From a virus: a stretch of DNA of 60,582 bases. Below are positions 1-60,582 of this stretch, one piece after another (the stretch's first letter is position 1; every line of letters starts with the position of its first letter). A program made the translations under genes and the position numbers. Below the pieces are notes generated by a model, which did no database searches, was not told where the DNA came from, and saw only the letters and a program-made list of their open reading frames with translations. The DNA lies in IMG/VR virus record IMGVR_UViG_3300047094_000624, positions 1 to 60,582 of that record; one strand, 5' to 3'.

Positions 1-79
1 CTAAAGAACGTGCGCTTATGTTTACATTTGGGTTATTTTTTAAATAAGTCAATAATCCAAGTGCACTCAATGACATCAT
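1..79 (-). CDS. Partial gene cut by the window edge, possible helix-turn-helix protein
   Basis: An open frame starts at an ATG overlapping the stop of the upstream gene (ATGA at 79-76) and runs off the left edge without a stop. The 26 visible residues begin MMSLSALGLLTYLKNN. An N-terminus of the type LSxxAxGLLxYL is common in phage helix-turn-helix and replication-initiation proteins of actinophages, so a DNA-binding role is possible, but too little is visible to decide. The stop/start overlap suggests translational coupling to the acidic protein upstream. Confidence 0.55.
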   Translation of the reverse strand, partial: MMSLSALGLLTYLKNNPNVNISARSL

Positions 80-669
80 TTTTTAAGTTGGTCCTTAACG
101 TGAGTGACGACCATAGTTGCAAAAATTCTTGCTATTTCATCTAATGAAATGTAAAGAGAATCTAGTTCATCAATCTCTTCTTCTTCATCTTCGTCATCTT
201 CGTCTTCATCTTCTTCTACATTAAAATCTATGTGCTTTGGTACTTCCATAGATAGTTGTTCTTGAATAGGTGGTTGAGGTCTTTCTTCTACCTTTAAAGA
301 CCCTTTAGTATTAATTTGGATTAACCCATCAGTTAAATCAAAAGAAGGAACTCCAGCATCATTACATTCTGATAAAACGTTAAGACAATCTTCGTCTTCA
401 TCGTTCCATAGTAAAAACGCTGCTGCTTTTGAACCTTTAACTGTTTTTAAAGCTTCTTTAATAGCATTAGGTTTATTTATTACAACTACTTCTTTGTTTT
501 TATCTTTAGCTAATTGAGAAGCCCAAGTTTGACCTTCACTTGGATTTTTTTCATAAGGTAAAACTAAAACCCCACCATCACCTTCTGCATGGTAGTGGTC
601 TTCTAAAAGTACTTCGATATTTGTACGAGATGTTTTCCCGTTTCCTGCAACGATTACGTAGTAAGTCAT
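76..669 (-). CDS. Acidic protein of unknown function
   Basis: 197 residues with no family I recognise. The N-terminal half (about 1-120) alternates short hydrophobic strands and helices (YYVIVAGNGK, GGVLVLPYEK, EVVVINKP, AAAFLLWND), which suggests a Rossmann-like alpha/beta fold. A strongly acidic Asp/Glu run follows at about residues 150-168, then a short helical tail. The acidic run could bind a basic partner or mimic DNA; this is inference. It is the penultimate visible gene of the leftward operon. Confidence 0.75.
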   Translation of the reverse strand: MTYYVIVAGNGKTSRTNIEVLLEDHYHAEGDGGVLVLPYEKNPSEGQTWASQLAKDKNKEVVVINKPNAIKEALKTVKGSKAAAFLLWNDEDEDCLNVLSECNDAGVPSFDLTDGLIQINTKGSLKVEERPQPPIQEQLSMEVPKHIDFNVEEDEDEDDEDEEEEIDELDSLYISLDEIARIFATMVVTHVKDQLKK

Positions 670-699
670 TGGCCCTCCTAGACCAAGACTATATCAACC

Positions 700-963
700 T
701 CAGCGGTCTAGTCGAGTTGGTTGGGTAACGGCGGGTCTATAGGAGGTAATACTGTCAGCTAATACAACCAAGAAAGGGGATAAGAACCCACTAGCAACGG
801 TAGTAACTATAAACAAAGGTATAGAGGTAACCCCTGTTAAACCAACCCCTACTGCAGATAAAGCAAGAGCAGCAATAGCTCTATAAATCCTTAAATCAAT
901 TAGTTGTTCTATTACAGCTAAAAAGAAAGCTGCAAAGCAAGCAGATAATATTAGTTCTAACAT
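700..963 (-). CDS. Small integral membrane protein
   Basis: 87 residues with two or three hydrophobic segments (about 2-20, 28-48 and 50-72) and a short polar C-terminus. It lies just downstream of the last recognisable tail gene. Small membrane proteins in this position are sometimes lysis or exclusion factors, but nothing in the sequence decides this. A better holin candidate lies at 46596-46808. Confidence 0.65.
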   Translation of the reverse strand: MLELILSACFAAFFLAVIEQLIDLRIYRAIAALALSAVGVGLTGVTSIPLFIVTTVASGFLSPFLVVLADSITSYRPAVTQPTRLDR

Positions 964-978
964 ACTTCTATAGTACTA

Positions 979-3690
979 CTAGTCTGGTTGAGCAAAATAT
1001 AGGGCAAAAGTAGAACCAAGTAATATATTTTTACTTATTTCTCTTTTTAACCTATCCTCTACAGAAAATTTATTTTTATAAAAATGGCTTCTTGAGGCTT
1101 CTACAGCCCCTTCCCAAACTAAAGAAGTAGAATCTTCTTGACCGCTTCGAGACCCGTCAAAATAATCTAAAACAAATGAAGCTTTTTCAAACAAAGCATC
1201 TTCTAAATAAACTACTGCCCCTGGATTTGAAGGTGTCCAACTTACTTTTACAGATGCTTTTAATAAAGGAGATACGGTACCCTTTTCCCCAGTAACTGAC
1301 GTGCCCGTAGCTGGATTAGTTACAGTAAATTGTGTTGAAGAAGCTGATGCAACCACTACATCTTTTAAATTAAATGCGTTTGTTGAAAGACCTGTAATAC
1401 TTACAATTTGGCCAATTGAAAGTGAATTATTTGCAATATAGGTAATAACTCCTGCTGAAGCAGAAGCTGCAGTTACGCTTGATGCTAAAGATGGGGCAGT
1501 GTCAGTTACTGAAACTCTATACCAAATACCAACTGGAGAAGCGGTTCCACTAACTGTAGCTAAAGGTATATTTGTATTAGTTACAGCATAACTAACTGTG
1601 TTATTTAAAACAGAAGATATTTGCCAAGTTCCGTCATACGGAGAACCCAATCCATCAACTAAAATAAAAGATTTATCGTTACCAGCATAATTTAAAAAAT
1701 CGTATCCTTCATTTAAAGTTATAGTTGCTACGTTTCCACTTAAAACAGCTTGTGTAATATTGTATGTAGGTGGACATTGAGTTGGAAGTCCGTTAACTGT
1801 TGAAATTAGAGTATTTAAACTTGTATACCAGCTTATAGAAGCAGTAACTAATTCACTGGTTGTTTCTGGCTCTACGTAAACGCTAAAAGTATAATCATTA
1901 CCAGAAAGAACGTTAAAATAATCAGTAGTTGTTGTATGACCCACTACCGATACCAATGAAACACCAGAAGGGGTAACTTTTAAAGAATCTCCTGCGATGG
2001 AAACAAGTCCACTTGGAGATACAGCAGTGCTTGAAATGGGAGCGTTTACTTTAGCGTAAGAAACAGTTTTACCAATAGGGTTTGAAGCTGTAACAACATA
2101 AGACCCATCAAAAGGAGCCCCTACCCCAGAAACAACTATATTGTCATTAATAAATATAGGAAGATAAGAATCACTTACTGTTAAAGTAGCTGTATTAGAA
2201 CTTAATTCTTTGTTTACAACAACAAACTCTCTAATATCTACTCCTGGTTTTGAAGAGTCTAAAGTTAAAGCCGCATTTGTTGCAGCCCAAGGACTAGATG
2301 AAAGGGTAAAAGAAGGATTTGTAATTTCATTAATTCTATTAGCTTTAAGTGTTATATTAATTCTTCTTGCGTCTTCAAAAGCAGTTTTAGAAATTGCTTC
2401 TTCAAATTGAGCGGCATCAAAATAATGGACTTCACTAACTGCAGTATTACTAATATTTACAGCAACGCTTGCGTAATGCGCGTCTGTTGGAGCTATAGCT
2501 GTTGCAAAAGGTCTAAGGGTTGGGCTGTCCCAAGCTAAAGTAGCATTTGATACAGGAACTCCCTGTTGTAAAGTTCCTAAAGCAGCGCCAAATCTGTCGT
2601 AGAATTGGATACCAAGTCTTATATTTCTTGTGGTTGTACTAGCAGCACTAAAAATACTAAATGTGTATGTTTCACCTTCAGTTACTGGTATACCTTTAGT
2701 AATAGGATTATTAACACCACAAGTAAATGAAACAGACCCAGTTCCAGTTGATGTAAATCTAAGCATTCCGTTGTCACTACTTGGATATCCAACCGGGGCT
2801 GTTACTTCGTAAGGTTCTATTATTAAAGGGTCACCTACGTACCTTGTTAAAGTACCCCCAGAAGATATAGTCCAATTTCCTATAGATTCTTCAAAAGAAG
2901 AGTCGTTGTAATCAAGAAATAAATTTTTACCCTTTTCAACAATAGAGTCGTATCCACTAAAACTTTTTATAAAAGCTAGTAAACCATCATAAGTGCCTTT
3001 TTCTTTGTAAATATTAAATAAATTTCTTAATAAAACTCTTTGTTGCTTAAGACCTACCTCTGGCTCAAAACAACCACCAAATTGTTCTAACATTTGTGGA
3101 AGAAGTTGACCAGGTAAAGAATCTATTTTATATAAATCTAAAAAGTTTAATGCATAAGTTTTTTCAATATCATATTCAAAACCAAATATTTTTAAAAAGT
3201 TTTTTAAAAATAAATTGTCAGCCTCTGATAAAACATCTCCAGTTAAAGAATTTACTTTATAAGAATCAGGTAAATAATTATATAAATCATTAGAAGTATT
3301 AAAGTCTTTAACAGAAATACCTACAGCGTTAGCTGCTCTTAACCATGTAAAATTAATGTTTTCTCTTACAAATACACTGTAATAGTAAAACTTACCTTCA
3401 GTTAAAAATTGCACTTCTCCATCTATAATATCTCCAGCGTCTATATATTCAGTAGGAGCTGAGTTAACAAAAGAATCAACTAAAATAATTCCATCAGCTG
3501 CACTAGTTGGAAACCCATATGAATTTCTAATTACCCTGAGTTGAGACCAGTTACCAGTAGGATTAGTCCATGACAAAGAGATACGACCATACCCAGAAGG
3601 AAAGGCTGTAAAAGGATAGGCGTTAAAGTCACTTACTGTAAATGGACCGTAAAAACCTATACCGTAATAATCTCGACCGTATTTTGCCAT
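979..3690 (-). CDS. Tail protein I-like baseplate protein with C-terminal beta-sandwich modules
   Basis: 903 residues. Residues about 1-115 look like a fibronectin/Ig-type beta domain (RISLSWTNPTGNWSQLRV). Residues about 130-250 carry the pattern of the phage P2 gpI / tail protein I family (NDLYNYLPDSYK, NFLKIFGFEYD, LLPQMLEQFGG, QQRVLLRNLFNIYKEKGTYD), the wedge component that links baseplate to fibres. After that come carbohydrate-binding-like beta-sandwiches and a copy of the FCCH-like repeat (about residues 750-810, FNLKDVVVASASSTQFTV) shared with other structural proteins here. It is the last gene of the baseplate series, as expected for gpI. Confidence 0.85.
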   Translation of the reverse strand: MAKYGRDYYGIGFYGPFTVSDFNAYPFTAFPSGYGRISLSWTNPTGNWSQLRVIRNSYGFPTSAADGIILVDSFVNSAPTEYIDAGDIIDGEVQFLTEGKFYYYSVFVRENINFTWLRAANAVGISVKDFNTSNDLYNYLPDSYKVNSLTGDVLSEADNLFLKNFLKIFGFEYDIEKTYALNFLDLYKIDSLPGQLLPQMLEQFGGCFEPEVGLKQQRVLLRNLFNIYKEKGTYDGLLAFIKSFSGYDSIVEKGKNLFLDYNDSSFEESIGNWTISSGGTLTRYVGDPLIIEPYEVTAPVGYPSSDNGMLRFTSTGTGSVSFTCGVNNPITKGIPVTEGETYTFSIFSAASTTTRNIRLGIQFYDRFGAALGTLQQGVPVSNATLAWDSPTLRPFATAIAPTDAHYASVAVNISNTAVSEVHYFDAAQFEEAISKTAFEDARRINITLKANRINEITNPSFTLSSSPWAATNAALTLDSSKPGVDIREFVVVNKELSSNTATLTVSDSYLPIFINDNIVVSGVGAPFDGSYVVTASNPIGKTVSYAKVNAPISSTAVSPSGLVSIAGDSLKVTPSGVSLVSVVGHTTTTDYFNVLSGNDYTFSVYVEPETTSELVTASISWYTSLNTLISTVNGLPTQCPPTYNITQAVLSGNVATITLNEGYDFLNYAGNDKSFILVDGLGSPYDGTWQISSVLNNTVSYAVTNTNIPLATVSGTASPVGIWYRVSVTDTAPSLASSVTAASASAGVITYIANNSLSIGQIVSITGLSTNAFNLKDVVVASASSTQFTVTNPATGTSVTGEKGTVSPLLKASVKVSWTPSNPGAVVYLEDALFEKASFVLDYFDGSRSGQEDSTSLVWEGAVEASRSHFYKNKFSVEDRLKREISKNILLGSTFALYFAQPD

Positions 3691-3698
3691 CGTTTACC

Positions 3699-4187
3699 TT
3701 AGAATACGCCAGATATAACTAAACCGTATAACTCTTGAACGTCTGTTGAAGTTGCAGCAACACCTGTGGTTGTATTTAAATTACCGTTTGCATCAATCCA
3801 AGTTCTAACCGAATTTGAGCTGTTTCTCCATTCTTGAAGATTAGCAGATTGTCCAGCAGCTGCTCTAACATTTAATCCAACTACGTTTGTAGCAGAAGGA
3901 AGTATTGTGTCTCCTCCTACTTTATGAACGTATTGATTATGTGAGTCTGCAATCACACCAGTTTCAATATTTGCAAGTCTTGCATTTAATGTTCCATAGT
4001 TTTGAGATGCTGTATTAAATGTTCCACTTGAAGAGGGGGAAGTTGAAGTTGCAATATTTGTTCCTAAATTTGTTTGAATTGCAACTACTTCATCTTGAAG
4101 TGAGTTTACGTGAGAGGAATCTACAATTTCAGTAAAATTACTTTTTGTTTGAAATGATTTTATAGCTCCTGGGTAGGTTGCGGCCAT
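3699..4187 (-). CDS. Small fibre-like structural protein
   Basis: 162 residues, rich in Ser, Thr, Asn and Ala. It starts MAATYPGAIKSF and contains heptad-like stretches (SSHVNSLQDEVVAIQTNL, LNARLANIETG) and a segment NSVRTWIDANGN that resembles the shaft-to-head region of phage tail fibres. It sits between baseplate J and tail protein I, where fibre or fibre-connector genes are often found. The exact role is unknown. Confidence 0.65.
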   Translation of the reverse strand: MAATYPGAIKSFQTKSNFTEIVDSSHVNSLQDEVVAIQTNLGTNIATSTSPSSSGTFNTASQNYGTLNARLANIETGVIADSHNQYVHKVGGDTILPSATNVVGLNVRAAAGQSANLQEWRNSSNSVRTWIDANGNLNTTTGVAATSTDVQELYGLVISGVF

Positions 4188-4198
4188 GTTTTCTCCTT

Positions 4199-5899
4199 TT
4201 AGGCTATTCCACCGGATGGTGTGATTGTTAAGGTTCCTGCTTGAGGTATTTCATTGTCAGAACATATGATGTCTACCACTGCTTCTATTGTTCCTGTAAG
4301 TCCTGTTAAAGCTAAAAGAGTAGTTGTAGTTCCAGTAACTGTAAATGTAGTTGATGTTGGAGCTGATGCAATAGAATAATTTCCATTTACAGTAGCGTCT
4401 ACGCTATCTATGGTCACTCTATTTCCTGCAACATAATTATGAGGTTTTAAAGTAGTAAGAGTAATAGTTGGTGAACCAGAAGCTCGAGCTGCTGCCGTAA
4501 TAGCGTTGTCTCTATCTAATAAAGTTATAGTTGAGTAAGCCACACCAGATACTGTTGATACTTCTGTTAACAAATCTTGTAAAGTTATTCTATCTTTAAA
4601 GTTAACATTATCAAAAGCAAGAAAATTACTTAATACAGCTTGAACCGCATTTGTAACGGTACTTTGTCTGTATTGGTCTAGAACTTGAACGTCAATTTCT
4701 ATGTTTACATCTACATATGAAGGAGGTTGTAAAGTTAACGTTGTAGTAGGAGGCATTTTATCTGCAAAAAATGTTTGAACTGTAGGTTGTAGATTAGTAA
4801 ACACTAATGTAGGCGTAACATTATCATCTTCAACACCAGGGTCACCAGACGGTGCGTAATACAAAGTTATGCTGTTATAAGTATTAGCAATTGCATTTGC
4901 TTTTGCTACTCCTAAAATTTGGACGGCTAAAGACGCGTAGTCTTCTAAAGTAACCGCTCTGTTTAATGACCTAATACTGATTGGAGTATTTAATCTTACT
5001 GAATCAGTAGATTCTGAATCAGAACCTCCTGAAGCGGGGTCTTCATTGTTTACCTGAAGACCTACTTGATAGTTAGTTACTATCTCAGTTAATGTATTTT
5101 CTGCAACGTTTCCAGCATCTCCAGCACCAACTCTGTAAGTTGCTTCTATAGTTCCATTTCTTGGGGGAATGCGTCCACCAACGTTATCTCCAAAAATAAC
5201 ATAAGTTCTATCTTCACCATCTACATCAATTGTATAAACAGGGTCATTTCCTGAGTAATCTACTAAATAATCAACAAATGTATAAACTACGTTATCAACT
5301 GTGATTTCAATGCTATCTTTAATAACAGGATAATCAGCTAAAAGAAAAATTTGGTCTGCTAGACCACTTGAAATTCCAAGTGCGTCTATACCAGTTTCTT
5401 CGACTGTGTATCCCTGAGTAGCAACAACCGTAACTACAGCGCCAGCTGTTAGCCCACCATCTCCAGAAGCTGGAACAGTTATTGCTGAGTTTGTTTCAAA
5501 TATAATTTCAACATTTTCTCCACTAACAATGCTTGTAGTAGATACTTGAGTTCCGGCAGGAACAACTTGTGAAGAAGTAGCAAAAGTACTAAAAGATAAA
5601 GTAACTGTTGCTGGAGTGCTAGGTGTAGGAGTGTATCCTAATAATCTAGCCATTCTAAGAACGCTGTCTCTTTGACTTGCGGTTAATATAAACGATTCAT
5701 TAGCTGCTCTATCTATATAAAAGCTCATAATGTCGCCCATATAGGCAAACAATTCAATTAAAGTAATACCAAAATCAGAAGCGTCTCTATTTTTCCATTC
5801 AGGTAAAAAGTATTGAATTAGAGATATCATGTCATCTCTAATAGCCTCAAAGTCTCTAGATGTGTAATCTATTTGAGGTATTACATTTGGTTCAGCCAT
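4199..5899 (-). CDS. Baseplate J/gp47-like wedge protein
   Basis: 566 residues. The N-terminus (IDYTSRDFEAIRDDMI, DFGITLIELFAYMGD, FYIDRAANESFILTA) is characteristic of the baseplate J / T4 gp6-like family of contractile-tail wedge proteins. A central beta-rich domain contains GAGDAGNVAENTLTEI, typical of this family. Near the C-terminus an FCCH-like repeat is inserted (VAGNRVTIDSVDATVNGNYS), an addition beyond the core family. The start overlaps the upstream gp25-like stop as TAATG, so the two are probably co-translated. Confidence 0.93.
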   Translation of the reverse strand: MAEPNVIPQIDYTSRDFEAIRDDMISLIQYFLPEWKNRDASDFGITLIELFAYMGDIMSFYIDRAANESFILTASQRDSVLRMARLLGYTPTPSTPATVTLSFSTFATSSQVVPAGTQVSTTSIVSGENVEIIFETNSAITVPASGDGGLTAGAVVTVVATQGYTVEETGIDALGISSGLADQIFLLADYPVIKDSIEITVDNVVYTFVDYLVDYSGNDPVYTIDVDGEDRTYVIFGDNVGGRIPPRNGTIEATYRVGAGDAGNVAENTLTEIVTNYQVGLQVNNEDPASGGSDSESTDSVRLNTPISIRSLNRAVTLEDYASLAVQILGVAKANAIANTYNSITLYYAPSGDPGVEDDNVTPTLVFTNLQPTVQTFFADKMPPTTTLTLQPPSYVDVNIEIDVQVLDQYRQSTVTNAVQAVLSNFLAFDNVNFKDRITLQDLLTEVSTVSGVAYSTITLLDRDNAITAAARASGSPTITLTTLKPHNYVAGNRVTIDSVDATVNGNYSIASAPTSTTFTVTGTTTTLLALTGLTGTIEAVVDIICSDNEIPQAGTLTITPSGGIA

Positions 5900-6303
5900 T
5901 AGTTATTCCCTTCAAGCAAATCTCCGGACCTAGTAAAGGTACCTGTATTTATATTTATTTCGTCTGTTGTTTCATTTGGAAGCTTATAGTTTATTGTAAT
6001 GTTTAAATGCATTGTATTTAAATCCAGTTCTATATATAAATCTTGTAAAACCAAAGAAGGAAGCCATTGAGAAAATGCTTCTCTAACTGTAGCATCTACT
6101 ATAGGTATTGCAATCGCTTCATTTTCAAAAATAGCAGTTTTTACTTGAGTTCCATAATTAGACCTCATTACCCTTTCATTAAGACCGGTCATTACAGCTA
6201 AAAATACTCTATCTTTATATATTTTATTTTGATTAGTTGTAAAAGATATGCCATAAGACTCACTTAAAGAAAAAGGTAAAGATATAGCTCTTTGAGTAGC
6301 CAT
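5899..6303 (-). CDS. gpW/gp25-like baseplate wedge protein
   Basis: 134 residues from the ATG at 6303, preferred over an in-frame start at 6321 because it follows a GGGAG ribosome site and overlaps the upstream stop as TAATG. The pattern KIYKDRVFLAVMTGLNERVMRSNYGT ... IFENEAIA ... WLPSLVLQDLYIEL matches the T4 gp25 / P2 gpW family, which nucleates sheath assembly on the baseplate. Its place between the gp5-like and J-like genes is the usual one. Confidence 0.9.
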   Translation of the reverse strand: MATQRAISLPFSLSESYGISFTTNQNKIYKDRVFLAVMTGLNERVMRSNYGTQVKTAIFENEAIAIPIVDATVREAFSQWLPSLVLQDLYIELDLNTMHLNITINYKLPNETTDEININTGTFTRSGDLLEGNN

Positions 6304-6689
6304 TAGAACACTCCCATCCAAACTGGAAAATTAGGGTCTCCGCCTTCAAACATAACCCATACCCCATCATTAAGTTTAGGGGTTTTATAGTGAACTGTGT
6401 GTTGGGAAGAGCCTGTATCTCTAGGGTCTGACGCAGAGGCTCTAGTAACTGTTGCTGAATGGCTATGAGAAGGGGTGCCACCAGAACCGATAGTCACTAC
6501 GTGATTTAGATGAGTTTGGTAAGCAGACGCAGGAAGACAAGGCCATGCCCAGTCAGTAACTTGTTCTCCAAGAATTTGAGGTACTTTTACTCTAATTCTG
6601 CTTTTAGAAATAGGGTCTTTAACGTCTAAACAAATACCTCTATAGATACCATAAAATTTTTTATCTACCTCTCCGCCTAACAACAGCAC
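6303..6689 (-). CDS. Baseplate gp5/gpV-like OB-fold protein
   Basis: 128 residues. The segment YRGICLDVKDPISKSRIRVK is the signature of the N-terminal OB-fold of T4 gp5 / P2 gpV / VgrG proteins, which cap the hub and lead to the spike. The C-terminal VWVMFEGGDPNFPVWMG is the typical end of this domain. No lysozyme domain or long beta-helical spike is present, so the needle tip must be supplied by another protein. It overlaps the hub gene by 13 nt. Confidence 0.88.
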   Translation of the reverse strand: MLLLGGEVDKKFYGIYRGICLDVKDPISKSRIRVKVPQILGEQVTDWAWPCLPASAYQTHLNHVVTIGSGGTPSHSHSATVTRASASDPRDTGSSQHTVHYKTPKLNDGVWVMFEGGDPNFPVWMGVF

Positions 6690-8038
6690 AACCTCCGTCT
6701 AAGTCTTTGAGCAACAAAAATACTTCTATTACTTGGTTTATTTTGCCTTAGTCTAACATCTGCTATATCGCTTTCCCAATATGAGTACGATTCATTTCTA
6801 GCCCGTGTTTTAGCTCTATTAAAATTTTTTCCTTTTATAAAAATTGAAGAGGATTCATTTTGTGTTGGTAATAATTTAGTTTTTAATCTTGGTGTAGGTT
6901 TGGTAGGTATTTGTCTAATATTTGGTTCTACATATACCTTGTTTTCGTTTTCAGGATAAGGATACTCATTTTGTGACGTAATAGTAGCTGGGCCAAGAGA
7001 ATCTATTCCAACTTCTATATTAGTTGTAAATTTTGTTTCTGTTAAACCTATGTAGTGAATAATATGTTCTACTGAAAGTAATATCCAATAACCACTATAT
7101 TCAGTTCCTATTCCATTTAAATATATTGGCATTCCTGGCATTAAATTAGGAGAGCCTACAACTCCACCATGAGCTCTATAAGGAAACTTAACCATCTCAC
7201 TAAAAGCATCAGAATGAGATTTAGCAATGTCCATACCAGGAACTACAGTGTTTACATCAAAGCTATCAAATAAAGGAGGTTTTGTTATTTTACGTTTACC
7301 TGATTTTAATTTTTGTTTGCTGTAAGAATTAGATTTTTTAGTAATTGGATTAACTCCATTAAAAGATTGAGCACTTTTAGTTGCTTCAGGAAAAGGGATA
7401 CTTTCACCAACAATTGGAGTAAAGTTATATAAATCAGAGCCCTGTATACCAGAATTGTATGTAGCTAAATTTTGTAAAATATAAGATGGAGCATGGTTTT
7501 TGTATTTTTTATAATACTCATCTATAGGTTTAAAAATTAAAACTGTACCGTCTACTCTAAATAAATAACCACATTTTTTAGCACATTTAACTAAAAATTC
7601 CCAATCACTTTCTCCGTGTTGAGATAGTTGAGGAAACACTCTTTTATGAGGAGTTATATCAAAAGCAAATTTATATTTTTTAGCTATAGTTTTTGCTATT
7701 TGAGACATTGTTACTTTTTTCCAAACTTTTTGAGATTTTTGTTTCATTCTGTATGAAGCGCCAATAAAAGTAACTTCTATAAATCTTTTTTCAGTATCCA
7801 TTACTTTTTTAACATGATGAACAAATCCTGTATAAGAATCTGTTCCTCTAATACTGTTTAAAGTTATTGTCATTGGTGTTCCAGGGGGTATTACTTTTTC
7901 AGATAAATCCCAATTTCTAAAAACAACGGTTCCCATGTCATGTTTATATCTATCTTGTTTTATTTTTGCAGAATAAACTATTGGACGTTTTTTTAATTTT
8001 CTTGTAGGAAACGAAACAGATATTGTTTTGTAAGACAT
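6677..8038 (-). CDS. Baseplate hub protein, gpD/gp27-like
   Basis: 453 residues. The pattern of a late-control D / T4 gp27-type hub is visible: an N-terminal beta domain (IKQDRYKHDMGTVVFR, GTPMTITL), a helical segment (MSQIAKTIAKKYKFAFDI) and SQHGESDWEFLVKCAKKCGY, which closely resembles the hub motif found in XkdQ/gpD proteins. The C-terminus is basic and ends in three cysteines (LRRRLCCC). The gene lies between the LysM protein and the gp5-like protein, as in other contractile tails. Confidence 0.88.
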   Translation of the reverse strand: MSYKTISVSFPTRKLKKRPIVYSAKIKQDRYKHDMGTVVFRNWDLSEKVIPPGTPMTITLNSIRGTDSYTGFVHHVKKVMDTEKRFIEVTFIGASYRMKQKSQKVWKKVTMSQIAKTIAKKYKFAFDITPHKRVFPQLSQHGESDWEFLVKCAKKCGYLFRVDGTVLIFKPIDEYYKKYKNHAPSYILQNLATYNSGIQGSDLYNFTPIVGESIPFPEATKSAQSFNGVNPITKKSNSYSKQKLKSGKRKITKPPLFDSFDVNTVVPGMDIAKSHSDAFSEMVKFPYRAHGGVVGSPNLMPGMPIYLNGIGTEYSGYWILLSVEHIIHYIGLTETKFTTNIEVGIDSLGPATITSQNEYPYPENENKVYVEPNIRQIPTKPTPRLKTKLLPTQNESSSIFIKGKNFNRAKTRARNESYSYWESDIADVRLRQNKPSNRSIFVAQRLRRRLCCC

Positions 8039-8039
8039 A

Positions 8040-8324
8040 CTAATCTGCTATAATTTCTATTTTTAAAATAGTTCCTATTGGAATATTATTTGGGTCTTTT
8101 ATTTGTGGATTTTTATTTAATATAAACCACCAAGCACTTGAGTCTTCATAAAACCTTTCAGCTATTGAATCAAGCCTATCTCCTTTTACCCAAGCGTATT
8201 CAAAATAATTAATAGTTCCTATATCAGGGGTTGGGTAAAATAAAACTGGATGCACATCTGCATTTTTATCTAATGCAAAATAATCAATTATTGAATACTC
8301 ATATCTAGAATTTCTATTTATCAC
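8040..8324 (-). CDS. LysM-domain tail protein (gpX/XkdP-like)
   Basis: 94 residues. The C-terminal half is a LysM-type domain (VKGDRLDSIAERFYED, AWWFILNKNPQIKDPN, IPIGTILKIE). Short LysM proteins next to the hub occur in many contractile tails (P2 gpX, Bacillus XkdP), where they help join hub and tube. The start overlaps the upstream stop as ATGA, which indicates coupling. Confidence 0.88.
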   Translation of the reverse strand: MINRNSRYEYSIIDYFALDKNADVHPVLFYPTPDIGTINYFEYAWVKGDRLDSIAERFYEDSSAWWFILNKNPQIKDPNNIPIGTILKIEIIAD

Positions 8325-9364
8325 CTATCACCACCTGGCCCCGCTCCTCTTTTTGGAGCTGTAAAAAGAGGACTAGGTTGGCCACCAACATTTTGAGATT
8401 CATTTGCATCTTGATTACCAAATCCATAAGCACTCAAAACTTGCAAATTAATATCAACAGTTGATTGAATTGGAATCATATCTTGAGTAAACATTAAATG
8501 AGTTATAGATAAAGATTGAATTATTCCAACTTGAGTATATGGACCAATATCAACCCTTACTAATGTTGGAATAATAATTCCAATATCAGAAGTGCTTTGA
8601 TTTGCAGAGTTTAATAAATTATCTCCATTTATTGTTTTGTATAAAAACTCTATGTCAGCTAGTGTCCCTCTTTTTTTCAAATCAGCAATTAAAGCAGCGT
8701 AATTTGGATTGCCAAGACCAGCAGTAGGGCCATAGTATTGAGACAGATTTGAAGAAGAATTAGATTTAAAACAAGCAAAATCATTAATTCTATTTAATTG
8801 TAATTGAAATTGAACGGTACCAGTTCCTTGAAATAAATTTAAAAAAGCTAAAGCATCAGTAGCGGCTGGAACAACGTTTTGCGAAACACCAGTAGAAGCT
8901 TGATAAGCAGTAGGATTCCACATAAATTGAAATCCATAATTTTCTTTTCTCCTAGCAGCATCTTTAGGAGCGTTTTGAATATTTTCATTTCTAGTATCCC
9001 AAGCTTCTTTTACTCCTAAAACACTTTCTCCAAGTCCTAGTATTCCTGACGGAGTAACTGCATTTTTTGCTACATTTCCTACAGAATTCCATACACCGTT
9101 CCATGATTTAAGTTTATTTACAAATCCTGAGTCGCTATTATCAACTAAAGAAGCTAACGTAGCATATCTCCAAATTTTTCCTCTTCTACTGTAACTAAGA
9201 GTAGAAGAACCACTATTTATTACACCAGTTCTAGTTTTTCCAGGTAATCTTTCATGTTCAGCTGCTGATACAGGCAAGCTCCAGCTATGTGGAGGTAAAT
9301 TAAATTTATACCCAGAAGGCCAAGATAACCCAGATTTTTTAACAGATTCTTTAGGATTAACCAT
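8321..9364 (-). CDS. Tail or baseplate protein of unknown family
   Basis: 347 residues with no domain I can name with confidence. It sits between the tape measure and the LysM protein, a slot that in contractile phages is usually held by a tube-initiator or hub-associated protein. Visible features are FNLPPHSWSLPVSA near the N-terminus, YGFQFMWNPTAYQASTG in the middle, and alternating beta strands near the C-terminus (SIDIGPYTQVG-like, TVDINLQVLSAYG). The start overlaps the tape-measure stop. Confidence 0.75.
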   Translation of the reverse strand: MVNPKESVKKSGLSWPSGYKFNLPPHSWSLPVSAAEHERLPGKTRTGVINSGSSTLSYSRRGKIWRYATLASLVDNSDSGFVNKLKSWNGVWNSVGNVAKNAVTPSGILGLGESVLGVKEAWDTRNENIQNAPKDAARRKENYGFQFMWNPTAYQASTGVSQNVVPAATDALAFLNLFQGTGTVQFQLQLNRINDFACFKSNSSSNLSQYYGPTAGLGNPNYAALIADLKKRGTLADIEFLYKTINGDNLLNSANQSTSDIGIIIPTLVRVDIGPYTQVGIIQSLSITHLMFTQDMIPIQSTVDINLQVLSAYGFGNQDANESQNVGGQPSPLFTAPKRGAGPGGDR

Positions 9365-11208
9365 TATGATGCTCCTATCATAGTTACTATACTTTCATAT
9401 TTTAATTGTCTTTTAATTTCTTCTACCAAATCTCTTGCAGATATATTTGCACCGTTAATACTAATGTTTACTCCACCGTAATTAACTGTACCCATTCCAG
9501 CGGAACCAGCCCTATAAGCACCTGCACCACTAGCAGCAGCGTAACCACCTTCACCGCCGCCCCCACCGCCAGCGCCACCGCTTGTTGAACTGTCACCAGT
9601 AGTTATTCCACTTCCTCCGCCACTTCCTCCGTATTTACTTGAATCATAAAGACCTCGTGCACCAGAAGCGGGTAAATTTTTAGTTCCCCATTTACTTGTA
9701 ATAATTGCGTGATAAATTTCTTTAGGGTCAGCGTTTGCCCTAAATGCATCTACAACTGCTTTATAGTAGTTTAAATTTAAAGTTTTTAATGTGGCGTCAA
9801 AACCCATTTCCCAACTAGCATATTTTCTAACTCCATGGTCATTCATAGTTCCAAGTTCACCAGGCATTGATTTAGTTGTATTTAAAGGATTGAAATAAGC
9901 ACTGTTATTAGAATGCCCACCTTCTTGAGCCATCCAACGCATCATTGCTTGTACGTTAGTTTCACTAGAAGGGGCGTTCATTCCTGCTAATACTTTTTTA
10001 GCCCAACCAGCTCTATCAAAAGGACCGCCTTTACCACCATTGGGGATAACAACCCCATCTTCTTTAGGAACAAATATTTCTGGTCCTTTTTCTCCAACTA
10101 TGTATGATTTACCTTCTTCAGCCCCGCCACCATGATGTAAGCCGGGAAGGCCTAACAATTTATTTATAAGTCCTAAAATTGGAGCTAAAAGTCCACCAAT
10201 AAGATTTGCTCCAAGACCTACTCCACCTGAAAGAATTGGAGAAGTAGCAGCTGTTATTCCTCCAAGTTTTCCTTGCATAAATCCAAGAGCTTGTTGAGTT
10301 GCTGTTGTAGCACCCGTTGAAAGTAAACTTAATGAAGAAAGGTCTCCACCTTGAGCTCTTTGAAGTAAATACCTAATTATGGTATTTTTAGTTAATTCAT
10401 CAGGTCCATATAAATCATTTAAAAAGTTGTATAAACCAGAACCAGGTAATAAAGAACTTTGAATATCTTTTTTTGTTGGAGTTCTTCCTAAATTATTTGA
10501 AATCATTTGAAAAATTTTATCGCCAACTTCTTTAAAACTTTTTGGTTGGCCAGTTTGTGGGTCACGTATATCAATACCAAGCATGCGCATCATATTTACT
10601 GAACGAGCTTGATTCATTGTTCCCAGGACCTGCATACCCCCGGTTAATCCAGCACCTGGAGTTAATCTAGATATATCTGCGGCACTTGTAGTAATAGTTG
10701 AAGCAAAGTTACCTTGTCCAGTAAACCCATATCTTTGAGCTTCTAATAAAGCTCCCGCAGCATCTGTTCTACTTGTAGGCAATCCAGTGTTATTCATATT
10801 GCCTAACAAACTTTGAGTTTGTCTTCCGCTTAAGTTTCCAAAAAATCTTTGATAACTAATAACTGCATCAGTAGTAATGGCTGTTCCGGCTCCAGGAAGA
10901 GCGGCTTGTAACCCAGCAAATGCTGCACCACCAGCTCTTACAGCTGCTGGTCCAAATGAAGAGCCAGTTGGTTGACCCCCAGAAGCTCCACCAAATGAGG
11001 GGTTGTTGTTAAATACAGAGCCACCACCGCCTACATTTAGGTCTCCGCCTCCACCGCCACCCGTCCCCCCAGCAGTACCCATTGTGGAAGAGAAACGATT
11101 GGCTTGGCGTACCATTTCTTTCATGTCATTAGTAATTTCTCTAATGTGCTGTTTAGCTCCAGCTAAACCACCAGTAATGGCATCAGTAACTTGATTAATT
11201 TTATCCAC
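9364..11208 (-). CDS. Tail tape measure protein with lysozyme-like segment
   Basis: 614 residues from a GTG start with a strong GGAGGT ribosome site. The N-terminus is helical and then Gly-rich; the middle is Ala/Gly/Leu-rich and hydrophobic (GVGLGANLIGGLLAPILGL). The motif GKSYIVGEKGPEIFVP is a hallmark of tape-measure proteins. Residues about 400-510 (MMRWMAQEGG, YFNPLNTTKSMPG, WEMGFDATLKTLN, ITSKWGT) look like a transglycosylase-type domain that may open the wall during DNA entry. Its position directly after the frameshifted chaperone is canonical. The length suggests a fairly short tail. Confidence 0.88.
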   Translation of the reverse strand: MDKINQVTDAITGGLAGAKQHIREITNDMKEMVRQANRFSSTMGTAGGTGGGGGGDLNVGGGGSVFNNNPSFGGASGGQPTGSSFGPAAVRAGGAAFAGLQAALPGAGTAITTDAVISYQRFFGNLSGRQTQSLLGNMNNTGLPTSRTDAAGALLEAQRYGFTGQGNFASTITTSAADISRLTPGAGLTGGMQVLGTMNQARSVNMMRMLGIDIRDPQTGQPKSFKEVGDKIFQMISNNLGRTPTKKDIQSSLLPGSGLYNFLNDLYGPDELTKNTIIRYLLQRAQGGDLSSLSLLSTGATTATQQALGFMQGKLGGITAATSPILSGGVGLGANLIGGLLAPILGLINKLLGLPGLHHGGGAEEGKSYIVGEKGPEIFVPKEDGVVIPNGGKGGPFDRAGWAKKVLAGMNAPSSETNVQAMMRWMAQEGGHSNNSAYFNPLNTTKSMPGELGTMNDHGVRKYASWEMGFDATLKTLNLNYYKAVVDAFRANADPKEIYHAIITSKWGTKNLPASGARGLYDSSKYGGSGGGSGITTGDSSTSGGAGGGGGGEGGYAAASGAGAYRAGSAGMGTVNYGGVNISINGANISARDLVEEIKRQLKYESIVTMIGAS

Positions 11209-11222
11209 GGTACACCTCCAAT

Positions 11223-11373
11223 CTAGTTATATCTTCCGGCACGTTCTATCCAGTTCTTTCTTTCTTTTATAGTCATTCCTTTTATATCACCTAAAGTAAA
11301 ACCATTAAAAGCTCTTGCAATTACTTCAAACTGGTCATATAAATCTTTATATTGTTCTTCTTTATATGCGAAA
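11223..11373 (-). CDS. C-terminal extension of the tail chaperone reached by +1 frameshift
   Basis: After the chaperone stop (TAA, 11364-11362) a second frame stays open for 48 codons to a TAG at 11225-11223, 14 nt before the tape-measure start. It reads AYKEEQYKDLYDQFEVIARA ... DIKGMTIKERKNWIERAG, clearly protein-like, but has no usable start codon. The sequence TTT-C (11373-11370), two codons before the stop, would let tRNA-Phe slip from UUU to UUC, a +1 shift; a -2 shift would reach the same frame. The product would be about 312 residues. Such frameshifted chaperone pairs are general in long-tailed phages. Confidence 0.8.
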
Positions 11374-12162
11374 CAAAGCAGCTAAGGACAGTGGAACGTT
11401 TATATCTTTTCCACATGCCTTACAAGCCTTGTTCACCTCCATAAGGCGAGGGCCAGGGTTCTTTTCTAGTAATTCCATGGCAATTTTTTCTCTATCAGCC
11501 ATTCCAAGATTTAAAACGTCTTGAGGGCCTGTTACAGAAATTCCGTTTATTGACATAACGCAACCTGTTAATAAAATAGTATTTAATTCAGACATTGTCT
11601 TACTTGTAACACCATTAGATAGTTTTTTTTGAACTAATCCGTTAGGAAAAGCTAAAACTGTTTTACCAGCTTTAATATCTATTTCCCAAACTCTTTCATA
11701 AGGGTCTGCTAATTCTTTTACTTTAACATCTGAATTTAAATCAATTATAAGAGATTGTTCTTCAGAACATGAGTTACAAATTACTTTGTAATCTACTTCG
11801 TTTCCAAATGTTGCTTTTCTAATTCCTAAAAGTATTGCATCTCTGTCTCCAGACAAAAGAGAATCTAAATCATTTTCACTAGGTTTTTTATCACCTAGTT
11901 CTTCTAGCCCTCTTTGTAATATTACTTGAAGAGCTTTTGCTTCAGTTTCAGAACGAGCAATAATTTCTTCATCTACTCCGGTTAACTCTCTAACTTTTGC
12001 TTTTTTTATAACAGAACCTTCCTGGGGAATAAAACCCCCAGGAAGTTCTACTACCAAATTACTTGGAGTTTCTGTCTTTACTTCTTTAGCTGGTTCTTCT
12101 AATGCTTTTTCTGCAAATTGTTTTACTAAGTCCTCGTCAGTAATGACTTGTTTGTTTATCAC
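11362..12162 (-). CDS. Tail assembly chaperone, zero-frame product
   Basis: 266 residues from a GTG start with an AGGAG site. The N-terminal part is acidic and disordered, followed by VRELTGVDEEIIAR and QVILQRGLEELGD, a pattern seen in tail/baseplate assembly chaperones. Two Cys pairs, VICNSCSEE (about 150) and KACKACGKD (about 245), could bind one zinc. The gene lies between tube and tape measure, the usual place for chaperones that hold the tape measure before tube polymerisation. A frameshift extends it (see 11223-11373). Confidence 0.85.
   Translation of the reverse strand: MINKQVITDEDLVKQFAEKALEEPAKEVKTETPSNLVVELPGGFIPQEGSVIKKAKVRELTGVDEEIIARSETEAKALQVILQRGLEELGDKKPSENDLDSLLSGDRDAILLGIRKATFGNEVDYKVICNSCSEEQSLIIDLNSDVKVKELADPYERVWEIDIKAGKTVLAFPNGLVQKKLSNGVTSKTMSELNTILLTGCVMSINGISVTGPQDVLNLGMADREKIAMELLEKNPGPRLMEVNKACKACGKDINVPLSLAALFRI
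11370..11373 (-). promoter_or_regulatory. Candidate +1 ribosomal frameshift site UUU-C
   Basis: On the coding strand the order is GCT TTG TTT CGC ATA TAA. Re-pairing of the UUU-decoding tRNA on UUC, while the CGC codon waits in the A site, would move the ribosome into the frame of the 48-codon extension. No other heptamer of the -1 type is visible nearby. Confidence 0.6.
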
Positions 12163-12185
12163 TTTTAATACTCCTTTTTATTAAC

Positions 12186-12803
12186 TTAACTGGTTATTGC
12201 TCTAAAGTTATTATCAGTAAAGAATACTGACAATCCTTCGTGTACTAGTTGCATTGATTCAAACAAAATTTGGTTATCACCAGAATTTAAATCTGAATAA
12301 TTCAAAGTACTAATCCATGCATTTCTTAGTCTGAATCCCATTCTAGAAATGTTTTTATCTGTTGCGTTTGGATGAGATAAGACATAAATGTCAACATCGC
12401 ATCTAAAGCCTTTTGTTCCTAATGCAATACCTTCTCCAGATGAAACAGCAAACAGTCCACGCATCCATGTAATTGCTTGGTCATTTCCATACAAAACACC
12501 GCGTTGAAAAGATACAGGGTTAAATGTTGTCATACCAGGGATTTGATGAACAGTAGTGTTGTAACCACCTTCACGGTATTGAATTGGTTGTGTGTTAATA
12601 GAAAGACCACTGATATTGGTAAACCCACCAATAAAACCAGTAGAACTTCCATCAGCAGCGTTGTAGTTATTGCTAGAGCCGGTTTTTATTTTAGGACTAA
12701 ATACACCGTCTTTAGTTGGGGTAAACTCTGCGTAGAACCGGAAACTTCTTAAAGGGTCCGTTGCTACGGTAGAGAACCTATTTATAATGCTGTCAGTTGC
12801 CAT
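12186..12803 (-). CDS. Tail tube protein (T4 gp19-like)
   Basis: 205 residues. The N-terminal DPLRSFRFYAEFTP, the central GLSINTQPIQYREGGYNTTV, and the segment KLxG-type replaced by HQIPGMTTFNPVSFQRGV match the T4 gp19 / contractile-tail tube family. It lies directly downstream of the sheath gene, the standard order. It forms the inner tube through which DNA passes. Confidence 0.92.
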   Translation of the reverse strand: MATDSIINRFSTVATDPLRSFRFYAEFTPTKDGVFSPKIKTGSSNNYNAADGSSTGFIGGFTNISGLSINTQPIQYREGGYNTTVHQIPGMTTFNPVSFQRGVLYGNDQAITWMRGLFAVSSGEGIALGTKGFRCDVDIYVLSHPNATDKNISRMGFRLRNAWISTLNYSDLNSGDNQILFESMQLVHEGLSVFFTDNNFRAITS

Positions 12804-12817
12804 TAGTGTTTATCTCC

Positions 12818-14308
12818 TTATTCTACCGTGACGGTTGTTCCGCCATCGAACTGACCGATTTTGATGATTACGAATTCAGCAGGGCGTTGTAGAGCCACAC
12901 CTATTTCTAATCTAACTTCACCATTATCTATTGAAGCTAGTGTATTAGTTTCATCATCACATTTAACAAAGTAAGCTTGTTCTGGAGTGTCTCCTCTTAA
13001 GCCACCTTGATTCCAAAATTCAGTTAAGAATCCTGAAGTTACACCTGTTAGTTGACGCCATAAACGTTGGTCGTTTGGCTCAAATACTGCAAATTCTGTT
13101 AAGTCTGTTAACGCTTTTCGCAAGTAGATAAGTGTACGACGTATTGAAACATAGCGGTCTGAATAGCTGCCTCGTAGTGTACGAGCACCCATTACAACAA
13201 TTCCTGAACCAGGTATAAAACGAATTGCATTTACTGGAGGAACAGTTGAGTTTAATGTATCTAGTTCTGTGTTTGTTAATTGTGCAACAGACACAGCTCC
13301 AGCAATACGAGTGTCTAAACCAGCAGGGGCTTTAAATACTCCACGTGCAGAGTCAGTTGAAATATACTTTCCAACAATAGCTCCACCAGGTGCCACTGTT
13401 AAAGTAATATTTGGAGTGGTTACTGTTGGGTCTTTCATTACTATTCTTGGGTAATAAACAGCTGCGTAAGAAGAGTCTCCGTATGTAAGAGCTTTTGCTA
13501 ATACAGAAGACACTGTTACGTTAGCTTCTGGGTCAACCACAACAAACACATCTTCTCTATCTGCTGCATAAGCAATAATTTGATTAACAGCTGTTGTATC
13601 TGTAATGCCCGGTGCGTTTAGTACTAATGAATTTAATACAATATCAAAAGCACTTACCGCTCCAGAAATAGCAGTTGCAGTAACTGTTCCATCTGACGCT
13701 ACTCCAGAAAGATTTTGAACTGTAATATTTACAGGTCTCTTATCTTGTAGAGTACTTGCTGATAGCAAATCAGTTGCATCAATATATTTAGATTGAGAAT
13801 TAATAATTGACACTGCATATCTATCATCTAGTGCTTCCATACTTAAGTCATTAAATCTTTCAACAACAAAAGCTGCAGTTGCACCTTGATAGTTAACTGT
13901 TAAATCAAATGTATTTTGTGCAGAACTGTTAAAAATACTGATTGAAATATCATTCCCCCATTGACCTGGGTTTTTTGCAGTAACTCGTAATGTATCTAAA
14001 TCATTAGCATCAATCATTGTAAGAAGTGCTTTATTGCTGTTAGCTACAACTCTATGGATGTAAGCTTGGCTTCCACCATTTGAAAAAAATAATAGTACAG
14101 CGATTGGTAAATCATTTGAAGCGCGAACGTTCCATGAGCCATAAAGACTTATGTATTCGCTCCATGAATTTACTAGGGTAGGAACAACAGGACCGCGGTC
14201 AGTTGCACCAATAAATGCAGCAACAGTTTGTGAGTTTGGTCCCACAGCTGGTGCTAAAGCGTTTAATGTTTCTTCAACATAAACACCTGGCCTTAAATAA
14301 ATAGCCAT
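12818..14308 (-). CDS. Tail sheath protein
   Basis: 496 residues. The N-terminus YLRPGVYVEETLNALAP and the segment VAAFIGATDRGPVV are the signature of phage tail sheath proteins. The C-terminal domain has the conserved strand set ending in a beta strand (VALQRPAEFVIIKIGQF) that is exchanged between neighbouring subunits in contractile sheaths. Its presence shows that the phage has a contractile tail. Confidence 0.96.
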   Translation of the reverse strand: MAIYLRPGVYVEETLNALAPAVGPNSQTVAAFIGATDRGPVVPTLVNSWSEYISLYGSWNVRASNDLPIAVLLFFSNGGSQAYIHRVVANSNKALLTMIDANDLDTLRVTAKNPGQWGNDISISIFNSSAQNTFDLTVNYQGATAAFVVERFNDLSMEALDDRYAVSIINSQSKYIDATDLLSASTLQDKRPVNITVQNLSGVASDGTVTATAISGAVSAFDIVLNSLVLNAPGITDTTAVNQIIAYAADREDVFVVVDPEANVTVSSVLAKALTYGDSSYAAVYYPRIVMKDPTVTTPNITLTVAPGGAIVGKYISTDSARGVFKAPAGLDTRIAGAVSVAQLTNTELDTLNSTVPPVNAIRFIPGSGIVVMGARTLRGSYSDRYVSIRRTLIYLRKALTDLTEFAVFEPNDQRLWRQLTGVTSGFLTEFWNQGGLRGDTPEQAYFVKCDDETNTLASIDNGEVRLEIGVALQRPAEFVIIKIGQFDGGTTVTVE

Positions 14309-14346
14309 TGATTATCTCCTTTAGGTAGTTTCCTGTAGTACGTGTG

Positions 14347-14961
14347 TTAGATTGGGTTGTATTCCGGCGGGATATAGTTTGTTTCGATATTGATATTTAC
14401 TTCTTCTACAGTTCCAATTGCAGTAGCGGCTTGAGCAGGTGTCATTTCGCTTACAACTCTTACTGTAAAAATATTGCGCAATAAGCGCCTTCCTTCCTCG
14501 ATAAGGTCTCTTTTAATAAACCCATCAAGAAATATATGACGGTACGATGTTTCAGTACCGAGTTCATTAGGTATTGCAATTTGTCCAAATTTATGTGGAA
14601 CTTTTTCATTTAAAAATTGATAAATAATTGCTCTGTCGTGACGAGGGTGACGAGCATAGCTAGTTACTTGATAAATTAAATCGTAAGCAACAGGGTATTC
14701 ATATTCGTAACTAATACCTTCTACTGGAGCAATGGTTCCTCTAAAGTCGTTATCATACAAAAACCCGGAGTGTTGTCGTTCGTTAGATGGAGATACATCA
14801 AGTAATTCAATAGTCATATATGGATAGTCTTGAGCACGGACTTCAACGTCAGGAAACCCAAACCATACCTTTACAGGTCTTGATATTGACTTCTCATCTA
14901 CAACAGATATACCTTGAAGTAAGGATTTAAGTGCTGTATCTTCCGCTAATATAAATGTCAA
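14347..14961 (-). CDS. Probable tail terminator or neck protein
   Basis: 204 residues immediately upstream of the sheath gene. Visible blocks include VWFGFPDVEVRAQDYPYMTIEL and YPVAYDLIYQVTSYARHPRHDRAI, followed by a helical segment. The layout of a strand-helix protein that contacts the last sheath or tube ring fits the tail-terminator slot, but this rests mainly on position. The start overlaps the upstream stop as ATGA. Confidence 0.7.
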   Translation of the reverse strand: MTFILAEDTALKSLLQGISVVDEKSISRPVKVWFGFPDVEVRAQDYPYMTIELLDVSPSNERQHSGFLYDNDFRGTIAPVEGISYEYEYPVAYDLIYQVTSYARHPRHDRAIIYQFLNEKVPHKFGQIAIPNELGTETSYRHIFLDGFIKRDLIEEGRRLLRNIFTVRVVSEMTPAQAATAIGTVEEVNINIETNYIPPEYNPI

Positions 14962-15287
14962 AATATCACTCCTGAATCAAATAAAATTTCCATCATAGTG
15001 TTTTCAAAAAATTCGTTATAAGATTCTGTGTGTTTTTTAAATAATCTAAGGAATGGTTTAGGGGGTTGCCCTGGAGTTCCGTACTCTAAATCTTCTATCT
15101 CTTTAGCGTATTCTTCTGGGTACTCTACTTCCCCAGTTCCATTCATAAAATCAATATAAAGGACGTTAACGATATGCTGAGGCCAGCCTGCTTCTGAGGC
15201 ACTTTTTTGTAGTTTTTGGCTAAGGATACCTTGGACAGCAGAAAAATTTTTATCAACAATGCTGTCGAACATTACAGTTTCAATCAT
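14958..15287 (-). CDS. Small neck or head-completion protein, family unknown
   Basis: 109 residues, mostly helical, with an acidic middle (EVEYPEEYAKEIEDLEYG) and a proline turn (GTPGQPPKPFLRLF). It is coupled by ATGA overlaps to the genes on both sides. Its place before the tail terminator suggests a connector or completion role, but I recognise no family. Confidence 0.65.
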   Translation of the reverse strand: MIETVMFDSIVDKNFSAVQGILSQKLQKSASEAGWPQHIVNVLYIDFMNGTGEVEYPEEYAKEIEDLEYGTPGQPPKPFLRLFKKHTESYNEFFENTMMEILFDSGVIF

Positions 15288-15376
15288 ATAGAAGACACCG
15301 CCTTAGTAACCCAAGTTAACTTACCTATGAGTAGAGATGTCCATACTCCTGTTTTTAAGCAGGTTAAAATAAACAT
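15284..15376 (-). CDS. Tiny membrane peptide
   Basis: 30 codons from the ATG at 15376, which is preceded at normal distance by TTGGAG; a longer start at 15412 would give 42 residues. The peptide (MFILTCLKTGVWTSLLIG...) is one hydrophobic helix with a basic tail. Its TGA overlaps the start of the next gene (ATGA), which supports it being translated. Function unknown. Confidence 0.5.
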   Translation of the reverse strand: MFILTCLKTGVWTSLLIGKLTWVTKAVSSI

Positions 15377-15459
15377 CGCAATCTCCAAAGGAGCTAGCAG
15401 GTTACTTCGCATGGTACTTCTCAAGACCCCGCATGGGCCTTACTTATAGGATAAATGAA

Positions 15460-15481
15460 AAGAGCCCCCGAAGGGGCTCTT
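15460..15481 (-). terminator. Strong intrinsic terminator
   Basis: Perfect 9-bp stem (AAGAGCCCC / GGGGCTCTT) closed by a UUCG tetraloop, followed on the minus strand by CTTTTCATTT. It ends the operon of lysine-rich small proteins and separates it from the tail module, so the tail genes probably have their own promoter or depend on read-through. Confidence 0.85.
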
Positions 15482-15488
15482 ACTAAGG

Positions 15489-15743
15489 CTACTTCTTGCC
15501 TTTATCGTCTTTGTCTTTGCCTTTTACTTTTTTAATAATTTTTGCATCAATCTTCTTGTCTTCAGCCATAGTCTTTGGCTTTTTCTTTTTTCCATGAGCT
15601 TTGTCAGCTTTTTCAAACTTAGCCTTTTCGTCTTTATCAAATCCGGCTTTTTTAAGCATGCCAGCGTCTTTTTTCTTATCTTTAGACTCTGTGTATTTGC
15701 CTTTCATAAAAGAAGGTTTTTTATCCATTGCGTGTTTAGGCAT
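15489..15743 (-). CDS. Lysine-rich small protein
   Basis: 84 residues, about one third lysine, with many Asp residues (KDKKKDAGMLKKAGFDKDEK). It is probably disordered. It is the last of five tiny basic proteins chained by stop/start overlaps and is followed by a terminator. Such proteins may bind DNA or decorate the capsid; no function can be assigned. Confidence 0.7.
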   Translation of the reverse strand: MPKHAMDKKPSFMKGKYTESKDKKKDAGMLKKAGFDKDEKAKFEKADKAHGKKKKPKTMAEDKKIDAKIIKKVKGKDKDDKGKK

Positions 15744-15883
15744 TACATACCCTTTTTACGGACCATTGAAGACTTTTTACCTTTTGAAGGAGAGGCCTTT
15801 TTAGCAAATGCTTTGTTAGCAGCTTTTAATGTTTTCTTACCGTGTTTGTTTTTTGGTTGCATACAGCCACAAGTAGCGCACAT
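15743..15883 (-). CDS. Tiny basic protein with N-terminal CxxCxC
   Basis: 46 residues beginning MCATCGCMQPKNKHGKK and then lysine-rich. The stop TAA and the next ATG overlap as TAATG at 15743, and its own ATG overlaps the upstream stop in the same way. The CATCGC start matches CAICGC of the upstream neighbour, so the two are likely paralogs that bind a metal ion. Confidence 0.75.
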   Translation of the reverse strand: MCATCGCMQPKNKHGKKTLKAANKAFAKKASPSKGKKSSMVRKKGM

Positions 15884-16083
15884 TATTTCTTCTTCTTTCC
15901 ACGCAGGGCGGCAAAGTCAGAACCTTCTAGCTTGCCGTCTTTGTCTACATCTAATTTCTTTTGCTTAGATGACATGCCTTTTGAAGCAGTCTTTTTATCA
16001 GCCTTTTTAGCAGCTTTTTTCTTAGGACCTTTACCAAATCCTGGTTGGCCTTTTTTCTTACCACAACCACATATTGCGCACAT
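15883..16083 (-). CDS. Basic protein with CxxCxC start and an EF-hand loop
   Basis: 66 residues. It begins MCAICGCGKKKG, runs through a Lys/Ala-rich linker and ends with LDVDKDGKLEGSDF, a complete 12-residue EF-hand loop (Asp at 1, 3, 5, Gly at 6, Leu at 8, Asp at 12). Two different metal sites in so small a protein are unusual. It overlaps both neighbours as TAATG. Confidence 0.75.
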   Translation of the reverse strand: MCAICGCGKKKGQPGFGKGPKKKAAKKADKKTASKGMSSKQKKLDVDKDGKLEGSDFAALRGKKKK

Positions 16084-16250
16084 TATTTCTTCTTCTTTCT
16101 AGCGGCTGCCATATTATCAATTAGATTAGGATATGGGCGGCCTGCTGCTTTTGCTCGGGCCTTAGCAGATGCTTTCCGCTTTGGCGATAGTTTTTTATCT
16201 TTACCAGTTGGGTCTTTCTTTTCCCAAACAGGTTTATCTTTTTTTGGCAT
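16083..16250 (-). CDS. Tiny basic protein
   Basis: 55 residues (MPKKDKPVWEKKDPTGKDKK..., ending AAARKKKK). Lys/Arg/Ala-rich, with PYPNLIDNMAAARKKK at the end. It overlaps the upstream gene by 17 nt and the downstream start as TAATG. No family recognised. Confidence 0.65.
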   Translation of the reverse strand: MPKKDKPVWEKKDPTGKDKKLSPKRKASAKARAKAAGRPYPNLIDNMAAARKKKK

Positions 16251-16431
16251 TTATACCCTTCGCTTTACTTCTAATAGACGCTATTGGCTTTCTTATTATA
16301 GCGCCCTTTCTTCTTCTAGGGGTTGCGCCAGTAGAACGTTTAATTTGTTCTAGGTTAGTCTCTAGATTTTCTTTGGAGTTCTTTCCCGCAGAAACTACTG
16401 TTTTTTTAGTTTTGTAAATTTTTTTAGGCAT
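16234..16431 (-). CDS. Small basic protein
   Basis: 65 residues, Lys/Arg/Ser/Thr-rich (KRSTGATPRRRKGAIIRKP). Probably disordered and nucleic-acid binding in character. Linked to the upstream beta protein by a TAATG overlap. Function unknown. Confidence 0.65.
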   Translation of the reverse strand: MPKKIYKTKKTVVSAGKNSKENLETNLEQIKRSTGATPRRRKGAIIRKPIASIRSKAKGINAKKR

Positions 16432-16718
16432 TAACCGACAACCTTAGAATACATTACTGCTACAGCATTAGCAGAAGTTCCTGCAGAAGAAATTGCATAT
16501 AATTTATCTTCAGCATTTATTTTAAATTCATAAACTGTTGTTTTAGGTATAGTTAATCCTTGTGAAGCACCGGACACCGAAATGGTGCTATCTCCAATAA
16601 AAATTGGATTATTATCTGAATTATAAATATATACAGAAATAGTTGGATTACCTTCAGGTATTTCACAAATTAAAGTTGCGGTTGTTCCAACTGTAAAAAC
16701 ATCATGAATTATTGCCAT
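16431..16718 (-). CDS. Small beta-sandwich structural protein
   Basis: 95 residues predicted as beta strands (TATLICEIPEGNPTISVYIYN, KLYAISSAGTSANAVAVMYS). It resembles in size and style the 111-residue proteins at 33585-33920 and 52227-52562, all of which sit next to appendage genes. A decoration or fibre-base role is plausible. Confidence 0.6.
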   Translation of the reverse strand: MAIIHDVFTVGTTATLICEIPEGNPTISVYIYNSDNNPIFIGDSTISVSGASQGLTIPKTTVYEFKINAEDKLYAISSAGTSANAVAVMYSKVVG

Positions 16719-16729
16719 TTATTTCCTTT

Positions 16730-17581
16730 CTATGCTGGAGCTATAGTTGAAACAGTTCCAGATGAGCCTCTGTATTTCAGAACTCCGCTTTCTACGTACA
16801 GAATTCCCCCAGCAATACTTGCAACTGGGGCAGTACTATTAAGTATATTTAATTGATTGTTGCTTAGTACGTTTGTACCCTGAGAACCTGTTGAACCTTG
16901 AGTACCAAGTAGTCCTTGAGTACCAACTAACCCTTGTATACCTGTAGTTCCTTGTATACCTTGAGAGCCTGTAGTTCCTTGTAATCCAAGTGTGCCTTGT
17001 AAACCTTGGTTACCAGTTATTCCTTGTACACCTTGGTTACCAACACCTTGTGAACCTTCTAATCCCTGTAGACCTTGAACACCTTGATTTCCACGAGGAC
17101 CTTGTAAACCTTGAGTACCAGTAGTTCCTTGAAAACCTTGAAACCCTCTTGCACTTTGAACGCCTTGCGTTCCTTGTTGTCCTTGTACGCCTTGCACACC
17201 TTGCATAGTTGCGTTAGAACCTTGATTACCTTGTACACCCTGTACGCCTTGATTTCCTTGAATACCAAGTGTGCCTTGAGTACCTTGCGTACCACGTTGT
17301 CCTTGAATTCCTTGTATGCCTTGTACACCACGATTACCTTGAATACCTAAAGTTCCTTGTGCGCCTTGTGTACCACGATAGCCTTGAATACCTTGAGTAC
17401 CTTGTGATTGATTAAATCCACCACCTTGTAAGCCTTGTGTTCCCTGACGTCCTTGTACGCCTTGTGTACCCTGTCTGCCTTGAATTCCCTGCGTACCAAG
17501 TTTTGCGTCTAAATAATCTAAAGCTGTATTAAGAGTTGTGCCCCAATTAGAAGCACCAACAACTGGTTTAATAAGTGGCAC
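16730..17581 (-). CDS. Collagen-like Gly-X-Gln protein
   Basis: 283 residues from a GTG start that overlaps the upstream TAG. A short N-terminal head (about 1-30) is followed by about 65 Gly-X-Y triplets (about residues 33-235) in which Y is nearly always Gln ([13 protein letters not shown]). A small C-terminal globular end follows. The triplet pattern predicts a trimeric collagen-like fibre. The N-terminal head differs from that of the fibre genes at 24.5-31.4 kb, so it probably attaches elsewhere. Confidence 0.85.
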
Positions 17582-18150
17582 TATTCATCTCCATACGTAT
17601 CTTCGTTGTAAGCTCCTGCATCATAACCGTCATTAGCAGATGCGTAAGCCAAAAATTGAGTATCGTTAACTGCTTCTTCAGGCATAATTTGAATACAGTC
17701 AACTACAACAAGAGTAAACCGTTCGGCAACAATTCCCTTTTGTTGAACCTTATACGGTCTGTAGACTTGTCCCTGCCATATAATTCTACCTCTATTTTGC
17801 ACATCAGGATTACCAAGAACACCTGGTGCAATAGTATTTAAATCTTCTCCGTGCAATGTTAAGTGCAAATAATCTCCACCGTAGAAGCCTCGTTCTGAGT
17901 TTGGCACTGGGCCTTGAGTAATAACTGCTCTTAATACAGGAAGAGCGTATGGGCCTTTCCAATAACGCCCTACACCTGGGTCAGTTCCAGCGGTATCATA
18001 AATTGGGTCTACGGTCGATACTGCGGGGTCGTATACATACCAAAGCGCTTGTGTACCTATAGGACGTTGATAATCTTCATTAAAACCAATAAGGATGCTA
18101 TCGGTCTCAAAATCGGCATCAAAACGGCCGCCTGGTTTATGTGCACGCAT
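17581..18150 (-). CDS. Probable head-tail connector protein
   Basis: 189 residues with no certain family. Blocks such as [26 protein letters not shown] and [15 protein letters not shown] suggest an alternating strand protein like the neck or head-closure proteins of myoviruses. It is followed by one collagen-like gene and lies upstream of the tail module. Moderate confidence for a structural role, low for the exact job. Confidence 0.6.
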
Positions 18151-18177
18151 TAAACTAGTTTATCTTTTAATTGCCTT

Positions 18178-18846
18178 CTATCTAACCCAAATCATCCCAA
18201 CATCTGCAGTAGGTCTAAGACCTGCTTCTTGCCACAATCCAGCTTCCCAAATAGGTGCGTTTTCCTCAATCCATTTAGGCAATTCTTCTGCTTTATCTAA
18301 AGAAATGTAGTTAATAGTAGGTTCATCTAAATGATTAACAATAAATTGTGGTGCCCATTCTGTGTAACCTAATCCTTGTAAATATTTTAATTGGTTAACG
18401 TGGTCAGGAACTGTCTCTTTAGTCCATTCAAAACAAAGGTTTCCATGATGTTGAGTCATTCCTTTAAACACAGCCCATTCAGCGCCTTCTACATCTATTT
18501 TTATTAAATCAGGTTTTCCATAAGTTTCAACTAATCTATCTAATGTAATAGTAGATACTTTTATAGTTCTAAATTCTTTACCAGCATAAGGTAGCTCTGA
18601 ACTAGTTAACCAGTCTTTATTAAGAGTAGACAATCCATCTTCTACACATTCATAAAACTCAACTAAATCATCATTAGTATCAGACACAGCAAACCTAAGA
18701 GGAGTTATTAATGGGTGATAAATAAATTGTTTTACTAGTTCTGCATAGACCCTAGGAGCAGGCTCTAATGCTATTACTTCATAGCCTTTTTTTAATCCCG
18801 CTAAAGTAGCGTCTCCTCTATTAGCTCCAATATCAAACAGCAACAT
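18178..18846 (-). CDS. FkbM-family methyltransferase
   Basis: 222 residues. LLFDIGANRGD is the SAM-binding motif I of the FkbM family, followed by VIALEPAPRVYAEL, and IKIDVEGAEWAVFKGM is the characteristic FkbM motif. These enzymes usually O-methylate sugars or polyketide groups. It overlaps the TPR gene by 14 nt and is the last gene of a three-gene carbohydrate cassette, so the substrate is probably a glycan on the virion or the host surface. Confidence 0.88.
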   Translation of the reverse strand: MLLFDIGANRGDATLAGLKKGYEVIALEPAPRVYAELVKQFIYHPLITPLRFAVSDTNDDLVEFYECVEDGLSTLNKDWLTSSELPYAGKEFRTIKVSTITLDRLVETYGKPDLIKIDVEGAEWAVFKGMTQHHGNLCFEWTKETVPDHVNQLKYLQGLGYTEWAPQFIVNHLDEPTINYISLDKAEELPKWIEENAPIWEAGLWQEAGLRPTADVGMIWVR

Positions 18847-19402
18847 TAATCCTCGCTAAGTTACTCTGAACCGATGCTTTATAGTCAGGAGATATATCCA
18901 TAACATCTAGTTGTTTAAATATTTCTGCTGATTCGTCTTTGCGACCTATCCACCAAGCAGATACTGCTTTTTCAAATAGTAAAACATATTCTCCGTGGTA
19001 ATCAGTATTCATAGGTAAAGGTTCTAATTCTAATTTAGAAAACGTTAATCCTACTTGAGCAAAGGTATAGGCTTCTTGCCATTGACCAGCTCTTTCATGA
19101 AATCTAGATAAAAAGAAATATCCTTCTGGTCTGTTAGGTATATGAGAAATAGCTTGAAGTATGCAATTACTTACAGTGTGAGCTCTATCTTTTTGGTCAT
19201 CAAAACATACTGACATTCTTAATAATGCACTATAAGCAAGTAATGGATGTGATTCATATCCATACTCTGCAGTTCTTAAATAAAAAGAAACAGCAGAAGC
19301 AGTCTGGCTTAATTCATCATATTTTTTAGCAATTTCAAAATTAAGTGCTGGGTTATACATATCATGAGCAGCAGACTTAACTAACTCTTCAATTGAACTC
19401 AT
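18833..19402 (-). CDS. TPR-repeat protein
   Basis: 189 residues of helix pairs with tetratricopeptide spacing (ALNFEIAKKYDELSQTASAV, SFYLRTAEYG, GYFFLSRFHERAGQWQEAY, SAWWIGRKDESAEIFKQL). Such TPR segments are often fused to glycosyltransferases or sit next to them. It overlaps both neighbours by 14 nt, which suggests that the three products work together, perhaps with the TPR as scaffold. Confidence 0.75.
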   Translation of the reverse strand: MSSIEELVKSAAHDMYNPALNFEIAKKYDELSQTASAVSFYLRTAEYGYESHPLLAYSALLRMSVCFDDQKDRAHTVSNCILQAISHIPNRPEGYFFLSRFHERAGQWQEAYTFAQVGLTFSKLELEPLPMNTDYHGEYVLLFEKAVSAWWIGRKDESAEIFKQLDVMDISPDYKASVQSNLARINVAV

Positions 19403-20396
19403 AAGTCAAAGCCTCCATAATCATGTCTTCCACTACACCTCTAGGGGTTCTTAAAACAAATGCAGCATTATCTTGGAATCCAAAACTGATTAGTAAATCA
19501 CCTTGAAACTCTGCTATACCCACGCAGAATTCCACGCGGCCATCAAGAAATGTAAACTTGTTAGGAGATAACCCTACCAGATTTAATTGGTCATCCCAAA
19601 CTGCCAACCTATGAAAGTATAGACCATCTTTTTGTCCTAAGTAATTTTTAAACAATATAACTTCGTGATGGATAGATATATACATATTTCCCCAACGTAT
19701 TAATTGAGAACTACCACGTTGGTCTGATGGGGGAGTTAAGTTCTGTCTAAAAGATACTTGGTCACATTTAGGCTCTGTTGGGTGAGCCCTAACTACTTCT
19801 ACTGGAGAGCACCATTTAATAAAATGATAGGGCTTATCTAATATAGGAACCCAGTTCTTCTCACAGTAAGAGTTATTAAGACCGGGTGTAGGAATTCTTA
19901 ATCTTGATACTTCTTTAACATTCCAATTTGCCTTATCTATTTCAATCTTAGATAGTTCCATACGACCTTCGCCATTAGTTGTCGTATCTCTTCTAACTCC
20001 TATTAAGTAGTATTCGTTATCCCATTGAACTAAACGGCAATCTTCTTCTCCTACAAATTCCCATATAGGAGGTACGTCTAGAGCAGAGGTATCTACTTTG
20101 GCATAGTCTGTCATTTTTAAGTTCTTATCAAGACGACATAAGTAATTAGTAGTAACTAGTCTTAAATCTTTTTCTGGATGTAAATATGAAAGTGGCCCCC
20201 ACCTAGAAGAAAACAATTGTTTATTTTCAGCATGGTAAAGGGTGTAGTTAACGTGCCTTAGATTGACTAGAATATCTCCATCATTATCAATAAAAATAGA
20301 TGGGTTCATTAAACCTGTACCTGATGTAAGACCTTTAGATATAACTAACGGTGCTAATTCCCCGCCGTATTGAACGGCTCTTTGTACAAGGTTCAT
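19389..20396 (-). CDS. Beta-propeller glycosidase-like protein
   Basis: 335 residues. The repeated strand pattern with NPSIFIDNDGDILVNLR, GEEDCRLVQWDNEYYLIG and the late GRVEFCVGIAEFQGDLLISFG resembles five-bladed propellers of the GH43/GH130/GH32 superfamily. The acidic residues in DNDGD and EEDCR are where catalytic or binding acids would lie, but I cannot assign a reaction. It is the first gene of the carbohydrate cassette. No ribosome site precedes its ATG: a hairpin and TTGTTTT lie there instead. Confidence 0.7.
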   Translation of the reverse strand: MNLVQRAVQYGGELAPLVISKGLTSGTGLMNPSIFIDNDGDILVNLRHVNYTLYHAENKQLFSSRWGPLSYLHPEKDLRLVTTNYLCRLDKNLKMTDYAKVDTSALDVPPIWEFVGEEDCRLVQWDNEYYLIGVRRDTTTNGEGRMELSKIEIDKANWNVKEVSRLRIPTPGLNNSYCEKNWVPILDKPYHFIKWCSPVEVVRAHPTEPKCDQVSFRQNLTPPSDQRGSSQLIRWGNMYISIHHEVILFKNYLGQKDGLYFHRLAVWDDQLNLVGLSPNKFTFLDGRVEFCVGIAEFQGDLLISFGFQDNAAFVLRTPRGVVEDMIMEALTYEFN

Positions 20397-20405
20397 AAAA
20401 CAAGT

Positions 20406-20433
20406 CTACCCCACCAGTTTCCTGATGGGGTAG
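20406..20433 (-). terminator. Hairpin between the 1372-residue protein and the glycan cassette
   Basis: CTACCCCA and TGGGGTAG form an 8-bp stem that continues with three inner pairs after one mismatch. On the minus strand it is followed by ACTTGTTTT and, at once, the ATG of the next gene. It looks like an intrinsic terminator placed directly before a coding region. Confidence 0.6.
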
Positions 20434-20452
20434 CGCTCGGGTTATTGAAGGG

Positions 20453-23400
20453 TTATGCTTGTGCTTCTGTCCAGGTTAAGCGTCCTATTACCTGTTGGGC
20501 AGTTGTTGAAACGTTAGTTACAACGATTGTTAAAGTATCAGGACCGTCTGGGTACACACCGTTATTTACATAAGGTCCGCCACCGCCAAGGACTGAGTTT
20601 CCTAAATCACGAACATCTGACAAATTAAGTGTAGTTGTTGAGTTTGTTAAGAATCCTCCTGTTACTTCACCACCTTGTAGTATTACAGGGCTACCTGTTG
20701 CTGCAATTGTTGAATAGTCAGCAATTTGAGCAAAAGTAGAGTTTGGAGTAAATCTTTGTCCTCTAATTGCATCAGTCCATAACAAGTTAGCTGTTGATAG
20801 TGGATTGAATGGAGTACCGTTCAAGAATGCTTGTACAAGAACGTTACCTGTTGTTGTGGACAAGAGGGATACACCAAGTGCTCTTAGTTGTAGCTGAGTA
20901 CGGTTAAGAATTTCACGAGCACCAAATGCTGCAGGAACACCGTTGTCAATAGATGGGGAGATACGGATTGACAACAAGGCCTTGGTTGCAGCACCTGAGA
21001 ATGTAAGTGCAACTGATGCAAGTGACACAGCGTTGTTAAGAACAATTGCTGTACCAGATGTTACAGACACTACGAATGTACCTCTTGGAACTGCTGTACC
21101 AGCGTCAGTTACATACATACCAGGCACAATGTTTGTGTTGGATGCAGCTAGTGTGACGTTTACAGATGAACCAGAAGTTGTTCCAGTCGCTGTTGTACCA
21201 GCAAGAGGAGCCAATTGGGTTGGAACTGTTTGACCATATGTGAAGTTTAATGACTTATCATCATCAAAGCGACCATCCATGATTACAGAAGTACCCCAGT
21301 GGCTAATAATTGGAGCAAATGTTGGGAATGATTGTTCAACAGTTGTTGGAGCAGTTGCTGAGAACGTAAAGGTTTGACCTGTAGGACTCATTGGAGGAAT
21401 AATTACTGTTGGGTTTGCAGTAGTTGGGGCTGAAGACAGCACCAAAGTAGTACCTTGGATGTATTCAATCTTTGTACCTTCTGCAAATGCAGGGTGAACA
21501 ATTCTTTGACCAACTTGTAAGTTAGCTGCAGAACCAACTGTTGCTACGTTTGAACCAGCTGCAACTGTTAGAGCAATAGAAGTGTTACCAGTTCCTGCAC
21601 GAACTACACCGGTTATTGTGTTTGAAGTTAAACCTGTGTATGTAACAATTTCTTGAGTTGAGCCGTTTCTGATTGTTGCATTTCCTGGGTAGGAGCTAAA
21701 GGTAACTGAACCAGATACGGCACCTGTGTTGTTTGCAGATAATGTAATTGTGTTACCGCTAATTGCAGTTATTACAGTTCCAGCAGTTACGTTAGATATG
21801 TTAACAAACATACCTGTTGTAAGGTTAGTTGTTGATGCAACCGTGATAGTTGGAGTAGCATTTGAACCAGTACAGGTTGTAGTAGCGACTACTGGACGGT
21901 AGAAACCAGTTGTGTCAGAAACGTTAATTGTAGTATCGGCACCACCAACTGTTGCAGTTGTTTGAGTAAACGCAGGTTGTCCCGATACTTCATAACGAGC
22001 TGGTAAGTTACCAGAACGCATGTAAGCAGATGAATTAACGTTGTTGTTTTGAACTTTGTGGCAGTAAACTACTTCGCCTCTAGGTCCACGGAATCCCCAA
22101 CGAATTGAGCCTGCGCCGTACCATGAATAATCAAGGTAGAACATTTGCATCTTGGTTAGGTCTAATCTGTAACCAGAAGGACCTGTTCCATCAGCTTTGT
22201 CCAAGTTCCATGCAGATTGTGGTGTTTTTACGTCAACTGTTTTTGAAACAATTACGTTATTAGCAGTTGTACCACGGTATGGAGGTGTGATTGTCATCGA
22301 TGTATCAGATGCAATGTTATCAATTCTATATGACTGTCCACGAATAACAATAAGGTCATTAGGCACTAATTGTTTTGTAAACAATGTAGGTGTCTGAGCA
22401 GCGTTGAATTGGGTTACAGTGCTTGAGTTGTTAGTTACAGAAACACGACCTGCAATTTGGAATGTTGAGCTACGACGAACTGCGGATAGAGTTTGTCCGT
22501 CATATTCAAAGAACATACCATTTTGTTGGTCAAAGATACCTAAACGAGCAATTCCACCAGACCAGGTGTCAACTGCAAGAGTTGCATTTCCTGTTGCAGG
22601 CGATACTGCAGGTGTTGAAATTGGAGCATATGTAAATGTATCCAAACCAGTAACACCAACAACTGTAAAGTTACCGTTGTAACCGTTTTCGTTAGCACCA
22701 GAGATGTTTACGATATAACCAGGTTGTAAGTTGTGACGCTCTTTAGTTTTAGCAGCAACTAATGCGCCAGATACTGTTAACGAATCAAGGCTGATTGTAG
22801 GTTTCAAAATAGTTCCTGAAGAAACTTGAATACCTTTACCTGATTGGTAACGGAAGTAACGACGTGTTTGACGAACCAAAGATACGTTGTTGCTACCTGC
22901 GTTTGAAGAGAAAAGAACTCCACCGTCAAATGAGCGATGGATTACTTGACCCTGTGCACGTGTATAGATTGCTGTAAAGAAGTTAATTGTTGTAGTTGAC
23001 AAGGCTGCAGTTGTTGTTTGTGAAATTGAAACAATTGTTCCTTGTACACCAGTTACTACAGTTCCTGCAGGAATACCAGCACCAACTACAGGCATACCAG
23101 CTAGTACGTTTGCTACAGAAGCACATATTAAGAATTGGCTACCTATAACCGCAGTTGCAGTAGTTGTTAATGGGTTGTGTGAGATTGTTCCTGTTGGAGT
23201 TGCATCAGCAACGTATTGGAATACTGTTGGGCTGTTTACAGCGGTTACAGCATAGTTTCCGTTAGGAGCGTTTGTTGTAGCAATTGAGCCGTGTACTGCA
23301 ATTTCGTTACCAACTGACAACCCGTGTGGGGTTGAAGTTGTAACAGTTATGACTTGACCTGAGTTTGTTAATGCTGATGCACCAATTAAGAATGCATCTT

Positions 23401-24571
23401 TATAGTAAGGACCTGTTGCAACAACAGTCTTGTTTGCATCAAAAATTGTTTGAGATGCCCAACCTGTTGGGGTTGAACCTCTTGCTACGTAAGACCATGA
23501 AGTTTCAGATGCTCTACCTGTAACTTGGTAGTTACCGTTTGCACCTAAGTTATAAGTATCAGAAATTAATACTGGAGTTCCAATTGGAGGAGCAACGTTA
23601 ATTGTTACAGTTCCAGCACCTGTTGATTGACCAGTTGTAGAACCAGCAATAACGAATGTTGTTGCAGAAGGAGTTGCGAGAACTTGTGCTGGGATACCAG
23701 ATGTAGTGTTATATCCAGAAGCAGTTACACCAGTAACAGTTACCCATTGTCCTGGGTTAATGTTATGAGCAGAGGCTGTTGTGTAGTACATAAAAGTACC
23801 ATTACCTTGAACACCAGTTGCAGTAGTTGCTACTGTTGTAGTTGCTTGAGTAACTGTAATTGTCTTAGAACCAGCAGTGCTTGTTTGCATATCTGTAACA
23901 GATAATTGGTTAAACAATTGATGTGCAGCATATGGACGCAAGTTAGTTGTGGTAACTGTTTCCCACTTAGATGCTTGTGTACCGTATTCAAAGTCAGTAT
24001 CAATTAGTGCCTGTGGTTCAGAAATACGTAGTTTACCTACTGGGTCAGTAAGCTCTTCTGATGGATTTATTCTTTCGTTAAACTCATCAATAACAATTTG
24101 CAATTTGTCTGTTGCAAACATTCCAGCTGTAGTGGCGTTAAGAACAATTACTGTATTTTCGTTTGCAGCAACTTGACCACCTTGAACATATGTGCCAGTT
24201 ACTGTTGAAGCAACTGTAAATGTTGATGCAGTTGCAGCAGTTACTACTACACCGTTTAAGTTAAATGAGTTTGGTACTGCACCTGTAATTGTTATAATTT
24301 GTCCAGGTGTAAATGTGTTTGCTGCAGTGAATGTTACTGCTGTGCCTGTTGTTGTAGCACCAGTAATTTGTGCAGTTAACTGACCAGTTCCATAAGTAGT
24401 AAGAGAAGTTGCTCTTAATGAAGCGTCAGAGAAGTTGTAAATAACTTGGTTAGTTCTTTCATTTGTAATTAAAACAAGACGTTCTAAAGGAATAATTTTG
24501 TTTTGAATTACTAAAGTTTTTGTGGAAGGGGTTAGTAAGTATCCACCTTCGGTAAATGTTTTTCTTGCCAT
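20453..24571 (-). CDS. Very large virion structural protein with repeated beta modules
   Basis: 1372 residues, rich in Thr, Val, Ala and Gly. The N-terminus (STKTLVIQNKIIPLERLVLI, LQIVIDEFNERINPSEELTD) is non-repetitive; much of the rest is FCCH-like beta repeats (pattern VTxTxxNxxxxGQxIxITG ... FTV). A segment YLDYSWYGAGSIRWGFRGPR near residue 800 and the C-terminal part (RNLGNSVLGGGGPYV-like) resemble large structural proteins of aquatic myoviruses. It is probably a fibre or an appendage tied to the neck or baseplate. No enzymatic motif seen. Confidence 0.75.
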   Translation of the reverse strand: MARKTFTEGGYLLTPSTKTLVIQNKIIPLERLVLITNERTNQVIYNFSDASLRATSLTTYGTGQLTAQITGATTTGTAVTFTAANTFTPGQIITITGAVPNSFNLNGVVVTAATASTFTVASTVTGTYVQGGQVAANENTVIVLNATTAGMFATDKLQIVIDEFNERINPSEELTDPVGKLRISEPQALIDTDFEYGTQASKWETVTTTNLRPYAAHQLFNQLSVTDMQTSTAGSKTITVTQATTTVATTATGVQGNGTFMYYTTASAHNINPGQWVTVTGVTASGYNTTSGIPAQVLATPSATTFVIAGSTTGQSTGAGTVTINVAPPIGTPVLISDTYNLGANGNYQVTGRASETSWSYVARGSTPTGWASQTIFDANKTVVATGPYYKDAFLIGASALTNSGQVITVTTSTPHGLSVGNEIAVHGSIATTNAPNGNYAVTAVNSPTVFQYVADATPTGTISHNPLTTTATAVIGSQFLICASVANVLAGMPVVGAGIPAGTVVTGVQGTIVSISQTTTAALSTTTINFFTAIYTRAQGQVIHRSFDGGVLFSSNAGSNNVSLVRQTRRYFRYQSGKGIQVSSGTILKPTISLDSLTVSGALVAAKTKERHNLQPGYIVNISGANENGYNGNFTVVGVTGLDTFTYAPISTPAVSPATGNATLAVDTWSGGIARLGIFDQQNGMFFEYDGQTLSAVRRSSTFQIAGRVSVTNNSSTVTQFNAAQTPTLFTKQLVPNDLIVIRGQSYRIDNIASDTSMTITPPYRGTTANNVIVSKTVDVKTPQSAWNLDKADGTGPSGYRLDLTKMQMFYLDYSWYGAGSIRWGFRGPRGEVVYCHKVQNNNVNSSAYMRSGNLPARYEVSGQPAFTQTTATVGGADTTINVSDTTGFYRPVVATTTCTGSNATPTITVASTTNLTTGMFVNISNVTAGTVITAISGNTITLSANNTGAVSGSVTFSSYPGNATIRNGSTQEIVTYTGLTSNTITGVVRAGTGNTSIALTVAAGSNVATVGSAANLQVGQRIVHPAFAEGTKIEYIQGTTLVLSSAPTTANPTVIIPPMSPTGQTFTFSATAPTTVEQSFPTFAPIISHWGTSVIMDGRFDDDKSLNFTYGQTVPTQLAPLAGTTATGTTSGSSVNVTLAASNTNIVPGMYVTDAGTAVPRGTFVVSVTSGTAIVLNNAVSLASVALTFSGAATKALLSIRISPSIDNGVPAAFGAREILNRTQLQLRALGVSLLSTTTGNVLVQAFLNGTPFNPLSTANLLWTDAIRGQRFTPNSTFAQIADYSTIAATGSPVILQGGEVTGGFLTNSTTTLNLSDVRDLGNSVLGGGGPYVNNGVYPDGPDTLTIVVTNVSTTAQQVIGRLTWTEAQA

Positions 24572-24574
24572 GTG

Positions 24575-25081
24575 CTAAAAAGCTCCCATCAATAAATCCG
24601 CCGCTGCGAACGGATAAGTCGTTGTTAAAGTTGTAGTAGTAGGACCCACTAAAACTCTTCCTTCAAAAAGAGCACCTGCTGCAGGAGGTGTTAAGAACAC
24701 CAGATAACCGTCGTCATCTACTCTAATTCCATTTGTTGGCGCCAGTGGGTTGTCCCATGTCACAAACGAGTTCTTGACAATTTGAACTATACCATTCAAG
24801 CTTACCAAGAGTCTTAATGAATTACTAACCGTAACAGGGTCTCCGTTATAGGTTAATAAAAACCTTGTTTCTGTACCATTGAATTGGTTGGATAGACTAT
24901 CTAAGATTTGTATCTCAGAAACTGCGCCTGCAACACCCTGAACACCTTGTAGGCCTTGAAGACCTTGAGGTCCTAGGGTTGTGCTTGTTGCTTGCCAGCC
25001 ATAGCCTGTCCAAGTCCAGGTGCGACTTCCAAAGGTATAGACGTCACCAGGAGCCGGCGAATTGGGAAAATCAATTGGCAT
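24575..25081 (-). CDS. Short collagen-like appendage protein with shared N-terminal module
   Basis: 168 residues. The N-terminus MPIDFPNSPAPGDVYTFG ... WTWTGYGW is the module also found at the start of three larger fibre proteins. Only about five Gly-X-Gln triplets follow (residues 37-52), then a C-terminal beta domain of about 115 residues (FLLTYNGDPVTVSNSLRLLV). It is the minimal member of the family and may be a short fibre or a base piece. Confidence 0.8.
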   Translation of the reverse strand: MPIDFPNSPAPGDVYTFGSRTWTWTGYGWQATSTTLGPQGLQGLQGVQGVAGAVSEIQILDSLSNQFNGTETRFLLTYNGDPVTVSNSLRLLVSLNGIVQIVKNSFVTWDNPLAPTNGIRVDDDGYLVFLTPPAAGALFEGRVLVGPTTTTLTTTYPFAAADLLMGAF

Positions 25082-25145
25082 GTTAATTAACTCTTCTGTA
25101 GAAGGGGTATTTTAAGTATACGAGTTTATTTTAAGAATTATTGTG

Positions 25146-25271
25146 TTATTCTCTTGGAGTTTCATCAGTTCTGTTATAACCAATAACTTCATTAGTTTCA
25201 GCGTCCCTGACTTCTGTAACTCTCAAGCCGTCAATAACCCCTAAATCAACCAGCGTTACTTCTGTAGCCAT
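25146..25271 (-). CDS. Tiny acidic protein of unknown function
   Basis: 41 residues (MATEVTLVDLGVIDGLRVTE..., ending NRTDETPRE). Its ATG overlaps the stop of the upstream fibre gene as TAATG, which supports translation. It may be a small chaperone or base protein for the fibre; this is a guess from position only. Confidence 0.55.
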   Translation of the reverse strand: MATEVTLVDLGVIDGLRVTEVRDAETNEVIGYNRTDETPRE

Positions 25272-26488
25272 TATGAACCTCTAAACCATGGGACTTGGTC
25301 CGAAGGACCGTTTATTGTTGTACTTACTAGTAAATCAGTTTGTCCAGTCCTTACGCCACTTATACGAGGACTTAAAGCTCCAATTACACCAGCATTGTTG
25401 TCTCCAAGAGGAGCGTTGTAAATAGTAGGCATAGTAGCTGCAACAACAATATAAGCAAAAGCATATCTAGAACCCGCAGTTAGTGTGTAACTAGCTGGAT
25501 ATCCACCTGTTGTTGAAAACGAACGTGTGTAAGATGTGTAAAGACTATTAAATAAAGTTGTGTCATCTGCTGTACGAGCTACTAATGTAGCTGTAGTGCC
25601 ATCAAATGTGTAAAGCCCCATTCTTGCTGCAGTACAAGAAGCAGCAGGGATACTTGAGTTACCCATAGTTATTTGGGATATTGTCATTGTTTCTAATGGA
25701 GTAAAGAAAGAAAAAGTTATGTAACCAGAGTAACCGTTGTAGGAATGAAGAACGTTATATCTATCTGGTACATCTATTGTTGAAGATGATTGCCCAACTT
25801 TTGTTTGATAATTAGCTAAAAAGCTAGAACCTAATGTATAAGCAGTTCTTACTGAATTAGGAGTTGCTGCTTTAGTAACACTTGTGCTTGATACAGAGTC
25901 TTCTAATTGAACTGCTCCTACAACACTTGTTGTAGATGCTGGAATACCAATTACAGCAGCAGTAGTAGTTCCTGAATTAGTTATAGGAAAACTTACATCT
26001 ACTGTAGTGTTAAAACCTTGTAGGCCTTGAAACCCTTGAGTTCCTTGTACACCTTGATTAGAAATTCCTTGCGTTCCTTGTAGCCCTGTTAATCCTTGAA
26101 TTCCTGAGAAACCAGATGCGGAAACTTCAACCCAAGCGTTATTAGTTCCATCAAATAAATATGTGTATTCAATTCCAGAGTTTGAATCTACCCAACGGTC
26201 TCCTAGTAAAGGACTTACTGGAGGATTTGCATCAAAATAAATTGCAGCATTCGGTCCTTGATTTCCTTGTAATCCTTGCGCACCAAGTAAGCCATCTGTT
26301 CCTTGAGCTCCTTGGATACCAAGTGGTCCTTGAACACCTTGAAAACCAATACCTATTGAACCCTGTGCACCTGTTGTTCCTTGAACAGTTCCAAGAGCAA
26401 GCCAAACTTCGCCGTTCCATTTCCATGAACGGCCGCTATATGTATAAACGTCATCTAGTAAAGGACTAGACGGAAAACTAATTGGCAA
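25271..26488 (-). CDS. Collagen-like tail fibre protein
   Basis: 405 residues from a TTG start. In order: shared N-terminal module (MPISFPSSPLLDDVYTYSG, residues 1-35), Gly-X-Gln triplets, one bead domain (GDRWVDSNSGIEYTYLFDG), further triplets to about residue 165, a beta/helix linker ending LGSSFLANYQTKVGQ, and a C-terminal domain of about 190 residues (ETMTISQITMGNSSIPAA, ARMGLYTFDGTTATLVA) that probably binds the receptor. No chaperone signature is present. Confidence 0.82.
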   Translation of the reverse strand: MPISFPSSPLLDDVYTYSGRSWKWNGEVWLALGTVQGTTGAQGSIGIGFQGVQGPLGIQGAQGTDGLLGAQGLQGNQGPNAAIYFDANPPVSPLLGDRWVDSNSGIEYTYLFDGTNNAWVEVSASGFSGIQGLTGLQGTQGISNQGVQGTQGFQGLQGFNTTVDVSFPITNSGTTTAAVIGIPASTTSVVGAVQLEDSVSSTSVTKAATPNSVRTAYTLGSSFLANYQTKVGQSSSTIDVPDRYNVLHSYNGYSGYITFSFFTPLETMTISQITMGNSSIPAASCTAARMGLYTFDGTTATLVARTADDTTLFNSLYTSYTRSFSTTGGYPASYTLTAGSRYAFAYIVVAATMPTIYNAPLGDNNAGVIGALSPRISGVRTGQTDLLVSTTINGPSDQVPWFRGS

Positions 26489-26524
26489 TTTTTACTCTTT
26501 TCTTTCTACTAAGTATATTGAATT

Positions 26525-27361
26525 TTATAAACTTAAAACTTTTGGATATCTTATAGAACACCAACCTGAACCCCCGCTACCACCCGTACCAATACCAAAA
26601 AATCTTGAGTATGCACCACCACCACCTGAACCAGAGTTAGTAGCACCTGAAGTTGCTGCAGTAGTGTTTTCATCTCCACCATTACCAGCACCTGAACCAC
26701 CAGAACCACCAGGAGAACCTCGAGAAGCAGCACCTCCTCCGCCTGCTTTACTAGATGTCATAGGTGTCCAACCAGAAGTAATTCTTCCCGTACCACCAGT
26801 TCTACCTGAAGCAGTACCGCCAGCACCGCCTCCTCCTCCGCCTGTGTCAGCTGAAGTGTTATTTGCACCAGCATTACCAAAACCGCCACTTGCTGAACTA
26901 GGTTGATTACCCGCACCAGCACCAGTTCCATAAGCACCCGAACCACCACCAGAGCCGCCTGCGCCACCTGCAACACGGTTAGTGTTATTGTTGTCAGAAT
27001 TTCCTCCACGACCGCCACCTTCAGCGATTAAACTACCAAAAGTTGAATTACCACCTTTGCTATTTGCTCCACCACCAGCTCCAATAACAACAGAATTGTT
27101 TCCTTCTAAAGCAGTAGTAGTTGTGTAAATATAACCACCAGCACCTCCGCCACCACCTCCGCCGCCGCCTGCGCCTGAATCAGAAGATGCACCTCCGCCT
27201 CCGCCGCCAATTAAAATAATTTCAACAGGAACATTTTGGTTAACAGTAAATGTGCTAGTACCAGTAGCGGTAAAAGTGTGATAAACATAATTATCATCTG
27301 ATGTAATAACTCCACCAGTTGAAATTACTTTTCCGCGTCTAACTTGAATACCTATTAACAT
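26525..27361 (-). CDS. Glycine-rich receptor-binding-like protein
   Basis: 278 residues from the ATG at 27361; an in-frame start 21 nt upstream would overlap the previous gene. After a beta strand region (YHTFTATGTSTFTVNQNVPV, EIILIGGGG) most of the protein is Gly/Ala/Ser-rich with runs of Gly and turns such as SSASGGFGNAGAN. This layout matches glycine-rich proteins that pack as polyglycine-II sandwiches in phage adhesins. It ends with GGSGWCSIRYPKV. Confidence 0.75.
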   Translation of the reverse strand: MLIGIQVRRGKVISTGGVITSDDNYVYHTFTATGTSTFTVNQNVPVEIILIGGGGGGASSDSGAGGGGGGGGGAGGYIYTTTTALEGNNSVVIGAGGGANSKGGNSTFGSLIAEGGGRGGNSDNNNTNRVAGGAGGSGGGSGAYGTGAGAGNQPSSASGGFGNAGANNTSADTGGGGGGAGGTASGRTGGTGRITSGWTPMTSSKAGGGGAASRGSPGGSGGSGAGNGGDENTTAATSGATNSGSGGGGAYSRFFGIGTGGSGGSGWCSIRYPKVLSL

Positions 27362-27362
27362 T

Positions 27363-28418
27363 TTAAAGAACCAAATTTCCAAATAAAAGCCATGTATTAG
27401 TATCAGTTTTAAGTAATCCTGCTACAGCATATTGAGCATATAGTTTTAACCTATTACCTTCTGATTGAACAGTAACTCCACCAGTTGCAACAATACTTGT
27501 TTGACCAGTACCTAATTGAGCAATGTTTATCATACTTCCTATAGGAAAAGGCGCAGTTGAATTAAGTGGAATTGTAATCGTATTAGCGCTTGAATTATTT
27601 GTTTGAATAACTGCATCTTTATCAGTTATTGCTAATGTGTAATTAGTAGTAACTCCTGTGTTTTGTAAACTAAATCCTTGAAGAGCATTATTAATTCCTT
27701 GCAATCCTTGAATGCCTTGAATTCCTTGTACGCCTTGTGGGCCTTGAACACCTTGTGGTCCTTGAATGCCTTGCAGTCCTTGTGGACCTTGAATACCCTG
27801 TGTTCCTTGTAGCTGTGCTGCTGGTCCTTGTACGCCTTGTGGGCCTTGAGTACCAACTAAGTTAGGAGTGTACTCAGCCCATACAGTTCCATCATAAATA
27901 GTTAATACACCAGTATTTGTATTTAACCAAGCATCTCCTGAACTTGGAGATACTGGAATTGTAGAAGATATTGTGTAAGTTCCAGGACCTTCAGTTCCTT
28001 GAATACCTTGAGTTCCTGCACCAGTTGCACCTTGAACACCTTGAGTTCCGGAAAAACCTGAAGCACTAACTTCTACCCATGTTAAGTTTGTACCATCGTC
28101 AATAAACGTGTACTCAATACCAGAGTTAGCGTCAACCCATCTATCACCTATTGATGGAGATACAGGTGGTGTTGTTCCAAAACTTATTGCAGCGTTAGGA
28201 CCTTGATTACCTTGTACACCTTGAACTCCTTGTAAACCTAAATCACCTTGAATACCTAATAAACCTTGAACACCCTGTAAACCTTGATTGCCTTGAATAC
28301 CAGCAACACCTTGTGCAGTTCCAACTGCTTTCCAAGAAACACCGTTCCAATACCAGGTGCGCCCGGAGTATGTATAAGTTTGATTTAAAAACGGGGTATT
28401 GGGAAAATCAATTGCCAT
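27363..28418 (-). CDS. Collagen-like fibre protein
   Basis: 351 residues: shared N-terminal module (MAIDFPNTPFLNQTYTYSG), Gly-X-Gln triplets, bead domain (GDRWVDANSGIEYTFIDDG), more triplets, a second bead of the variant type (SGDAWLNTNTGVLTIYDG), about 25 further triplets (ending about residue 250), and a C-terminal beta domain (VTTNYTLAITDKDAVIQTN ... LFGNLVL) that resembles the trimeric tips of short phage fibres. Confidence 0.82.
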   Translation of the reverse strand: MAIDFPNTPFLNQTYTYSGRTWYWNGVSWKAVGTAQGVAGIQGNQGLQGVQGLLGIQGDLGLQGVQGVQGNQGPNAAISFGTTPPVSPSIGDRWVDANSGIEYTFIDDGTNLTWVEVSASGFSGTQGVQGATGAGTQGIQGTEGPGTYTISSTIPVSPSSGDAWLNTNTGVLTIYDGTVWAEYTPNLVGTQGPQGVQGPAAQLQGTQGIQGPQGLQGIQGPQGVQGPQGVQGIQGIQGLQGINNALQGFSLQNTGVTTNYTLAITDKDAVIQTNNSSANTITIPLNSTAPFPIGSMINIAQLGTGQTSIVATGGVTVQSEGNRLKLYAQYAVAGLLKTDTNTWLLFGNLVL

Positions 28419-28429
28419 GGCTCACCTTC

Positions 28430-31366
28430 CTATGCGTTTGTAGTTGTTGTTACGGCACTGCTAGCGTCTGAAAATGCAGTAGTTGCTGCTGAGCCATAGT
28501 GGTTACCAAAAGCTCTCATACCGCTACATGTACCAGTTATTAAAATACCTGATAAAGCGATATTAGAACCTTGTTTAAACCCTCTATTAGCAATTATAGA
28601 GCTGTTAGTTACTGAGTCACTAAAGTAGATATGGTTATGCGTGTTGGTTGTAACTTGGCTTGGGTCTTTAGTTATATTGTTTGCAACCATTACGGCAGAA
28701 GAATTTGTTCTAACATCTATGCAATCTTGAGAAGTGTCTTCAATTCTGTTGTTAGCAATAACCCCATCAACAACAGTAACAAATAGGATTCCATCTCCTA
28801 GATTAGAACCAGTCCTTGTCACATTTTGTATTTGATTATTTGTAACAACTGCTCCATCTACGTTCCAAAGAGCAATAGCGTTAGTTCCATTTGTATTAAG
28901 GATAATGTTATTACTAATAGTTATATTTTGACTTTGTTGAGGAACTGTTTGAGTAGTTGTAGTATCGTCCGCCCCACCATCAAGGCCTATTGCAATTCCT
29001 CCATAGCAAGAGTTAATTGTGTTGTTAGCAATGATTAAATTCTTGTACATTACAAAAGTTCTAATTGCATATTCTGTTAATCCATCAAACTGGTTATTAA
29101 CCATCTTAACGTTGGTATGATAGTAACCAGCTGTATAAGAATGAGTTCCTATACCTGTAGGCCAGGCTGTAGTTCCAGGTGTTCCAGAAGCTCCAAAATA
29201 ACAATTATCAATAACTACATCTTCACAAGGAGTATCATCATAAGTACCAAATGCACCAAACACTGCAGAACTTTTAGCTAAATCTATTTGAATTGCTTCT
29301 GAATAACCGCGTCCTCCAGTATCTAAATAACCTAAGAATCTACAGTTAGTTATTCTCACGTTTTTACTAGAGTTAACTTCTATAGCGTGGTATCCACCAA
29401 CGTTAGTAACAGTTAAATCTTGAATAATAATGTTTTGACCATGACCGATGCTTATACACATAGCAGGTGTAGTTGGGAATGCTGTTGCTCTATTTTCCCA
29501 AATACCTCCGATAATCTTTATATTTGCTTGACCATCGTATCCGGTATAAGAACCGCCACCGTTTCCATTAATAATCATATTGGTGTTGTGTTCTCTAAAC
29601 ATAACAGCTTTTTGAGATAGTAATAAAGTGGTTCCTGTATAAATTTCTAATCTATTTTGTAAATTATATAAACCAGATGGAATATAAACAGTTCCACCAC
29701 CTGCATCTCTAGCAGCATCTAACGCAAGTTGTATTTTTGAAGATGAATCAGATTCACCAGCAACTACTGCATAATCTCTTACAACATCATAAAAGTTAGT
29801 TTGATTTAATCCAGAAAGTCCTGAAATACCTTGAGTTCCATTAAGGCCTTGAGGTCCTTGTAAACCAAATCCTTGTGAACCTTGAGTTCCTTGAGAACCT
29901 GTTGAACCTTGAGTACCGTTTGCTCCTTGACCAGCAAACAATCCAGCAGTACCTTGAATTGATAAACCTTGAATACCTTGCACACCTTGGTCGCCTTGAA
30001 TACCTTGCGTACCTTGAGCAGTTCCGGCATTACCTTGTAAACCTTGAATTCCTAAACCTTGCACACCTTGGTTACCTTGTAATCCCTGTACACCTTGCAC
30101 ACCTTGCGGACCATTAGAACCTTGAGTTCCTTGCCAACCAAATAATCCTTGCAATCCTTGAATACCTTGCAAACCAGATAAGTTTGTGTTGGACTCGAAC
30201 CATTCAAGACCATTCCATACAGAAACAGTTCCGTCATCTTCATTTAACCAAGTATCACCAACTGATGGTGATAGTGGAGGAGTTGGAGATATTGTGTAAG
30301 TTCCTGCGCCTTGTATGCCTTGTGCACCTTGTAATCCTGCACCTGTTGGTCCTTGAATACCTTGTACACCAGAAAAACCTGACGCAGAAGTTTCTACCCA
30401 AGTTTGATTTGTACCGTCATCAATAAATGTGTATTCAATTCCTGTATTTGAATCTACCCATCTATCACCAAGTGAAGGTGATACTGGAGGAGTTGCACCA
30501 AAACTTATTCCTGCGTTAAGACCTTGAAAACCTTGTGTTCCTTGTAAACCTGTTAAGCCTTGTGTTCCACTTGTTCCATCTGTTCCTTGTGCACCAATTG
30601 TTCCCTGAACACCTTGCATTGTTGCATCTGAACCTTGTAAACCTTGCACACCTTGTAAACCTTGTACACCAGAAAAACCAGATGCAGAAGTTTCAACCCA
30701 TGTTTGGTTTGTTCCATCGTCTACATATGTATATTCAATACCAGAATTAGAATCAATCCACCTGTCACCAACCGATGGAGAAACTGGTGGAACAGTATCA
30801 AAAGTAATTAAAGGATTAGAACCTTGTGGTCCTTGAATACCTTGTGCACTACCAGCAATACCTTGTAAACCTTGTATTGCTTCGCCTTGTAAACCTTGTA
30901 TACCTTGTGTTCCTTGCATATTTGCATCGGAACCTTGAATACCTTGAGAACCCTGTGCACCAGAAACACCTTGTGTTCCTGCAAAACCAGATGCGCTAAC
31001 TTCTACCCATGTTTGGTTTGTTCCATCATCAATCCAGGTATATTCAATTCCTGAATTACTATCAACCCAACGGTCTCCAATAAGTGGAGAAACTGGGGGA
31101 GTAGCACCAAAACTTATTGCAGCATTTGGGCCTTGAAAACCTTGTAAACCTTGTGTACCTTGTGCGCCTAATGAACCAGCAACACCGTCAGTTCCTTGCG
31201 TACCTGTTGTTCCCTGCGCACCTGGGTCACCTTGTGAACCTTGGATACCTGTTAAGCCTTGAGCAGTACCTAAAGAGTCCCACGCGGTTCCATTCCAAAT
31301 CCAAGTACGACCAGCCGCTGAATACGTCTGGCCTATGGAAGGAGTTAAAGGAAACCCAAATGGCAT
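28430..31366 (-). CDS. Collagen-like tailspike with parallel beta-helix
   Basis: 978 residues. The N-terminal third to half has the shared module (MPFGFPLTPSIGQTYSAAG), then Gly-X-Gln stretches with three bead domains (GDRWVDSNSGIEYTW) and one variant bead. From about residue 540 a pectate-lyase-like right-handed beta-helix starts (SSKIQLALDAARDAGGGTVYIP, YNLQNRLEIYTGTTLLL) with repeated N-ladder rungs (NIIIQDLTVTNVGGYHAIEV, NVRITNCRF). Such domains bind or cleave host surface polysaccharide; the catalytic residues cannot be read with certainty. Confidence 0.88.
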   Translation of the reverse strand: MPFGFPLTPSIGQTYSAAGRTWIWNGTAWDSLGTAQGLTGIQGSQGDPGAQGTTGTQGTDGVAGSLGAQGTQGLQGFQGPNAAISFGATPPVSPLIGDRWVDSNSGIEYTWIDDGTNQTWVEVSASGFAGTQGVSGAQGSQGIQGSDANMQGTQGIQGLQGEAIQGLQGIAGSAQGIQGPQGSNPLITFDTVPPVSPSVGDRWIDSNSGIEYTYVDDGTNQTWVETSASGFSGVQGLQGVQGLQGSDATMQGVQGTIGAQGTDGTSGTQGLTGLQGTQGFQGLNAGISFGATPPVSPSLGDRWVDSNTGIEYTFIDDGTNQTWVETSASGFSGVQGIQGPTGAGLQGAQGIQGAGTYTISPTPPLSPSVGDTWLNEDDGTVSVWNGLEWFESNTNLSGLQGIQGLQGLFGWQGTQGSNGPQGVQGVQGLQGNQGVQGLGIQGLQGNAGTAQGTQGIQGDQGVQGIQGLSIQGTAGLFAGQGANGTQGSTGSQGTQGSQGFGLQGPQGLNGTQGISGLSGLNQTNFYDVVRDYAVVAGESDSSSKIQLALDAARDAGGGTVYIPSGLYNLQNRLEIYTGTTLLLSQKAVMFREHNTNMIINGNGGGSYTGYDGQANIKIIGGIWENRATAFPTTPAMCISIGHGQNIIIQDLTVTNVGGYHAIEVNSSKNVRITNCRFLGYLDTGGRGYSEAIQIDLAKSSAVFGAFGTYDDTPCEDVVIDNCYFGASGTPGTTAWPTGIGTHSYTAGYYHTNVKMVNNQFDGLTEYAIRTFVMYKNLIIANNTINSCYGGIAIGLDGGADDTTTTQTVPQQSQNITISNNIILNTNGTNAIALWNVDGAVVTNNQIQNVTRTGSNLGDGILFVTVVDGVIANNRIEDTSQDCIDVRTNSSAVMVANNITKDPSQVTTNTHNHIYFSDSVTNSSIIANRGFKQGSNIALSGILITGTCSGMRAFGNHYGSAATTAFSDASSAVTTTTNA

Positions 31367-31409
31367 AAAAATCCTATCTAATGTATTACTAGTTTAGTGT
31401 GTTTTTCTT

Positions 31410-31709
31410 TTATTCACTTGGTCTTACGTCTTCAGATGCAGGTGGATATCCATATTCTGCACGTAATTGGTCATCCCATTCTGCAATTAAACTTTCGTTT
31501 GGAACCCAATCTAATGGTGGGAAAAAGTCATCGTATGCCTCTTCGTATGTGTCGTTGATTCCCGCATACTTTTTACCTGGTTTATCTCTAAAAGTTTCAA
31601 CCCATCTTCCAGGAAAATTAACTATTTCTTCTGAAGAACAAACTATTACTGTAATAACTTTATTGTTTTCATCTAAACAAGCGAAGTACTGCGCATCTTT
31701 TTCTTCCAT
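31410..31709 (-). CDS. Small conserved phage protein next to fibres
   Basis: 99 residues. The start QYFACLDENNKVITVIVCS and the segment DDFFPPLDWVPNESLIAEWD resemble small proteins often found beside tail-fibre genes in aquatic myoviruses. Acidic, probably a single small alpha/beta domain. Function unknown. Confidence 0.65.
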   Translation of the reverse strand: MEEKDAQYFACLDENNKVITVIVCSSEEIVNFPGRWVETFRDKPGKKYAGINDTYEEAYDDFFPPLDWVPNESLIAEWDDQLRAEYGYPPASEDVRPSE

Positions 31710-31716
31710 AAGTCTC

Positions 31717-32640
31717 CTAATTTCTATGTTCCCAAATAACTATTAATCCAGAACCACCTTCAGCTCCGCCTCCGCCTCCACCACCAGTATTAGGTGTTCC
31801 AACAGAGCTACCGTTTCCTCCGCCTCCTGCTCCACCAGTTCCATTTACTGATGCACCAGCACCGCCCCCTCCGCCACCAAATCTTGTAGTAATTGTGTTT
31901 CCTAATGAGTTAACAAATGTTGCAGGAAGTGGTGCTAATAAGTTTGGACCATCAGCCCCATTACCACCAGTATTACCAGACGCATTGCCTCCTTGAGAAG
32001 TAGAACTTCCACCACCAGCTCCGCCGCCGCCTGAACCAGCTCCACCATTAAATCCATAACCCGCGTTCCAAGTTTCACTACCAGATAATCTTCCCGAAGT
32101 TCCAAATCCTGCGTTACTTCCAGAACCACCGCCGGGTCCTCCAAGAAAACCAAATTGACCGTTGGCTCCGCCACCACCGCCACCAATTGAGTTTATTGCT
32201 TTTGCATCTCCTACTGAAGCCCACGCTCCCCAACTAAAAGTGTCATAAGTAGTTGTTGTAAAACGAGTTGGTTCTCCAATATCTCCTTCACCTGGTGCTT
32301 GGCCCCAGTTATAACCAGTAGCGCCACCTGGTCTTCCACCTCTACCTATCCAACAAAAATAAGTGTTAGCATCTCCTATATATAATTTTTTAATGTAATA
32401 AATATTACCTCCGCCACCGCCACCACCATAGTTATTTTGTCCTCCCCCTCCTCCGCCACCAACTAAAAGTAAATCTATGTATAAAACATTTGTTGGTCTA
32501 GTGTATGGAGCATTACTAGTAAAAAATATTGCAGTTCCTAATCCTGCAGCTACATTTGAATATTTTCTTTTTTGTGTACCAAAAGAATTTGTATTATCTA
32601 AAGAATGTAAATAAGAAGTACTTGCGCGTCTAATGCTCAT
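31717..32640 (-). CDS. Glycine-rich adhesin-like protein
   Basis: 307 residues. Beta strands at the N-terminus (AAGLGTAIFFTSNAPYTRPT, VLYIDLLLVGGGGGGG) lead into long Gly-rich stretches with the repeated pattern GGGGGANG/GGPGGGSGS. It ends GGSGLIVIWEHRN. It is a paralog of the downstream-overlapping gene upstream (32637-33581) and of 26525-27361. Overlap ATGA with the upstream gene. Confidence 0.75.
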   Translation of the reverse strand: MSIRRASTSYLHSLDNTNSFGTQKRKYSNVAAGLGTAIFFTSNAPYTRPTNVLYIDLLLVGGGGGGGQNNYGGGGGGGNIYYIKKLYIGDANTYFCWIGRGGRPGGATGYNWGQAPGEGDIGEPTRFTTTTYDTFSWGAWASVGDAKAINSIGGGGGGANGQFGFLGGPGGGSGSNAGFGTSGRLSGSETWNAGYGFNGGAGSGGGGAGGGSSTSQGGNASGNTGGNGADGPNLLAPLPATFVNSLGNTITTRFGGGGGGAGASVNGTGGAGGGGNGSSVGTPNTGGGGGGGAEGGSGLIVIWEHRN

Positions 32641-33581
32641 GATGAAAAATACTGCCTTATTTCTGCTCTACCACTGCCACCAAAAGAAGTAAACCCAGAG
32701 TTGTTTTCAGCCCCATTACCACCATTACCAGTACCAAATGCTCCATTTGCATTTCCACCACCACGTCCACCAGTACCGTAAGTTCCAGAAAAAGGAGTTA
32801 ACAATGCTTTACCAGGCCCAGGATTATTGTTACTGCTAGGAGGATTACCAAAACTTTGTTGAGCAGGTCCTCCTGCACCACCGCCTCCACCTGCAAATCC
32901 TGTACCTGTACCAGTATTAAAACTTCCTGCAGCACCTCTTCCACCTAATCCTGAATACACAATTCTTGTTCCAGAAAAATCTTCTCTAACAACTCCCCAA
33001 TGATTATTTGTTTCTCTATTAGAACCCATACCACCTGAAGTTGCGATAGTCCATGAACCAATTCCTCCACAAGGATGTCCACCACCAGCACCGCCTGGTG
33101 CAATTAATGTTCTTCTTAAATTTGATGAATCAACTCCTGAATAAACACCAAAATTAAAACTAGAAGATGTAGGAGTAAATATTGTTGGCCCGCCAGGTTG
33201 TCCCCATTGATTACAACAGCAGTTGCCTTGAGCTCCGCCAGCGCATCCCGTACCACCGCTTCCAATAATTATGTACCAAGTATCATAATCTCCTACATAA
33301 AATTGATTAACTTGAAATACAGCTCCTCCGCCTCCGCCTCCGGCTGTTCTTGCTCCTCCACCACACCCACCAGAACCACCAGAACCAACTAAAGCAATAT
33401 CAATCCAATGAACATTAATTGGTCGTGACCATGTTGTTGAAGATGTGTATGGAACTACAGAAGATGTTGAAGTTGGAATATAACCAGCGTTAACACGAGA
33501 ATAGCCTGAATCTAAAGTACGACCATTAGCTGCTGAATTAACACCAGATAAGATAGATGCTTGCGCTCTTCTTACTGCCAT
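32637..33581 (-). CDS. Glycine-rich adhesin-like protein, paralog
   Basis: 314 residues with the same plan as its neighbour: N-terminal AVRRAQASILSG, strand region TTWSRPINVHWIDIALVG, then Gly-rich segments, including a cysteine-bearing loop (GCAGGAQGNCCCNQWGQPGG). The tandem pair probably arose by duplication and may give alternative receptor-binding tips. Confidence 0.75.
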   Translation of the reverse strand: MAVRRAQASILSGVNSAANGRTLDSGYSRVNAGYIPTSTSSVVPYTSSTTWSRPINVHWIDIALVGSGGSGGCGGGARTAGGGGGGAVFQVNQFYVGDYDTWYIIIGSGGTGCAGGAQGNCCCNQWGQPGGPTIFTPTSSSFNFGVYSGVDSSNLRRTLIAPGGAGGGHPCGGIGSWTIATSGGMGSNRETNNHWGVVREDFSGTRIVYSGLGGRGAAGSFNTGTGTGFAGGGGGAGGPAQQSFGNPPSSNNNPGPGKALLTPFSGTYGTGGRGGGNANGAFGTGNGGNGAENNSGFTSFGGSGRAEIRQYFSS

Positions 33582-33584
33582 GTG

Positions 33585-33920
33585 TTATGAGATTTCTGTG
33601 CCGAATGCGGAAAATGAAACGCTAGAAGAAGATGAAGAACATCTTAAATATTTTCCAGCTTCCATAGTAATACCAAGAGTTAATGTAACTGTATCGTTTG
33701 CTGGAATAGATGCACCAAAAACAATAAACTCTGATGTTGCTGGAGCAAGTGCTGAAGTTACTGCAAGACGATAAGTTACTGCAGAAGCAGTTTGATTACA
33801 AATAGAAATTGTAGAAACTAACCAAGATTTACCAACACCTACTTGAGCACCAATAGTGTCATAAGTTGAAATTGTTCCTGTAGATGTAACTTGACCTAGG
33901 ACTTTATATGCAACAGCCAT
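33585..33920 (-). CDS. Small beta-sandwich structural protein, paralog of 52227-52562
   Basis: 111 residues. The core SWLVSTISICNQTASAVTYR ... SIPANDTVTLTLGITMEAG ... FGTEIS aligns with the protein at 52227-52562 (SIIAANTSASAVTFNFS ... IAANSVLTMDN ... SGVEIS). This is a common small phage structural family with a jelly-roll look. It probably caps or joins appendage proteins. Confidence 0.72.
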   Translation of the reverse strand: MAVAYKVLGQVTSTGTISTYDTIGAQVGVGKSWLVSTISICNQTASAVTYRLAVTSALAPATSEFIVFGASIPANDTVTLTLGITMEAGKYLRCSSSSSSVSFSAFGTEIS

Positions 33921-35951
33921 TTATGCTCCCATTAGTAGTAGTGGGCTTATTTGATTTAAATCAGTGTCTACCCAAATTGTATCGTAATTAGTGGCAGAAT
34001 TTTTAGCAAGGATTTGACCAATAGAACCACCAACAGGGATTCCACTTAATCCAATAGGTCCTTGATTACCTTGTAGCCCTTGCCCACCTTGCGTTCCACT
34101 ACCTTGGTTTCCTTGTAGTCCTTGTGGGCCTTGCACACCTTGAGCAGCAAAAAAACCATCAAGCCCTTGAATACCAAAATTTCCTTGTATACCTTGAGTT
34201 CCCTGAAGACCATCATTGTTTCCGTATGCTTCAAACCACTCAAGTCCGTCCCAAATATAAATCTTTCCTGTATCAGAATCTAACCAAGTATCTCCAGTTG
34301 CAGGACCTACTGGTGGAGTAGAAGAGATTGTGTAAGTTCCGGGCCCTTCAAAACCTTGCAAGCCTTGCGTACCTTGCATAGTTCCAGCAGGACCTTGTAT
34401 ACCTTGAGAACCAGCAAAACCAGAAGCTGAAACTTCAATCCATGTTTGGTTAGTTCCGTCATCAATCCATGTGTACTCAATACCAGTGTTTGAATCAACC
34501 CATCTATCTCCAATTAACGGAGATACTGGAGGAGTTGGTCCAAATGTAATTGCTGCATTAGGACCCTGTAAACCTTGCGCACCCTGTGCACCATCAGAAC
34601 CTTGTAAACCAAAACCTTGAGCACCTTGTGAACCTTGTGTTCCTTGGAATCCAACACCAGTTAAACCTTGTACACCAAATCCACCTTGTATACCTTGAAT
34701 ACCAGGGTCACCTTGAATACCCTGCAAACCTTGTGCACCAAAACCAGATGGACCTTGAACACCTTGTGCTCCAGAAAAACCACTTGCACTTACTTCAATC
34801 CAAGTTTGATTAGTGCCATCGTCAATCCATGTGTATTCAATTCCACTATTAGAGTCAACCCATCTGTCACCAATTAATGGGCTTGGTGGGGGAGTTGGAC
34901 CAAATGAAATTGCAGCGTTAGGTCCTTGTAAACCTTGAGCGCCTTGTATTGCTTCGCCTTGAATACCTTGCGTACCTTGAATACCTTGTCCAGCAAATGC
35001 ACCAGATATACCTTGTAGACCTTGGTTTCCTTGCGTACCTTGTGCGCCTTGTGAACCAGTACGTCCTTGAATTCCTTGTGCAGCTACTGCGCCAGCAATA
35101 CCTTGATTACCTTGTATTCCAACGCCTTGGATACCTTGTGTACCTTGCCCACCCTGTGTTCCTTGACGACCTTGTAATCCTTGGTTACCTTGTACACCAC
35201 GTTGACCTTGTAAACCTTGATTGCCTTGCAAACCATCTGTACCTTGTGTTCCAAAGTTTCCTTGAATACCACGTTGACCTTGTGCACCTTGCGTTCCTTG
35301 AAAACCTAATGTTCCTTGAAAACCTTGTGAACCTAAAGTTCCTTGCGCACCTTGAGTTCCTTGATTTCCTCTAGAACCTTGTACACCTTGTAAACCTTGA
35401 AATCCTTGTAGCCCACGTTGGCCTTGTATACCTTGTATACCTTGCGAACCAGAACCTGTTGCACCTTGTGCACCATCAGAGCCTTGTAAACCTAATGCAC
35501 CTTGTATTCCTGTGTTACCTTGTAAACCTCTTTGGCCTTGTAGACCTTGATTACCTGGTGGACCAAAATAACCTTGAATACCTTGAGGTCCTTGCATTGA
35601 TGCATCAGAGCCTTGAACACCTTGTATACCTTGAGTGCCTTGCGTTCCTTGTCTTCCTTGTAATCCACGTTCACCTTGTACTCCTTGTGAACCTTGAATT
35701 CCTTGTGGACCTAAATCACCTTGTATACCTTGAGTGCCTTGAAAACCTTGAGAACCTTGATTACCTTGTAAACCTTGGCGGCCTTGTAATCCTTGAGTGC
35801 CTTGAATTCCTTGTGTTCCATTATTAACATTTATAGGAGATTGAACAGATTGATTTATTTGTTGAGAATTAACAGTAATAACAATAGGAGATTGAGGAGT
35901 TACAGTGATGCCTTGAGCACCACACACGCACGGGTCTTGGTTACAAGGCAT
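33921..35951 (-). CDS. Long collagen-like Gly-X-Gln fibre protein
   Basis: 676 residues. The head (about 1-45) is different from the other fibres and contains CNQDPCVCG, which could cross-link a trimer. From about residue 46 to the end there are well over 100 Gly-X-Gln triplets interrupted by two bead domains (GDRWVDSNSGIEYTWIDDG and a near copy) and one variant bead (TGDTWLDSDTGKIYIWDG). It ends with a short non-collagen tail (ILAKNSATNYDTIWVDTDLN). It is the longest fibre shaft in the window. Confidence 0.85.
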   Translation of the reverse strand: MPCNQDPCVCGAQGITVTPQSPIVITVNSQQINQSVQSPINVNNGTQGIQGTQGLQGRQGLQGNQGSQGFQGTQGIQGDLGPQGIQGSQGVQGERGLQGRQGTQGTQGIQGVQGSDASMQGPQGIQGYFGPPGNQGLQGQRGLQGNTGIQGALGLQGSDGAQGATGSGSQGIQGIQGQRGLQGFQGLQGVQGSRGNQGTQGAQGTLGSQGFQGTLGFQGTQGAQGQRGIQGNFGTQGTDGLQGNQGLQGQRGVQGNQGLQGRQGTQGGQGTQGIQGVGIQGNQGIAGAVAAQGIQGRTGSQGAQGTQGNQGLQGISGAFAGQGIQGTQGIQGEAIQGAQGLQGPNAAISFGPTPPPSPLIGDRWVDSNSGIEYTWIDDGTNQTWIEVSASGFSGAQGVQGPSGFGAQGLQGIQGDPGIQGIQGGFGVQGLTGVGFQGTQGSQGAQGFGLQGSDGAQGAQGLQGPNAAITFGPTPPVSPLIGDRWVDSNTGIEYTWIDDGTNQTWIEVSASGFAGSQGIQGPAGTMQGTQGLQGFEGPGTYTISSTPPVGPATGDTWLDSDTGKIYIWDGLEWFEAYGNNDGLQGTQGIQGNFGIQGLDGFFAAQGVQGPQGLQGNQGSGTQGGQGLQGNQGPIGLSGIPVGGSIGQILAKNSATNYDTIWVDTDLNQISPLLLMGA

Positions 35952-37015
35952 TAGTCAAGTGTCACCTGTTGTGTAACAAACACCTGACCTTTAATATAAG
36001 TTTGCTGGAAATCAGGGTCTACAGTGGATGTTGCTTGTAAGTCCCAGAAAGCTCTTCTAGGTAAGTATTCAGTTTCAGAATTAGTAAGTTCAATTTTAAC
36101 AACACTTAAAGCATCAGTTTGAGATATTTTAGTTACTGTAAATGTTCCATATAATGCTGGAGCATTAGGATAAGTTCTAATTTGTGCTTTAAAGTTTAAG
36201 TTAGTTGTATTAAATGGAAAGTTAAATGTACATTCATATGAATCTCCTTGATAAAGAACAATGTCATAATTTTGAGCAGTAGATGGTGTTGGCGTTCTAC
36301 CATTAAGGTCATTTGTAATATAAACACGTTCTGGTCTTCTACCATCATCAATTTCTTGTGACATATATACAGGAACAAGTTTATTTGTAAGACGAGATAC
36401 TCTACGCAGTATTCCTATTTCTAAACGCCATAGACCAATATTTAATGCATGACACAGTTGATTGTATTGTTCCCAACGTTGATTAATAGTTTGCATTAAT
36501 TGTTGGTATCTTTCAGAACGAGGAATTGTTACTCCATCTGGAGCAAATATATTAATATCAAATGCAGCGTCAGTTGCTAATGCCCATAAGGCTTCAATAA
36601 CAGCAAGAATTGCTACTGGGTATTCCTCTACTGCTGGAATAGATGCTAAAGTTATAGCACTTCCAGTGCCATCAGTCCTATTATGAGAATGTTGAATTAC
36701 TGCAGTATTTATAAAAATACAAAGGTCATCATCTAAAAAGTATCTATTGGTTACGCCTGTTACGTTCACACTGGCTCCATTAGCAGGAGCTACAGCAAAA
36801 GTAATAATTCCAGTTTTTTGTTCAATGGTATATCCAGCAGGATATGGAATAGGAGTTCCAGCAACCAACACTGTGAGGTTGTCTAATTCAACAGGTTTAG
36901 CGTTTACGTAGAATCTAGTCTTCGTTCCATCACCAGTGGATGAATATACGAATTGCTTAGCCTCGTCACCGAGTTCTAGACGGACCCTAGAAAGTAGGTC
37001 TGCTAGTAGGGCCAC
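35951..37015 (-). CDS. Probable neck / head-tail adaptor protein
   Basis: 354 residues from a GTG start with GGAG. The N-terminus LADLLSRVRLELGDEAKQFV followed by GDGTKTRFYVNAKPVE is typical of phage adaptor or neck proteins, and the C-terminal part (VLYQGDSYECTFNFPFNTTN, LPRRAFWDLQ) looks like an Ig-type or BppU-like beta domain. It lies between the capsid group and the fibre genes, and so may form the collar to which fibres attach. Confidence 0.68.
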   Translation of the reverse strand: MALLADLLSRVRLELGDEAKQFVYSSTGDGTKTRFYVNAKPVELDNLTVLVAGTPIPYPAGYTIEQKTGIITFAVAPANGASVNVTGVTNRYFLDDDLCIFINTAVIQHSHNRTDGTGSAITLASIPAVEEYPVAILAVIEALWALATDAAFDINIFAPDGVTIPRSERYQQLMQTINQRWEQYNQLCHALNIGLWRLEIGILRRVSRLTNKLVPVYMSQEIDDGRRPERVYITNDLNGRTPTPSTAQNYDIVLYQGDSYECTFNFPFNTTNLNFKAQIRTYPNAPALYGTFTVTKISQTDALSVVKIELTNSETEYLPRRAFWDLQATSTVDPDFQQTYIKGQVFVTQQVTLD

Positions 37016-37079
37016 AGATTACTCCTCACGCTACCACTAAATCTTGTCAGTTATTACTTAAAAAATCTTTATAAACAAA

Positions 37080-37104
37080 ATAGCGGGCTACAAGAGCCCG
37101 CTAT
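37080..37104 (-). terminator. Intrinsic terminator after the capsid group
   Basis: Stem ATAGCGGGCT / AGCCCGCTAT (10 bp) with a 5-nt loop, followed on the minus strand by TTTTGTTTAT. It follows the 118-residue protein gene and would end transcripts of the head module before the neck and fibre genes. Confidence 0.8.
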
Positions 37105-37120
37105 CTGTGTAACTCTTTTA

Positions 37121-37477
37121 TTAAATTACGCCAGCTAAATAGCCTTTTTCCTGTAAATGGGTGGCTACTGCCTTAGTAACTTGGTACTTTTGTCCTGCCT
37201 TAAAACTATAGTTGTTTCCGATACCTAAAGTCATGTTTTCAATATCTTCAACTACTCTAATAACTACTGTGTCATCTTGGGTAGATATCTTTGTTATATC
37301 TTCAACAATGACGGTTGCTACTGATGGTTTTGTTGCATCAATAACTTCAGTTTCCAATTTAATTTGGGCTTCTGCAGTTGCTAATGACATCTCTGTAGCA
37401 CGTTGTGCTTGCTCTTCGGCAAATTGTTTTTGAAGAGCTTCTTTTTGACGGCCGGTGAAATCGTTTACCTTTGCCAC
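37121..37477 (-). CDS. Capsid-associated small protein
   Basis: 118 residues. The N-terminal half is a charged helix (TGRQKEALQKQFAEEQAQRA), and the C-terminal half has NYSFKAGQKYQVTKAVATHL followed by LQEKGYLA, a motif seen in small proteins encoded just after the major capsid gene in many phages. Probably a capsid decoration or head-completion protein. Confidence 0.68.
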   Translation of the reverse strand: MAKVNDFTGRQKEALQKQFAEEQAQRATEMSLATAEAQIKLETEVIDATKPSVATVIVEDITKISTQDDTVVIRVVEDIENMTLGIGNNYSFKAGQKYQVTKAVATHLQEKGYLAGVI

Positions 37478-37511
37478 TTTTATATCCTCCGTATTAATAG
37501 CTGTTGTTTGT

Positions 37512-37542
37512 GTTGGGAGCGGTTTTTTGAACCGCCCCCAAC
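37512..37542 (-). other. Strong hairpin 12 nt after the major capsid gene
   Basis: GTTGGGAGCGGTT and AACCGCCCCCAAC form a 13-bp stem (one G-U pair on the transcript) with a 5-nt loop. No uridine run follows, so it is less likely a full terminator and more likely an mRNA 3'-end stabiliser or a partial terminator that favours capsid protein. Confidence 0.6.
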
Positions 37543-37553
37543 GGAATTACTTA

Positions 37554-38624
37554 CTAGTTGGTTTCTGCAATAACTACAGATTGGTCAGTGATTAGACCAA
37601 GTCCGAAGATTGAGTACCAAGCTAATGCGTGTTCACGACCGAAGTCTAGAATTCCGCCATCGCGAAGTTCTACTGGAAGTGAGATTGCGTGACCAAATGC
37701 GTTATCTCCAATGAAGATTGCATCGTAGCGGTCAGCTGCACCGTTACCTGTAAAGGTAGCTGGTGTTGTGTAACCTCCACCAGGAGTTACTGTTGGGCTA
37801 GCAACAGCTGTATCAGCTGAGTAACCTGCACCAGCACCGCCTGTAACCTTTAGTACTTGTGTGGTTTCGATGAAAACACAATCGTACAAACGTCCGATTT
37901 CACCAAGCATGAAGTTACCTGGAGCGGCATACTTCGTTACTTCGATGAATTCAGGCATGTCGCGTAGACGACGTGATTGATGAGGGTGAACAAACGCAAC
38001 GTAGGTTTCGCCTAACCTTGGGATGTTCTTGGTTGATAGTGTTTCTACTGCATCCTTAACTGTGTGAGGTGTTAAGTAGAAAGCACCTGTCATTGCTGCA
38101 CGGTTAGCAGCTGTTGTGCCATAGGCATACCAGTTGTTAACTGCAGATAGAGCTGAGCGGTCTTCACCGTAGATTGTTGAGGTTGCGCTGTACAGAGTAT
38201 CGCGGCTCAATTGGTCTAGGTAAATTGCCATGTTACGTCCAAGAAGACGTGAGGCAGAAGCCATTACGTCATCGAAGGAAGCGTTCAATAACAATTCTGA
38301 AACTGCTAATGCATAGCCGTGTTCAGATACTGTAATTGAGAATTGTTGTGCTGTTAATGCGTTTGTTTGCATACGTACACCTTCAACTAGGGAACTTGCA
38401 AATCCCAAGTTGTTGTAACGCATGAAATTGATTTGTAAACCAGGTGCAACACCAAGTTCAGTTTTCTTAACTGCAAATTGTTCAAAGCGAAGGATAGGCA
38501 TAGCCTGGAAAAGGATTTCCTTTGACCAGATTGTCTGAATCGCTTGAGTCAATTGTGTGTTTGTACCTGAGTACGCTGTTGGGGATGCGGCGAGATTGCC
38601 GGTACCCGTAATACCAGATGCCAT
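37554..38624 (-). CDS. Major capsid protein (HK97 fold)
   Basis: 356 residues. The blocks TQAIQTIWSKEILFQAMPIL, ALAVSELLLNASFDD, LGRNMAIYLDQLSRDTLYSA, YVAFVHPHQSRRLRD and AFGHAISLPVELRDGGILDF are characteristic of the N4-gp56-type family of HK97-fold capsid proteins. It is preceded by a scaffold gene, as usual. The start has a normal ribosome site. Confidence 0.93.
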   Translation of the reverse strand: MASGITGTGNLAASPTAYSGTNTQLTQAIQTIWSKEILFQAMPILRFEQFAVKKTELGVAPGLQINFMRYNNLGFASSLVEGVRMQTNALTAQQFSITVSEHGYALAVSELLLNASFDDVMASASRLLGRNMAIYLDQLSRDTLYSATSTIYGEDRSALSAVNNWYAYGTTAANRAAMTGAFYLTPHTVKDAVETLSTKNIPRLGETYVAFVHPHQSRRLRDMPEFIEVTKYAAPGNFMLGEIGRLYDCVFIETTQVLKVTGGAGAGYSADTAVASPTVTPGGGYTTPATFTGNGAADRYDAIFIGDNAFGHAISLPVELRDGGILDFGREHALAWYSIFGLGLITDQSVVIAETN

Positions 38625-38661
38625 TTAGATTGGACTCCTTGTTAGTTTTGTATTTGTGGGT

Positions 38662-39435
38662 TTAGCCGAACAGTCCGCGCGTTTTGCCTTGAGCACTTGG
38701 GCTCAAGAGGCGTTGACGATACTTCGCATATTCTTCCATTGACATAGACGAGATGTCTTGTGCAGAGAACGAACGTTGTTCCGAATTAGTTTCCATAGGT
38801 CCTGCTGGAGGCGTTGTCACACGCGTTCCAGTCATTTCTTTTCGTGCACTTTGCATTGCTGCCTGTGCCGAATCTAAGATGCGTGCTGAGCGTTCTTTCA
38901 AACCCTCAATACTTGCATCTACTTCCTCTTTAGTGTTTCCACTAATGAGGTCAACAAGTTCAGGAATAATATTTTCCCGTTCTTGTTCTAACCGTTGTGA
39001 ACGGTAAGACTGTAGGTCTGCGAATTGTCTTTCTCTTTCTAATAAAGAAAAAGCTCTTTCGCGTTCTTGTTTTTCAGCTTCTAGCTGTTGTTGCCATTCT
39101 TGTTCTTTTACTTTTAGAAGGTCGCGCACTTCAAGTTCTTCTTCAGCTTTTGCTTTTGCTCTAGCTGCTTCTTCGGCTTCAATGTCTGCCTTGTGAGCCA
39201 ATTTTTCTTCGCGGTCCTTCTTTAAGACTTCAAGTTCTTCCTTTAATTTATCAATTTGAGGATAGAGCTTTTCTTTTTCTTGGCTTCTTACTTTTGCCAA
39301 ATCGTCTTCTGTGTAAAATTTCTTGCCTTTTAATTCTTCTACCACTGCTGGTGTTTCAGCAATTGTAGGTGCTGTTGATACTGCTTCTGCTTCGGCTGCG
39401 AAAGCCTCTACATTCATTTCTGTTACTTCTGACAT
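38662..39435 (-). CDS. Capsid scaffolding protein
   Basis: 257 residues, nearly all charged coiled coil (KLKEELEVLKKDREEKLAHK, EQEWQQQLEAEKQERERAFS) with a short C-terminal tail (SMEEYAKYRQRLLSPSAQG) that probably contacts the capsid protein. Length, composition and place before the major capsid gene fit a phage scaffold. No protease motif is seen here or nearby. Confidence 0.85.
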   Translation of the reverse strand: MSEVTEMNVEAFAAEAEAVSTAPTIAETPAVVEELKGKKFYTEDDLAKVRSQEKEKLYPQIDKLKEELEVLKKDREEKLAHKADIEAEEAARAKAKAEEELEVRDLLKVKEQEWQQQLEAEKQERERAFSLLERERQFADLQSYRSQRLEQERENIIPELVDLISGNTKEEVDASIEGLKERSARILDSAQAAMQSARKEMTGTRVTTPPAGPMETNSEQRSFSAQDISSMSMEEYAKYRQRLLSPSAQGKTRGLFG

Positions 39436-39557
39436 AGTTTATCCTTAGTGTCCTCTGGGTCGTTTTCCGAATTAATAACACATTTGACCAAACGTTTCTA
39501 TCTATATTTAATTTTGCCTTACAACACGAAATTTTCAGCCTAAAATGCTTATTTTAC

Positions 39558-41264
39558 CTATTTTTCGTATTCTTGCGGAACTCTTCGTTGAGGAAGTTTT
39601 GTACCGTAAGCTTTAGTTACTAACTGTGTCCTTAATGAAGTCTCTCCTAGTTTTGAAGCCATGGCTGCATCATCAAGGGTTGGAGGAACCATAGGAGTAG
39701 GCATACCTGCCCCAGCGCCTTTACCAGCACTAGGGGCCCCTGGTTCTGGAGGTGGCATAGTTCCTGTTAGTTCCATAATTTCTTGTTCAATTTGAGTCTG
39801 TAGAAGTTTTAGAGCACCATCGGCTATTGCGTCGTCTTGAAGTTCTTTACGGATTTCATTCAACTTCTCTGCTGGGAATTCTTCACCCAAAACTCGTAAA
39901 GCACCTTCTTTTGACTCTAAGCCAAGAGATAGCAATGATTGAATTTCATTAAGAGCAATTAACTTGTCTAATGGAAGTGGTTGTGGGAAGTGTACGTAAG
40001 AACGGTATGTTAATTGGTCATTGGTATCTAGTTGTGGAGTTTGACCTTCTTTTAGTTCTACGTCAGTATTAGGGTCCCAAGTAAAGGTTTCTGGTTCTTT
40101 TACGGCTAAGTTCAATAATATAAGTTCATTAATACGCTCTAATCCATGAGCGTATTGAACAATCTTTTGGTGGTAACGATTCATTAAAGGTTGGAACTGA
40201 ATAGACAAAGCAACACCTGATGTATTTGAAATAGGTTGTGCTTGTCCAAGAGCAGTCTCTGGTACACCAACCATTTCGTGCATTGCTTTTTTCATCATTG
40301 CAAGGAAATCCATTGCACCTTTAAGACCTTGTGCGCCACCTTCTAGATTTTCTACCTTTGCATCTTTTGGTAGACCGCCCCATACTTTGTTAGCGCCTTT
40401 TTCTAATTGAGAAGCTTTAGCACCAATAATTACAGTTACTGGAGCAGCGTGGTAATTAACAATGTCAGCAATGTCAGTTGCTACTTCGTTGTAAGTTCTA
40501 TTAATTGGAATAATGTCATTGCAATCAGATAGGCCCCAAGGAGAACCTGAAATACGAATGTTAGGAATATGGATAACTGGAATAACACCAAGTGGATTTG
40601 GACGTGAGTCAATAAGTTCATCATTAATGTATTCTTCAATAATGTCATCAGTCAAGATTTCAGTATAAGTAAATACTTGACGTGTACCTTCTAGAGATGT
40701 ACCCCAAAAACGGTATTTTAATTTAAATCTAATTAAACGTTCACGGTCATGTGGATGGAATTCTGGAAAACAAAAAGAAGAGTTTAATGGAAGTACGCGA
40801 ACACGACCTGGATGTTGACGACCAGCTGGGTCTACCCATGCTTCTTCATAAGCAACTTTAATAAAACAATCACCAGATACTCCACCTTGTTGACCAATTT
40901 CCCAAAGTACTGTTGCTTTGTTGTTGTCTACTTCCCATACACGTTCTAATAAATCTGGAACAATTGCTTCTGTTTCTTTAGGGCTTCTAAATTGAACACC
41001 TTTACTAAATGTAAAGTTAATAATGAAATCTGTAAATGCTCTGTAATAATTGAGCACCATTTGGGTTTCACCAGTTTGACGGCGATAAGAATAATGATGA
41101 CCTAGGTACATAGCCCAGTTCAATGAATAACGGTTTAGACGAGGACCGTGAACCTCAAATTCTTCATCAGCTAATTCTACTAATCCAAGAGGGGATATAG
41201 AGATTGTTAAATCAGAGGACGCTGCCCTATAACTAGGAGGGGAAAAGTCTAGGCCGCTTGTCAC
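39558..41264 (-). CDS. Portal protein
   Basis: 568 residues from a GTG start with GAGAGG upstream. Blocks typical of phage portals: WAMYLGHHYSYRRQTGE, GVSGDCFIKVAYEEAW, PVIHIPNIRISGSPWGLSD, YNEVATDIADIVNYHAAPV, and MMKKAMHEMVGVPETALGQ followed by SNTSGVALSIQFQPLM. The C-terminus is helical and then Pro/Gly-rich. The portal ring is the entry channel at the capsid vertex, and it follows terminase and two small genes. Confidence 0.93.
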   Translation of the reverse strand: MTSGLDFSPPSYRAASSDLTISISPLGLVELADEEFEVHGPRLNRYSLNWAMYLGHHYSYRRQTGETQMVLNYYRAFTDFIINFTFSKGVQFRSPKETEAIVPDLLERVWEVDNNKATVLWEIGQQGGVSGDCFIKVAYEEAWVDPAGRQHPGRVRVLPLNSSFCFPEFHPHDRERLIRFKLKYRFWGTSLEGTRQVFTYTEILTDDIIEEYINDELIDSRPNPLGVIPVIHIPNIRISGSPWGLSDCNDIIPINRTYNEVATDIADIVNYHAAPVTVIIGAKASQLEKGANKVWGGLPKDAKVENLEGGAQGLKGAMDFLAMMKKAMHEMVGVPETALGQAQPISNTSGVALSIQFQPLMNRYHQKIVQYAHGLERINELILLNLAVKEPETFTWDPNTDVELKEGQTPQLDTNDQLTYRSYVHFPQPLPLDKLIALNEIQSLLSLGLESKEGALRVLGEEFPAEKLNEIRKELQDDAIADGALKLLQTQIEQEIMELTGTMPPPEPGAPSAGKGAGAGMPTPMVPPTLDDAAMASKLGETSLRTQLVTKAYGTKLPQRRVPQEYEK

Positions 41265-41333
41265 CTATTAATCCTCTCCAAACTATTTGTTATATCTTAG
41301 CACTATTAACTGTACTAATATTTTTCGCCACGG

Positions 41334-41642
41334 TTATCTGTGGCGCTGGCCTTTAAGTTGGCTTTTGCCAACAGGCTTAGTTACTTTTTTATTTTGTTCT
41401 TCTTTAACCTTGTCTTGCTTTTCTTTTGCATAATCTCTAAATCTTGGGTCTATTTCTTTTTTAGATTGAACAAATTTTCCACCCATTTGAGTATAACGAG
41501 CGTGAACCCAGTGAGCTGCTGCTGGAGAAGGATAAACATTAAATTTAGTACGTGCTTGCATAGTAAGCATGTTCCACATTTTAGGGTTAGCAGGTAACTG
41601 CTTAGGGCCCTCTTTTACTTCTTTACCTGAAATTAATGCCAT
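41334..41642 (-). CDS. Small conserved protein between terminase and portal
   Basis: 102 residues. The pattern MWNMLTMQARTKFNVYPSPA, AAHWVHARYTQMGGKFV resembles a small protein common in aquatic phages beside head genes. The C-terminus is a highly charged helix. Function unknown; a long hairpin (41660-41704) lies just upstream of its ribosome site. Confidence 0.7.
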   Translation of the reverse strand: MALISGKEVKEGPKQLPANPKMWNMLTMQARTKFNVYPSPAAAHWVHARYTQMGGKFVQSKKEIDPRFRDYAKEKQDKVKEEQNKKVTKPVGKSQLKGQRHR

Positions 41643-41659
41643 ATGTCCTCAAGCTCCAA

Positions 41660-41704
41660 AACCTGCCTGACCAACTTGCAATACACAAGTTAGTTAGACA
41701 GGTT
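41660..41704 (-). other. 19-bp RNA hairpin upstream of a small head gene
   Basis: Arms 41660-41678 and 41686-41704 pair at 18 of 19 positions on the minus-strand transcript (two G-U pairs, one A-C mismatch) around a 7-nt loop. It ends seven nt before the GAGG site of the 41642 gene. There is no U run, so processing by RNase III or transcript stabilisation is more likely than termination. Confidence 0.6.
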
Positions 41705-41715
41705 AAGTGAGATTA

Positions 41716-42114
41716 CTAGTCTTGTACTACTGCAGGGTTCAAACGTTGTTGATGTGAACCATCGCGGAAAACTTCTTCAATTTTGTTTTCTGCATAATCA
41801 GCAAATGAACCAGTAGCAAATTCTTGTAGAGTATTTGGTGCCTCTACCCAAGCTGCTGAACCAACATGTGCACGTTCGCGCATTGTTTCTTCGGCTGGCT
41901 TAGTGTGAACTGGTGCATTACGATTCGGACGTCCTGCTGCAGGTGTGTAACCTTGAGAGGCTCCGTTAGAGAATTCCTGTGGAATATCTGTGTCTGTTGC
42001 TAATCCTTCTTCAAAACGAAGAGGTCCACGTTGACCAGGAATTGCTCCGGCCATTTTACGGTCATAGATATTACCTGGGCGCTCTGGAAATTTAGGCGCT
42101 GGTGCAATTGCCAT
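41716..42114 (-). CDS. Hypothetical head-module protein
   Basis: 132 residues, Pro/Gly/Asn/Arg-rich and probably disordered for much of its length (PERPGNIYDRKMAGAIPGQR, PNRNAPVHTKPAEETMRERA). No family recognised. It lies directly after the terminase gene. Confidence 0.65.
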   Translation of the reverse strand: MAIAPAPKFPERPGNIYDRKMAGAIPGQRGPLRFEEGLATDTDIPQEFSNGASQGYTPAAGRPNRNAPVHTKPAEETMRERAHVGSAAWVEAPNTLQEFATGSFADYAENKIEEVFRDGSHQQRLNPAVVQD

Positions 42115-42136
42115 ATTTAAAACTCCATATTTCTAT

Positions 42137-42150
42137 TTAAGGTACCTTAA
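42137..42150. promoter_or_regulatory. Perfect 14-bp palindrome
   Basis: TTAAGGTACCTTAA lies between the terminase stop and the next gene. A palindrome without a loop is more like a protein-binding site than a terminator. It is unclear what would bind. Confidence 0.3.
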
Positions 42151-42196
42151 TAAAAGTGTTCTGCTTTTTTACCTTTATGTCAGGCTAAAATCAAGT

Positions 42197-43792
42197 TTAC
42201 CTGTAAAAAGGCGATGAACTGACCTCTACTGAGGGCATTGTTAAATCTAATGTGAGACTACAAGCGATAGCCAAACTGTCAGCAAAGTCATCATGAGCAT
42301 GGGCTTCATCGGGGGCTTTGGCTAAAAAGTTAGGTCCAGTAAATTTAGTTTCTAAATCAGTCATCTGTTGGTAGAAACGTTTCCAGGTTCTTAATCGTCT
42401 AGTCTTTGCATGAGCTGGCCAACCGACCATCCTTCTATCAATTAAAGCCTTTAAATGTTTCCAACGTTTTGACTGCTCTGGTTGGCTACTGCCTAGAGAG
42501 TGAACTTCGGCTCCTGGAAGCAAAAGCTTAAGACGTTGGGCTACTGCATCTCCAACTCCGTTTGCATCAACTCCAACAGCTATCACATCGTATGCAGAAA
42601 GGAAGTTAACTATTTGAAAGTACTGGTCTTCCCAATCGTCGCCTTGAATTTCAAGCCAATTAAGAATTCTGTGGTCAAAATAACCAAACTCATCTGGTCT
42701 ATCCCAATCAACCCATACAACAGTAACTACAGTTGAATCTAGTTTTCTTGCTGGGTCAATTCCAACTACTACAGGGCTACGATGCCAAGCCTTGACAATT
42801 TCTTGAGAAGTATCTCCAAGTTCGTCCATAATTGTAGAAGTTACAAACATTCCTCTTTCAAGTAGCCATTTACAAGAATAAGACATTTGGAATTCGTCAG
42901 ATTCTTCACCAATACGTAAAGTTTCTCGTTTAATAAATTTTCCGTAGTTTTGATTTACTTTAGCTACTTCGCGCCAATCCCATTCAAAGTGGTTTTGTCT
43001 ACTGCCTCGAGTTGTTTGTCTTCTCTTATTTAATTGAATAGACCTGTAAAAGTTATTTTTACTTGTAGTTGGAGTACCAGTTTTAACCATAGTTCCTGAG
43101 TAATAAGCCAACATAGGAGAAATAGATTTAGATACTACAAAGTCATCTGCTTCTTGACACTCGTCAATAACAATAAGATGAAAAGATTTAGATTCAATTT
43201 TTGCTCTTGGGTTAGCTGTCATCATCATTAAAGTAGAACCAGAGTTCTTTAGTTTAATCTGTCTAGTAACTCCAGGAACTTTACCAAGGCTGTCATCTAT
43301 TTCTGGGTCACCTAATATTTCTTGCGCTCTTTCACTAGTAAGCCTGTTAACAGCGCGTCCAAATAAAGTTTCAACCTGACCTTCAACTGGAGCAAACATT
43401 CCTACCCAGATACCAGTTTTAAATCTACCTAGTAAATCTGGATACATCTTTGCAAGTCTTGGTAATAAAACCATGAGAGTAACAACTGTATTAGCAATAG
43501 TTTCAGATTTACCTGATTGACGTGCAGCTAGAGCGGTTACTTCTTCACCATCATTAATAATTACAGATTCAATAATTCGACGTGCTAAAGGTTTTTGATA
43601 TGGGTGAAGGTCATGGCCAACAAGGGCTTCCATAAACTGCATAGTTCTATCTACTAATTTAATAACAAATTCTTTAGATAACTCATCAAGTTCGTCTTCC
43701 TCTTCGGGAGGAAGGTCATCTTCATCTTCTTCAAACTCTTCTTCTAAAAGCTCTTCGTTCTCTTCAAGAAGTTCTAATTCTGGCTCGTTCAT
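42197..43792 (-). CDS. terL: Terminase large subunit
   Basis: 531 residues from the ATG at 43792, preceded by TTGGAAAAA. A longer in-frame start at 43894 would lie in a tRNA gene and is rejected. After a very acidic N-terminus (residues 4-40) come the ATPase motifs: Walker A ALAARQSGKSE (Lys 95), Walker B SFHLIVIDECQEADD, and the coupling segment MVKTGTPTTSKNNFY. The nuclease domain has VVGIDPARKLDSTVVTVVWV, VGVDANGVGD and AHDDFADSLAIA with the expected Asp residues. No small terminase subunit is recognised nearby. Confidence 0.93.
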   Translation of the reverse strand: MNEPELELLEENEELLEEEFEEDEDDLPPEEEDELDELSKEFVIKLVDRTMQFMEALVGHDLHPYQKPLARRIIESVIINDGEEVTALAARQSGKSETIANTVVTLMVLLPRLAKMYPDLLGRFKTGIWVGMFAPVEGQVETLFGRAVNRLTSERAQEILGDPEIDDSLGKVPGVTRQIKLKNSGSTLMMMTANPRAKIESKSFHLIVIDECQEADDFVVSKSISPMLAYYSGTMVKTGTPTTSKNNFYRSIQLNKRRQTTRGSRQNHFEWDWREVAKVNQNYGKFIKRETLRIGEESDEFQMSYSCKWLLERGMFVTSTIMDELGDTSQEIVKAWHRSPVVVGIDPARKLDSTVVTVVWVDWDRPDEFGYFDHRILNWLEIQGDDWEDQYFQIVNFLSAYDVIAVGVDANGVGDAVAQRLKLLLPGAEVHSLGSSQPEQSKRWKHLKALIDRRMVGWPAHAKTRRLRTWKRFYQQMTDLETKFTGPNFLAKAPDEAHAHDDFADSLAIACSLTLDLTMPSVEVSSSPFYR

Positions 43793-43836
43793 TTTTTCCA
43801 ATTCTTTAACACGATAGTTTAAGTTTAACCAATATG

Positions 43837-43909
43837 CTGTCCTGATTGGACTCGAACCAATAACCACTCGATTAACAGTCGAGTGCTCTGCCAATTGAGC
43901 TACAGGACA
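43837..43909 (-). tRNA. tRNA-Asn (anticodon GTT)
   Basis: Full cloverleaf on the minus strand: acceptor TGTCCTG / CAGGACA (7 bp), D arm GCTC-AATTGGCA-GAGC, anticodon stem CTCGA / TCGAG around CTGTTAA, variable TGGTT, T arm ATTGG-TTCGAGT-CCAAT, discriminator G. CCA is not encoded. It is just upstream of the terminase gene. Confidence 0.93.
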
Positions 43910-43915
43910 TCAGAG

Positions 43916-43987
43916 AGCCTCGAGTCAGGATTGAACTGACGACCTTCCGCTTACAAGGCGGATGCACTACCGCTGTGCTATCGAGGC
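43916..43987 (-). tRNA. tRNA-Thr (anticodon TGT)
   Basis: Full cloverleaf on the minus strand: acceptor GCCTCGA / TCGAGGC (7 bp), D arm GCAC-AGCGGTA-GTGC, anticodon stem TCCGC / GCGGA around CTTGTAA, variable AGGTC, T arm GTCAG-TTCAATC-CTGAC, discriminator T. CCA is not encoded. It would read ACA, a codon much used in the AT-rich structural genes. Confidence 0.93.
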
Positions 43988-43996
43988 CTAAAACTA

Positions 43997-44022
43997 ATGG
44001 CCTAGGAGTTAACCCAGGCCAT
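43997..44022 (-). terminator. Hairpin before the tRNA genes
   Basis: ATGGCCT / AGGCCAT (7 bp) with a 12-nt loop, followed on the minus strand by TAGTTTTAGG. It could be a weak terminator or a processing signal between the upstream small genes and the tRNA pair. Confidence 0.4.
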
Positions 44023-44110
44023 AAGAGTGCCGCCACCACACGGGAGAGAAAGGAAGAGAGGCATATCTATTATTACATATAGTCGTTAATAGTAGATGTT
44101 CCGACATCAG

Positions 44111-44356
44111 TTAGCGTGTTGGCTTAATAGTCCTATTATGTAATTCATCTAAAACTGCATGTAAAGCTTCTGCTCCAGTAAGAGCTTCTTGTAAATAAAC
44201 ATCTTCTCTATTTTTTTCATAAGCTGAAAGGCATCTTCCAAGTTCATATAAAGATTGGCTAGCCCACATATCTAACTCAGCAGTAGGTATCTTAGAAACT
44301 CTTTTTTTAATTTTTTCAGAAAATGGCTTATCCCATTTAGTAGTCTTCTTGAACAC
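44111..44356 (-). CDS. Hypothetical helical protein
   Basis: 81 residues, mostly helical (TAELDMWASQSLYELGRCL, EALTGAEALHAVLDELHNR). Overlaps the upstream gene by 20 nt. No family recognised; the segment resembles small phage proteins without known role. Confidence 0.65.
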   Translation of the reverse strand: MFKKTTKWDKPFSEKIKKRVSKIPTAELDMWASQSLYELGRCLSAYEKNREDVYLQEALTGAEALHAVLDELHNRTIKPTR

Positions 44357-44618
44357 TTACACCCTCCTGAGACCATTTAGATAACGGTATCACTCTACCT
44401 TCAATAGCAGATAAAAGGGCTTCGGCTTCTTCAAGTCTTGACTTACCAAACACACCTAAAGCAATCCCTGGTCTAGTAAAGGGAACTCTAAATACTAAAC
44501 ATTTACCTTTTCTAAACGGAGGTTCAATTTCGCTAGTCCAGCCTTTTTCAATAAAAGGCATAAAACCACGTTTTCCGTAGTTAACAATATCAACGTATAG
44601 TGGCCCGATTGTTTTCAT
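44337..44618 (-). CDS. Hypothetical small alpha/beta protein
   Basis: 93 residues with alternating strands (LYVDIVNYGKRGFMPFIEKG, CLVFRVPFTRPGIALGVFG) and a C-terminal helix (LEEAEALLSAIEG). No family recognised. It follows the KTSC-like gene after a single base. Confidence 0.65.
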   Translation of the reverse strand: MKTIGPLYVDIVNYGKRGFMPFIEKGWTSEIEPPFRKGKCLVFRVPFTRPGIALGVFGKSRLEEAEALLSAIEGRVIPLSKWSQEGVSVQEDY

Positions 44619-44619
44619 A

Positions 44620-45075
44620 TTAGTTGTTTAATTGAGTCCTTGGTCCCGGAGACATTTCTGCTGGATTAAATGCACCCATATCTGGCCATTGGTCTAAACC
44701 AGATTCTTTTAAGTATACACCAGTAGATTCACTAGCTTTTAATTCGTTCCACATTTCAACAGGAACTCCGTAGTATCCCCACCAAGTTCCGTCTCTAAAT
44801 CTAACTACTAAAGTTTCACTTTGTTTACTATATGCAAGTTTTAAAGCTCTAGGTCTTTTAGGATTCTTAGTAGGTGCTGTTTGTGTTGTATAAGAAGTAT
44901 CTTCAGGTTCTCTAGAATCGGTTACTTCATAATCTTCAGGAGCAGACTCAGTTATAGTTTTTTTAAAATCATCTACTCTTTCAGGAGTTAGATATGTAGA
45001 AGCCCATCTATCTACTGCTTTTTGAGAATCTTTACGCAACTCTTCAAGAGAAGGAATTGTAGGTTTTCTAGCCAT
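44620..45075 (-). CDS. KTSC-domain-like protein
   Basis: 151 residues from the ATG at 45075, chosen over a GTG at 45081 because it forms a TAATG overlap with the upstream stop. The C-terminal part LKLAYSKQSETLVVRFRDGT, WWGYYGVPVEMWNELKASES, TGVYLKESG matches the KTSC-type small domain common in phages and bacteria. The N-terminal part is charged and helical. The role of the domain is not known. Confidence 0.75.
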   Translation of the reverse strand: MARKPTIPSLEELRKDSQKAVDRWASTYLTPERVDDFKKTITESAPEDYEVTDSREPEDTSYTTQTAPTKNPKRPRALKLAYSKQSETLVVRFRDGTWWGYYGVPVEMWNELKASESTGVYLKESGLDQWPDMGAFNPAEMSPGPRTQLNN

Positions 45076-45329
45076 TAACACTCATGTTCGTTAGTTTTTG
45101 TAGATAATACTTTAGAGTCGCAATCACCGCAATACAAGTATATTGGTTTAAAATTATTTTGAGCCGTAGCTCCTTTTTCAAAATCCATACCATCTTCATT
45201 TAAAGCTGGTTGATAATCATCAACAATTTTAGATTCTTTAAATAGTTCTCTTGGAAAGGGACCTGTCGGATTTGTTACTTTATTAGGAACAGGGTGAGCC
45301 TGTTTGGCTTTTACCCTTGTTGTTTTCAT
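45075..45329 (-). CDS. Small protein with C-terminal zinc site
   Basis: 84 residues. The N-terminal two thirds are basic/polar; the C-terminus LYCGDCDSKVLSTKTNEHEC has two Cys, a His and a final Cys spaced as a zinc knuckle. Its start overlaps the upstream stop (ATGA). Function unknown. Confidence 0.7.
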   Translation of the reverse strand: MKTTRVKAKQAHPVPNKVTNPTGPFPRELFKESKIVDDYQPALNEDGMDFEKGATAQNNFKPIYLYCGDCDSKVLSTKTNEHEC

Positions 45330-45511
45330 TCTTCAGCCTTGGCTTTGGAAGCTTTCTTTTTAGGTTCTTCTCTTAATTTAAAATCGCCACGAATTGCTCT
45401 AGGGAGTAAATGTTTTGGTAAACAACGATTGCAATAATCTACCGGTCTAACTCCACGGTCTGCCATTGTAAAATGAGCGTCATTTTCACAATTTGCACAT
45501 TTAATCGCCAT
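45326..45511 (-). CDS. Small zinc-ribbon protein
   Basis: 61 residues: CANCENDAHFTMADRG, then DYCNRCLPKHLLPRAIRG and a basic tail. The two Cys pairs form a likely zinc ribbon. It is a paralog of the gene just upstream (45560-45757), which has lost one Cys of each pair. A terminator-like hairpin lies directly before its ribosome site. Confidence 0.78.
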   Translation of the reverse strand: MAIKCANCENDAHFTMADRGVRPVDYCNRCLPKHLLPRAIRGDFKLREEPKKKASKAKAEE

Positions 45512-45527
45512 ATTTATCTCCTAAAAA

Positions 45528-45557
45528 TATAGGGCAGATAGTCTGCCCTATAAATTA
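45528..45557 (-). terminator. Terminator-like hairpin adjoining a ribosome site
   Basis: Stem TATAGGGCAGA / TCTGCCCTATA (11 bp, 3-nt loop) at 45528-45552. On the minus strand it is followed by TTTTTAGGAG, so the U run merges into the ribosome site of the next gene. The same AGGGCAG stem occurs again at 45781-45809. Termination would be partial if the downstream gene is to be made. Confidence 0.65.
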
Positions 45558-45559
45558 AA

Positions 45560-45757
45560 TTATTCTTCTGATGCGCCTGGTTCAGCTAAAGGAAATTCTC
45601 CTCTTGCTGCTGCAGCGCCTAAATGTGTAGGTAAGCAATCCCAGGCATAGTTTCCTGCAGCTTCTGGGTATCTATCTGCTGGAACTGTGTAATGAGCTTG
45701 TTTACCACTAATATCGCAAACTACTGTAGGTGTAGGTGCTTTGGGTGTTGTTGCCAT
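45560..45757 (-). CDS. Degenerate paralog of the adjacent zinc-ribbon protein
   Basis: 65 residues. VCDISGKQAHYTVPADR and WDCLPTHLGAAAARGEFPLA line up with the neighbour (CANCENDAHFTMADRG, NRCLPKHLLPRAIRGDFKL), but only one Cys of each pair remains, so a full zinc site is unlikely. It is flanked by two near-identical hairpins, which suggests that gene and hairpin were duplicated together. Confidence 0.75.
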   Translation of the reverse strand: MATTPKAPTPTVVCDISGKQAHYTVPADRYPEAAGNYAWDCLPTHLGAAAARGEFPLAEPGASEE

Positions 45758-45780
45758 TTATTTTATTCTCCTAAGTCGAC

Positions 45781-45809
45781 AATAGGGCAGGAGGTCATCC
45801 TGCCCTATT
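45781..45809 (-). other. Second copy of the AGGGCAG hairpin
   Basis: Stem AATAGGGCAGGA / TCCTGCCCTATT (12 bp, 5-nt loop), followed on the minus strand by GTCGACTTAGGAG. No clear U run. It lies between the endolysin and the degenerate zinc-ribbon gene and could limit read-through. Confidence 0.6.
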
Positions 45810-45822
45810 AGTTTATCTTAAA

Positions 45823-46212
45823 TTACGACGCTAATACAGCGCTAGGGTCAATGTCTTTCCCAGCGGACCAGCGAATGTTGTCTCTCATTTCAAAATGTAA
45901 ATGAGGACCAGATGAGTTGCCAGTATTACCGGATTCCCCGATATGTTGGCCCTTCAATACTGTGTCTCCTGGTTTAACAAGAGACTTTGAAAGGTGAGCG
46001 TAGATTACCCACCCACCTGTTACTTTTTGCACAATTTGGGTTCCATAAGATTTTCCCCAAGATGCATTTTCAATTTTTCCATCAGCTACGGCAATAATGT
46101 CTGTGCCTTCTTTGCACGCATAGTCGACACCAGTGTGATAACCTTTTGACCACATTTTTCCTGTTTTTTTATAAGGTGTGGTAATTTTTCCATCTTTAAT
46201 AGGTGAGCCCAT
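45823..46212 (-). CDS. Endolysin, M23 (LytM-like) peptidase
   Basis: 129 residues covering one M23 domain with no wall-binding domain. The zinc ligands and catalytic residues are visible: His 26 and Asp 30 in GYHTGVDYA, His 73 in YAHLS, and His 104 and His 106 in GPHLHFE. M23 enzymes cut peptide cross-bridges. The lack of a signal peptide, and the holin two genes upstream, point to holin-dependent release. It overlaps the upstream gene as TAATG. Confidence 0.9.
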   Translation of the reverse strand: MGSPIKDGKITTPYKKTGKMWSKGYHTGVDYACKEGTDIIAVADGKIENASWGKSYGTQIVQKVTGGWVIYAHLSKSLVKPGDTVLKGQHIGESGNTGNSSGPHLHFEMRDNIRWSAGKDIDPSAVLAS

Positions 46213-46592
46213 TAATGAATCAGTCCTTTGAATTGTCTAATTTCAGAAACAATATCTGATTTTCCGTTGTGATAAACCATACAAGAAATAGGTGTTCCTG
46301 GTTTAGCATTGAAATACCAAAATAACGTAAACTGCACAGAAGTGACATCTTCGGGTACAGCGTAAGTATTAGTACCAGTAGTGTCGTTCTTGCCTTTATA
46401 GTCTCTTGAGTAATTCATTTTTACATATGTTGGTCTACCAGTTTTAGGTAGAGTCAAATGTAATTGTGCTTCCCAAAAACAATGACCTTCTTTTGTAGGG
46501 TCAATAGCGTCTTTACCGTTGAGCACCATAGGTGTCCAAACATTTGGTTTAAAAGACTGTTTGTTTTTATCGTCTTTCCATTGAATGTACAA
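46212..46592 (-). CDS. Unknown protein of the lysis group
   Basis: 126 residues, predicted beta-rich (EAQLHLTLPKTGRPTYVKMN, VTSVQFTLFWYFNAKPGTPI). It lies between holin and endolysin genes and may act with them, for example as a binding partner for the domain-less M23 enzyme. This is inferred from position only. Confidence 0.65.
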   Translation of the reverse strand: MYIQWKDDKNKQSFKPNVWTPMVLNGKDAIDPTKEGHCFWEAQLHLTLPKTGRPTYVKMNYSRDYKGKNDTTGTNTYAVPEDVTSVQFTLFWYFNAKPGTPISCMVYHNGKSDIVSEIRQFKGLIH

Positions 46593-46595
46593 GGT

Positions 46596-46808
46596 TTACT
46601 TAGCACCCTTACCGAATGCTTTATCATTTGGATTCAAAGCACGCATTGCTACTGGAAGTACTGCTGCTACACCAGCACTTAAAATCATTTTAAGTGAATC
46701 GGCGTTTAGAGATGCAATATCTCCACCAGTTGCTAAAAATGCAGCAAGAGCTGCGGCTGCAAAAGAACGTGCGTATGAGGATGCTGCTGCTTTCATAGAT
46801 TTTGACAT
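46596..46808 (-). CDS. Holin
   Basis: 70 residues with two hydrophobic segments (SYARSFAAAALAAFLATGG and MILSAGVAAVLPVAMRAL) separated by a polar turn, and a basic tail. The ending ALNPNDKAFGKG is common in holins of actinophages. Its size, topology and place before the endolysin fit a holin that opens the membrane at the end of infection. Confidence 0.82.
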   Translation of the reverse strand: MSKSMKAAASSYARSFAAAALAAFLATGGDIASLNADSLKMILSAGVAAVLPVAMRALNPNDKAFGKGAK

Positions 46809-46888
46809 ATTTCTTCCTTCTAGAGGTTGTGCCGTTTTTACCGGCTCTATAAAGTCTGCCCCAAAGAAGTTGGGAGCGTCAGCCTAAA

Positions 46889-47122
46889 TTAGTCTTTTGT
46901 TTCCTCAACATGCTGATGAAACTTGCCCTCTAAGCGGGCTAGTGATACGCGGACTTCTACCATTTCGCGCTTAATATCATTGACGACATCTTTTATTGAA
47001 CCCCCGCCATTGGGTTTTAATTCTATTAAGTATGATTTAACAATCCATCGTACTGATAAAACGACGGTTCCTAAAAAGGCTGCAAAGCCGGATAAGGTAG
47101 CTGCCCAATCCATGAGAGTCAT
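46889..47122 (-). CDS. Single-pass membrane protein with coiled coil
   Basis: 77 residues: one transmembrane segment (LSGFAAFLGTVVLSVRWIV), a Gly-rich turn and a C-terminal helix (DIKREMVEVRVSLARLEGKF). Similar proteins next to holins in actinophages have been called holin partners or antiholins. It is the first gene of the lysis group, about 75 nt after a strong promoter-like sequence. Confidence 0.7.
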   Translation of the reverse strand: MTLMDWAATLSGFAAFLGTVVLSVRWIVKSYLIELKPNGGGSIKDVVNDIKREMVEVRVSLARLEGKFHQHVEETKD

Positions 47123-47194
47123 TAATAGTTCATTTCTGTTTGTAGTTTTAACTAAACAGTTTGTTGTCCGTGTAATGCCACGTGTACTTACTTA

Positions 47195-47224
47195 TTTATA
47201 CATTACTTTAGTAACACCTGTCAC
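47195..47224 (-). promoter_or_regulatory. Promoter for the lysis and head genes
   Basis: On the minus strand GTGACA (47224-47219), an 18-nt spacer and TATAAA (47200-47195) are close to the sigma-70-type consensus. It sits between the leftward lysis group and the rightward transglycosylase-WhiB unit. Confidence 0.55.
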
Positions 47225-47305
47225 TCTAAAAACAATACTTTTAGTTCGCCTTGACTTGAGTACGAAAGTTTGATTGGCTAGATATACCTGAGAGGAGCAA
47301 GAATA

Positions 47306-47821
47306 TTGCTTAATATCAGAAAGATAACACACTCATGTGTGTCATTGTTGGTAGTAGCTGCATTTATAGTTACACCGGCAATAGCATCTCCGCCAACAGA
47401 ACCTAAATCTGTAACTATGGCGGCTACAACAGAACCTAAAACAACAGTTAAATTAACTCGTGTTACAGTTTCTGTAAGTAGAACAGATGCAAGAGAAGCA
47501 ATCATTAGCCCATATGCAAAATTCTTTGATGCAGAAGCCTTAGCGTTTTTAATGGTTCATGCAGAAGGTTGGGACTTGCAAGAATGGAAATGTTTGCGTA
47601 ATGTATGGAACAAAGAAAGTCGTTTTAATCCTAAAGCTCAGAATAAAAATTCAACAGCTTATGGTATCCCACAGTTTTTAGATTCAACTTGGGAAGCTTA
47701 CGGATTTAAAAAGACTTCTGATGCCAAAGAACAAATAATAGCCGGACTAGCTTATATCGATAAAAGATACGGGAGCGCATGTAATGCATGGAGTCACTGG
47801 GAGCGAAAACGCTGGTATTGA
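47306..47821 (+). CDS. Secreted lytic transglycosylase-like protein
   Basis: 171 residues from a TTG start with a strong GAGAGGAG site. A signal peptide is clear: basic NIRKITHS, hydrophobic SLLVVAAFIVTPAIA, cleavage near AIAS. The C-terminal half (residues about 95-171) has the SLT/Rpf-like pattern CLRNVWNKESRFNP with likely catalytic Glu 104, AYGIPQFLDSTWEAYGF and a pair of cysteines. It is exported by itself, unlike the M23 enzyme, and is divergent from the lysis genes. It may serve lysis, superinfection control or wall loosening. Confidence 0.88.
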   Translation: MLNIRKITHSCVSLLVVAAFIVTPAIASPPTEPKSVTMAATTEPKTTVKLTRVTVSVSRTDAREAIISPYAKFFDAEALAFLMVHAEGWDLQEWKCLRNVWNKESRFNPKAQNKNSTAYGIPQFLDSTWEAYGFKKTSDAKEQIIAGLAYIDKRYGSACNAWSHWERKRWY

Positions 47822-48074
47822 TAAATTTAAAGCACCTTTTTTTGATGGGTCACAACCATGTGCCCAAACAGACCCTGATTTGTTTTTTCCAAACAATGCA
47901 GCGGAAGGCGCAATAAATATTAAATATACTAGAAAAATTTGTAAATCCTGTGAATTCAAATCTCACTGTCTTGAATACGCACTAACAACTCCATTAATAA
48001 TGGGAGTATGGGCTGGTACCACAGAACACGACCGAGTAGTTATACGAAGACAAAGACGAACTTCTAAACGTTAA
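47784..48074 (+). CDS. WhiB-family transcriptional regulator
   Basis: 96 residues. The four iron-sulfur ligands are Cys 26, 53, 56 and 62 (pattern C...CxxC x5 C), followed by EYALTTPLIMGVWAGTT, the conserved WhiB turn, and a basic C-terminus (RVVIRRQRRTSKR) for DNA contact. WhiB proteins occur only in Actinobacteria and their phages and act through the main sigma factor. It overlaps the transglycosylase gene by 38 nt, so both are made from one transcript, ended by the terminator at 48081. Confidence 0.93.
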   Translation: MHGVTGSENAGIDKFKAPFFDGSQPCAQTDPDLFFPNNAAEGAINIKYTRKICKSCEFKSHCLEYALTTPLIMGVWAGTTEHDRVVIRRQRRTSKR

Positions 48075-48080
48075 AAAAAG

Positions 48081-48110
48081 AAAGCCCCTGGATAACCAGG
48101 GGCTTTTTTA
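48081..48110. terminator. Bidirectional terminator
   Basis: Stem AAAGCCCCTGG / CCAGGGGCTTT (11 bp, loop ATAA). A T run follows on the plus strand and a pyrimidine run (CTTTCTTTTTTT) on the minus strand, so it can end both the WhiB transcript and the leftward 416-residue protein gene. Confidence 0.88.
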
Positions 48111-48119
48111 TTTGGGTTA

Positions 48120-49370
48120 TTAGGCCCAAGAGGTGATTGTAATCGTGGCAGTTGTAGCAATGCTTGCTGCGTTTGCTGCTGTGCTTTGGGTTTTGACTGT
48201 TCCAGATGCACCAGTTAAACAAGTTCCAGGTGTGATAGCGCCTGTGTCGGCAACTGTCCATCCTGTACCTGCGATAACAAGTGTGCTTCCTGAACCACCA
48301 GTTACAGACCAAGTACCAACAAGTGCTGCTGGGATACCTGTACCAGCTGCAATAGTAACCTTTGTACCTACTGGCCATGTGCTTGTTCCGCCAGAGACGG
48401 TTACAGTTGCGGCAGTAGTTGTTGTAACGTTAATCTGAGTTGGCTGTGTAGCTGTATTTGTAACTCCGGTGGTATTTGTAATGTTAGCTAATTCGTAACC
48501 AGCATCCAAAAGTTCATCAAGAGCTAATGCTGTTGTATCACCAAGTACGCTAGGTACAACGATGTATGCAGTTCCTGAAACAAATGCTCCATCACCTGAA
48601 GCGGCTGCTGTTGTAGATTCAACTTTGCCGTATTGACCAGTGATTGATACACCACTTCCTACTGCACTTGTAACTGTAAATCTAGTTGCATTTGCAGTTG
48701 CTACTGTTGCTGATGACAAGTTAAATGCAGAAGTTGTAAGACCTGTAATATTTACAGTGTCTCCTGCTGCTAATTTATTTTGTGCGGTGTATGTAACAGT
48801 TGTTCCATTTCCACTTGCAGCTGTAACAATGTAGTTACCGGTTGCTGCTGTAAATGATGGATAACTTGCCCATTCACCTTCTGCAATGTTGTGGTTGTTA
48901 AATGCAGGGGTTACTACGTTTAGGCGTCCACTTGCAACTTGTGTAGTTGCTGCCCATGCATAATCTGCACCAACACCAGGAAGTGAGCTAATAACTACTT
49001 TTGCTTGTGCTGTTGCACCAGTTACTGCTGAGCCTGTGGCTGCGTTTGTAACAGTGAATTGGCTTGAAGAAGCTGTTGCAATTAAAACGTTTGTTAAGTT
49101 AAATGCAGCTGTTGATAAACCTGTAATTGTTACAGTCTGTCCAGCAATGAATGTATTTGTTGCAGTATAAGTTACGGTTCCAGCAGTTGCTGAAGCTGCA
49201 GTTACTACTGCTGTTTGATATTGAATTTCGTCAGAACCAGTAGTTCCACCGAAATTGCTAATTGAAGCAGCACGGTCATCGTTTGGTTGCATAGGAACGT
49301 TACCCCATACAAAATCAACGGCAACATTGCTTGAGGAATCTAATAAATTCCCGTTGTTATTTACTGCCAT
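48120..49370 (-). CDS. Virion structural protein with FCCH-like repeats
   Basis: 416 residues, Thr/Ala/Val-rich. It contains at least two beta repeats of the kind FIAGQTVTITGLSTAAFNL ... SSQFTVTNAATGSAVTG, closely related to copies in the 903- and 1372-residue proteins. The N-terminus (VDFVWGNVPMQPNDDR) and the helical segment TALALDELLDAGYELANI are non-repetitive. Probably a capsid or appendage decoration protein. It ends at the terminator at 48081. Confidence 0.7.
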   Translation of the reverse strand: MAVNNNGNLLDSSSNVAVDFVWGNVPMQPNDDRAASISNFGGTTGSDEIQYQTAVVTAASATAGTVTYTATNTFIAGQTVTITGLSTAAFNLTNVLIATASSSQFTVTNAATGSAVTGATAQAKVVISSLPGVGADYAWAATTQVASGRLNVVTPAFNNHNIAEGEWASYPSFTAATGNYIVTAASGNGTTVTYTAQNKLAAGDTVNITGLTTSAFNLSSATVATANATRFTVTSAVGSGVSITGQYGKVESTTAAASGDGAFVSGTAYIVVPSVLGDTTALALDELLDAGYELANITNTTGVTNTATQPTQINVTTTTAATVTVSGGTSTWPVGTKVTIAAGTGIPAALVGTWSVTGGSGSTLVIAGTGWTVADTGAITPGTCLTGASGTVKTQSTAANAASIATTATITITSWA

Positions 49371-49395
49371 GTTTTACCTATTCTCTAGAGTTTGG

Positions 49396-49671
49396 TTAAC
49401 AGTCCCATGCGCGTAGGGACTTGTTTATTCGGCTATTCGGATTGTTAGCGGTTTTAGAAGACGTATTTTTCTTTTTCATACCTTCCATGCGAGCACAGAA
49501 AGACTTTCTCCGGGCGGCGGACTTAGGCGATTTTTTCGCCTGCTCACGCTTTACCGGTGGTTTAAGGTTACTACCTGGATTAGCTTTTTCGTAGGACTTA
49601 CGTCCCTTTTCATTAAGGCCGCCTTTGGGGTTTTTACCCGCCTTGCGTTGCCACGCTTCAGATTTCGCCAT
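49396..49671 (-). CDS. Small basic conserved phage protein
   Basis: 91 residues. The motifs AWQRKAGKNPKGGLNEKGRK, SYEKANPGSNLKPP and KSAARRKSFCARMEGMKKK are those of a small family frequent in aquatic phages (I believe DUF6321). Strongly basic, probably nucleic-acid binding. Its role is not known. Confidence 0.8.
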   Translation of the reverse strand: MAKSEAWQRKAGKNPKGGLNEKGRKSYEKANPGSNLKPPVKREQAKKSPKSAARRKSFCARMEGMKKKNTSSKTANNPNSRINKSLRAWDC

Positions 49672-49701
49672 AGGTCAATTCTAATTAGATTACCAGCCGT
49701 T

Positions 49702-49738
49702 TTCACGCCCAACACAAACTTACTGCTACGATTAAGGT
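49702..49738 (+). promoter_or_regulatory. Promoter with transcript start at or near the start codon
   Basis: TTCACG (49702-49707) and TACGAT (49727-49732) with a 19-nt spacer. Only TAAGGT separates the -10 box from the ATG at 49739, so the transcript would start at the ATG and be leaderless, which is common in Actinobacteria. The same TTAAGGTATG occurs at the 58850 gene. Confidence 0.5.
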
Positions 49739-50410
49739 ATGAAAAAAATAATGCACTTTTTTCACTATCCAGAAGTAGGGACTGTGCTATCTCCGCTTCC
49801 AGCCCATAGATTTATCCCAGAATGGTATAAGAAATCTGAATTAACTCTTTCAGATGGAGAGACTCCAGGGCTAAGGTCTTGCATGCCTTACTTTGATGCA
49901 ATGGCAAGCGGTTGGATTATTAGGTTAGACCAAGACCTACATATATCGGTAGATGAAAACGGTGTAAAACATTTTAAATGGGATGAAGATAGCCAAGTAC
50001 TACATGCTAGACCTTTAGAACTTGGAAAATACATGGTTCCTCCTGCTGGGTATTCTCATGAGGGAATTGCTATTTATCTTAAAGTTGGTTATAAAACACC
50101 TAGAGGGTGGAGCTTATTAGTGACCCATCCGTTTAATAGATTTGATTTACCATTCATGGCAGTATCTGGAATTATGGATGCAGATAAATGGAATACTCCA
50201 GGAAATATACCAGTATTTTTTAAAAGTGATTTTATTGGAACTATTCCTAAAGGCACTCCGATAGCACAAGTGCTGCCTATTAAAAGAGCAGAATGGACTA
50301 GTACTTGGCACTTAAATATTAGAAGAATAGCAAAAGCATTAAAACAATCTAGAGATAACCATAAAGGTAATTACAGAAAAAACTTTTGGGTTAAAAAAAG
50401 TTATAAGTAA
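49739..50410 (+). CDS. DUF6065-like protein of unknown function
   Basis: 223 residues, the only plus-strand gene in this region. Blocks HRFIPEWYKKSEL, GWSLLVTHPFNRFDLPF, VSGIMDADKWNTPGNIPVFF and GTIPKGTPIAQVLPIKRAEW resemble a family of small proteins found in phages and bacteria (probably DUF6065), predicted as a double-stranded beta-barrel. The basic C-terminus (KALKQSRDNHKGNYRKNFW) could bind nucleic acid. Function unknown. Confidence 0.68.
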   Translation: MKKIMHFFHYPEVGTVLSPLPAHRFIPEWYKKSELTLSDGETPGLRSCMPYFDAMASGWIIRLDQDLHISVDENGVKHFKWDEDSQVLHARPLELGKYMVPPAGYSHEGIAIYLKVGYKTPRGWSLLVTHPFNRFDLPFMAVSGIMDADKWNTPGNIPVFFKSDFIGTIPKGTPIAQVLPIKRAEWTSTWHLNIRRIAKALKQSRDNHKGNYRKNFWVKKSYK

Positions 50411-50704
50411 TTAAGCTGGGTCTGATTCGCGAGGGAAGTTAGGGTCTCTCATAACGGCATCTTCGTTTCTTAATTGCCACTCTTTATCGTCAATAAACCC
50501 ATCTTCGTCATTAAACTTCCAACCTGGAATTACTGCAGGTTCTAATTCATCTGGAATACGAACAATTCTAGGTTCGCTTAATAAAACTGCTGCTAGTCTA
50601 TCTGGAACGTGAATAGTATCAGCCACTACACCATCAATGATAAAAGCAATTTTATGAGGTGGTTTTGGGTTTGCACCTTGTGGTGTTGGGTTTGCAAATG
50701 CCAT
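50411..50704 (-). CDS. Small protein of unknown function
   Basis: 97 residues. KIAFIIDGVVADTIHVPDRL and AAVLLSEPRIVRIPDE form a small alpha/beta unit; the C-terminal part is acidic and charged. Similar small proteins occur near structural genes in aquatic myoviruses. The gene converges with the plus-strand gene that ends one base before. Confidence 0.65.
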   Translation of the reverse strand: MAFANPTPQGANPKPPHKIAFIIDGVVADTIHVPDRLAAVLLSEPRIVRIPDELEPAVIPGWKFNDEDGFIDDKEWQLRNEDAVMRDPNFPRESDPA

Positions 50705-50714
50705 TTTGTTCTCC

Positions 50715-50936
50715 TTAGTCTGGTATGTAGTCGTATCCTACTTCAACAGAGTACGGGTCATCTACTGCAATGACCAACGCTTCTCCATCTTGTAGTTTTT
50801 TCATATTTGCATAAAAATCTGGATGAGCACTAATTTTTTGAATAACTTTATTAGCTGCCTTATCAACAATCACAACAACTATGTTTTCCGATGAAGGCAT
50901 TTTTTGACTAAAAAGATTATCTAAAGATTCTGCCAT
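50715..50936 (-). CDS. Small protein of unknown function
   Basis: 73 residues from the ATG at 50936, chosen because it overlaps the upstream stop as TAATG; the longer frame from 50990 lies inside the upstream gene. It has an alpha/beta look (IVVVIVDKAANKVIQKISAH, GEALVIAVDDPYSVEVG). No family recognised. Confidence 0.65.
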   Translation of the reverse strand: MAESLDNLFSQKMPSSENIVVVIVDKAANKVIQKISAHPDFYANMKKLQDGEALVIAVDDPYSVEVGYDYIPD

Positions 50937-51181
50937 TATTGCTCCTCTGTCATAGAAACGGATACTTGACCCCATTTTCCAACAGGGCATTCAGCGTTTA
51001 ACAGCTTAGTTTTCATATCCATAAAGCAACCACATTTTTTACATTGACGTGTTGCTTTAACAAAAAACTCACAGGACTGGCATATATTAATTCTCTCTTC
51101 TGCAACAGCCGGAGCTATGTTATTAAGGTTTTTATTAAATATATCCCAAGGTCTAGCTGGTCTATTAGGCATTTCAGTCAT
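50936..51181 (-). CDS. Small zinc-binding conserved phage protein
   Basis: 81 residues. RPWDIFNKNLNNIAPAVAEERINICQSCEF-type sequence, then RQCKKCGCFMDMKTKLLNAECPVGKW; at least six Cys form a zinc site. This combination (start RPWDxFNKN, CKKCGCFM, CPVGKW) is a small family common in aquatic myoviruses. Role unknown. Confidence 0.8.
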   Translation of the reverse strand: MTEMPNRPARPWDIFNKNLNNIAPAVAEERINICQSCEFFVKATRQCKKCGCFMDMKTKLLNAECPVGKWGQVSVSMTEEQ

Positions 51182-51190
51182 ATATCTATA

Positions 51191-52078
51191 CTACGCTATC
51201 TCTACGTTAATGTCATCTACGGAGTCAGATGCGTTTTGAGTAGCAGGAGCTAAAGCAACGCCATATCTACTTTGAGCCGCGCCAGAAACTACAAAGGTAG
51301 TTCCTGAACCAATTTGGGTATCAGAGGTATTGTATCCACGCAATGTAATAAGGGTGCTAGTTAAAAATAATCTAATTTTAGCTATTAGCGTGTATGACCC
51401 CGAGTTGTGTCCATCAAAAGTTGTAGTCAATAAATTAGTAGTAACAGGATTAGTAATAGAACCAGCTACAGACCTAAATATCTTTAAAAAGTGAAATCTA
51501 TCAGTTTTATTAGCAAAAGAACAACAAGAAGAACAGTTACAGTTCCAACTTGAACATCTACCTGAAGGAACGCAATAAGTAATAATAGGGCAGCAGTCGT
51601 TAAAGCAATCATAAATCATGCAACAAGCACAACAAGTAGAACATCCAGTATTTACTGCATAATTGCTTAGATTGTAATCTGTTGCTGCAACCCACCAAGA
51701 ATTAGTATCCGTTACCCAAAAAGCAATTCCTGCTCCACCTCCAGATATAGAAGCAGTAGAAGTTGTATTTTGAGTAGTTCCAAGGTCAATAGTTGCCATT
51801 GGATAGTTTGAACCACCAGAAGAACTTTGAGCACGGTTTGAAACAATATTCCAAACACCGCGAAGATTAGTCCATGCTTGTCCAGAAAGAGCTGTACCTA
51901 GGCTTCCAGCAGAGTTTACCCTATTAAATAAATCTGAAATACCAGATGAAAACCATTGTTTCCAAGAACCACCAACTTTTACCCAAGCTTGTTGTCCTTG
52001 TTTCCAAGAACCGCCAACTTTTGCATAAGTATTAGTTAGTTGTTTCCAAGAGTTACTGTCTTTTAAATAGCCCGGCAT
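51191..52078 (-). CDS. Structural protein with cysteine-rich insertion
   Basis: 295 residues. Residues 1-45 repeat the pattern AWVKVGGSWKQ three times, as in phage fibre heads. A beta-sandwich (LamG-like look) follows and is interrupted at about residues 144-188 by a segment with 15 or more Cys (CSTCCACCMIYDCF ... NDCCPIITYCV ... CSSWNCNCSSCC). It closes with further beta strands (FDGHNSGSYTLIAKIRLFL). The insert could be a disulfide or metal cluster. Probably an appendage protein. Confidence 0.72.
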   Translation of the reverse strand: MPGYLKDSNSWKQLTNTYAKVGGSWKQGQQAWVKVGGSWKQWFSSGISDLFNRVNSAGSLGTALSGQAWTNLRGVWNIVSNRAQSSSGGSNYPMATIDLGTTQNTTSTASISGGGAGIAFWVTDTNSWWVAATDYNLSNYAVNTGCSTCCACCMIYDCFNDCCPIITYCVPSGRCSSWNCNCSSCCSFANKTDRFHFLKIFRSVAGSITNPVTTNLLTTTFDGHNSGSYTLIAKIRLFLTSTLITLRGYNTSDTQIGSGTTFVVSGAAQSRYGVALAPATQNASDSVDDINVEIA

Positions 52079-52092
52079 TGTTCTCCTAATTA

Positions 52093-52227
52093 TTAAGGCG
52101 TGTATTTAATCCAGATGTCGCCGTTTTTTCCGTTTGCTGATATAGGGTCAACTGTTGAAACTAAAATTTCTTGATGACCTTCGTTATTAACAGCGTTAAC
52201 AACAGGCCCATAAACTACAACTGCCAT
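52093..52227 (-). CDS. Tiny protein of unknown function
   Basis: 44 residues (MAVVVYGPVVNAVNNEGHQE ... GDIWIKYTP). Its ATG overlaps the upstream stop as TAATG. The ending GKNGDIWIKYTP resembles the bead domains of the fibre proteins. It may be a short connector of the structural island. Confidence 0.55.
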   Translation of the reverse strand: MAVVVYGPVVNAVNNEGHQEILVSTVDPISANGKNGDIWIKYTP

Positions 52228-52562
52228 TAGGAAATTTCAACTCCTGAAACTGTAAGAGTTATAGAAGTTCCAGCACTAGCTGATGCAAAAAATGATTCCC
52301 CAGCTTGTAAAACAACGGATAGATTATCCATTGTTAAAACTGAGTTAGCAGCGATAGTTACTCCTGAAACTAAAGCGGAAGAAGCTGCTACTGCGCTTAC
52401 TATTGAAAAGTTAAAAGTAACTGCTGAAGCAGATGTGTTAGCAGCAATAATGCTTTTAATAATCGCTGAAGTGGATGCTGGGCATGTATAAAGCGCTGAG
52501 CTGCCACTAGTTGATAGTTGGACTGGCATTGTGCCAAGTCGTTTCGGTGTATATGTTGCCAC
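52227..52562 (-). CDS. Small beta-sandwich structural protein
   Basis: 111 residues from a GTG start with AAAGGA. Paralog of 33585-33920 (shared core SASAVTFNFS, SGVTIAANSVLTMDN, VSGVEIS). First gene of a small structural island (52.6-51.2 kb) separate from the main one. Confidence 0.72.
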   Translation of the reverse strand: MATYTPKRLGTMPVQLSTSGSSALYTCPASTSAIIKSIIAANTSASAVTFNFSIVSAVAASSALVSGVTIAANSVLTMDNLSVVLQAGESFFASASAGTSITLTVSGVEIS

Positions 52563-52625
52563 TAAAATCCTTTCAAAAGCTCTATGTATTACAGTACGAT
52601 ACAGGTAATAATTTTACTACCTAAA

Positions 52626-52787
52626 CTAGTTGGAGCTCTCCCCGTTGGGGCCTCTTCCTGGCTGTGGGTAAGAAAAAAACAAAGGTTCTTCTTTACTTAC
52701 CGGAAGTTTACGAATACCAAATCGTGAGTCTTTTACGGTTTTAGAAACCTCTTTATAGGCTTCAAATGCTTTAGTTAAACGTTCCAT
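52626..52787 (-). CDS. Small protein of unknown function
   Basis: 53 residues (MERLTKAFEAYKEVSKTVKD ... FFSYPQPGRGPNGESSN). Helical N-terminus, then a proline/glycine tail. It overlaps the upstream gene by 13 nt. Confidence 0.6.
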   Translation of the reverse strand: MERLTKAFEAYKEVSKTVKDSRFGIRKLPVSKEEPLFFSYPQPGRGPNGESSN

Positions 52788-52948
52788 CTAATCCACTGCA
52801 TCGCTTCCGTAGGTACCCCATCAATTGCGCCTTTAGCACGAGTTAGGGCGTCTCTAAAATCTCTAGAATTGGCTCGAGAGATGTTTTCTACTCTATCTAC
52901 CTTTAATTCTTGATTACTTAGTTTTTTTGTTATTAGCTTTTTTAACAT
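52775..52948 (-). CDS. Small helical protein
   Basis: 57 residues from the ATG at 52948, inside the end of the upstream gene (35 nt overlap). SNQELKVDRVENISRANSRD and AKGAIDGVPTEAMQWIRW look like real coding sequence. A frame extending upstream to 53086 is a shadow of the neighbouring gene. Confidence 0.55.
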   Translation of the reverse strand: MLKKLITKKLSNQELKVDRVENISRANSRDFRDALTRAKGAIDGVPTEAMQWIRWNV

Positions 52949-53375
52949 TTTTTGGTTTTGAGCCAGTTGTAGGAGAAGCAGGTTTTGAAGAACCTCTTTT
53001 ACTAAATTTAACTGAAGTTCCGCCATGTTTAATTTCTGTAGCATGTGGGTATCTTGTAGCAAATTCATGAACTGTGTCAGCTTCAAATCTTTGTTTTTCT
53101 AAAGCTTGATTATGTGATTGTTTTGCTTCTTCAGCTTTATATTGAGAAAATTGTTTGCCTTTTTTAATCTCTCTAGCAGAGTCTCTATTTTTCATTTCGT
53201 CTTCTACATTGGCAGCATGGGCTCTATCTACCATGCGATTAGAAGTTTCAGTTTTACCAAACTTACTTCCGCCACCAAGGGCGCTACCTACTACTAAACC
53301 GAGAACACCTTTAGCTGCTGCACCCATTTTAGGAATAGCTTTTTCCATGTTTTTAAGTTGGTTCATTTCAGACAT
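52914..53375 (-). CDS. Basic protein with hydrophobic N-terminal helix
   Basis: 153 residues. The N-terminal region has AAAKGVLGLVVGSALGGGSK, a Gly/Ala-rich helix. The rest is highly charged helix (MKNRDSAREIKKGKQFSQYK) and a basic tail (KPKNVKKANNKKTK). No family recognised. Confidence 0.65.
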   Translation of the reverse strand: MSEMNQLKNMEKAIPKMGAAAKGVLGLVVGSALGGGSKFGKTETSNRMVDRAHAANVEDEMKNRDSAREIKKGKQFSQYKAEEAKQSHNQALEKQRFEADTVHEFATRYPHATEIKHGGTSVKFSKRGSSKPASPTTGSKPKNVKKANNKKTK

Positions 53376-53383
53376 ACCTTTAA

Positions 53384-53686
53384 TTATTCATCCAAAGGGA
53401 AAACTTCACTTGCTAAACGCTTAATCCTCTCGTTTTTTAATAGGTGAACTGTTTCAAAATACCCAGCCCCATCAACTAGGTTATCTCTTTGGGGTCTATG
53501 AATTTCACGGGATATTTTAAGAGCAACCATACAAAGACCTACTTGTTCTGGGGTTATCTCTTTTTCAAGGATTACAGACCATAATTTAGCAATTCTAGTG
53601 AAGTTATCTAGTGGATGGTCATAATTATCTTGACGAGGGCCACGGACCACGCTATGGGCTTCTAAAAGTATGCTGTCGTCTTCCAT
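53384..53686 (-). CDS. DUF6378-like protein
   Basis: 100 residues. LLEAHSVVRGPRQDNYDHPL, DNFTRIAKLWSVILEKEI, TPEQVGLCMVALKISREIH and DNLVDGAGYFETVHLL match a small family frequent in actinophages (DUF6378), a MazG-like helical fold in look. A nucleotide-processing role has been suspected for such helical families but is not established. The start codon lies in the loop of an RNA hairpin (53675-53712). Confidence 0.83.
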   Translation of the reverse strand: MEDDSILLEAHSVVRGPRQDNYDHPLDNFTRIAKLWSVILEKEITPEQVGLCMVALKISREIHRPQRDNLVDGAGYFETVHLLKNERIKRLASEVFPLDE

Positions 53687-53712
53687 AATAGAACCCTATC
53701 ACAGAAGACGAC
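53675..53712 (-). promoter_or_regulatory. Inverted repeat enclosing the start codon of the DUF6378-like gene
   Basis: Perfect 9-bp arms GTCGTCTTC and GAAGACGAC with a 20-nt loop. On the mRNA the 3' arm is codons 2-4 (Glu-Asp-Asp), and the loop holds AGGG and the AUG. The structure could control translation of this gene. Confidence 0.5.
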
Positions 53713-53728
53713 GCTACTTGTAAACGAC

Positions 53729-53962
53729 TTACTTAGACTTCTTATCCTTTTTATGTGGATTTTCTTTATGCCACTTTTTTACTTCTTTAACGCCTTGTTT
53801 AACAGATTTGGTATCAGCCATTTTGGTCAAGTTAATCTTGTCCCATTTACCACCTTTTTTCTTAGTGTGGTCAACAATGACTTTGCCATCTTTCTTGTAA
53901 ACTTTGTGAGGCTCACCACCAGCTTTTAAAGTCTTTGATGGTTCCTTTTTGTGTTTAGGCAT
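53729..53962 (-). CDS. Lysine-rich small protein
   Basis: 77 residues, about one third Lys. KVYKKDGKVIVDHTKKKGGK, WDKINLTKMADTKSVKQG form a recognisable central segment seen in small phage proteins. Function unknown; nucleic-acid binding is possible. Confidence 0.68.
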   Translation of the reverse strand: MPKHKKEPSKTLKAGGEPHKVYKKDGKVIVDHTKKKGGKWDKINLTKMADTKSVKQGVKEVKKWHKENPHKKDKKSK

Positions 53963-53968
53963 TTGCTC

Positions 53969-54256
53969 CTACTTTTCAGCCTTTTTATCTACTGAGTTAA
54001 AGGCAGAGTTGATTTCTTCAATGCTTAGTCTACCATCATCTATAAAGCCTCTTGCTAATTTTTCAACTACAGTGGCAACACCTAGAGTTCCTGCAAGGAT
54101 GACTGCACTTAAGGTATCTATACCTACAATTGCACCAGCACCAATAACTCCAAGACCATTAGCTGCAAATACAGCGATTATCCTAAATAGGATGTTCTTA
54201 ATACCGCTAACTGCACCCATTTTCTTTTCGTCGTCTAACTTTACTTCTTTTGCCAT
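53969..54256 (-). CDS. Holin-like membrane protein with EF-hand-like tail
   Basis: 95 residues from the ATG at 54256 (TAATG overlap with the upstream stop; a longer start lies inside that gene). Two hydrophobic segments (LFRIIAVFAANGLGVIGAG, LSAVILAGTLGVATVVEKLA) are followed by RGFIDDGRLSIEEINSAF, a half EF-hand. Proteins with this plan are frequent in actinophages and are suspected second holins. Confidence 0.72.
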   Translation of the reverse strand: MAKEVKLDDEKKMGAVSGIKNILFRIIAVFAANGLGVIGAGAIVGIDTLSAVILAGTLGVATVVEKLARGFIDDGRLSIEEINSAFNSVDKKAEK

Positions 54257-54654
54257 TATTCTTCTTCTTTCCTTATTCGTATAGTTACTAACCAAAGTGC
54301 AAGAACTAAAATAATTGCATATCCAACTATTGTTTTTGCACTACCTTCTAAAACTAACCATGCTGCAAACATACCTAGTAAAGTCCATAATTGATTTAGT
54401 GTTTCAATAAATGCTTCTACTAACCAGGCGTATATAAAAACTACAAGTTTCCATAGTTTTTTTAATACGTAAGCAATTAGGTTATAGATACCTACTGCAA
54501 AACTAGTTACTACTTTAACAACTTCCTGGACAATTGCTTTAACGACTTTTACTACGAACTTAACTATTGCTACAGGAATGTTGACGATGTATTTGACCAG
54601 GGAAATTAGAGCTTTTAAGGCCCATTTAAAAGGCTTTAATAAGGCCTTTATCAC
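54256..54654 (-). CDS. Amphipathic membrane protein
   Basis: 132 residues of repeating Lys/Val/Ile helices ([38 protein letters not shown]) followed by two stronger transmembrane segments ([32 protein letters not shown]). It overlaps the secreted protein gene by ATGA. It may anchor or export its neighbour, or form pores; unproven. Confidence 0.65.
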
Positions 54655-56144
54655 TTTATCCTCCTGTGGTTTTTTATTTTCTGTGGTTTTCTACGGCTCT
54701 TTGGTTTTAGCTTTTTCTTGCCTTCACCAGAGCCGCCTCCTCCGCCGCCGCCGCCAGAGCCACCGCTTGATGGTGCTGGAGCAGGAGGAGTTGTTGTAAG
54801 AGCCATTGTTCCCAAAACTTGGGATACGATGACTGTTGCAACAACTACTTGCTGTGAGTCTTCGCGCTGCTCTTCTGTCATATCAGCGCCTAATTGACCA
54901 AGCGCTTCTAATACTTGTCCCGGATTGTCAAAGGCTTCTGCTAATAAATCAGCAGGATTATCTAGTTGTTCAAATACAAGTGCAACTCCTGCTTCTATAA
55001 TAACGCCTTCAACGTATTCAATTGGCTGATTTGGGTCTAATGCTTCAAGAAAAGCCAAAGTTTCTTCTTCATTTAATTCTTCAAGAACTTCTGATGCAGG
55101 AATAACTTCATCTAATTGATATTCGTAATCAGGATTAAATTCTTCTAAAGCCTCTTGTTGAATTTGTTCTTCTTCTGATACGATGTCAACAGGTTCTTCA
55201 ATAGGAGTAGGTTCAGGTGAAAAAGAAGGTTCTGGTTCTAGTTCTGGCTCTAATGTCTCTTCCGGCGTTGGGTCTACTAATGGTTCGTCAGGCTCTGTCA
55301 CGTCAGGTTCTGGATTTGGATTTGGGTCAATTGGATTTTGAGTCTGAGTTGGCTCAGGAGAAGGAGTAGGAGATGGCGTTTCTGTTGGGGTTGGTGTTGG
55401 GCTACTTGTTGGTGAAGGTTCTACAGGAGTTGGACTAGGTGAACTGGTTTCAGAAGGTGTTACTGTTGGCGTTGGGGTTGGCGTTACTGTTTCTGTTGGT
55501 GTAGGGGTTGCAGTAGGACTAGGTGTAGGGCTTGGAACAGGTGGTTGAGTAATAGTTTGAACACTTAATGGAAAAACTTGACCATTTTGAACATATCTAG
55601 CACCATATCTTGCACCTCCTGGTGCGTTAGAACTTACTTGATAAGTTGGAGTCCAAGTATAGTTAACTGGATTTACTTCTGCCAACATTCTTATATATAC
55701 GGGACTTCCAGTTGTTTGACCCCATACCATTACTTTCCAGTCAACGCATATAGACGTTGCAGTCGAACCATATCTAACATATAAATCATTACCATAACCC
55801 CATCCAGGGCTCCATACTCCAGGAATTTCTGAGTTAGGAAATGCATGATAATCCCAAGAACCAATTGATATAGATGGACTTGGTGGAAAAGTCCAAAATG
55901 TGTAATCTCCTACGCCAAAAGTAATTGTTCCTTTTGGACTTACATAAATATTATTTGTATAAACAGTTTCTCCCCATTTAAGGGGAGTATTTAAGTTCAT
56001 TAAAAACGCTTGGTCGCCACCGTTTACCTGATAGGTGTCACAAGGTGCTGCATTTGCAAAAGAGTCTGTAGGTTTAAATACCAAAAGAGCTGCCAGTAAA
56101 CTTGGCAGCAATAATAAAATACGTAATTTAATGTTTTTAAACAA
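54651..56144 (-). CDS. Secreted Pro/Thr-rich surface protein
   Basis: 497 residues. A signal peptide ([16 protein letters not shown] ... SFANA) opens the protein. Residues about 33-195 form a beta domain ([37 protein letters not shown]) like extracellular nidogen-type modules. About 100 residues of PT/PS/PE repeats ([15 protein letters not shown]) follow, then an acidic helical domain ([20 protein letters not shown]) and, after a poly-Gly run, a very basic tail ([20 protein letters not shown]). It is probably exported by the host cell. Confidence 0.8.
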
Positions 56145-56181
56145 GTAAAATTCTCCCGCGTACAGGTTCTATTTTACTAAA

Positions 56182-56391
56182 TTAATGAATGCTAAGTAAA
56201 CCTAACTGATTTTCAGGGTCATATAAATTAAGTGCTTTAGTTTTTAATGTAACTACAGATTTTCTAGCATGATGACCACAGAAAAGTAATTCACCATTTA
56301 TAAAAGTTGCAGATACTTGAGCTGCAGCAGAACATGCGTCACAACGGTCGTCAGACGTAAAGACTCTTTCTTGAGTCTTAGTTAGTTCCAC
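56182..56391 (-). CDS. DUF7455-like zinc protein
   Basis: 69 residues. DRCDACSAAAQVSATFINGE, then LLFCGHHARKSV matches the small actinobacterial family DUF7455 (pattern CDxC ... CGHH), a zinc site of three Cys and two His. The gene overlaps the SpeD-like gene by 14 nt. It is one of the signs of an actinobacterial host. Confidence 0.83.
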   Translation of the reverse strand: MELTKTQERVFTSDDRCDACSAAAQVSATFINGELLFCGHHARKSVVTLKTKALNLYDPENQLGLLSIH

Positions 56392-56776
56392 CTTTTACCT
56401 CCGAGCCAGTTTCTATAATTTTAAACCCAACTTCTCTATCATAAAGGGCGTAATCCATAGAAACAATATCAAAACGTTCACGCAGACAATCTAATACAAA
56501 GTCTTTGTCTAAATCACCACAGGTGTATAAATCAAATTGTAATACAGATGGGTCTTTTTCATCCCAAATATGAAAAGCAATGTGTGAAGTTTCAATCATT
56601 ACAATAGCGGTTAGTCCACGATTACCTGGAACGTCTACATAAGAAGCAAATGGGCCTCTAACAATTTTCATTTTAATTTGATGAACTAGATGAATAAGAA
56701 ATTTAATAGCATCTTCTTCAGATTTAATTGGGTCTTGAACTTTAGCGTTTATCAATAAATGTTTGTGTTGTAACAC
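56378..56776 (-). CDS. speD: S-adenosylmethionine decarboxylase-like protein
   Basis: 132 residues. TSHIAFHIWDEKD and LQFDLYTCGD match class-1b bacterial SpeD. Ser 64 (would become the pyruvoyl group), His 65, His 69 and Cys 86 are present. The residue before the Ser is Thr, where the family normally has Glu (ESH), so self-cleavage may be altered. SpeD makes the aminopropyl donor for spermidine; in a phage it may shift polyamine supply or drain SAM. It is the only polyamine gene seen. Confidence 0.82.
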   Translation of the reverse strand: MLQHKHLLINAKVQDPIKSEEDAIKFLIHLVHQIKMKIVRGPFASYVDVPGNRGLTAIVMIETSHIAFHIWDEKDPSVLQFDLYTCGDLDKDFVLDCLRERFDIVSMDYALYDREVGFKIIETGSEVKGGTN

Positions 56777-56801
56777 GGTTTATGCTCCTAGTTGTGGTTT
56801 A

Positions 56802-57218
56802 TTACTTTTTACTTGCCTCGTACGCTTCACGCTTTGCTTTTAAGTCAGCAAAGTCTTTCTTTTTAGTACCACCATCATAACCCCAAGCATAGCCTGCGTC
56901 AATTAGGTGTTGGTTAAAAGAAGTCTCACTACCATCTATAAATAGATGACCTAGGATACGACCGTATTTCTCCGTAGAGTCTGGCAGCTCGGTCTTAATA
57001 ACAATCCTTTTAATATTGTCTAGGGAATGCTTTAGATAGTCTTTAACAGCTAACCCTAATTCTTTTTCAAATTTATCAATAGTGCGACTTTCTGGGGTAT
57101 CAATACCGGCTAAGCGAACTCTTTTGGTTAATGAAACATCAAATCCTAAATCAATGTCAACGTCTATAGTATCGCCGTCTACTACCTTGATAACTTTCTT
57201 TACATTATATTCGTACAT
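56802..57218 (-). CDS. Staphylococcal-nuclease-like protein
   Basis: 138 residues. VIKVVDGDTIDVDIDLGF, RVRLAGIDTPESRTID, TEKYGRILGHLFIDG and NQHLIDAGYAWGYDGG are the motifs of the thermonuclease (SNase) family, with the Asp and Glu that bind calcium and the Arg of the active site in KYGRI. No signal peptide, so it acts inside the cell. It overlaps the HNH gene as TAATG. Confidence 0.9.
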   Translation of the reverse strand: MYEYNVKKVIKVVDGDTIDVDIDLGFDVSLTKRVRLAGIDTPESRTIDKFEKELGLAVKDYLKHSLDNIKRIVIKTELPDSTEKYGRILGHLFIDGSETSFNQHLIDAGYAWGYDGGTKKKDFADLKAKREAYEASKK

Positions 57219-57511
57219 TATTTCTCGTTTTCTTTCTTACCGGCTCTACGTTTGTTTTCTTTAGCGGTATTTTTGCTACGAGAAATGGCTCGAAGATTAC
57301 CTTTAGAGTCGTTATTGTGGTTATTGTCTTTATGGTCAACAGTAATATCTTTAGATTTAATTTTGCCGTTCTTAGACTCATAGTCAGCACGGGCTTTGTT
57401 CTTAGAAGTAGTAACCCATTTACCGCCTACCTTTTTCTTGTAAACATAAATAGGGCGACCACCATTAGCTTTAGAACCTTTGTAAGGTCCAAATTTTTTT
57501 GTTTCAGCCAT
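57218..57511 (-). CDS. HNH endonuclease
   Basis: 97 residues. The HNH core is TVDHKDNNHNNDSKGNLRAI: His in DHKDNN, Asn in NN and Asn in GNL. The N-terminus is basic (YKGSKANGGRPIYVYKKKVG), as in AP2-like or NUMOD-type DNA-binding tails. It could be a homing enzyme or help in DNA packaging; it is far from terminase here. Confidence 0.88.
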   Translation of the reverse strand: MAETKKFGPYKGSKANGGRPIYVYKKKVGGKWVTTSKNKARADYESKNGKIKSKDITVDHKDNNHNNDSKGNLRAISRSKNTAKENKRRAGKKENEK

Positions 57512-57513
57512 TG

Positions 57514-57738
57514 TTAGATAAGAGCTTGTCGTGCTTCGTCGTTATCTTGAGCGCCTCTTGTAAATTCAGTCATGCTTCTTCCAGCGTTCATTCCCATATT
57601 AAAAGCTGCGCCTTGTGCATAATTCTTTACACCGCTTTTAATTACGCTTTGTGCAGTTGTTTTTGAAAATTGTGCGCCAACGGATTTTGCAACTGTTGGC
57701 CCAACTATTCTTGCTGCAATTGCTGCTAGTGGCAACAT
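57514..57738 (-). CDS. Small protein of unknown function
   Basis: 74 residues, Ala-rich N-terminus (LPLAAIAARIVGPTVAKSVG), otherwise polar. Possibly membrane-associated. Followed after two bases by the HNH gene. Confidence 0.6.
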   Translation of the reverse strand: MLPLAAIAARIVGPTVAKSVGAQFSKTTAQSVIKSGVKNYAQGAAFNMGMNAGRSMTEFTRGAQDNDEARQALI

Positions 57739-57740
57739 AC

Positions 57741-57956
57741 TTACCTCATATCCATATTGCGTTTTGAACGGTTTAAAATATCTTTTGAATTCTCATTAAG
57801 CATATAGCCTTGATAGCTTGGTCGAGGTCCCGAAAACATTCCTTTATTAATATTACGCCACTGTGAAGTAGAAAGTTTTTTTGACGCGGGTAAATTTTGT
57901 GTAACTACACCGCTTCGGTATGCGCGGGTTGCACCTAATGCTGGGTCGTAAATCAT
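57741..57956 (-). CDS. Small basic protein of unknown function
   Basis: 71 residues (MIYDPALGATRAYRSGVVTQ ... NRSKRNMDMR). Basic and probably disordered. Overlaps the upstream stop as ATGA. Confidence 0.6.
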   Translation of the reverse strand: MIYDPALGATRAYRSGVVTQNLPASKKLSTSQWRNINKGMFSGPRPSYQGYMLNENSKDILNRSKRNMDMR

Positions 57957-58183
57957 CTTTTAGCTCTCTTCATTAAATCTCCGCTAATTGGTTGGTTTAC
58001 TAAATCAGAAACTTTGCGTGTGTCTGTTCCTTTAGCAAGTCTGTAGGTATGCACATCTTCTGCAGTTGGCATTCCTGTTTCTTCTCTGTGGGAAGCGTCT
58101 TTAGCACGTCTTACTAGTTCAGTATCGTCTTGACCTTTTCTAAAGATAACTTGACGAGATTCTTTACCGTTTCTAGCTCTCAC
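57953..58183 (-). CDS. Small basic protein, QPISGD motif
   Basis: 76 residues with Arg/Lys-rich segments (VIFRKGQDDTELVRRAKDAS). The C-terminal NQPISGDLMKRAKR shares QPISGD with the gene upstream. Linked to it by TAATG. Function unknown. Confidence 0.62.
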   Translation of the reverse strand: MRARNGKESRQVIFRKGQDDTELVRRAKDASHREETGMPTAEDVHTYRLAKGTDTRKVSDLVNQPISGDLMKRAKR

Positions 58184-58368
58184 TAGTATCCGCCTTTACC
58201 TTTTAACTTTCCTGAAGACTTGCCTTTTTTACCTTTAGGAATGTAATCTCCACTGATTGGTTGAGACTGCCCTCTTTGATTTAAAGCTTCTAAAGTACTA
58301 ACTCTAGGGTTAATTGCAAATACTGCATTAGTTCTATTTCCTAATTCAAATTCAACTTGTCTTGACAT
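58183..58368 (-). CDS. Small basic protein, QPISGD motif
   Basis: 61 residues. VSTLEALNQRGQSQPISGDY, then a basic Gly-rich tail. QPISGD recurs in the next gene. TAATG overlap with the gene upstream. Confidence 0.62.
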   Translation of the reverse strand: MSRQVEFELGNRTNAVFAINPRVSTLEALNQRGQSQPISGDYIPKGKKGKSSGKLKGKGGY

Positions 58369-58553
58369 TAGTCTTTATTCCAATCGAAGAGTGGTGTTTC
58401 TTTTTCTACTTTGTTTAAATTTTCTTTTAATTGTGTTTTACGTTGCAATGCTTTGAAAGCAGGATGATTTGAACCAGGAGCAGTCATTCCTTCTTTACGC
58501 GCACGAAACTGTGCTAAGTCTACTACTTTATCAAATTGGCTACTGTGTTCCAT
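58368..58553 (-). CDS. Small protein of unknown function
   Basis: 61 residues, charged helices (FDKVVDLAQFRARKEGMTAP, KTQLKENLNKVEKETPLF). No family recognised. Confidence 0.62.
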   Translation of the reverse strand: MEHSSQFDKVVDLAQFRARKEGMTAPGSNHPAFKALQRKTQLKENLNKVEKETPLFDWNKD

Positions 58554-58580
58554 GTCTTTAATTATTGCAGATTTTTAAAG

Positions 58581-58805
58581 CTATTCGGGGGTTAATGACT
58601 TAAGGTGTTCGTCTTGCGCATTGTCCAGCAGATTTAGCAGAATTAGCGAATTATGCTTGTGGTAGCGAACAAAATGAACGTACCAGCCCACATAGCTCTT
58701 TATGCCCATAGCACAGCCATTGTTCAAATCCTGATAGACGAGGTGAGCAAATTTACCCACATCGTCTTTACGGTACTCTTGTTCCAAGAGCCAAGTTGTA
58801 AACAT
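58581..58805 (-). CDS. Small helical protein, YozE-like in look
   Basis: 74 residues. FTTWLLEQEYRKDDVGKFAH, LVYQDLNNGCA and YVHFVRYHKHNSLILLNLLD recall the YozE SAM-like fold and short helical phage proteins of the type WLxxQxxRxDxVGxLA. First gene of the leftward operon; divergent from 58850. The opposite-strand frame here is a shadow. Confidence 0.65.
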   Translation of the reverse strand: MFTTWLLEQEYRKDDVGKFAHLVYQDLNNGCAMGIKSYVGWYVHFVRYHKHNSLILLNLLDNAQDEHLKSLTPE

Positions 58806-58832
58806 ATAAGCAAAATATCACAAACCCCCGAA

Positions 58833-58849
58833 TATGCTAGGCTTAAGGT
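58833..58849 (+). promoter_or_regulatory. Candidate -10 box and short leader
   Basis: TATGCT (58833-58838) precedes TTAAGGT-ATG by a few bases. The TTAAGGTATG context is the same as at 49733-49742. The leader would be very short. No good -35 is seen. Confidence 0.35.
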
Positions 58850-58939
58850 ATGTCAGAAGAAGAATTAAATAAGATATTAGAGCTTTTAGGCAAGGCTATG
58901 AAAGAGAGACTGGAGGAATCCCAAGCATGGGACAAGTAA
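58850..58939 (+). CDS. Tiny helical protein
   Basis: 29 residues (MSEEELNKILELLGKAMKER...). An amphipathic helix, with an AGGT site too near the ATG. It overlaps the next gene by 13 nt. The end of this gene carries the CTGGAGGA site of the next one. Could be a leader peptide. Confidence 0.5.
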   Translation: MSEEELNKILELLGKAMKERLEESQAWDK

Positions 58940-59088
58940 CCCCCAACGCATTCTGCCCACATTGCAACAAAAGCACAAAAATGTTATCCCCCAAAGAAGT
59001 TGTCAAAGAGAAATTCACTATGGTCTTAGGTACTTGCCAAGATTGTGGAAACCGCTCATTCATTATCAAATCGGCTACTGCCCACTAA
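58927..59088 (+). CDS. Small zinc-ribbon protein
   Basis: 53 residues. FCPHCNKSTKML and GTCQDCGNRSF supply two Cys pairs. A good GGAGGA site precedes the ATG. It is the first of several zinc-ribbon proteins on the plus strand. Confidence 0.75.
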   Translation: MGQVTPNAFCPHCNKSTKMLSPKEVVKEKFTMVLGTCQDCGNRSFIIKSATAH

Positions 59089-59164
59089 ATTAACCTTTTA
59101 GTCATCCGTAAAGCCTGGCGGGCATGTCCGATTTGTCCGTATTTAAGGGTGGGGGGTATGAGAC

Positions 59165-59178
59165 CGAACATGTGTTCG
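59165..59178. promoter_or_regulatory. LexA (SOS) box match
   Basis: CGAACATGTGTTCG is CGAAC-N4-GTTCG, the consensus bound by LexA of Gram-positive bacteria and Actinobacteria. The adjacent TATAAC could be a -10 box. Binding by host LexA would tie the operon to DNA damage. Confidence 0.65.
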
Positions 59179-59222
59179 ATTATAACAATTTGATAACGTC
59201 TCTAGTATTGTCGGCTAGTGGG

Positions 59223-59237
59223 TGTATCTTAGATACA
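59223..59237. promoter_or_regulatory. Perfect inverted repeat, probable operator
   Basis: TGTATCT-T-AGATACA: two 7-bp arms around one base. This is typical of a dimeric repressor site. It overlaps a possible -10 box (TAGATA). Confidence 0.5.
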
Positions 59238-59257
59238 TGAAGCAAAAGTTGTTTCAT
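59237..59257. repeat. Imperfect inverted repeat before the first ORF
   Basis: ATGAAGCAA and TTGTTTCAT pair at 8 of 9 positions around AAG. It may be an operator or an RNA hairpin in the leader of the 59272 gene. Confidence 0.4.
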
Positions 59258-59271
59258 AGTTAGGGGTTAGC

Positions 59272-59478
59272 ATGACATATATTCCGTATCAAACCCGTAT
59301 GCTCATGGCAGGTGACAGCCTACCATGTCCGTATTGTTCCACACCATTAACCATTGAACAATATCAAGATGGTTATCGTGTGGGGTTACCTGAACACTTA
59401 GAGTCTGGCGAGTGCCATGTCAATAGTGTTAATGAGGCAATTGAGGAACGCAAGTTTGACCCGACTGGGGGTGTGTAA
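59272..59478 (+). CDS. Small zinc-binding protein
   Basis: 68 residues. LPCPYCSTPLTIEQYQDG and ESGECHVNS provide three Cys and a His. First gene after the control region, with GGGG upstream. TAATG overlap with the next gene. Confidence 0.72.
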   Translation: MTYIPYQTRMLMAGDSLPCPYCSTPLTIEQYQDGYRVGLPEHLESGECHVNSVNEAIEERKFDPTGGV

Positions 59479-59660
59479 TGCCTGTTACATATCTCCACGA
59501 CGATATCCTCGAATGTCCTAATTGTCTACACACTTGGGACTATGACGCACGCAATAGTGGCGAGCACGAGATTGTCACTATCAATTGCCCACAATGCAAT
59601 GAACCTAATCAGTATGAGACTGACGAGGTTGATATCCCTTACGGAGACGACTACCTATGA
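59478..59660 (+). CDS. Small zinc-ribbon protein
   Basis: 60 residues. LECPNCLHTWDYDARN and INCPQCNEPNQYET form a zinc ribbon; the tail is acidic (DEVDIPYGDDYL). Coupled on both sides by overlaps. Confidence 0.75.
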   Translation: MPVTYLHDDILECPNCLHTWDYDARNSGEHEIVTINCPQCNEPNQYETDEVDIPYGDDYL

Positions 59661-59758
59661 AACTAACCAAAAGAGGCGAGTTCGTAGTGTGGTATGTAGT
59701 TCCGATAGTAATAGGGTTAGTAATAGGACTAGCCCTAACTAATTTCAACTGGTACTAA
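59657..59758 (+). CDS. Tiny membrane protein
   Basis: 33 residues. MKLTKRGEFVVWYVVPIVIG then one hydrophobic helix (LVIGLALTNF). The start KLTKRGE followed by a membrane helix is common in early operons of actinophages. ATGA overlap with the upstream gene. Confidence 0.65.
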   Translation: MKLTKRGEFVVWYVVPIVIGLVIGLALTNFNWY

Positions 59759-59772
59759 GAAAAGGACAAGCA

Positions 59773-60036
59773 ATGACTAAAAGAATAAACGCCCGACTAG
59801 CAATGAATGAGATAGTACACAAGCGTGAATTTAACGCTGGTAATTTCTGGGGCAAGTGGTCAGACGACGAGGGACAAGGCGAATACCAAGTCTATTCATA
59901 TCGTCAATGTATCGGCACTTATTACTTAGCCGATGAAAAGTGGATACTAGATACCCAAAAGTATTCAATGACTACAAGCAAGCACCAAAACTATCTCAAG
60001 CGTGCAGTTAACACGCCAGACTTGGCGCTGGTATGA
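59773..60036 (+). CDS. Small early protein of unknown function
   Basis: 87 residues. FNAGNFWGKWSDDEGQGEYQ, VYSYRQCIGTYYLADEKWIL and TQKYSMTTSKHQNYLKRAV resemble a small beta domain often seen in early regions of actinophages. A site AAAGGACAA precedes the ATG. ATGA overlap with the next gene. Confidence 0.7.
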   Translation: MTKRINARLAMNEIVHKREFNAGNFWGKWSDDEGQGEYQVYSYRQCIGTYYLADEKWILDTQKYSMTTSKHQNYLKRAVNTPDLALV

Positions 60037-60221
60037 ACTCACAATGTAAGCAATGTGGAAGTGAGGGCGACCTACTAGTCGCCCTCACTAAACACAAGAT
60101 ATGTGGCAAGTGCACACGCATTAGACACAAGCAAGCAATGGGTGAGATTGATAACCTTATTGCTAATCTAAACAAGCAAGGCGAATTGTTAGACCAACTC
60201 TATGGAAAGGACAACAAGTGA
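60033..60221 (+). CDS. Small zinc-ribbon protein with helical tail
   Basis: 62 residues. QCKQCGSEGDLL and KICGKCTRIRHK form the zinc site; the C-terminal helix (MGEIDNLIANLNKQGELLDQ) may form a dimer. Function unknown. Confidence 0.72.
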   Translation: MNSQCKQCGSEGDLLVALTKHKICGKCTRIRHKQAMGEIDNLIANLNKQGELLDQLYGKDNK

Positions 60222-60358
60222 AAACCAAGGAAGTAATAGATGTATTCGAGTGCGAGGGTTGTAAGACCAACCTAGATATAGATGATGTAGTCGGTCGTAT
60301 TACATACATGAATGGACTCTATGGGTTCTGGTGCTTTACATGTTGGAGTAACCGATGA
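60218..60358 (+). CDS. Small zinc-ribbon protein
   Basis: 46 residues from a GTG start (GTGA overlap with the upstream stop, AAAGGACAA upstream). FECEGCKTNLDIDDV and FWCFTCWSNR provide two Cys pairs. Confidence 0.7.
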   Translation: MKTKEVIDVFECEGCKTNLDIDDVVGRITYMNGLYGFWCFTCWSNR

Positions 60359-60534
60359 ACTACGCACCTGACACAATCGAGCGCATGCTACATATTGTGC
60401 AAGATAATATGGAAGCTGACCCAAGGTTACAGATAGTATCTAACTTGTTAGATGACTTACTACTACGAGGCGTGATAGACATAATCACACCAGGTGGTAT
60501 AGTTGATAACGAAATAGAAAAAGGTTTCTGCTAA
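60355..60534 (+). CDS. Small helical protein
   Basis: 59 residues (MNYAPDTIERMLHIVQDNME ... GVIDIITPGGIVDNEIEKGFC). Last gene of the operon, ATGA overlap with the upstream gene. No family recognised. Confidence 0.65.
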   Translation: MNYAPDTIERMLHIVQDNMEADPRLQIVSNLLDDLLLRGVIDIITPGGIVDNEIEKGFC

Positions 60535-60551
60535 CCCCGGAAAACAACAAG

Positions 60552-60575
60552 GCCGCCCTCACGGGCGGCTTTTTT
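60552..60575 (+). terminator. Intrinsic terminator of the rightward operon
   Basis: Stem GCCGCCC / GGGCGGC (7 bp, loop TCAC) followed by six T. It is strong and well placed, 18 nt after the last stop. Confidence 0.9.
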
Positions 60576-60582
60576 GTTTGTG

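Follow-up and report, generated by a model that had tools for sequence, protein, structure and literature searches.

The window analysed here is an IMG/VR virus record (IMGVR_UViG_3300047094_000624) of 60,582 bases, and the question raised by its contractile-tail module is how a 48-codon open frame lying past the stop codon of a tail assembly chaperone gene comes to be translated. Frameshifted tail chaperones are textbook knowledge, those that shift by +1 being rare. The module lies on the minus strand and runs in the order sheath, tail tube, PF12322 protein, a gene in the tape-measure position, and then the hub and baseplate J genes (Table 1). The chaperone gene sits between the PF06841 tail tube gene upstream and the putative tape measure gene downstream, as in the G/GT arrangement. 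We found no Pfam match for the putative tape measure; GGAGG at 11219-11215 precedes its GTG (11208), and in Listeria phage LIS04 the corresponding downstream gene is annotated as a tape measure.

A preliminary description of this DNA had called the gene a tail assembly chaperone. That identification stands, with the correction that the protein is of the T4 gp26/gp51 type: it matches the PF12322 profile with E=1e-13 and 51.9 bits (curated cut-off 24.5), and its relatives match as well. The identity is of consequence, since the published exception, with two genes in place of a frameshift, is that of the T4-like phages. The PF12322 gene is present in a single copy in the window, and its product is a member of the family outside the T4 arrangement of a short and a long paralogue.

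Table 1. Features of the chaperone locus and its neighbours in the window.
Feature	Coordinates	Strand	Remarks
Putative tape-measure gene, 614 aa	9364..11208	-	GTG start; assigned by position
Extension stop codon TAG	11223..11225	-	
+1-frame extension, 48 codons	11226..11369	-	C-terminal domain of the predicted long isoform; helix - short helix - helix
Tail assembly chaperone, short isoform	11362..12162	-	266 aa, GTG start; PF12322 / T4 gp26-gp51 family
0-frame stop TAA	11362..11364	-	two sense codons (CGC, ATA) past the slip codon
Base skipped in the putative +1 shift: C, first base of 0-frame CGC	11370	-	C in 76/76 clusters
Putative P-site slip codon TTT (Phe)	11371..11373	-	TTT in 76/76 clusters
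E-site codon TTG (Leu)	11374..11376	-	YTG in 69/76 clusters; not obligatory
Tail tube protein	12186..12803	-	PF06841 Phage_T4_gp19, E=2.8e-21
Tail sheath protein	12818..14308	-	PF17482, E=6.4e-9

The chaperone ORF ends in TCC TTA GCT GCT TTG TTT CGC ATA TAA. The +1 frame opens just after a TAG at 11384-11382, i.e. at 11381, and remains open to 11226, where a second TAG (11225-11223) closes it, so that a shift must fall within seven codons. No -1 slippery heptamer of the XXXYYYZ form was found in this overlap, and TTG TTT C|GC is the only place in it where a slip seems plausible. The preliminary description was right in the measurements it gave for this region, namely the length and position of the open frame (11369-11226), its +1 phase relative to the chaperone, the TTT-C two codons ahead of the stop (TTT at 11373-11371, then CGC, ATA and TAA), the 14 nt between the end of the extension stop and the GTG of the next gene, and the 312 residues of a fusion product, the short form having 266. 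The extension reads AYKEEQYKDLYDQFEVIARAFNGFTLGDIKGMTIKERKNWIERAGRYN, and the predicted tryptic peptide across the junction is DINVPLSLAALFAYK.

To collect relatives, IMG/VR was searched with the window protein and then with alignments (best 80 per search; the alignments brought up over 550 candidates), which gave a core set of 159 loci with a readable junction, of about 35-100% identity and 34-68% G+C, falling into 76 clusters at 85% identity. In every one of the 159, TTT C occurs once and once only where the two frames overlap, and a homologous extension follows in the +1 frame. The 0-frame stop follows the slip codon by one to seven codons in all of them, and by two or three in 154. The extension is 40-81 aa long, the shortest one running off its contig, and its core has the consensus DYxxLxxxYExLTRxFxGWTLxEIRxLSVRERxNWxxRA. 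The codon after UUU is CGN in 129 of the 159 loci, including the CGC of the window, and CAG, CAA, CTY or CCG in the others. Judged from these alignments, a layout shared by 159 homologous loci is far more than chance would give.

The gene is also found, at about 38% identity, in the Streptomyces phage isolates BRock, GiJojo, LuckySocke, Alone3 and pSt2308. A lone metagenome contig could carry an indel, and the two frames might then reflect a sequencing error, or else a decaying gene; both are refuted by the comparison, in which the same layout recurs in all 159 loci, the independently sequenced isolates among them, and purifying selection acts on both the chaperone and the extension, which leaves these explanations a negligible probability. 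In the five isolates the extension is annotated as a separate, late-start hypothetical protein or not at all, and what had been said of the window, that the frameshift is unannotated, is therefore true of them too. In BRock, the annotation makes the chaperone a baseplate protein and the gene at the tape-measure position an endolysin.

The comparison of coding sequences indicates that the extension is under purifying selection, in keeping with the protein character ascribed to it earlier. Its median dN/dS was 0.16 over the 105 pairs for which dS was finite, none of which reached 1, the absolute values being rough since dS is large; pN/pS was 0.29 for the extension as against 0.37 for the chaperone. 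When the extension alone was modelled with AlphaFold2, a pLDDT of 91.8 was obtained, with predicted helices at residues 4-20, 26-30 and 34-47.

The extension could instead be an independent small gene with a start codon of its own, at which ribosomes re-initiate once the chaperone has been terminated. The hypothetical proteins that GenBank lists for BRock, GiJojo, LuckySocke and Alone3 speak for this, as do two very distant contigs (L215 and L221) in which a domain resembling the extension follows an ATG in another frame and looks like a gene that has become independent; within the window's own family we found no such case. No start codon is conserved across the 76 clusters: ahead of the conserved motif there is no ATG in 61 of them, and not even an ATG, GTG or TTG in 19, while the possible starts are preceded by conserved residues. 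Re-initiation would also leave the invariant TTT C and the constant +1 frame unexplained, and we consider it very unlikely. The preliminary description had the extension lacking a start codon, which is correct in that no usable one lies upstream, but an in-frame ATG does occur inside it (the M of GMTIKERK), just 17 codons from the end and downstream of conserved residues.

The slip codon itself behaves as no other codon of the gene does. Its phenylalanine is written TTT in 76/76 clusters, while two further Phe columns that most of the chaperone sequences share, used as controls, showed TTT/TTC ratios of 44/18 and 17/30, and every other column in which one residue makes up 90% or more has two or more codons in use. 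Of the 218 columns free of gaps, it alone shows no third-base change when the codons are traced on a tree of the 76 proteins, the median being 29. Given each locus's own Phe codon usage, and treating the clusters as independent, the chance of TTT in all 76 is 1e-39, a figure that overstates their independence, as the clusters are related. The 19 clusters above 58% G+C use TTT for about 9% of their Phe codons, and yet the site is always TTT (chance 1e-21).

The base after TTT is likewise C in all 76 clusters, with no change on the tree. The residue that follows the phenylalanine changed 9 times in the 0 frame (Arg, Gln, Leu, Pro) and the first residue of the +1 frame 26 times; because the residue that it begins varies in both frames, this C is not demanded by either protein. 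We rejected an obligatory Leu before the slip codon: the E-site codon encodes Leu in the first 76 clusters, and ATC, GTG, ACC, GCG and ATG were found there in more distant loci.

Two further ways of joining the frames can be weighed against this invariance. The extension frame is formally also the -2 frame, as the preliminary description allowed, and Mu-type chaperones are reported to use a -2 shift. From UUU, a -2 shift would land on UGU, UCU, CCU and the like, depending on a variable preceding codon; none of these is readable by tRNA-Phe, no consistent -2 re-pairing results, and there would be no reason for a pyrimidine after UUU, the invariant C being left unexplained. A -2 frameshift, or another event other than +1 such as bypassing, is thus extremely unlikely. 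Slippage of the transcribing polymerase, which would insert or delete a base, could draw on the U run; the run is three U with non-U flanks in nearly all loci, where long homopolymers are normally needed, and slippage would not forbid a change from UUU to UUC so strictly, so that we find this explanation hardly credible.

The layout of the relatives had been proposed as the check on a +1 shift at TTT-C, and both the TTTC and the extension proved to be conserved throughout the homologues. We hold with high confidence that recoding at UUU_C is real, and a programmed +1 ribosomal frameshift in this T4-type chaperone gene very probably makes the long isoform. Most ribosomes would read to the TAA and release the short form, while in a fraction of those with UUU in the P site, tRNA-Phe (anticodon GAA) would advance by one base, leaving UUU for UUC, and so exchange a G-U wobble for a G-C pair and skip one C. 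The shifted ribosomes would read 48 more codons and add the predicted C-terminal helix - short helix - helix, with a junction reading ...ALF-AYK and no inserted residue. The open +1 frame with its conservation and purifying selection, the invariance of UUU_C and the absence of a conserved start are seen in the sequences themselves; the re-pairing step and the ratio of products we infer. By analogy with lambda gpG/gpGT, the short form in the window phage might coat the tape measure and the long form might recruit tail-tube subunits.

No stimulator became apparent around the site. Upstream, we found no Shine-Dalgarno-like element, as anti-SD pairing was at background level, and downstream the folding was near random (mean z near zero, at -0.24 and -0.68), without an Rfam match at 11100-11600. 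The A-site codon CGC is rare in the window (5.7 per 1000), but the CAG of many G+C-rich relatives is common (40-49 per 1000), and the codon of the +1 frame exceeds that of the 0 frame in usage in just 44 of 76 clusters; on these grounds, a rare A-site codon was rejected as the general cause. In contrast to prfB, the A site never holds the 0-frame stop, which comes one to seven codons farther downstream. With no stimulator and an A-site codon that is not generally rare, the site may be minimal and of low efficiency. If what is described for lambda (PMC5009743) can be carried over, few copies of the long form are required, and such low efficiency would suit the chaperone well.

Searches started from more distant members gave 29 new junctions, all UUU_C, and in addition one UUU_U (L276). 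Among the loci from bacterial genomes (Streptomyces, Saccharothrix, Terracoccus), UUU_C was present in 8 of 9, of which one (L197) is identical to an IMG/VR locus already counted and seven are new (L198-L204). These later samples together comprise 36 UUU_C junctions (29 and 7), one UUU_U and one gene without the site, the homologue of Streptomyces sp. AP-93 (L205), which also lacks the extension. The seven new loci, on Streptomyces and Terracoccus genome contigs, are prophage-like or tail-like and carry the same chaperone with UUU_C.

Still more distant PF12322 phages with a +1 extension include Bacillus phage SP-15 and related contigs, which have UUU_C, and Listeria phage LIS04, which has UUU_U. 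The huge phage LR756508 combines UUU_C and a +1 extension with one PF12322 gene. In a distant PF12322 group of marine contigs (L206-L214, L216-L220 and L222-L223) there is also a +1 extension, the slip apparently taking place at UUU_U followed by GG (TTT TGG). A purine after UUU was never seen in the core set, the later samples or the distant groups. This restriction to pyrimidines fits tRNA-Phe(GAA), because a forward slip pairs with UUC or UUU and not with UUA or UUG.

The family membership of the chaperone leads to the two genes of T4. That gp26 and gp51, the hub assembly chaperones, are the T4-type tail assembly chaperones was published by Vladimirov, Gautam and Davidson (2022, as cited in PMC10885494), and we dropped this role as a new idea. 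According to the same work, as cited in PMC10885494 and PMC12846349, T4-like phages have a short and a long gene instead of a frameshift, while the window has one gene and, as we propose, a frameshift. Both T4 proteins are members of PF12322, gp51 being the longer by about 48 residues at the C-terminus. In the predicted model of a T4-like gp51, the C-terminal helices fall at 206-221, 226-230 and 234-248, with nearly the same lengths and spacing as those predicted for the +1 extension. Such predicted helices at the C-terminus of gp51, in loci L100-L109 and in T4 (L099), link the long gene of T4 to the frameshift product.

A comparison of the long-form profile with the gp51 profile gave E=7e-5, in one pairwise comparison with the extension part included. 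The extension alone showed no significant sequence similarity to the gp51 C-terminus, as the same level was attained in 7 of 200 permutations. When the extension was submitted to a fold search, the hits, all with E of about 1 or worse and so no more than suggestive, included the tape measure chaperone of phage Moogle and, from phage ZZ1, a gp51-like hub assembly catalyst. Nothing useful came from a PDB search with the long-form profile or a fold search with gp51. PF12322 occurs in one copy in 16 of 16 frameshift-type records (the window and 15 others) and in two copies in T4 and two T4-like phages.

The closest precedent is found in haloarchaeal viruses. For the HF1 group, a TTT-CGC +1 chaperone site was proposed in 2020 (PMC7230728; also PMC5009743), and we saw it again in the HF1 sequence as GAG AAG TTT CGC AGA TAG. 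Like the window, these HF1/HSTV-2 myovirus chaperones have a +1 frame and TTT-CGC just before the stop; they differ in their archaeal hosts, in a 156-aa chaperone with no evident relation to PF12322, and in being known from six genomes of one close group. The preliminary description had called a +1 site of the UUU-C type uncommon, and while +1 shifts are indeed rare, this particular signal had thus already been put forward. The literature searched, which covered few subscription papers, contained no report of a UUU-C +1 chaperone site in phages of bacteria. What we describe is a widespread variant of a known phenomenon, with its precedent in the HF1 haloviruses and found here in bacterial phages, and what it probably adds is that the PF12322 family outside the T4-like phages uses a +1 frameshift.

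Other known systems share parts of this arrangement. Chaperones of the lambda gpG/gpGT type with a programmed frameshift (Xu, Hendrix and Duda 2004, as reviewed in PMC5009743) have two isoforms, a gene directly upstream of the tape measure, a C-terminal extension in another frame and a shift just before the 0-frame stop; that class mostly shifts by -1 at XXXYYYZ-type sites, unlike the PF12322 protein of the window with its +1 frame at UUU_C. The UUU_CGN +1 motif of amalgaviruses and influenza A PA-X (as cited in PMC7230728 and PMC5009743) likewise has a P-site UUU slipping to UUC and no evident stimulator. Those are RNA viruses on eukaryotic ribosomes, whereas here the codon after UUU is also CAG, CTC or CCG, its first base alone being fixed. 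The FseA activator of rhizobial ICEs (msi172-msi171) is likewise made by a +1 shift at UUU in bacteria, close to where the upstream frame ends, but it belongs to a conjugative element, and a conserved WG upstream has been suggested as its stimulator (PMC5009743). In the Listeria phages PSA, A118 and A500, +1 shifts also occur in structural genes, at CCC sites (CCC_UGA, CCC_UCC) in the major tail gene and, in PSA, the capsid gene (PMC5009743).

Reviews describe chaperone frameshifting as usually going in the -1 direction, with the T4-type phages set apart from it; here the T4 chaperone family itself appears to shift, and by +1. We tentatively suggest, as a possibility somewhat short of probable, that a +1 shift at UUU_Y is an old two-isoform route of contractile-tailed phages with T4-type chaperones, spread across the phages of several bacterial groups and reached in haloarchaeal viruses independently or by descent, and that the T4-like phages then gave it up by duplicating the gene into 26 and 51. 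If so, a minimal +1 site free of stimulators, working by re-pairing of the P-site tRNA-Phe only, would have been kept across a wide range of host G+C. The signal, four bases known mainly from RNA viruses of eukaryotes (animals and plants), spans hundreds of mostly uncultured, mostly actinobacterial-type phages and some Streptomyces isolates. Together they offer a large natural collection from which the requirements of a minimal +1 site, UUU and a pyrimidine, can be read, and which could be used to train frameshift predictors, poor as these are on +1 sites (PMC10885494). The annotations of the isolates can be corrected, and a route from frameshift to gene duplication becomes testable.

Elsewhere on the minus strand of the window, a phage-encoded S-adenosylmethionine decarboxylase, a polyamine-synthesis gene, lies at 56378-56776 (PF02675, E=4e-14), and two adjoining tRNA genes, Asn(GTT) and Thr(TGT), lie at 43836-43987. 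Between 24575 and 35951, also on the minus strand, there are several collagen-like proteins with GxQG-type repeats and a common recurring module, GDRWVDSNSGIEYTWIDDGTNQTWIEVSASGF.

Follow-up and report, generated by a model that had tools for sequence, protein, structure and literature searches.

A LexA-type box set at a preferred spacing beside an MtrA-like direct repeat in control regions of apparently virulent, putative actinophages

The window, by which we mean the whole 60,582-base stretch that was analysed (IMG/VR virus record IMGVR_UViG_3300047094_000624), contains at 59165-59178 a LexA-type box, CGAACATGTGTTCG, followed after 3 bp by an MtrA-like box, ATAACAATTTGATAACGTC, an 11-bp direct repeat of the form RTAAC-N6-RTAAC (59182-59200, plus strand). 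We put at roughly 55% the probability that this palindrome is a host LexA site within a LexA-MtrA composite control module of apparently virulent actinophages, in which LexA acts as a brake on activation by MtrA. The module would read, in order, LexA box, 3 bp, MtrA direct repeat, sigma-70-type promoter, and then the small genes of a rightward cluster; host MtrA bound to the direct repeat would activate the promoter, the adjoining LexA would hamper MtrA and hold transcription back in the undamaged cell, and cleavage of LexA after DNA damage, or an SOS response triggered by the infection itself, would release the operon. The broader proposal, that virulent actinophages of many lineages time an early-type gene cluster by DNA damage (through LexA) together with MtrA, we would give a little under an even chance.

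Both the sequence and the position of the box are as given in an earlier note made from the letters alone, and that note was also right that a chance match would be rare: base composition predicts about 0.03 perfect CGAAC-N4-GTTCG sites per window, and the search for further copies that it had proposed finds no other perfect one anywhere in the 60,582 bases. If up to two mismatches are allowed, the window holds 9 matches where 10.5 are expected, so that only the perfect copy stands out. The ATGT spacer fits the A..T spacer form CGAACAnnTGTTCG of actinobacterial lexA promoters (motif in PMC2248561), the box as a whole has the actinobacterial LexA form CGAACANNTGTTCG, and the same palindrome is found both in those lexA promoters (PMC2248561) and in the LexA regulon of Streptomyces venezuelae (PMC9380542). 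Since the site has the actinobacterial form, is kept in relatives, and recurs in actinophages, and since the phage records searched (see below) yielded neither a LexA/S24 gene nor a tyrosine integrase gene, the identification of CGAACATGTGTTCG as a host-type LexA box is supported. That a single 14-bp site expected 0.03 times per window is a chance match without function is the most improbable explanation we considered: the conservation pattern and the recurrence both speak against it, and the control scans in practice refute it.

The window phage is contractile-tailed and encodes a tail sheath, a portal of the SPP1 type, and a whiB-type gene (47784-48074, plus strand; Pfam PF02467, E 2.5e-15). 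As whiB is taken as an actinophage marker (PMC10202952), the host is most likely an actinobacterium, and the low G+C content of the window (39%) would fit a freshwater actinobacterial lineage. The portal is 56% identical to those of Streptomyces BRock-group phages, whose genomes measure 112-116 kb, its relatives in IMG/VR reach 97-98 kb, and the window is very probably an incomplete genome. It also carries several tail-fibre-like genes (16730-36000) with collagen-like GLQGxQG repeats, adjacent tRNA-Asn and tRNA-Thr genes (43836-43987), and a nuclease-like gene (56802-57218) that over about 190 bases is 69% identical in its DNA to cyanophage nucleases, a possible case of transfer between phages of different hosts.

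The box sits in a 181-bp gap (59091-59271) ahead of a gene at 59272. The surroundings are not simply, as had been claimed, gene-free DNA ahead of the rightward operon: a pair of small genes on the plus strand (58850-58939 and 58929-59090) lies upstream of the gap and is kept in the closest relative, L084. The first gene after the control region (59272-59478, plus strand) encodes a 68-residue product with a CPYC motif that is 77% identical in L084 and matched no known family; the remaining small genes of the operon (59478-59660, 59773-60036, 60033-60221, 60218-60358, and 60355-60534, all plus strand) have open reading frames kept in L084, and a predicted intrinsic terminator (60549-60572, plus strand) would end the operon. 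The likely mRNA leader contains a hairpin (59236-59258, plus strand) whose stem forms in both available sequences, window and L084, though the paired bases differ. A comparison with Rfam gave no match. Just beyond the end of the window (60549-60582), L083:5300-5380 carries a long inverted repeat, GTTTGTGTTGGGGCTATGGGGCTG ... CAGCCCCATAGCCCCAACACAAAC; since contig 3300042448_001862 breaks at this point just as the window does, the inverted repeat may have stopped assembly.

The consensus for Corynebacterium glutamicum MtrA is (A/G)TAACAATttn(A/G)TAACAAT, an 8-bp direct repeat with a 3-bp linker, and MtrA activates when bound upstream of the -35 element (PMC3353115). The window repeat agrees with 15 of the 18 informative positions of this consensus, which is that of C. 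glutamicum and may not be that of the host; matches with a score of 15 are expected by chance 0.6 times per window, so the repeat taken singly is not significant and draws its weight from its place and its recurrence. The TATAAC at 59181-59186, correctly noticed earlier as adjoining the box, is better read as half of this conserved direct repeat, and we have dropped the -10 hexamer as its main reading. A core promoter probably lies downstream of the repeat, at about 59202-59234 (plus strand), as judged by comparison with other composites, several of which have a clear TTGACA-N17/18-TANNNT there; the candidate -35 element is near 59202-59211 and the candidate -10 element is TATCTT (59225-59230) or TTAGAT (59229-59234). 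The window promoter is weak, and a consensus promoter scan of the window did not pick it up. No recognisable -10/-35 promoter overlaps the box, which precedes the inferred start by about 70 bp, an unusual place for a LexA repressor site. With the box 3 bp upstream of the MtrA-like repeat and the likely promoter downstream, plain blocking of RNA polymerase is not the mechanism that first suggests itself; thus, of the SOS control suggested in the earlier note, the host-type LexA box is supported, whereas simple SOS repression exerted over an overlapping promoter is not.

The region is present in three IMG/VR contigs, two of them near-identical and the third, L084, about 91% identical. The L084 box, CGAACACCTGTTCG, has both arms intact and an altered spacer. 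Only 4 substitutions separate window and L084 over 59095-59201, and three of these hit degenerate positions (two bases of N4 and the R of RTAAC), whereas divergence reaches 14% and 18% in the flanking genes and 21% in the leader; the substitution pattern reads as that of protein-binding sites. Immediately upstream of the box, a 70-bp block (59095-59164) that includes a G-rich run, AAGGGTGGGGGGT, and is partly common to L225, is better conserved than the surrounding genes, with 1 substitution against L084 in 59095-59169. It is very improbable that the conserved bases of the region are kept because they are coding. In the window a short open reading frame of 38 codons (59124-59240) does span the site, and 9 of 24 independent composites likewise leave a frame open across the element; the other 15 of the 24 have no frame spanning it, a count that largely refutes the coding explanation, and the upstream block, at 1 substitution per 75 bases, does not share the drift of the neighbouring genes.

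In a more distant group (L101/L225) the box is kept and the gap to the repeat is 11 bp longer (14 bp), and in other family members the direct repeat is kept and the LexA box is absent. That near relatives might lack the site and yet retain the promoter had been named in advance as what would refute the earlier reading; the outcome is mixed, the site being retained in the closest relative and in L101/L225, and missing elsewhere from family members that retain the repeat. Among DUF932-linked relatives, 3 of 20 distinct repeats have a LexA box with 0 mismatches and the other 17 have 5-7 mismatches, so that the box is either present or wholly absent, not degraded, and amounts to a separate addition to a repeat in wider use. 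In many relatives the direct repeat stands with no LexA box beside it, and in the family of the window phage it occurs in several copies per genome. The next gene past the window end in L083 (L083:5380-5487), which we take to encode a DUF932-like protein, has its own MtrA-like repeat, ATTATAACGATTCGATAACATC, and no LexA box; L108 (record G067, 6585-7494) packs six MtrA-like repeats into about 900 bp, arranged as inverted pairs on opposite strands; and L256, L245, and L266 show rows of several CGAACA..TGTTCG-like boxes in other phages.

The composite recurs widely. i) A scan of IMG/VR for the box followed by TATAAC at 2 bp returned 49 stretches; in 25 of 33 independent contexts a second RTAAC, not demanded by the pattern, lies exactly 11 bp after the first, and 24 of these 25 contexts also have the A..T spacer. 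The few matches without the second half of the repeat look mostly like coding chance matches. ii) The LexA box followed within 30 bp by RTAAC-N6-RTAAC was found in 53 stretches, as against 4, all from one family, when the repeat was lengthened to 14 bp (N9), and 2 when the LexA arms were swapped. iii) A 3-bp gap separates box and repeat in 28 of 35 independent contexts, and the unit "LexA box, 3 bp, RTAAC-N6-RTAAC" is found in 24-28 independent phage contexts. iv) In the reverse order, repeat and then LexA box, 40 stretches were found; no gap is favoured in these, and some of the repeats are DnaA-like. The scattered gaps indicate that the two motifs co-occur widely in phage control regions and form a rigid unit in one order only. 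v) Across 24 independent composites the repeat agrees with 13-18 of the 18 positions of the C. glutamicum MtrA consensus, and positions left free in the search also agree with RTAACAATttnRTAACAAT. The composites stand at the head of small rightward gene clusters, sometimes facing away from an apparent terminase gene, and in several phages two or three boxes lie close together. whiB is present in 11 of 28 composite-bearing records as against 0 of 5 chance-match records, which suggests that the composite-bearing contigs are actinophages. The strict composite pattern had no match in 257 Gb of bacterial and archaeal genomes, and BLAST found no convincing match among named phages and plasmids, Corynebacterium phage Darwin having a repeat-like stretch and no LexA box. 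Two CGAAC-N4-GTTCG sites outside the window were counted as chance, one at L083:5772, in frame within coding sequence, and one in L086, where there is no such context.

The rigid 3-bp gap, found in one order only, would also fit a module of opposite sign, in which LexA and MtrA cooperate as neighbours on the DNA, LexA helping activation in the healthy cell and DNA damage turning the operon down. The second largest gap group is that at 14 bp, one helical turn more, and takes in the DUF932-sharing relatives of the window phage. Two further homologous loci have gaps of 8 and 19, so that the gaps of related loci differ by 11 bp in both pairs (3 vs 14; 8 vs 19). Such shifts of about one helical turn tentatively favour contact between LexA and MtrA, slender as two locus pairs are, and with 14 bp between their sites the two proteins are less likely simply to overlap; LexA is reported to act as an activator in Streptomyces mobaraensis (PMC11157053). 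Nevertheless, single cases at gaps of 12, 17, and 30 do not fit the helical-turn pattern, and activation by LexA is rare. We think cooperation unlikely, although it is the alternative to be taken most seriously, and prefer the reading in which LexA restrains MtrA.

Which proteins bind the two sites can be approached through the gene content of the phages. No OmpR-type DNA-binding domain was detected in 30 related or composite-bearing phage records, many of them incomplete, and the same records contain neither S24/LexA (PF00717) nor tyrosine integrase (PF00589) domains, the integrase search covering the tyrosine class. The earlier statement that the phage has no visible lysogeny genes therefore holds for these records, with the proviso that many of them, like the window, are incomplete. 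As LexA/S24 and OmpR-type proteins were found in none of the 30, the binders are likely to be host LexA and host MtrA. It is improbable that the palindrome is bound instead by a phage-encoded regulator sharing the LexA sequence, and the direct repeat by another phage protein: several direct repeats per genome would be expected of a phage-specific regulator too, and most small phage genes belong to no known family, but the elements agree with the actinobacterial LexA and C. glutamicum MtrA consensus sequences even at positions not demanded by the searches, the module occurs in many independent phage contexts, and the 30 records offer no OmpR-type or S24 candidate. Slightly less probable again is a mixed assignment, in which the palindrome is a LexA box and the direct repeat the site of another OmpR-type host regulator such as the nitrogen regulator GlnR. 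Streptomyces GlnR and MtrA sites are alike, and RTAAC-N6-RTAAC resembles the half-site spacing of GlnR; the free positions, however, fit the A/T-rich MtrA consensus of C. glutamicum.

The usual view is that phages consult LexA solely when leaving lysogeny. If the LexA-MtrA reading is correct, these phages would read the state of the host through two signals, DNA damage (LexA) and the cell-cycle and envelope regulator MtrA, and lytic infection of abundant actinobacteria would be tuned by host damage and cell-cycle state. The composite also provides a sequence signature for spotting actinobacterial phages in metagenomes.

The nearest named relatives of the window phage by portal, the BRock group (Borockvirus and relatives), show neither a perfect LexA box nor a direct repeat of this kind in the four genomes searched. 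We found no description of an MtrA box in a phage, nor of a fixed LexA and MtrA-like unit in apparently virulent phages, in the literature searched, which included few subscription journals. With the C. glutamicum MtrA box the phage repeat shares the 11-bp direct repeat, the RTAAC half-sites, and an A/T-rich linker, and it differs in being fixed beside a LexA box. With the actinobacterial LexA (SOS) box, tCGAAC-N4-GNNCGa / TCGAACAnnTGTTCGA, the window site shares the ten fixed bases, the A..T spacer, and a place in a control region; it differs in having C rather than T as its left flank, in lying upstream of a direct repeat rather than over the promoter, and in belonging to a phage in which no lysogeny gene is known. 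Among temperate phages, promoters with host LexA sites are already on record: such sites lie in a promoter region of Bacillus phage GIL01 and of others that host LexA represses, and in GIL01 LexA holds the lysogenic promoter with the help of gp7 (PMC4551915). Here, unlike GIL01, the records searched show no tyrosine integrase and no S24/LexA repressor, and an activator-like site adjoins the box.
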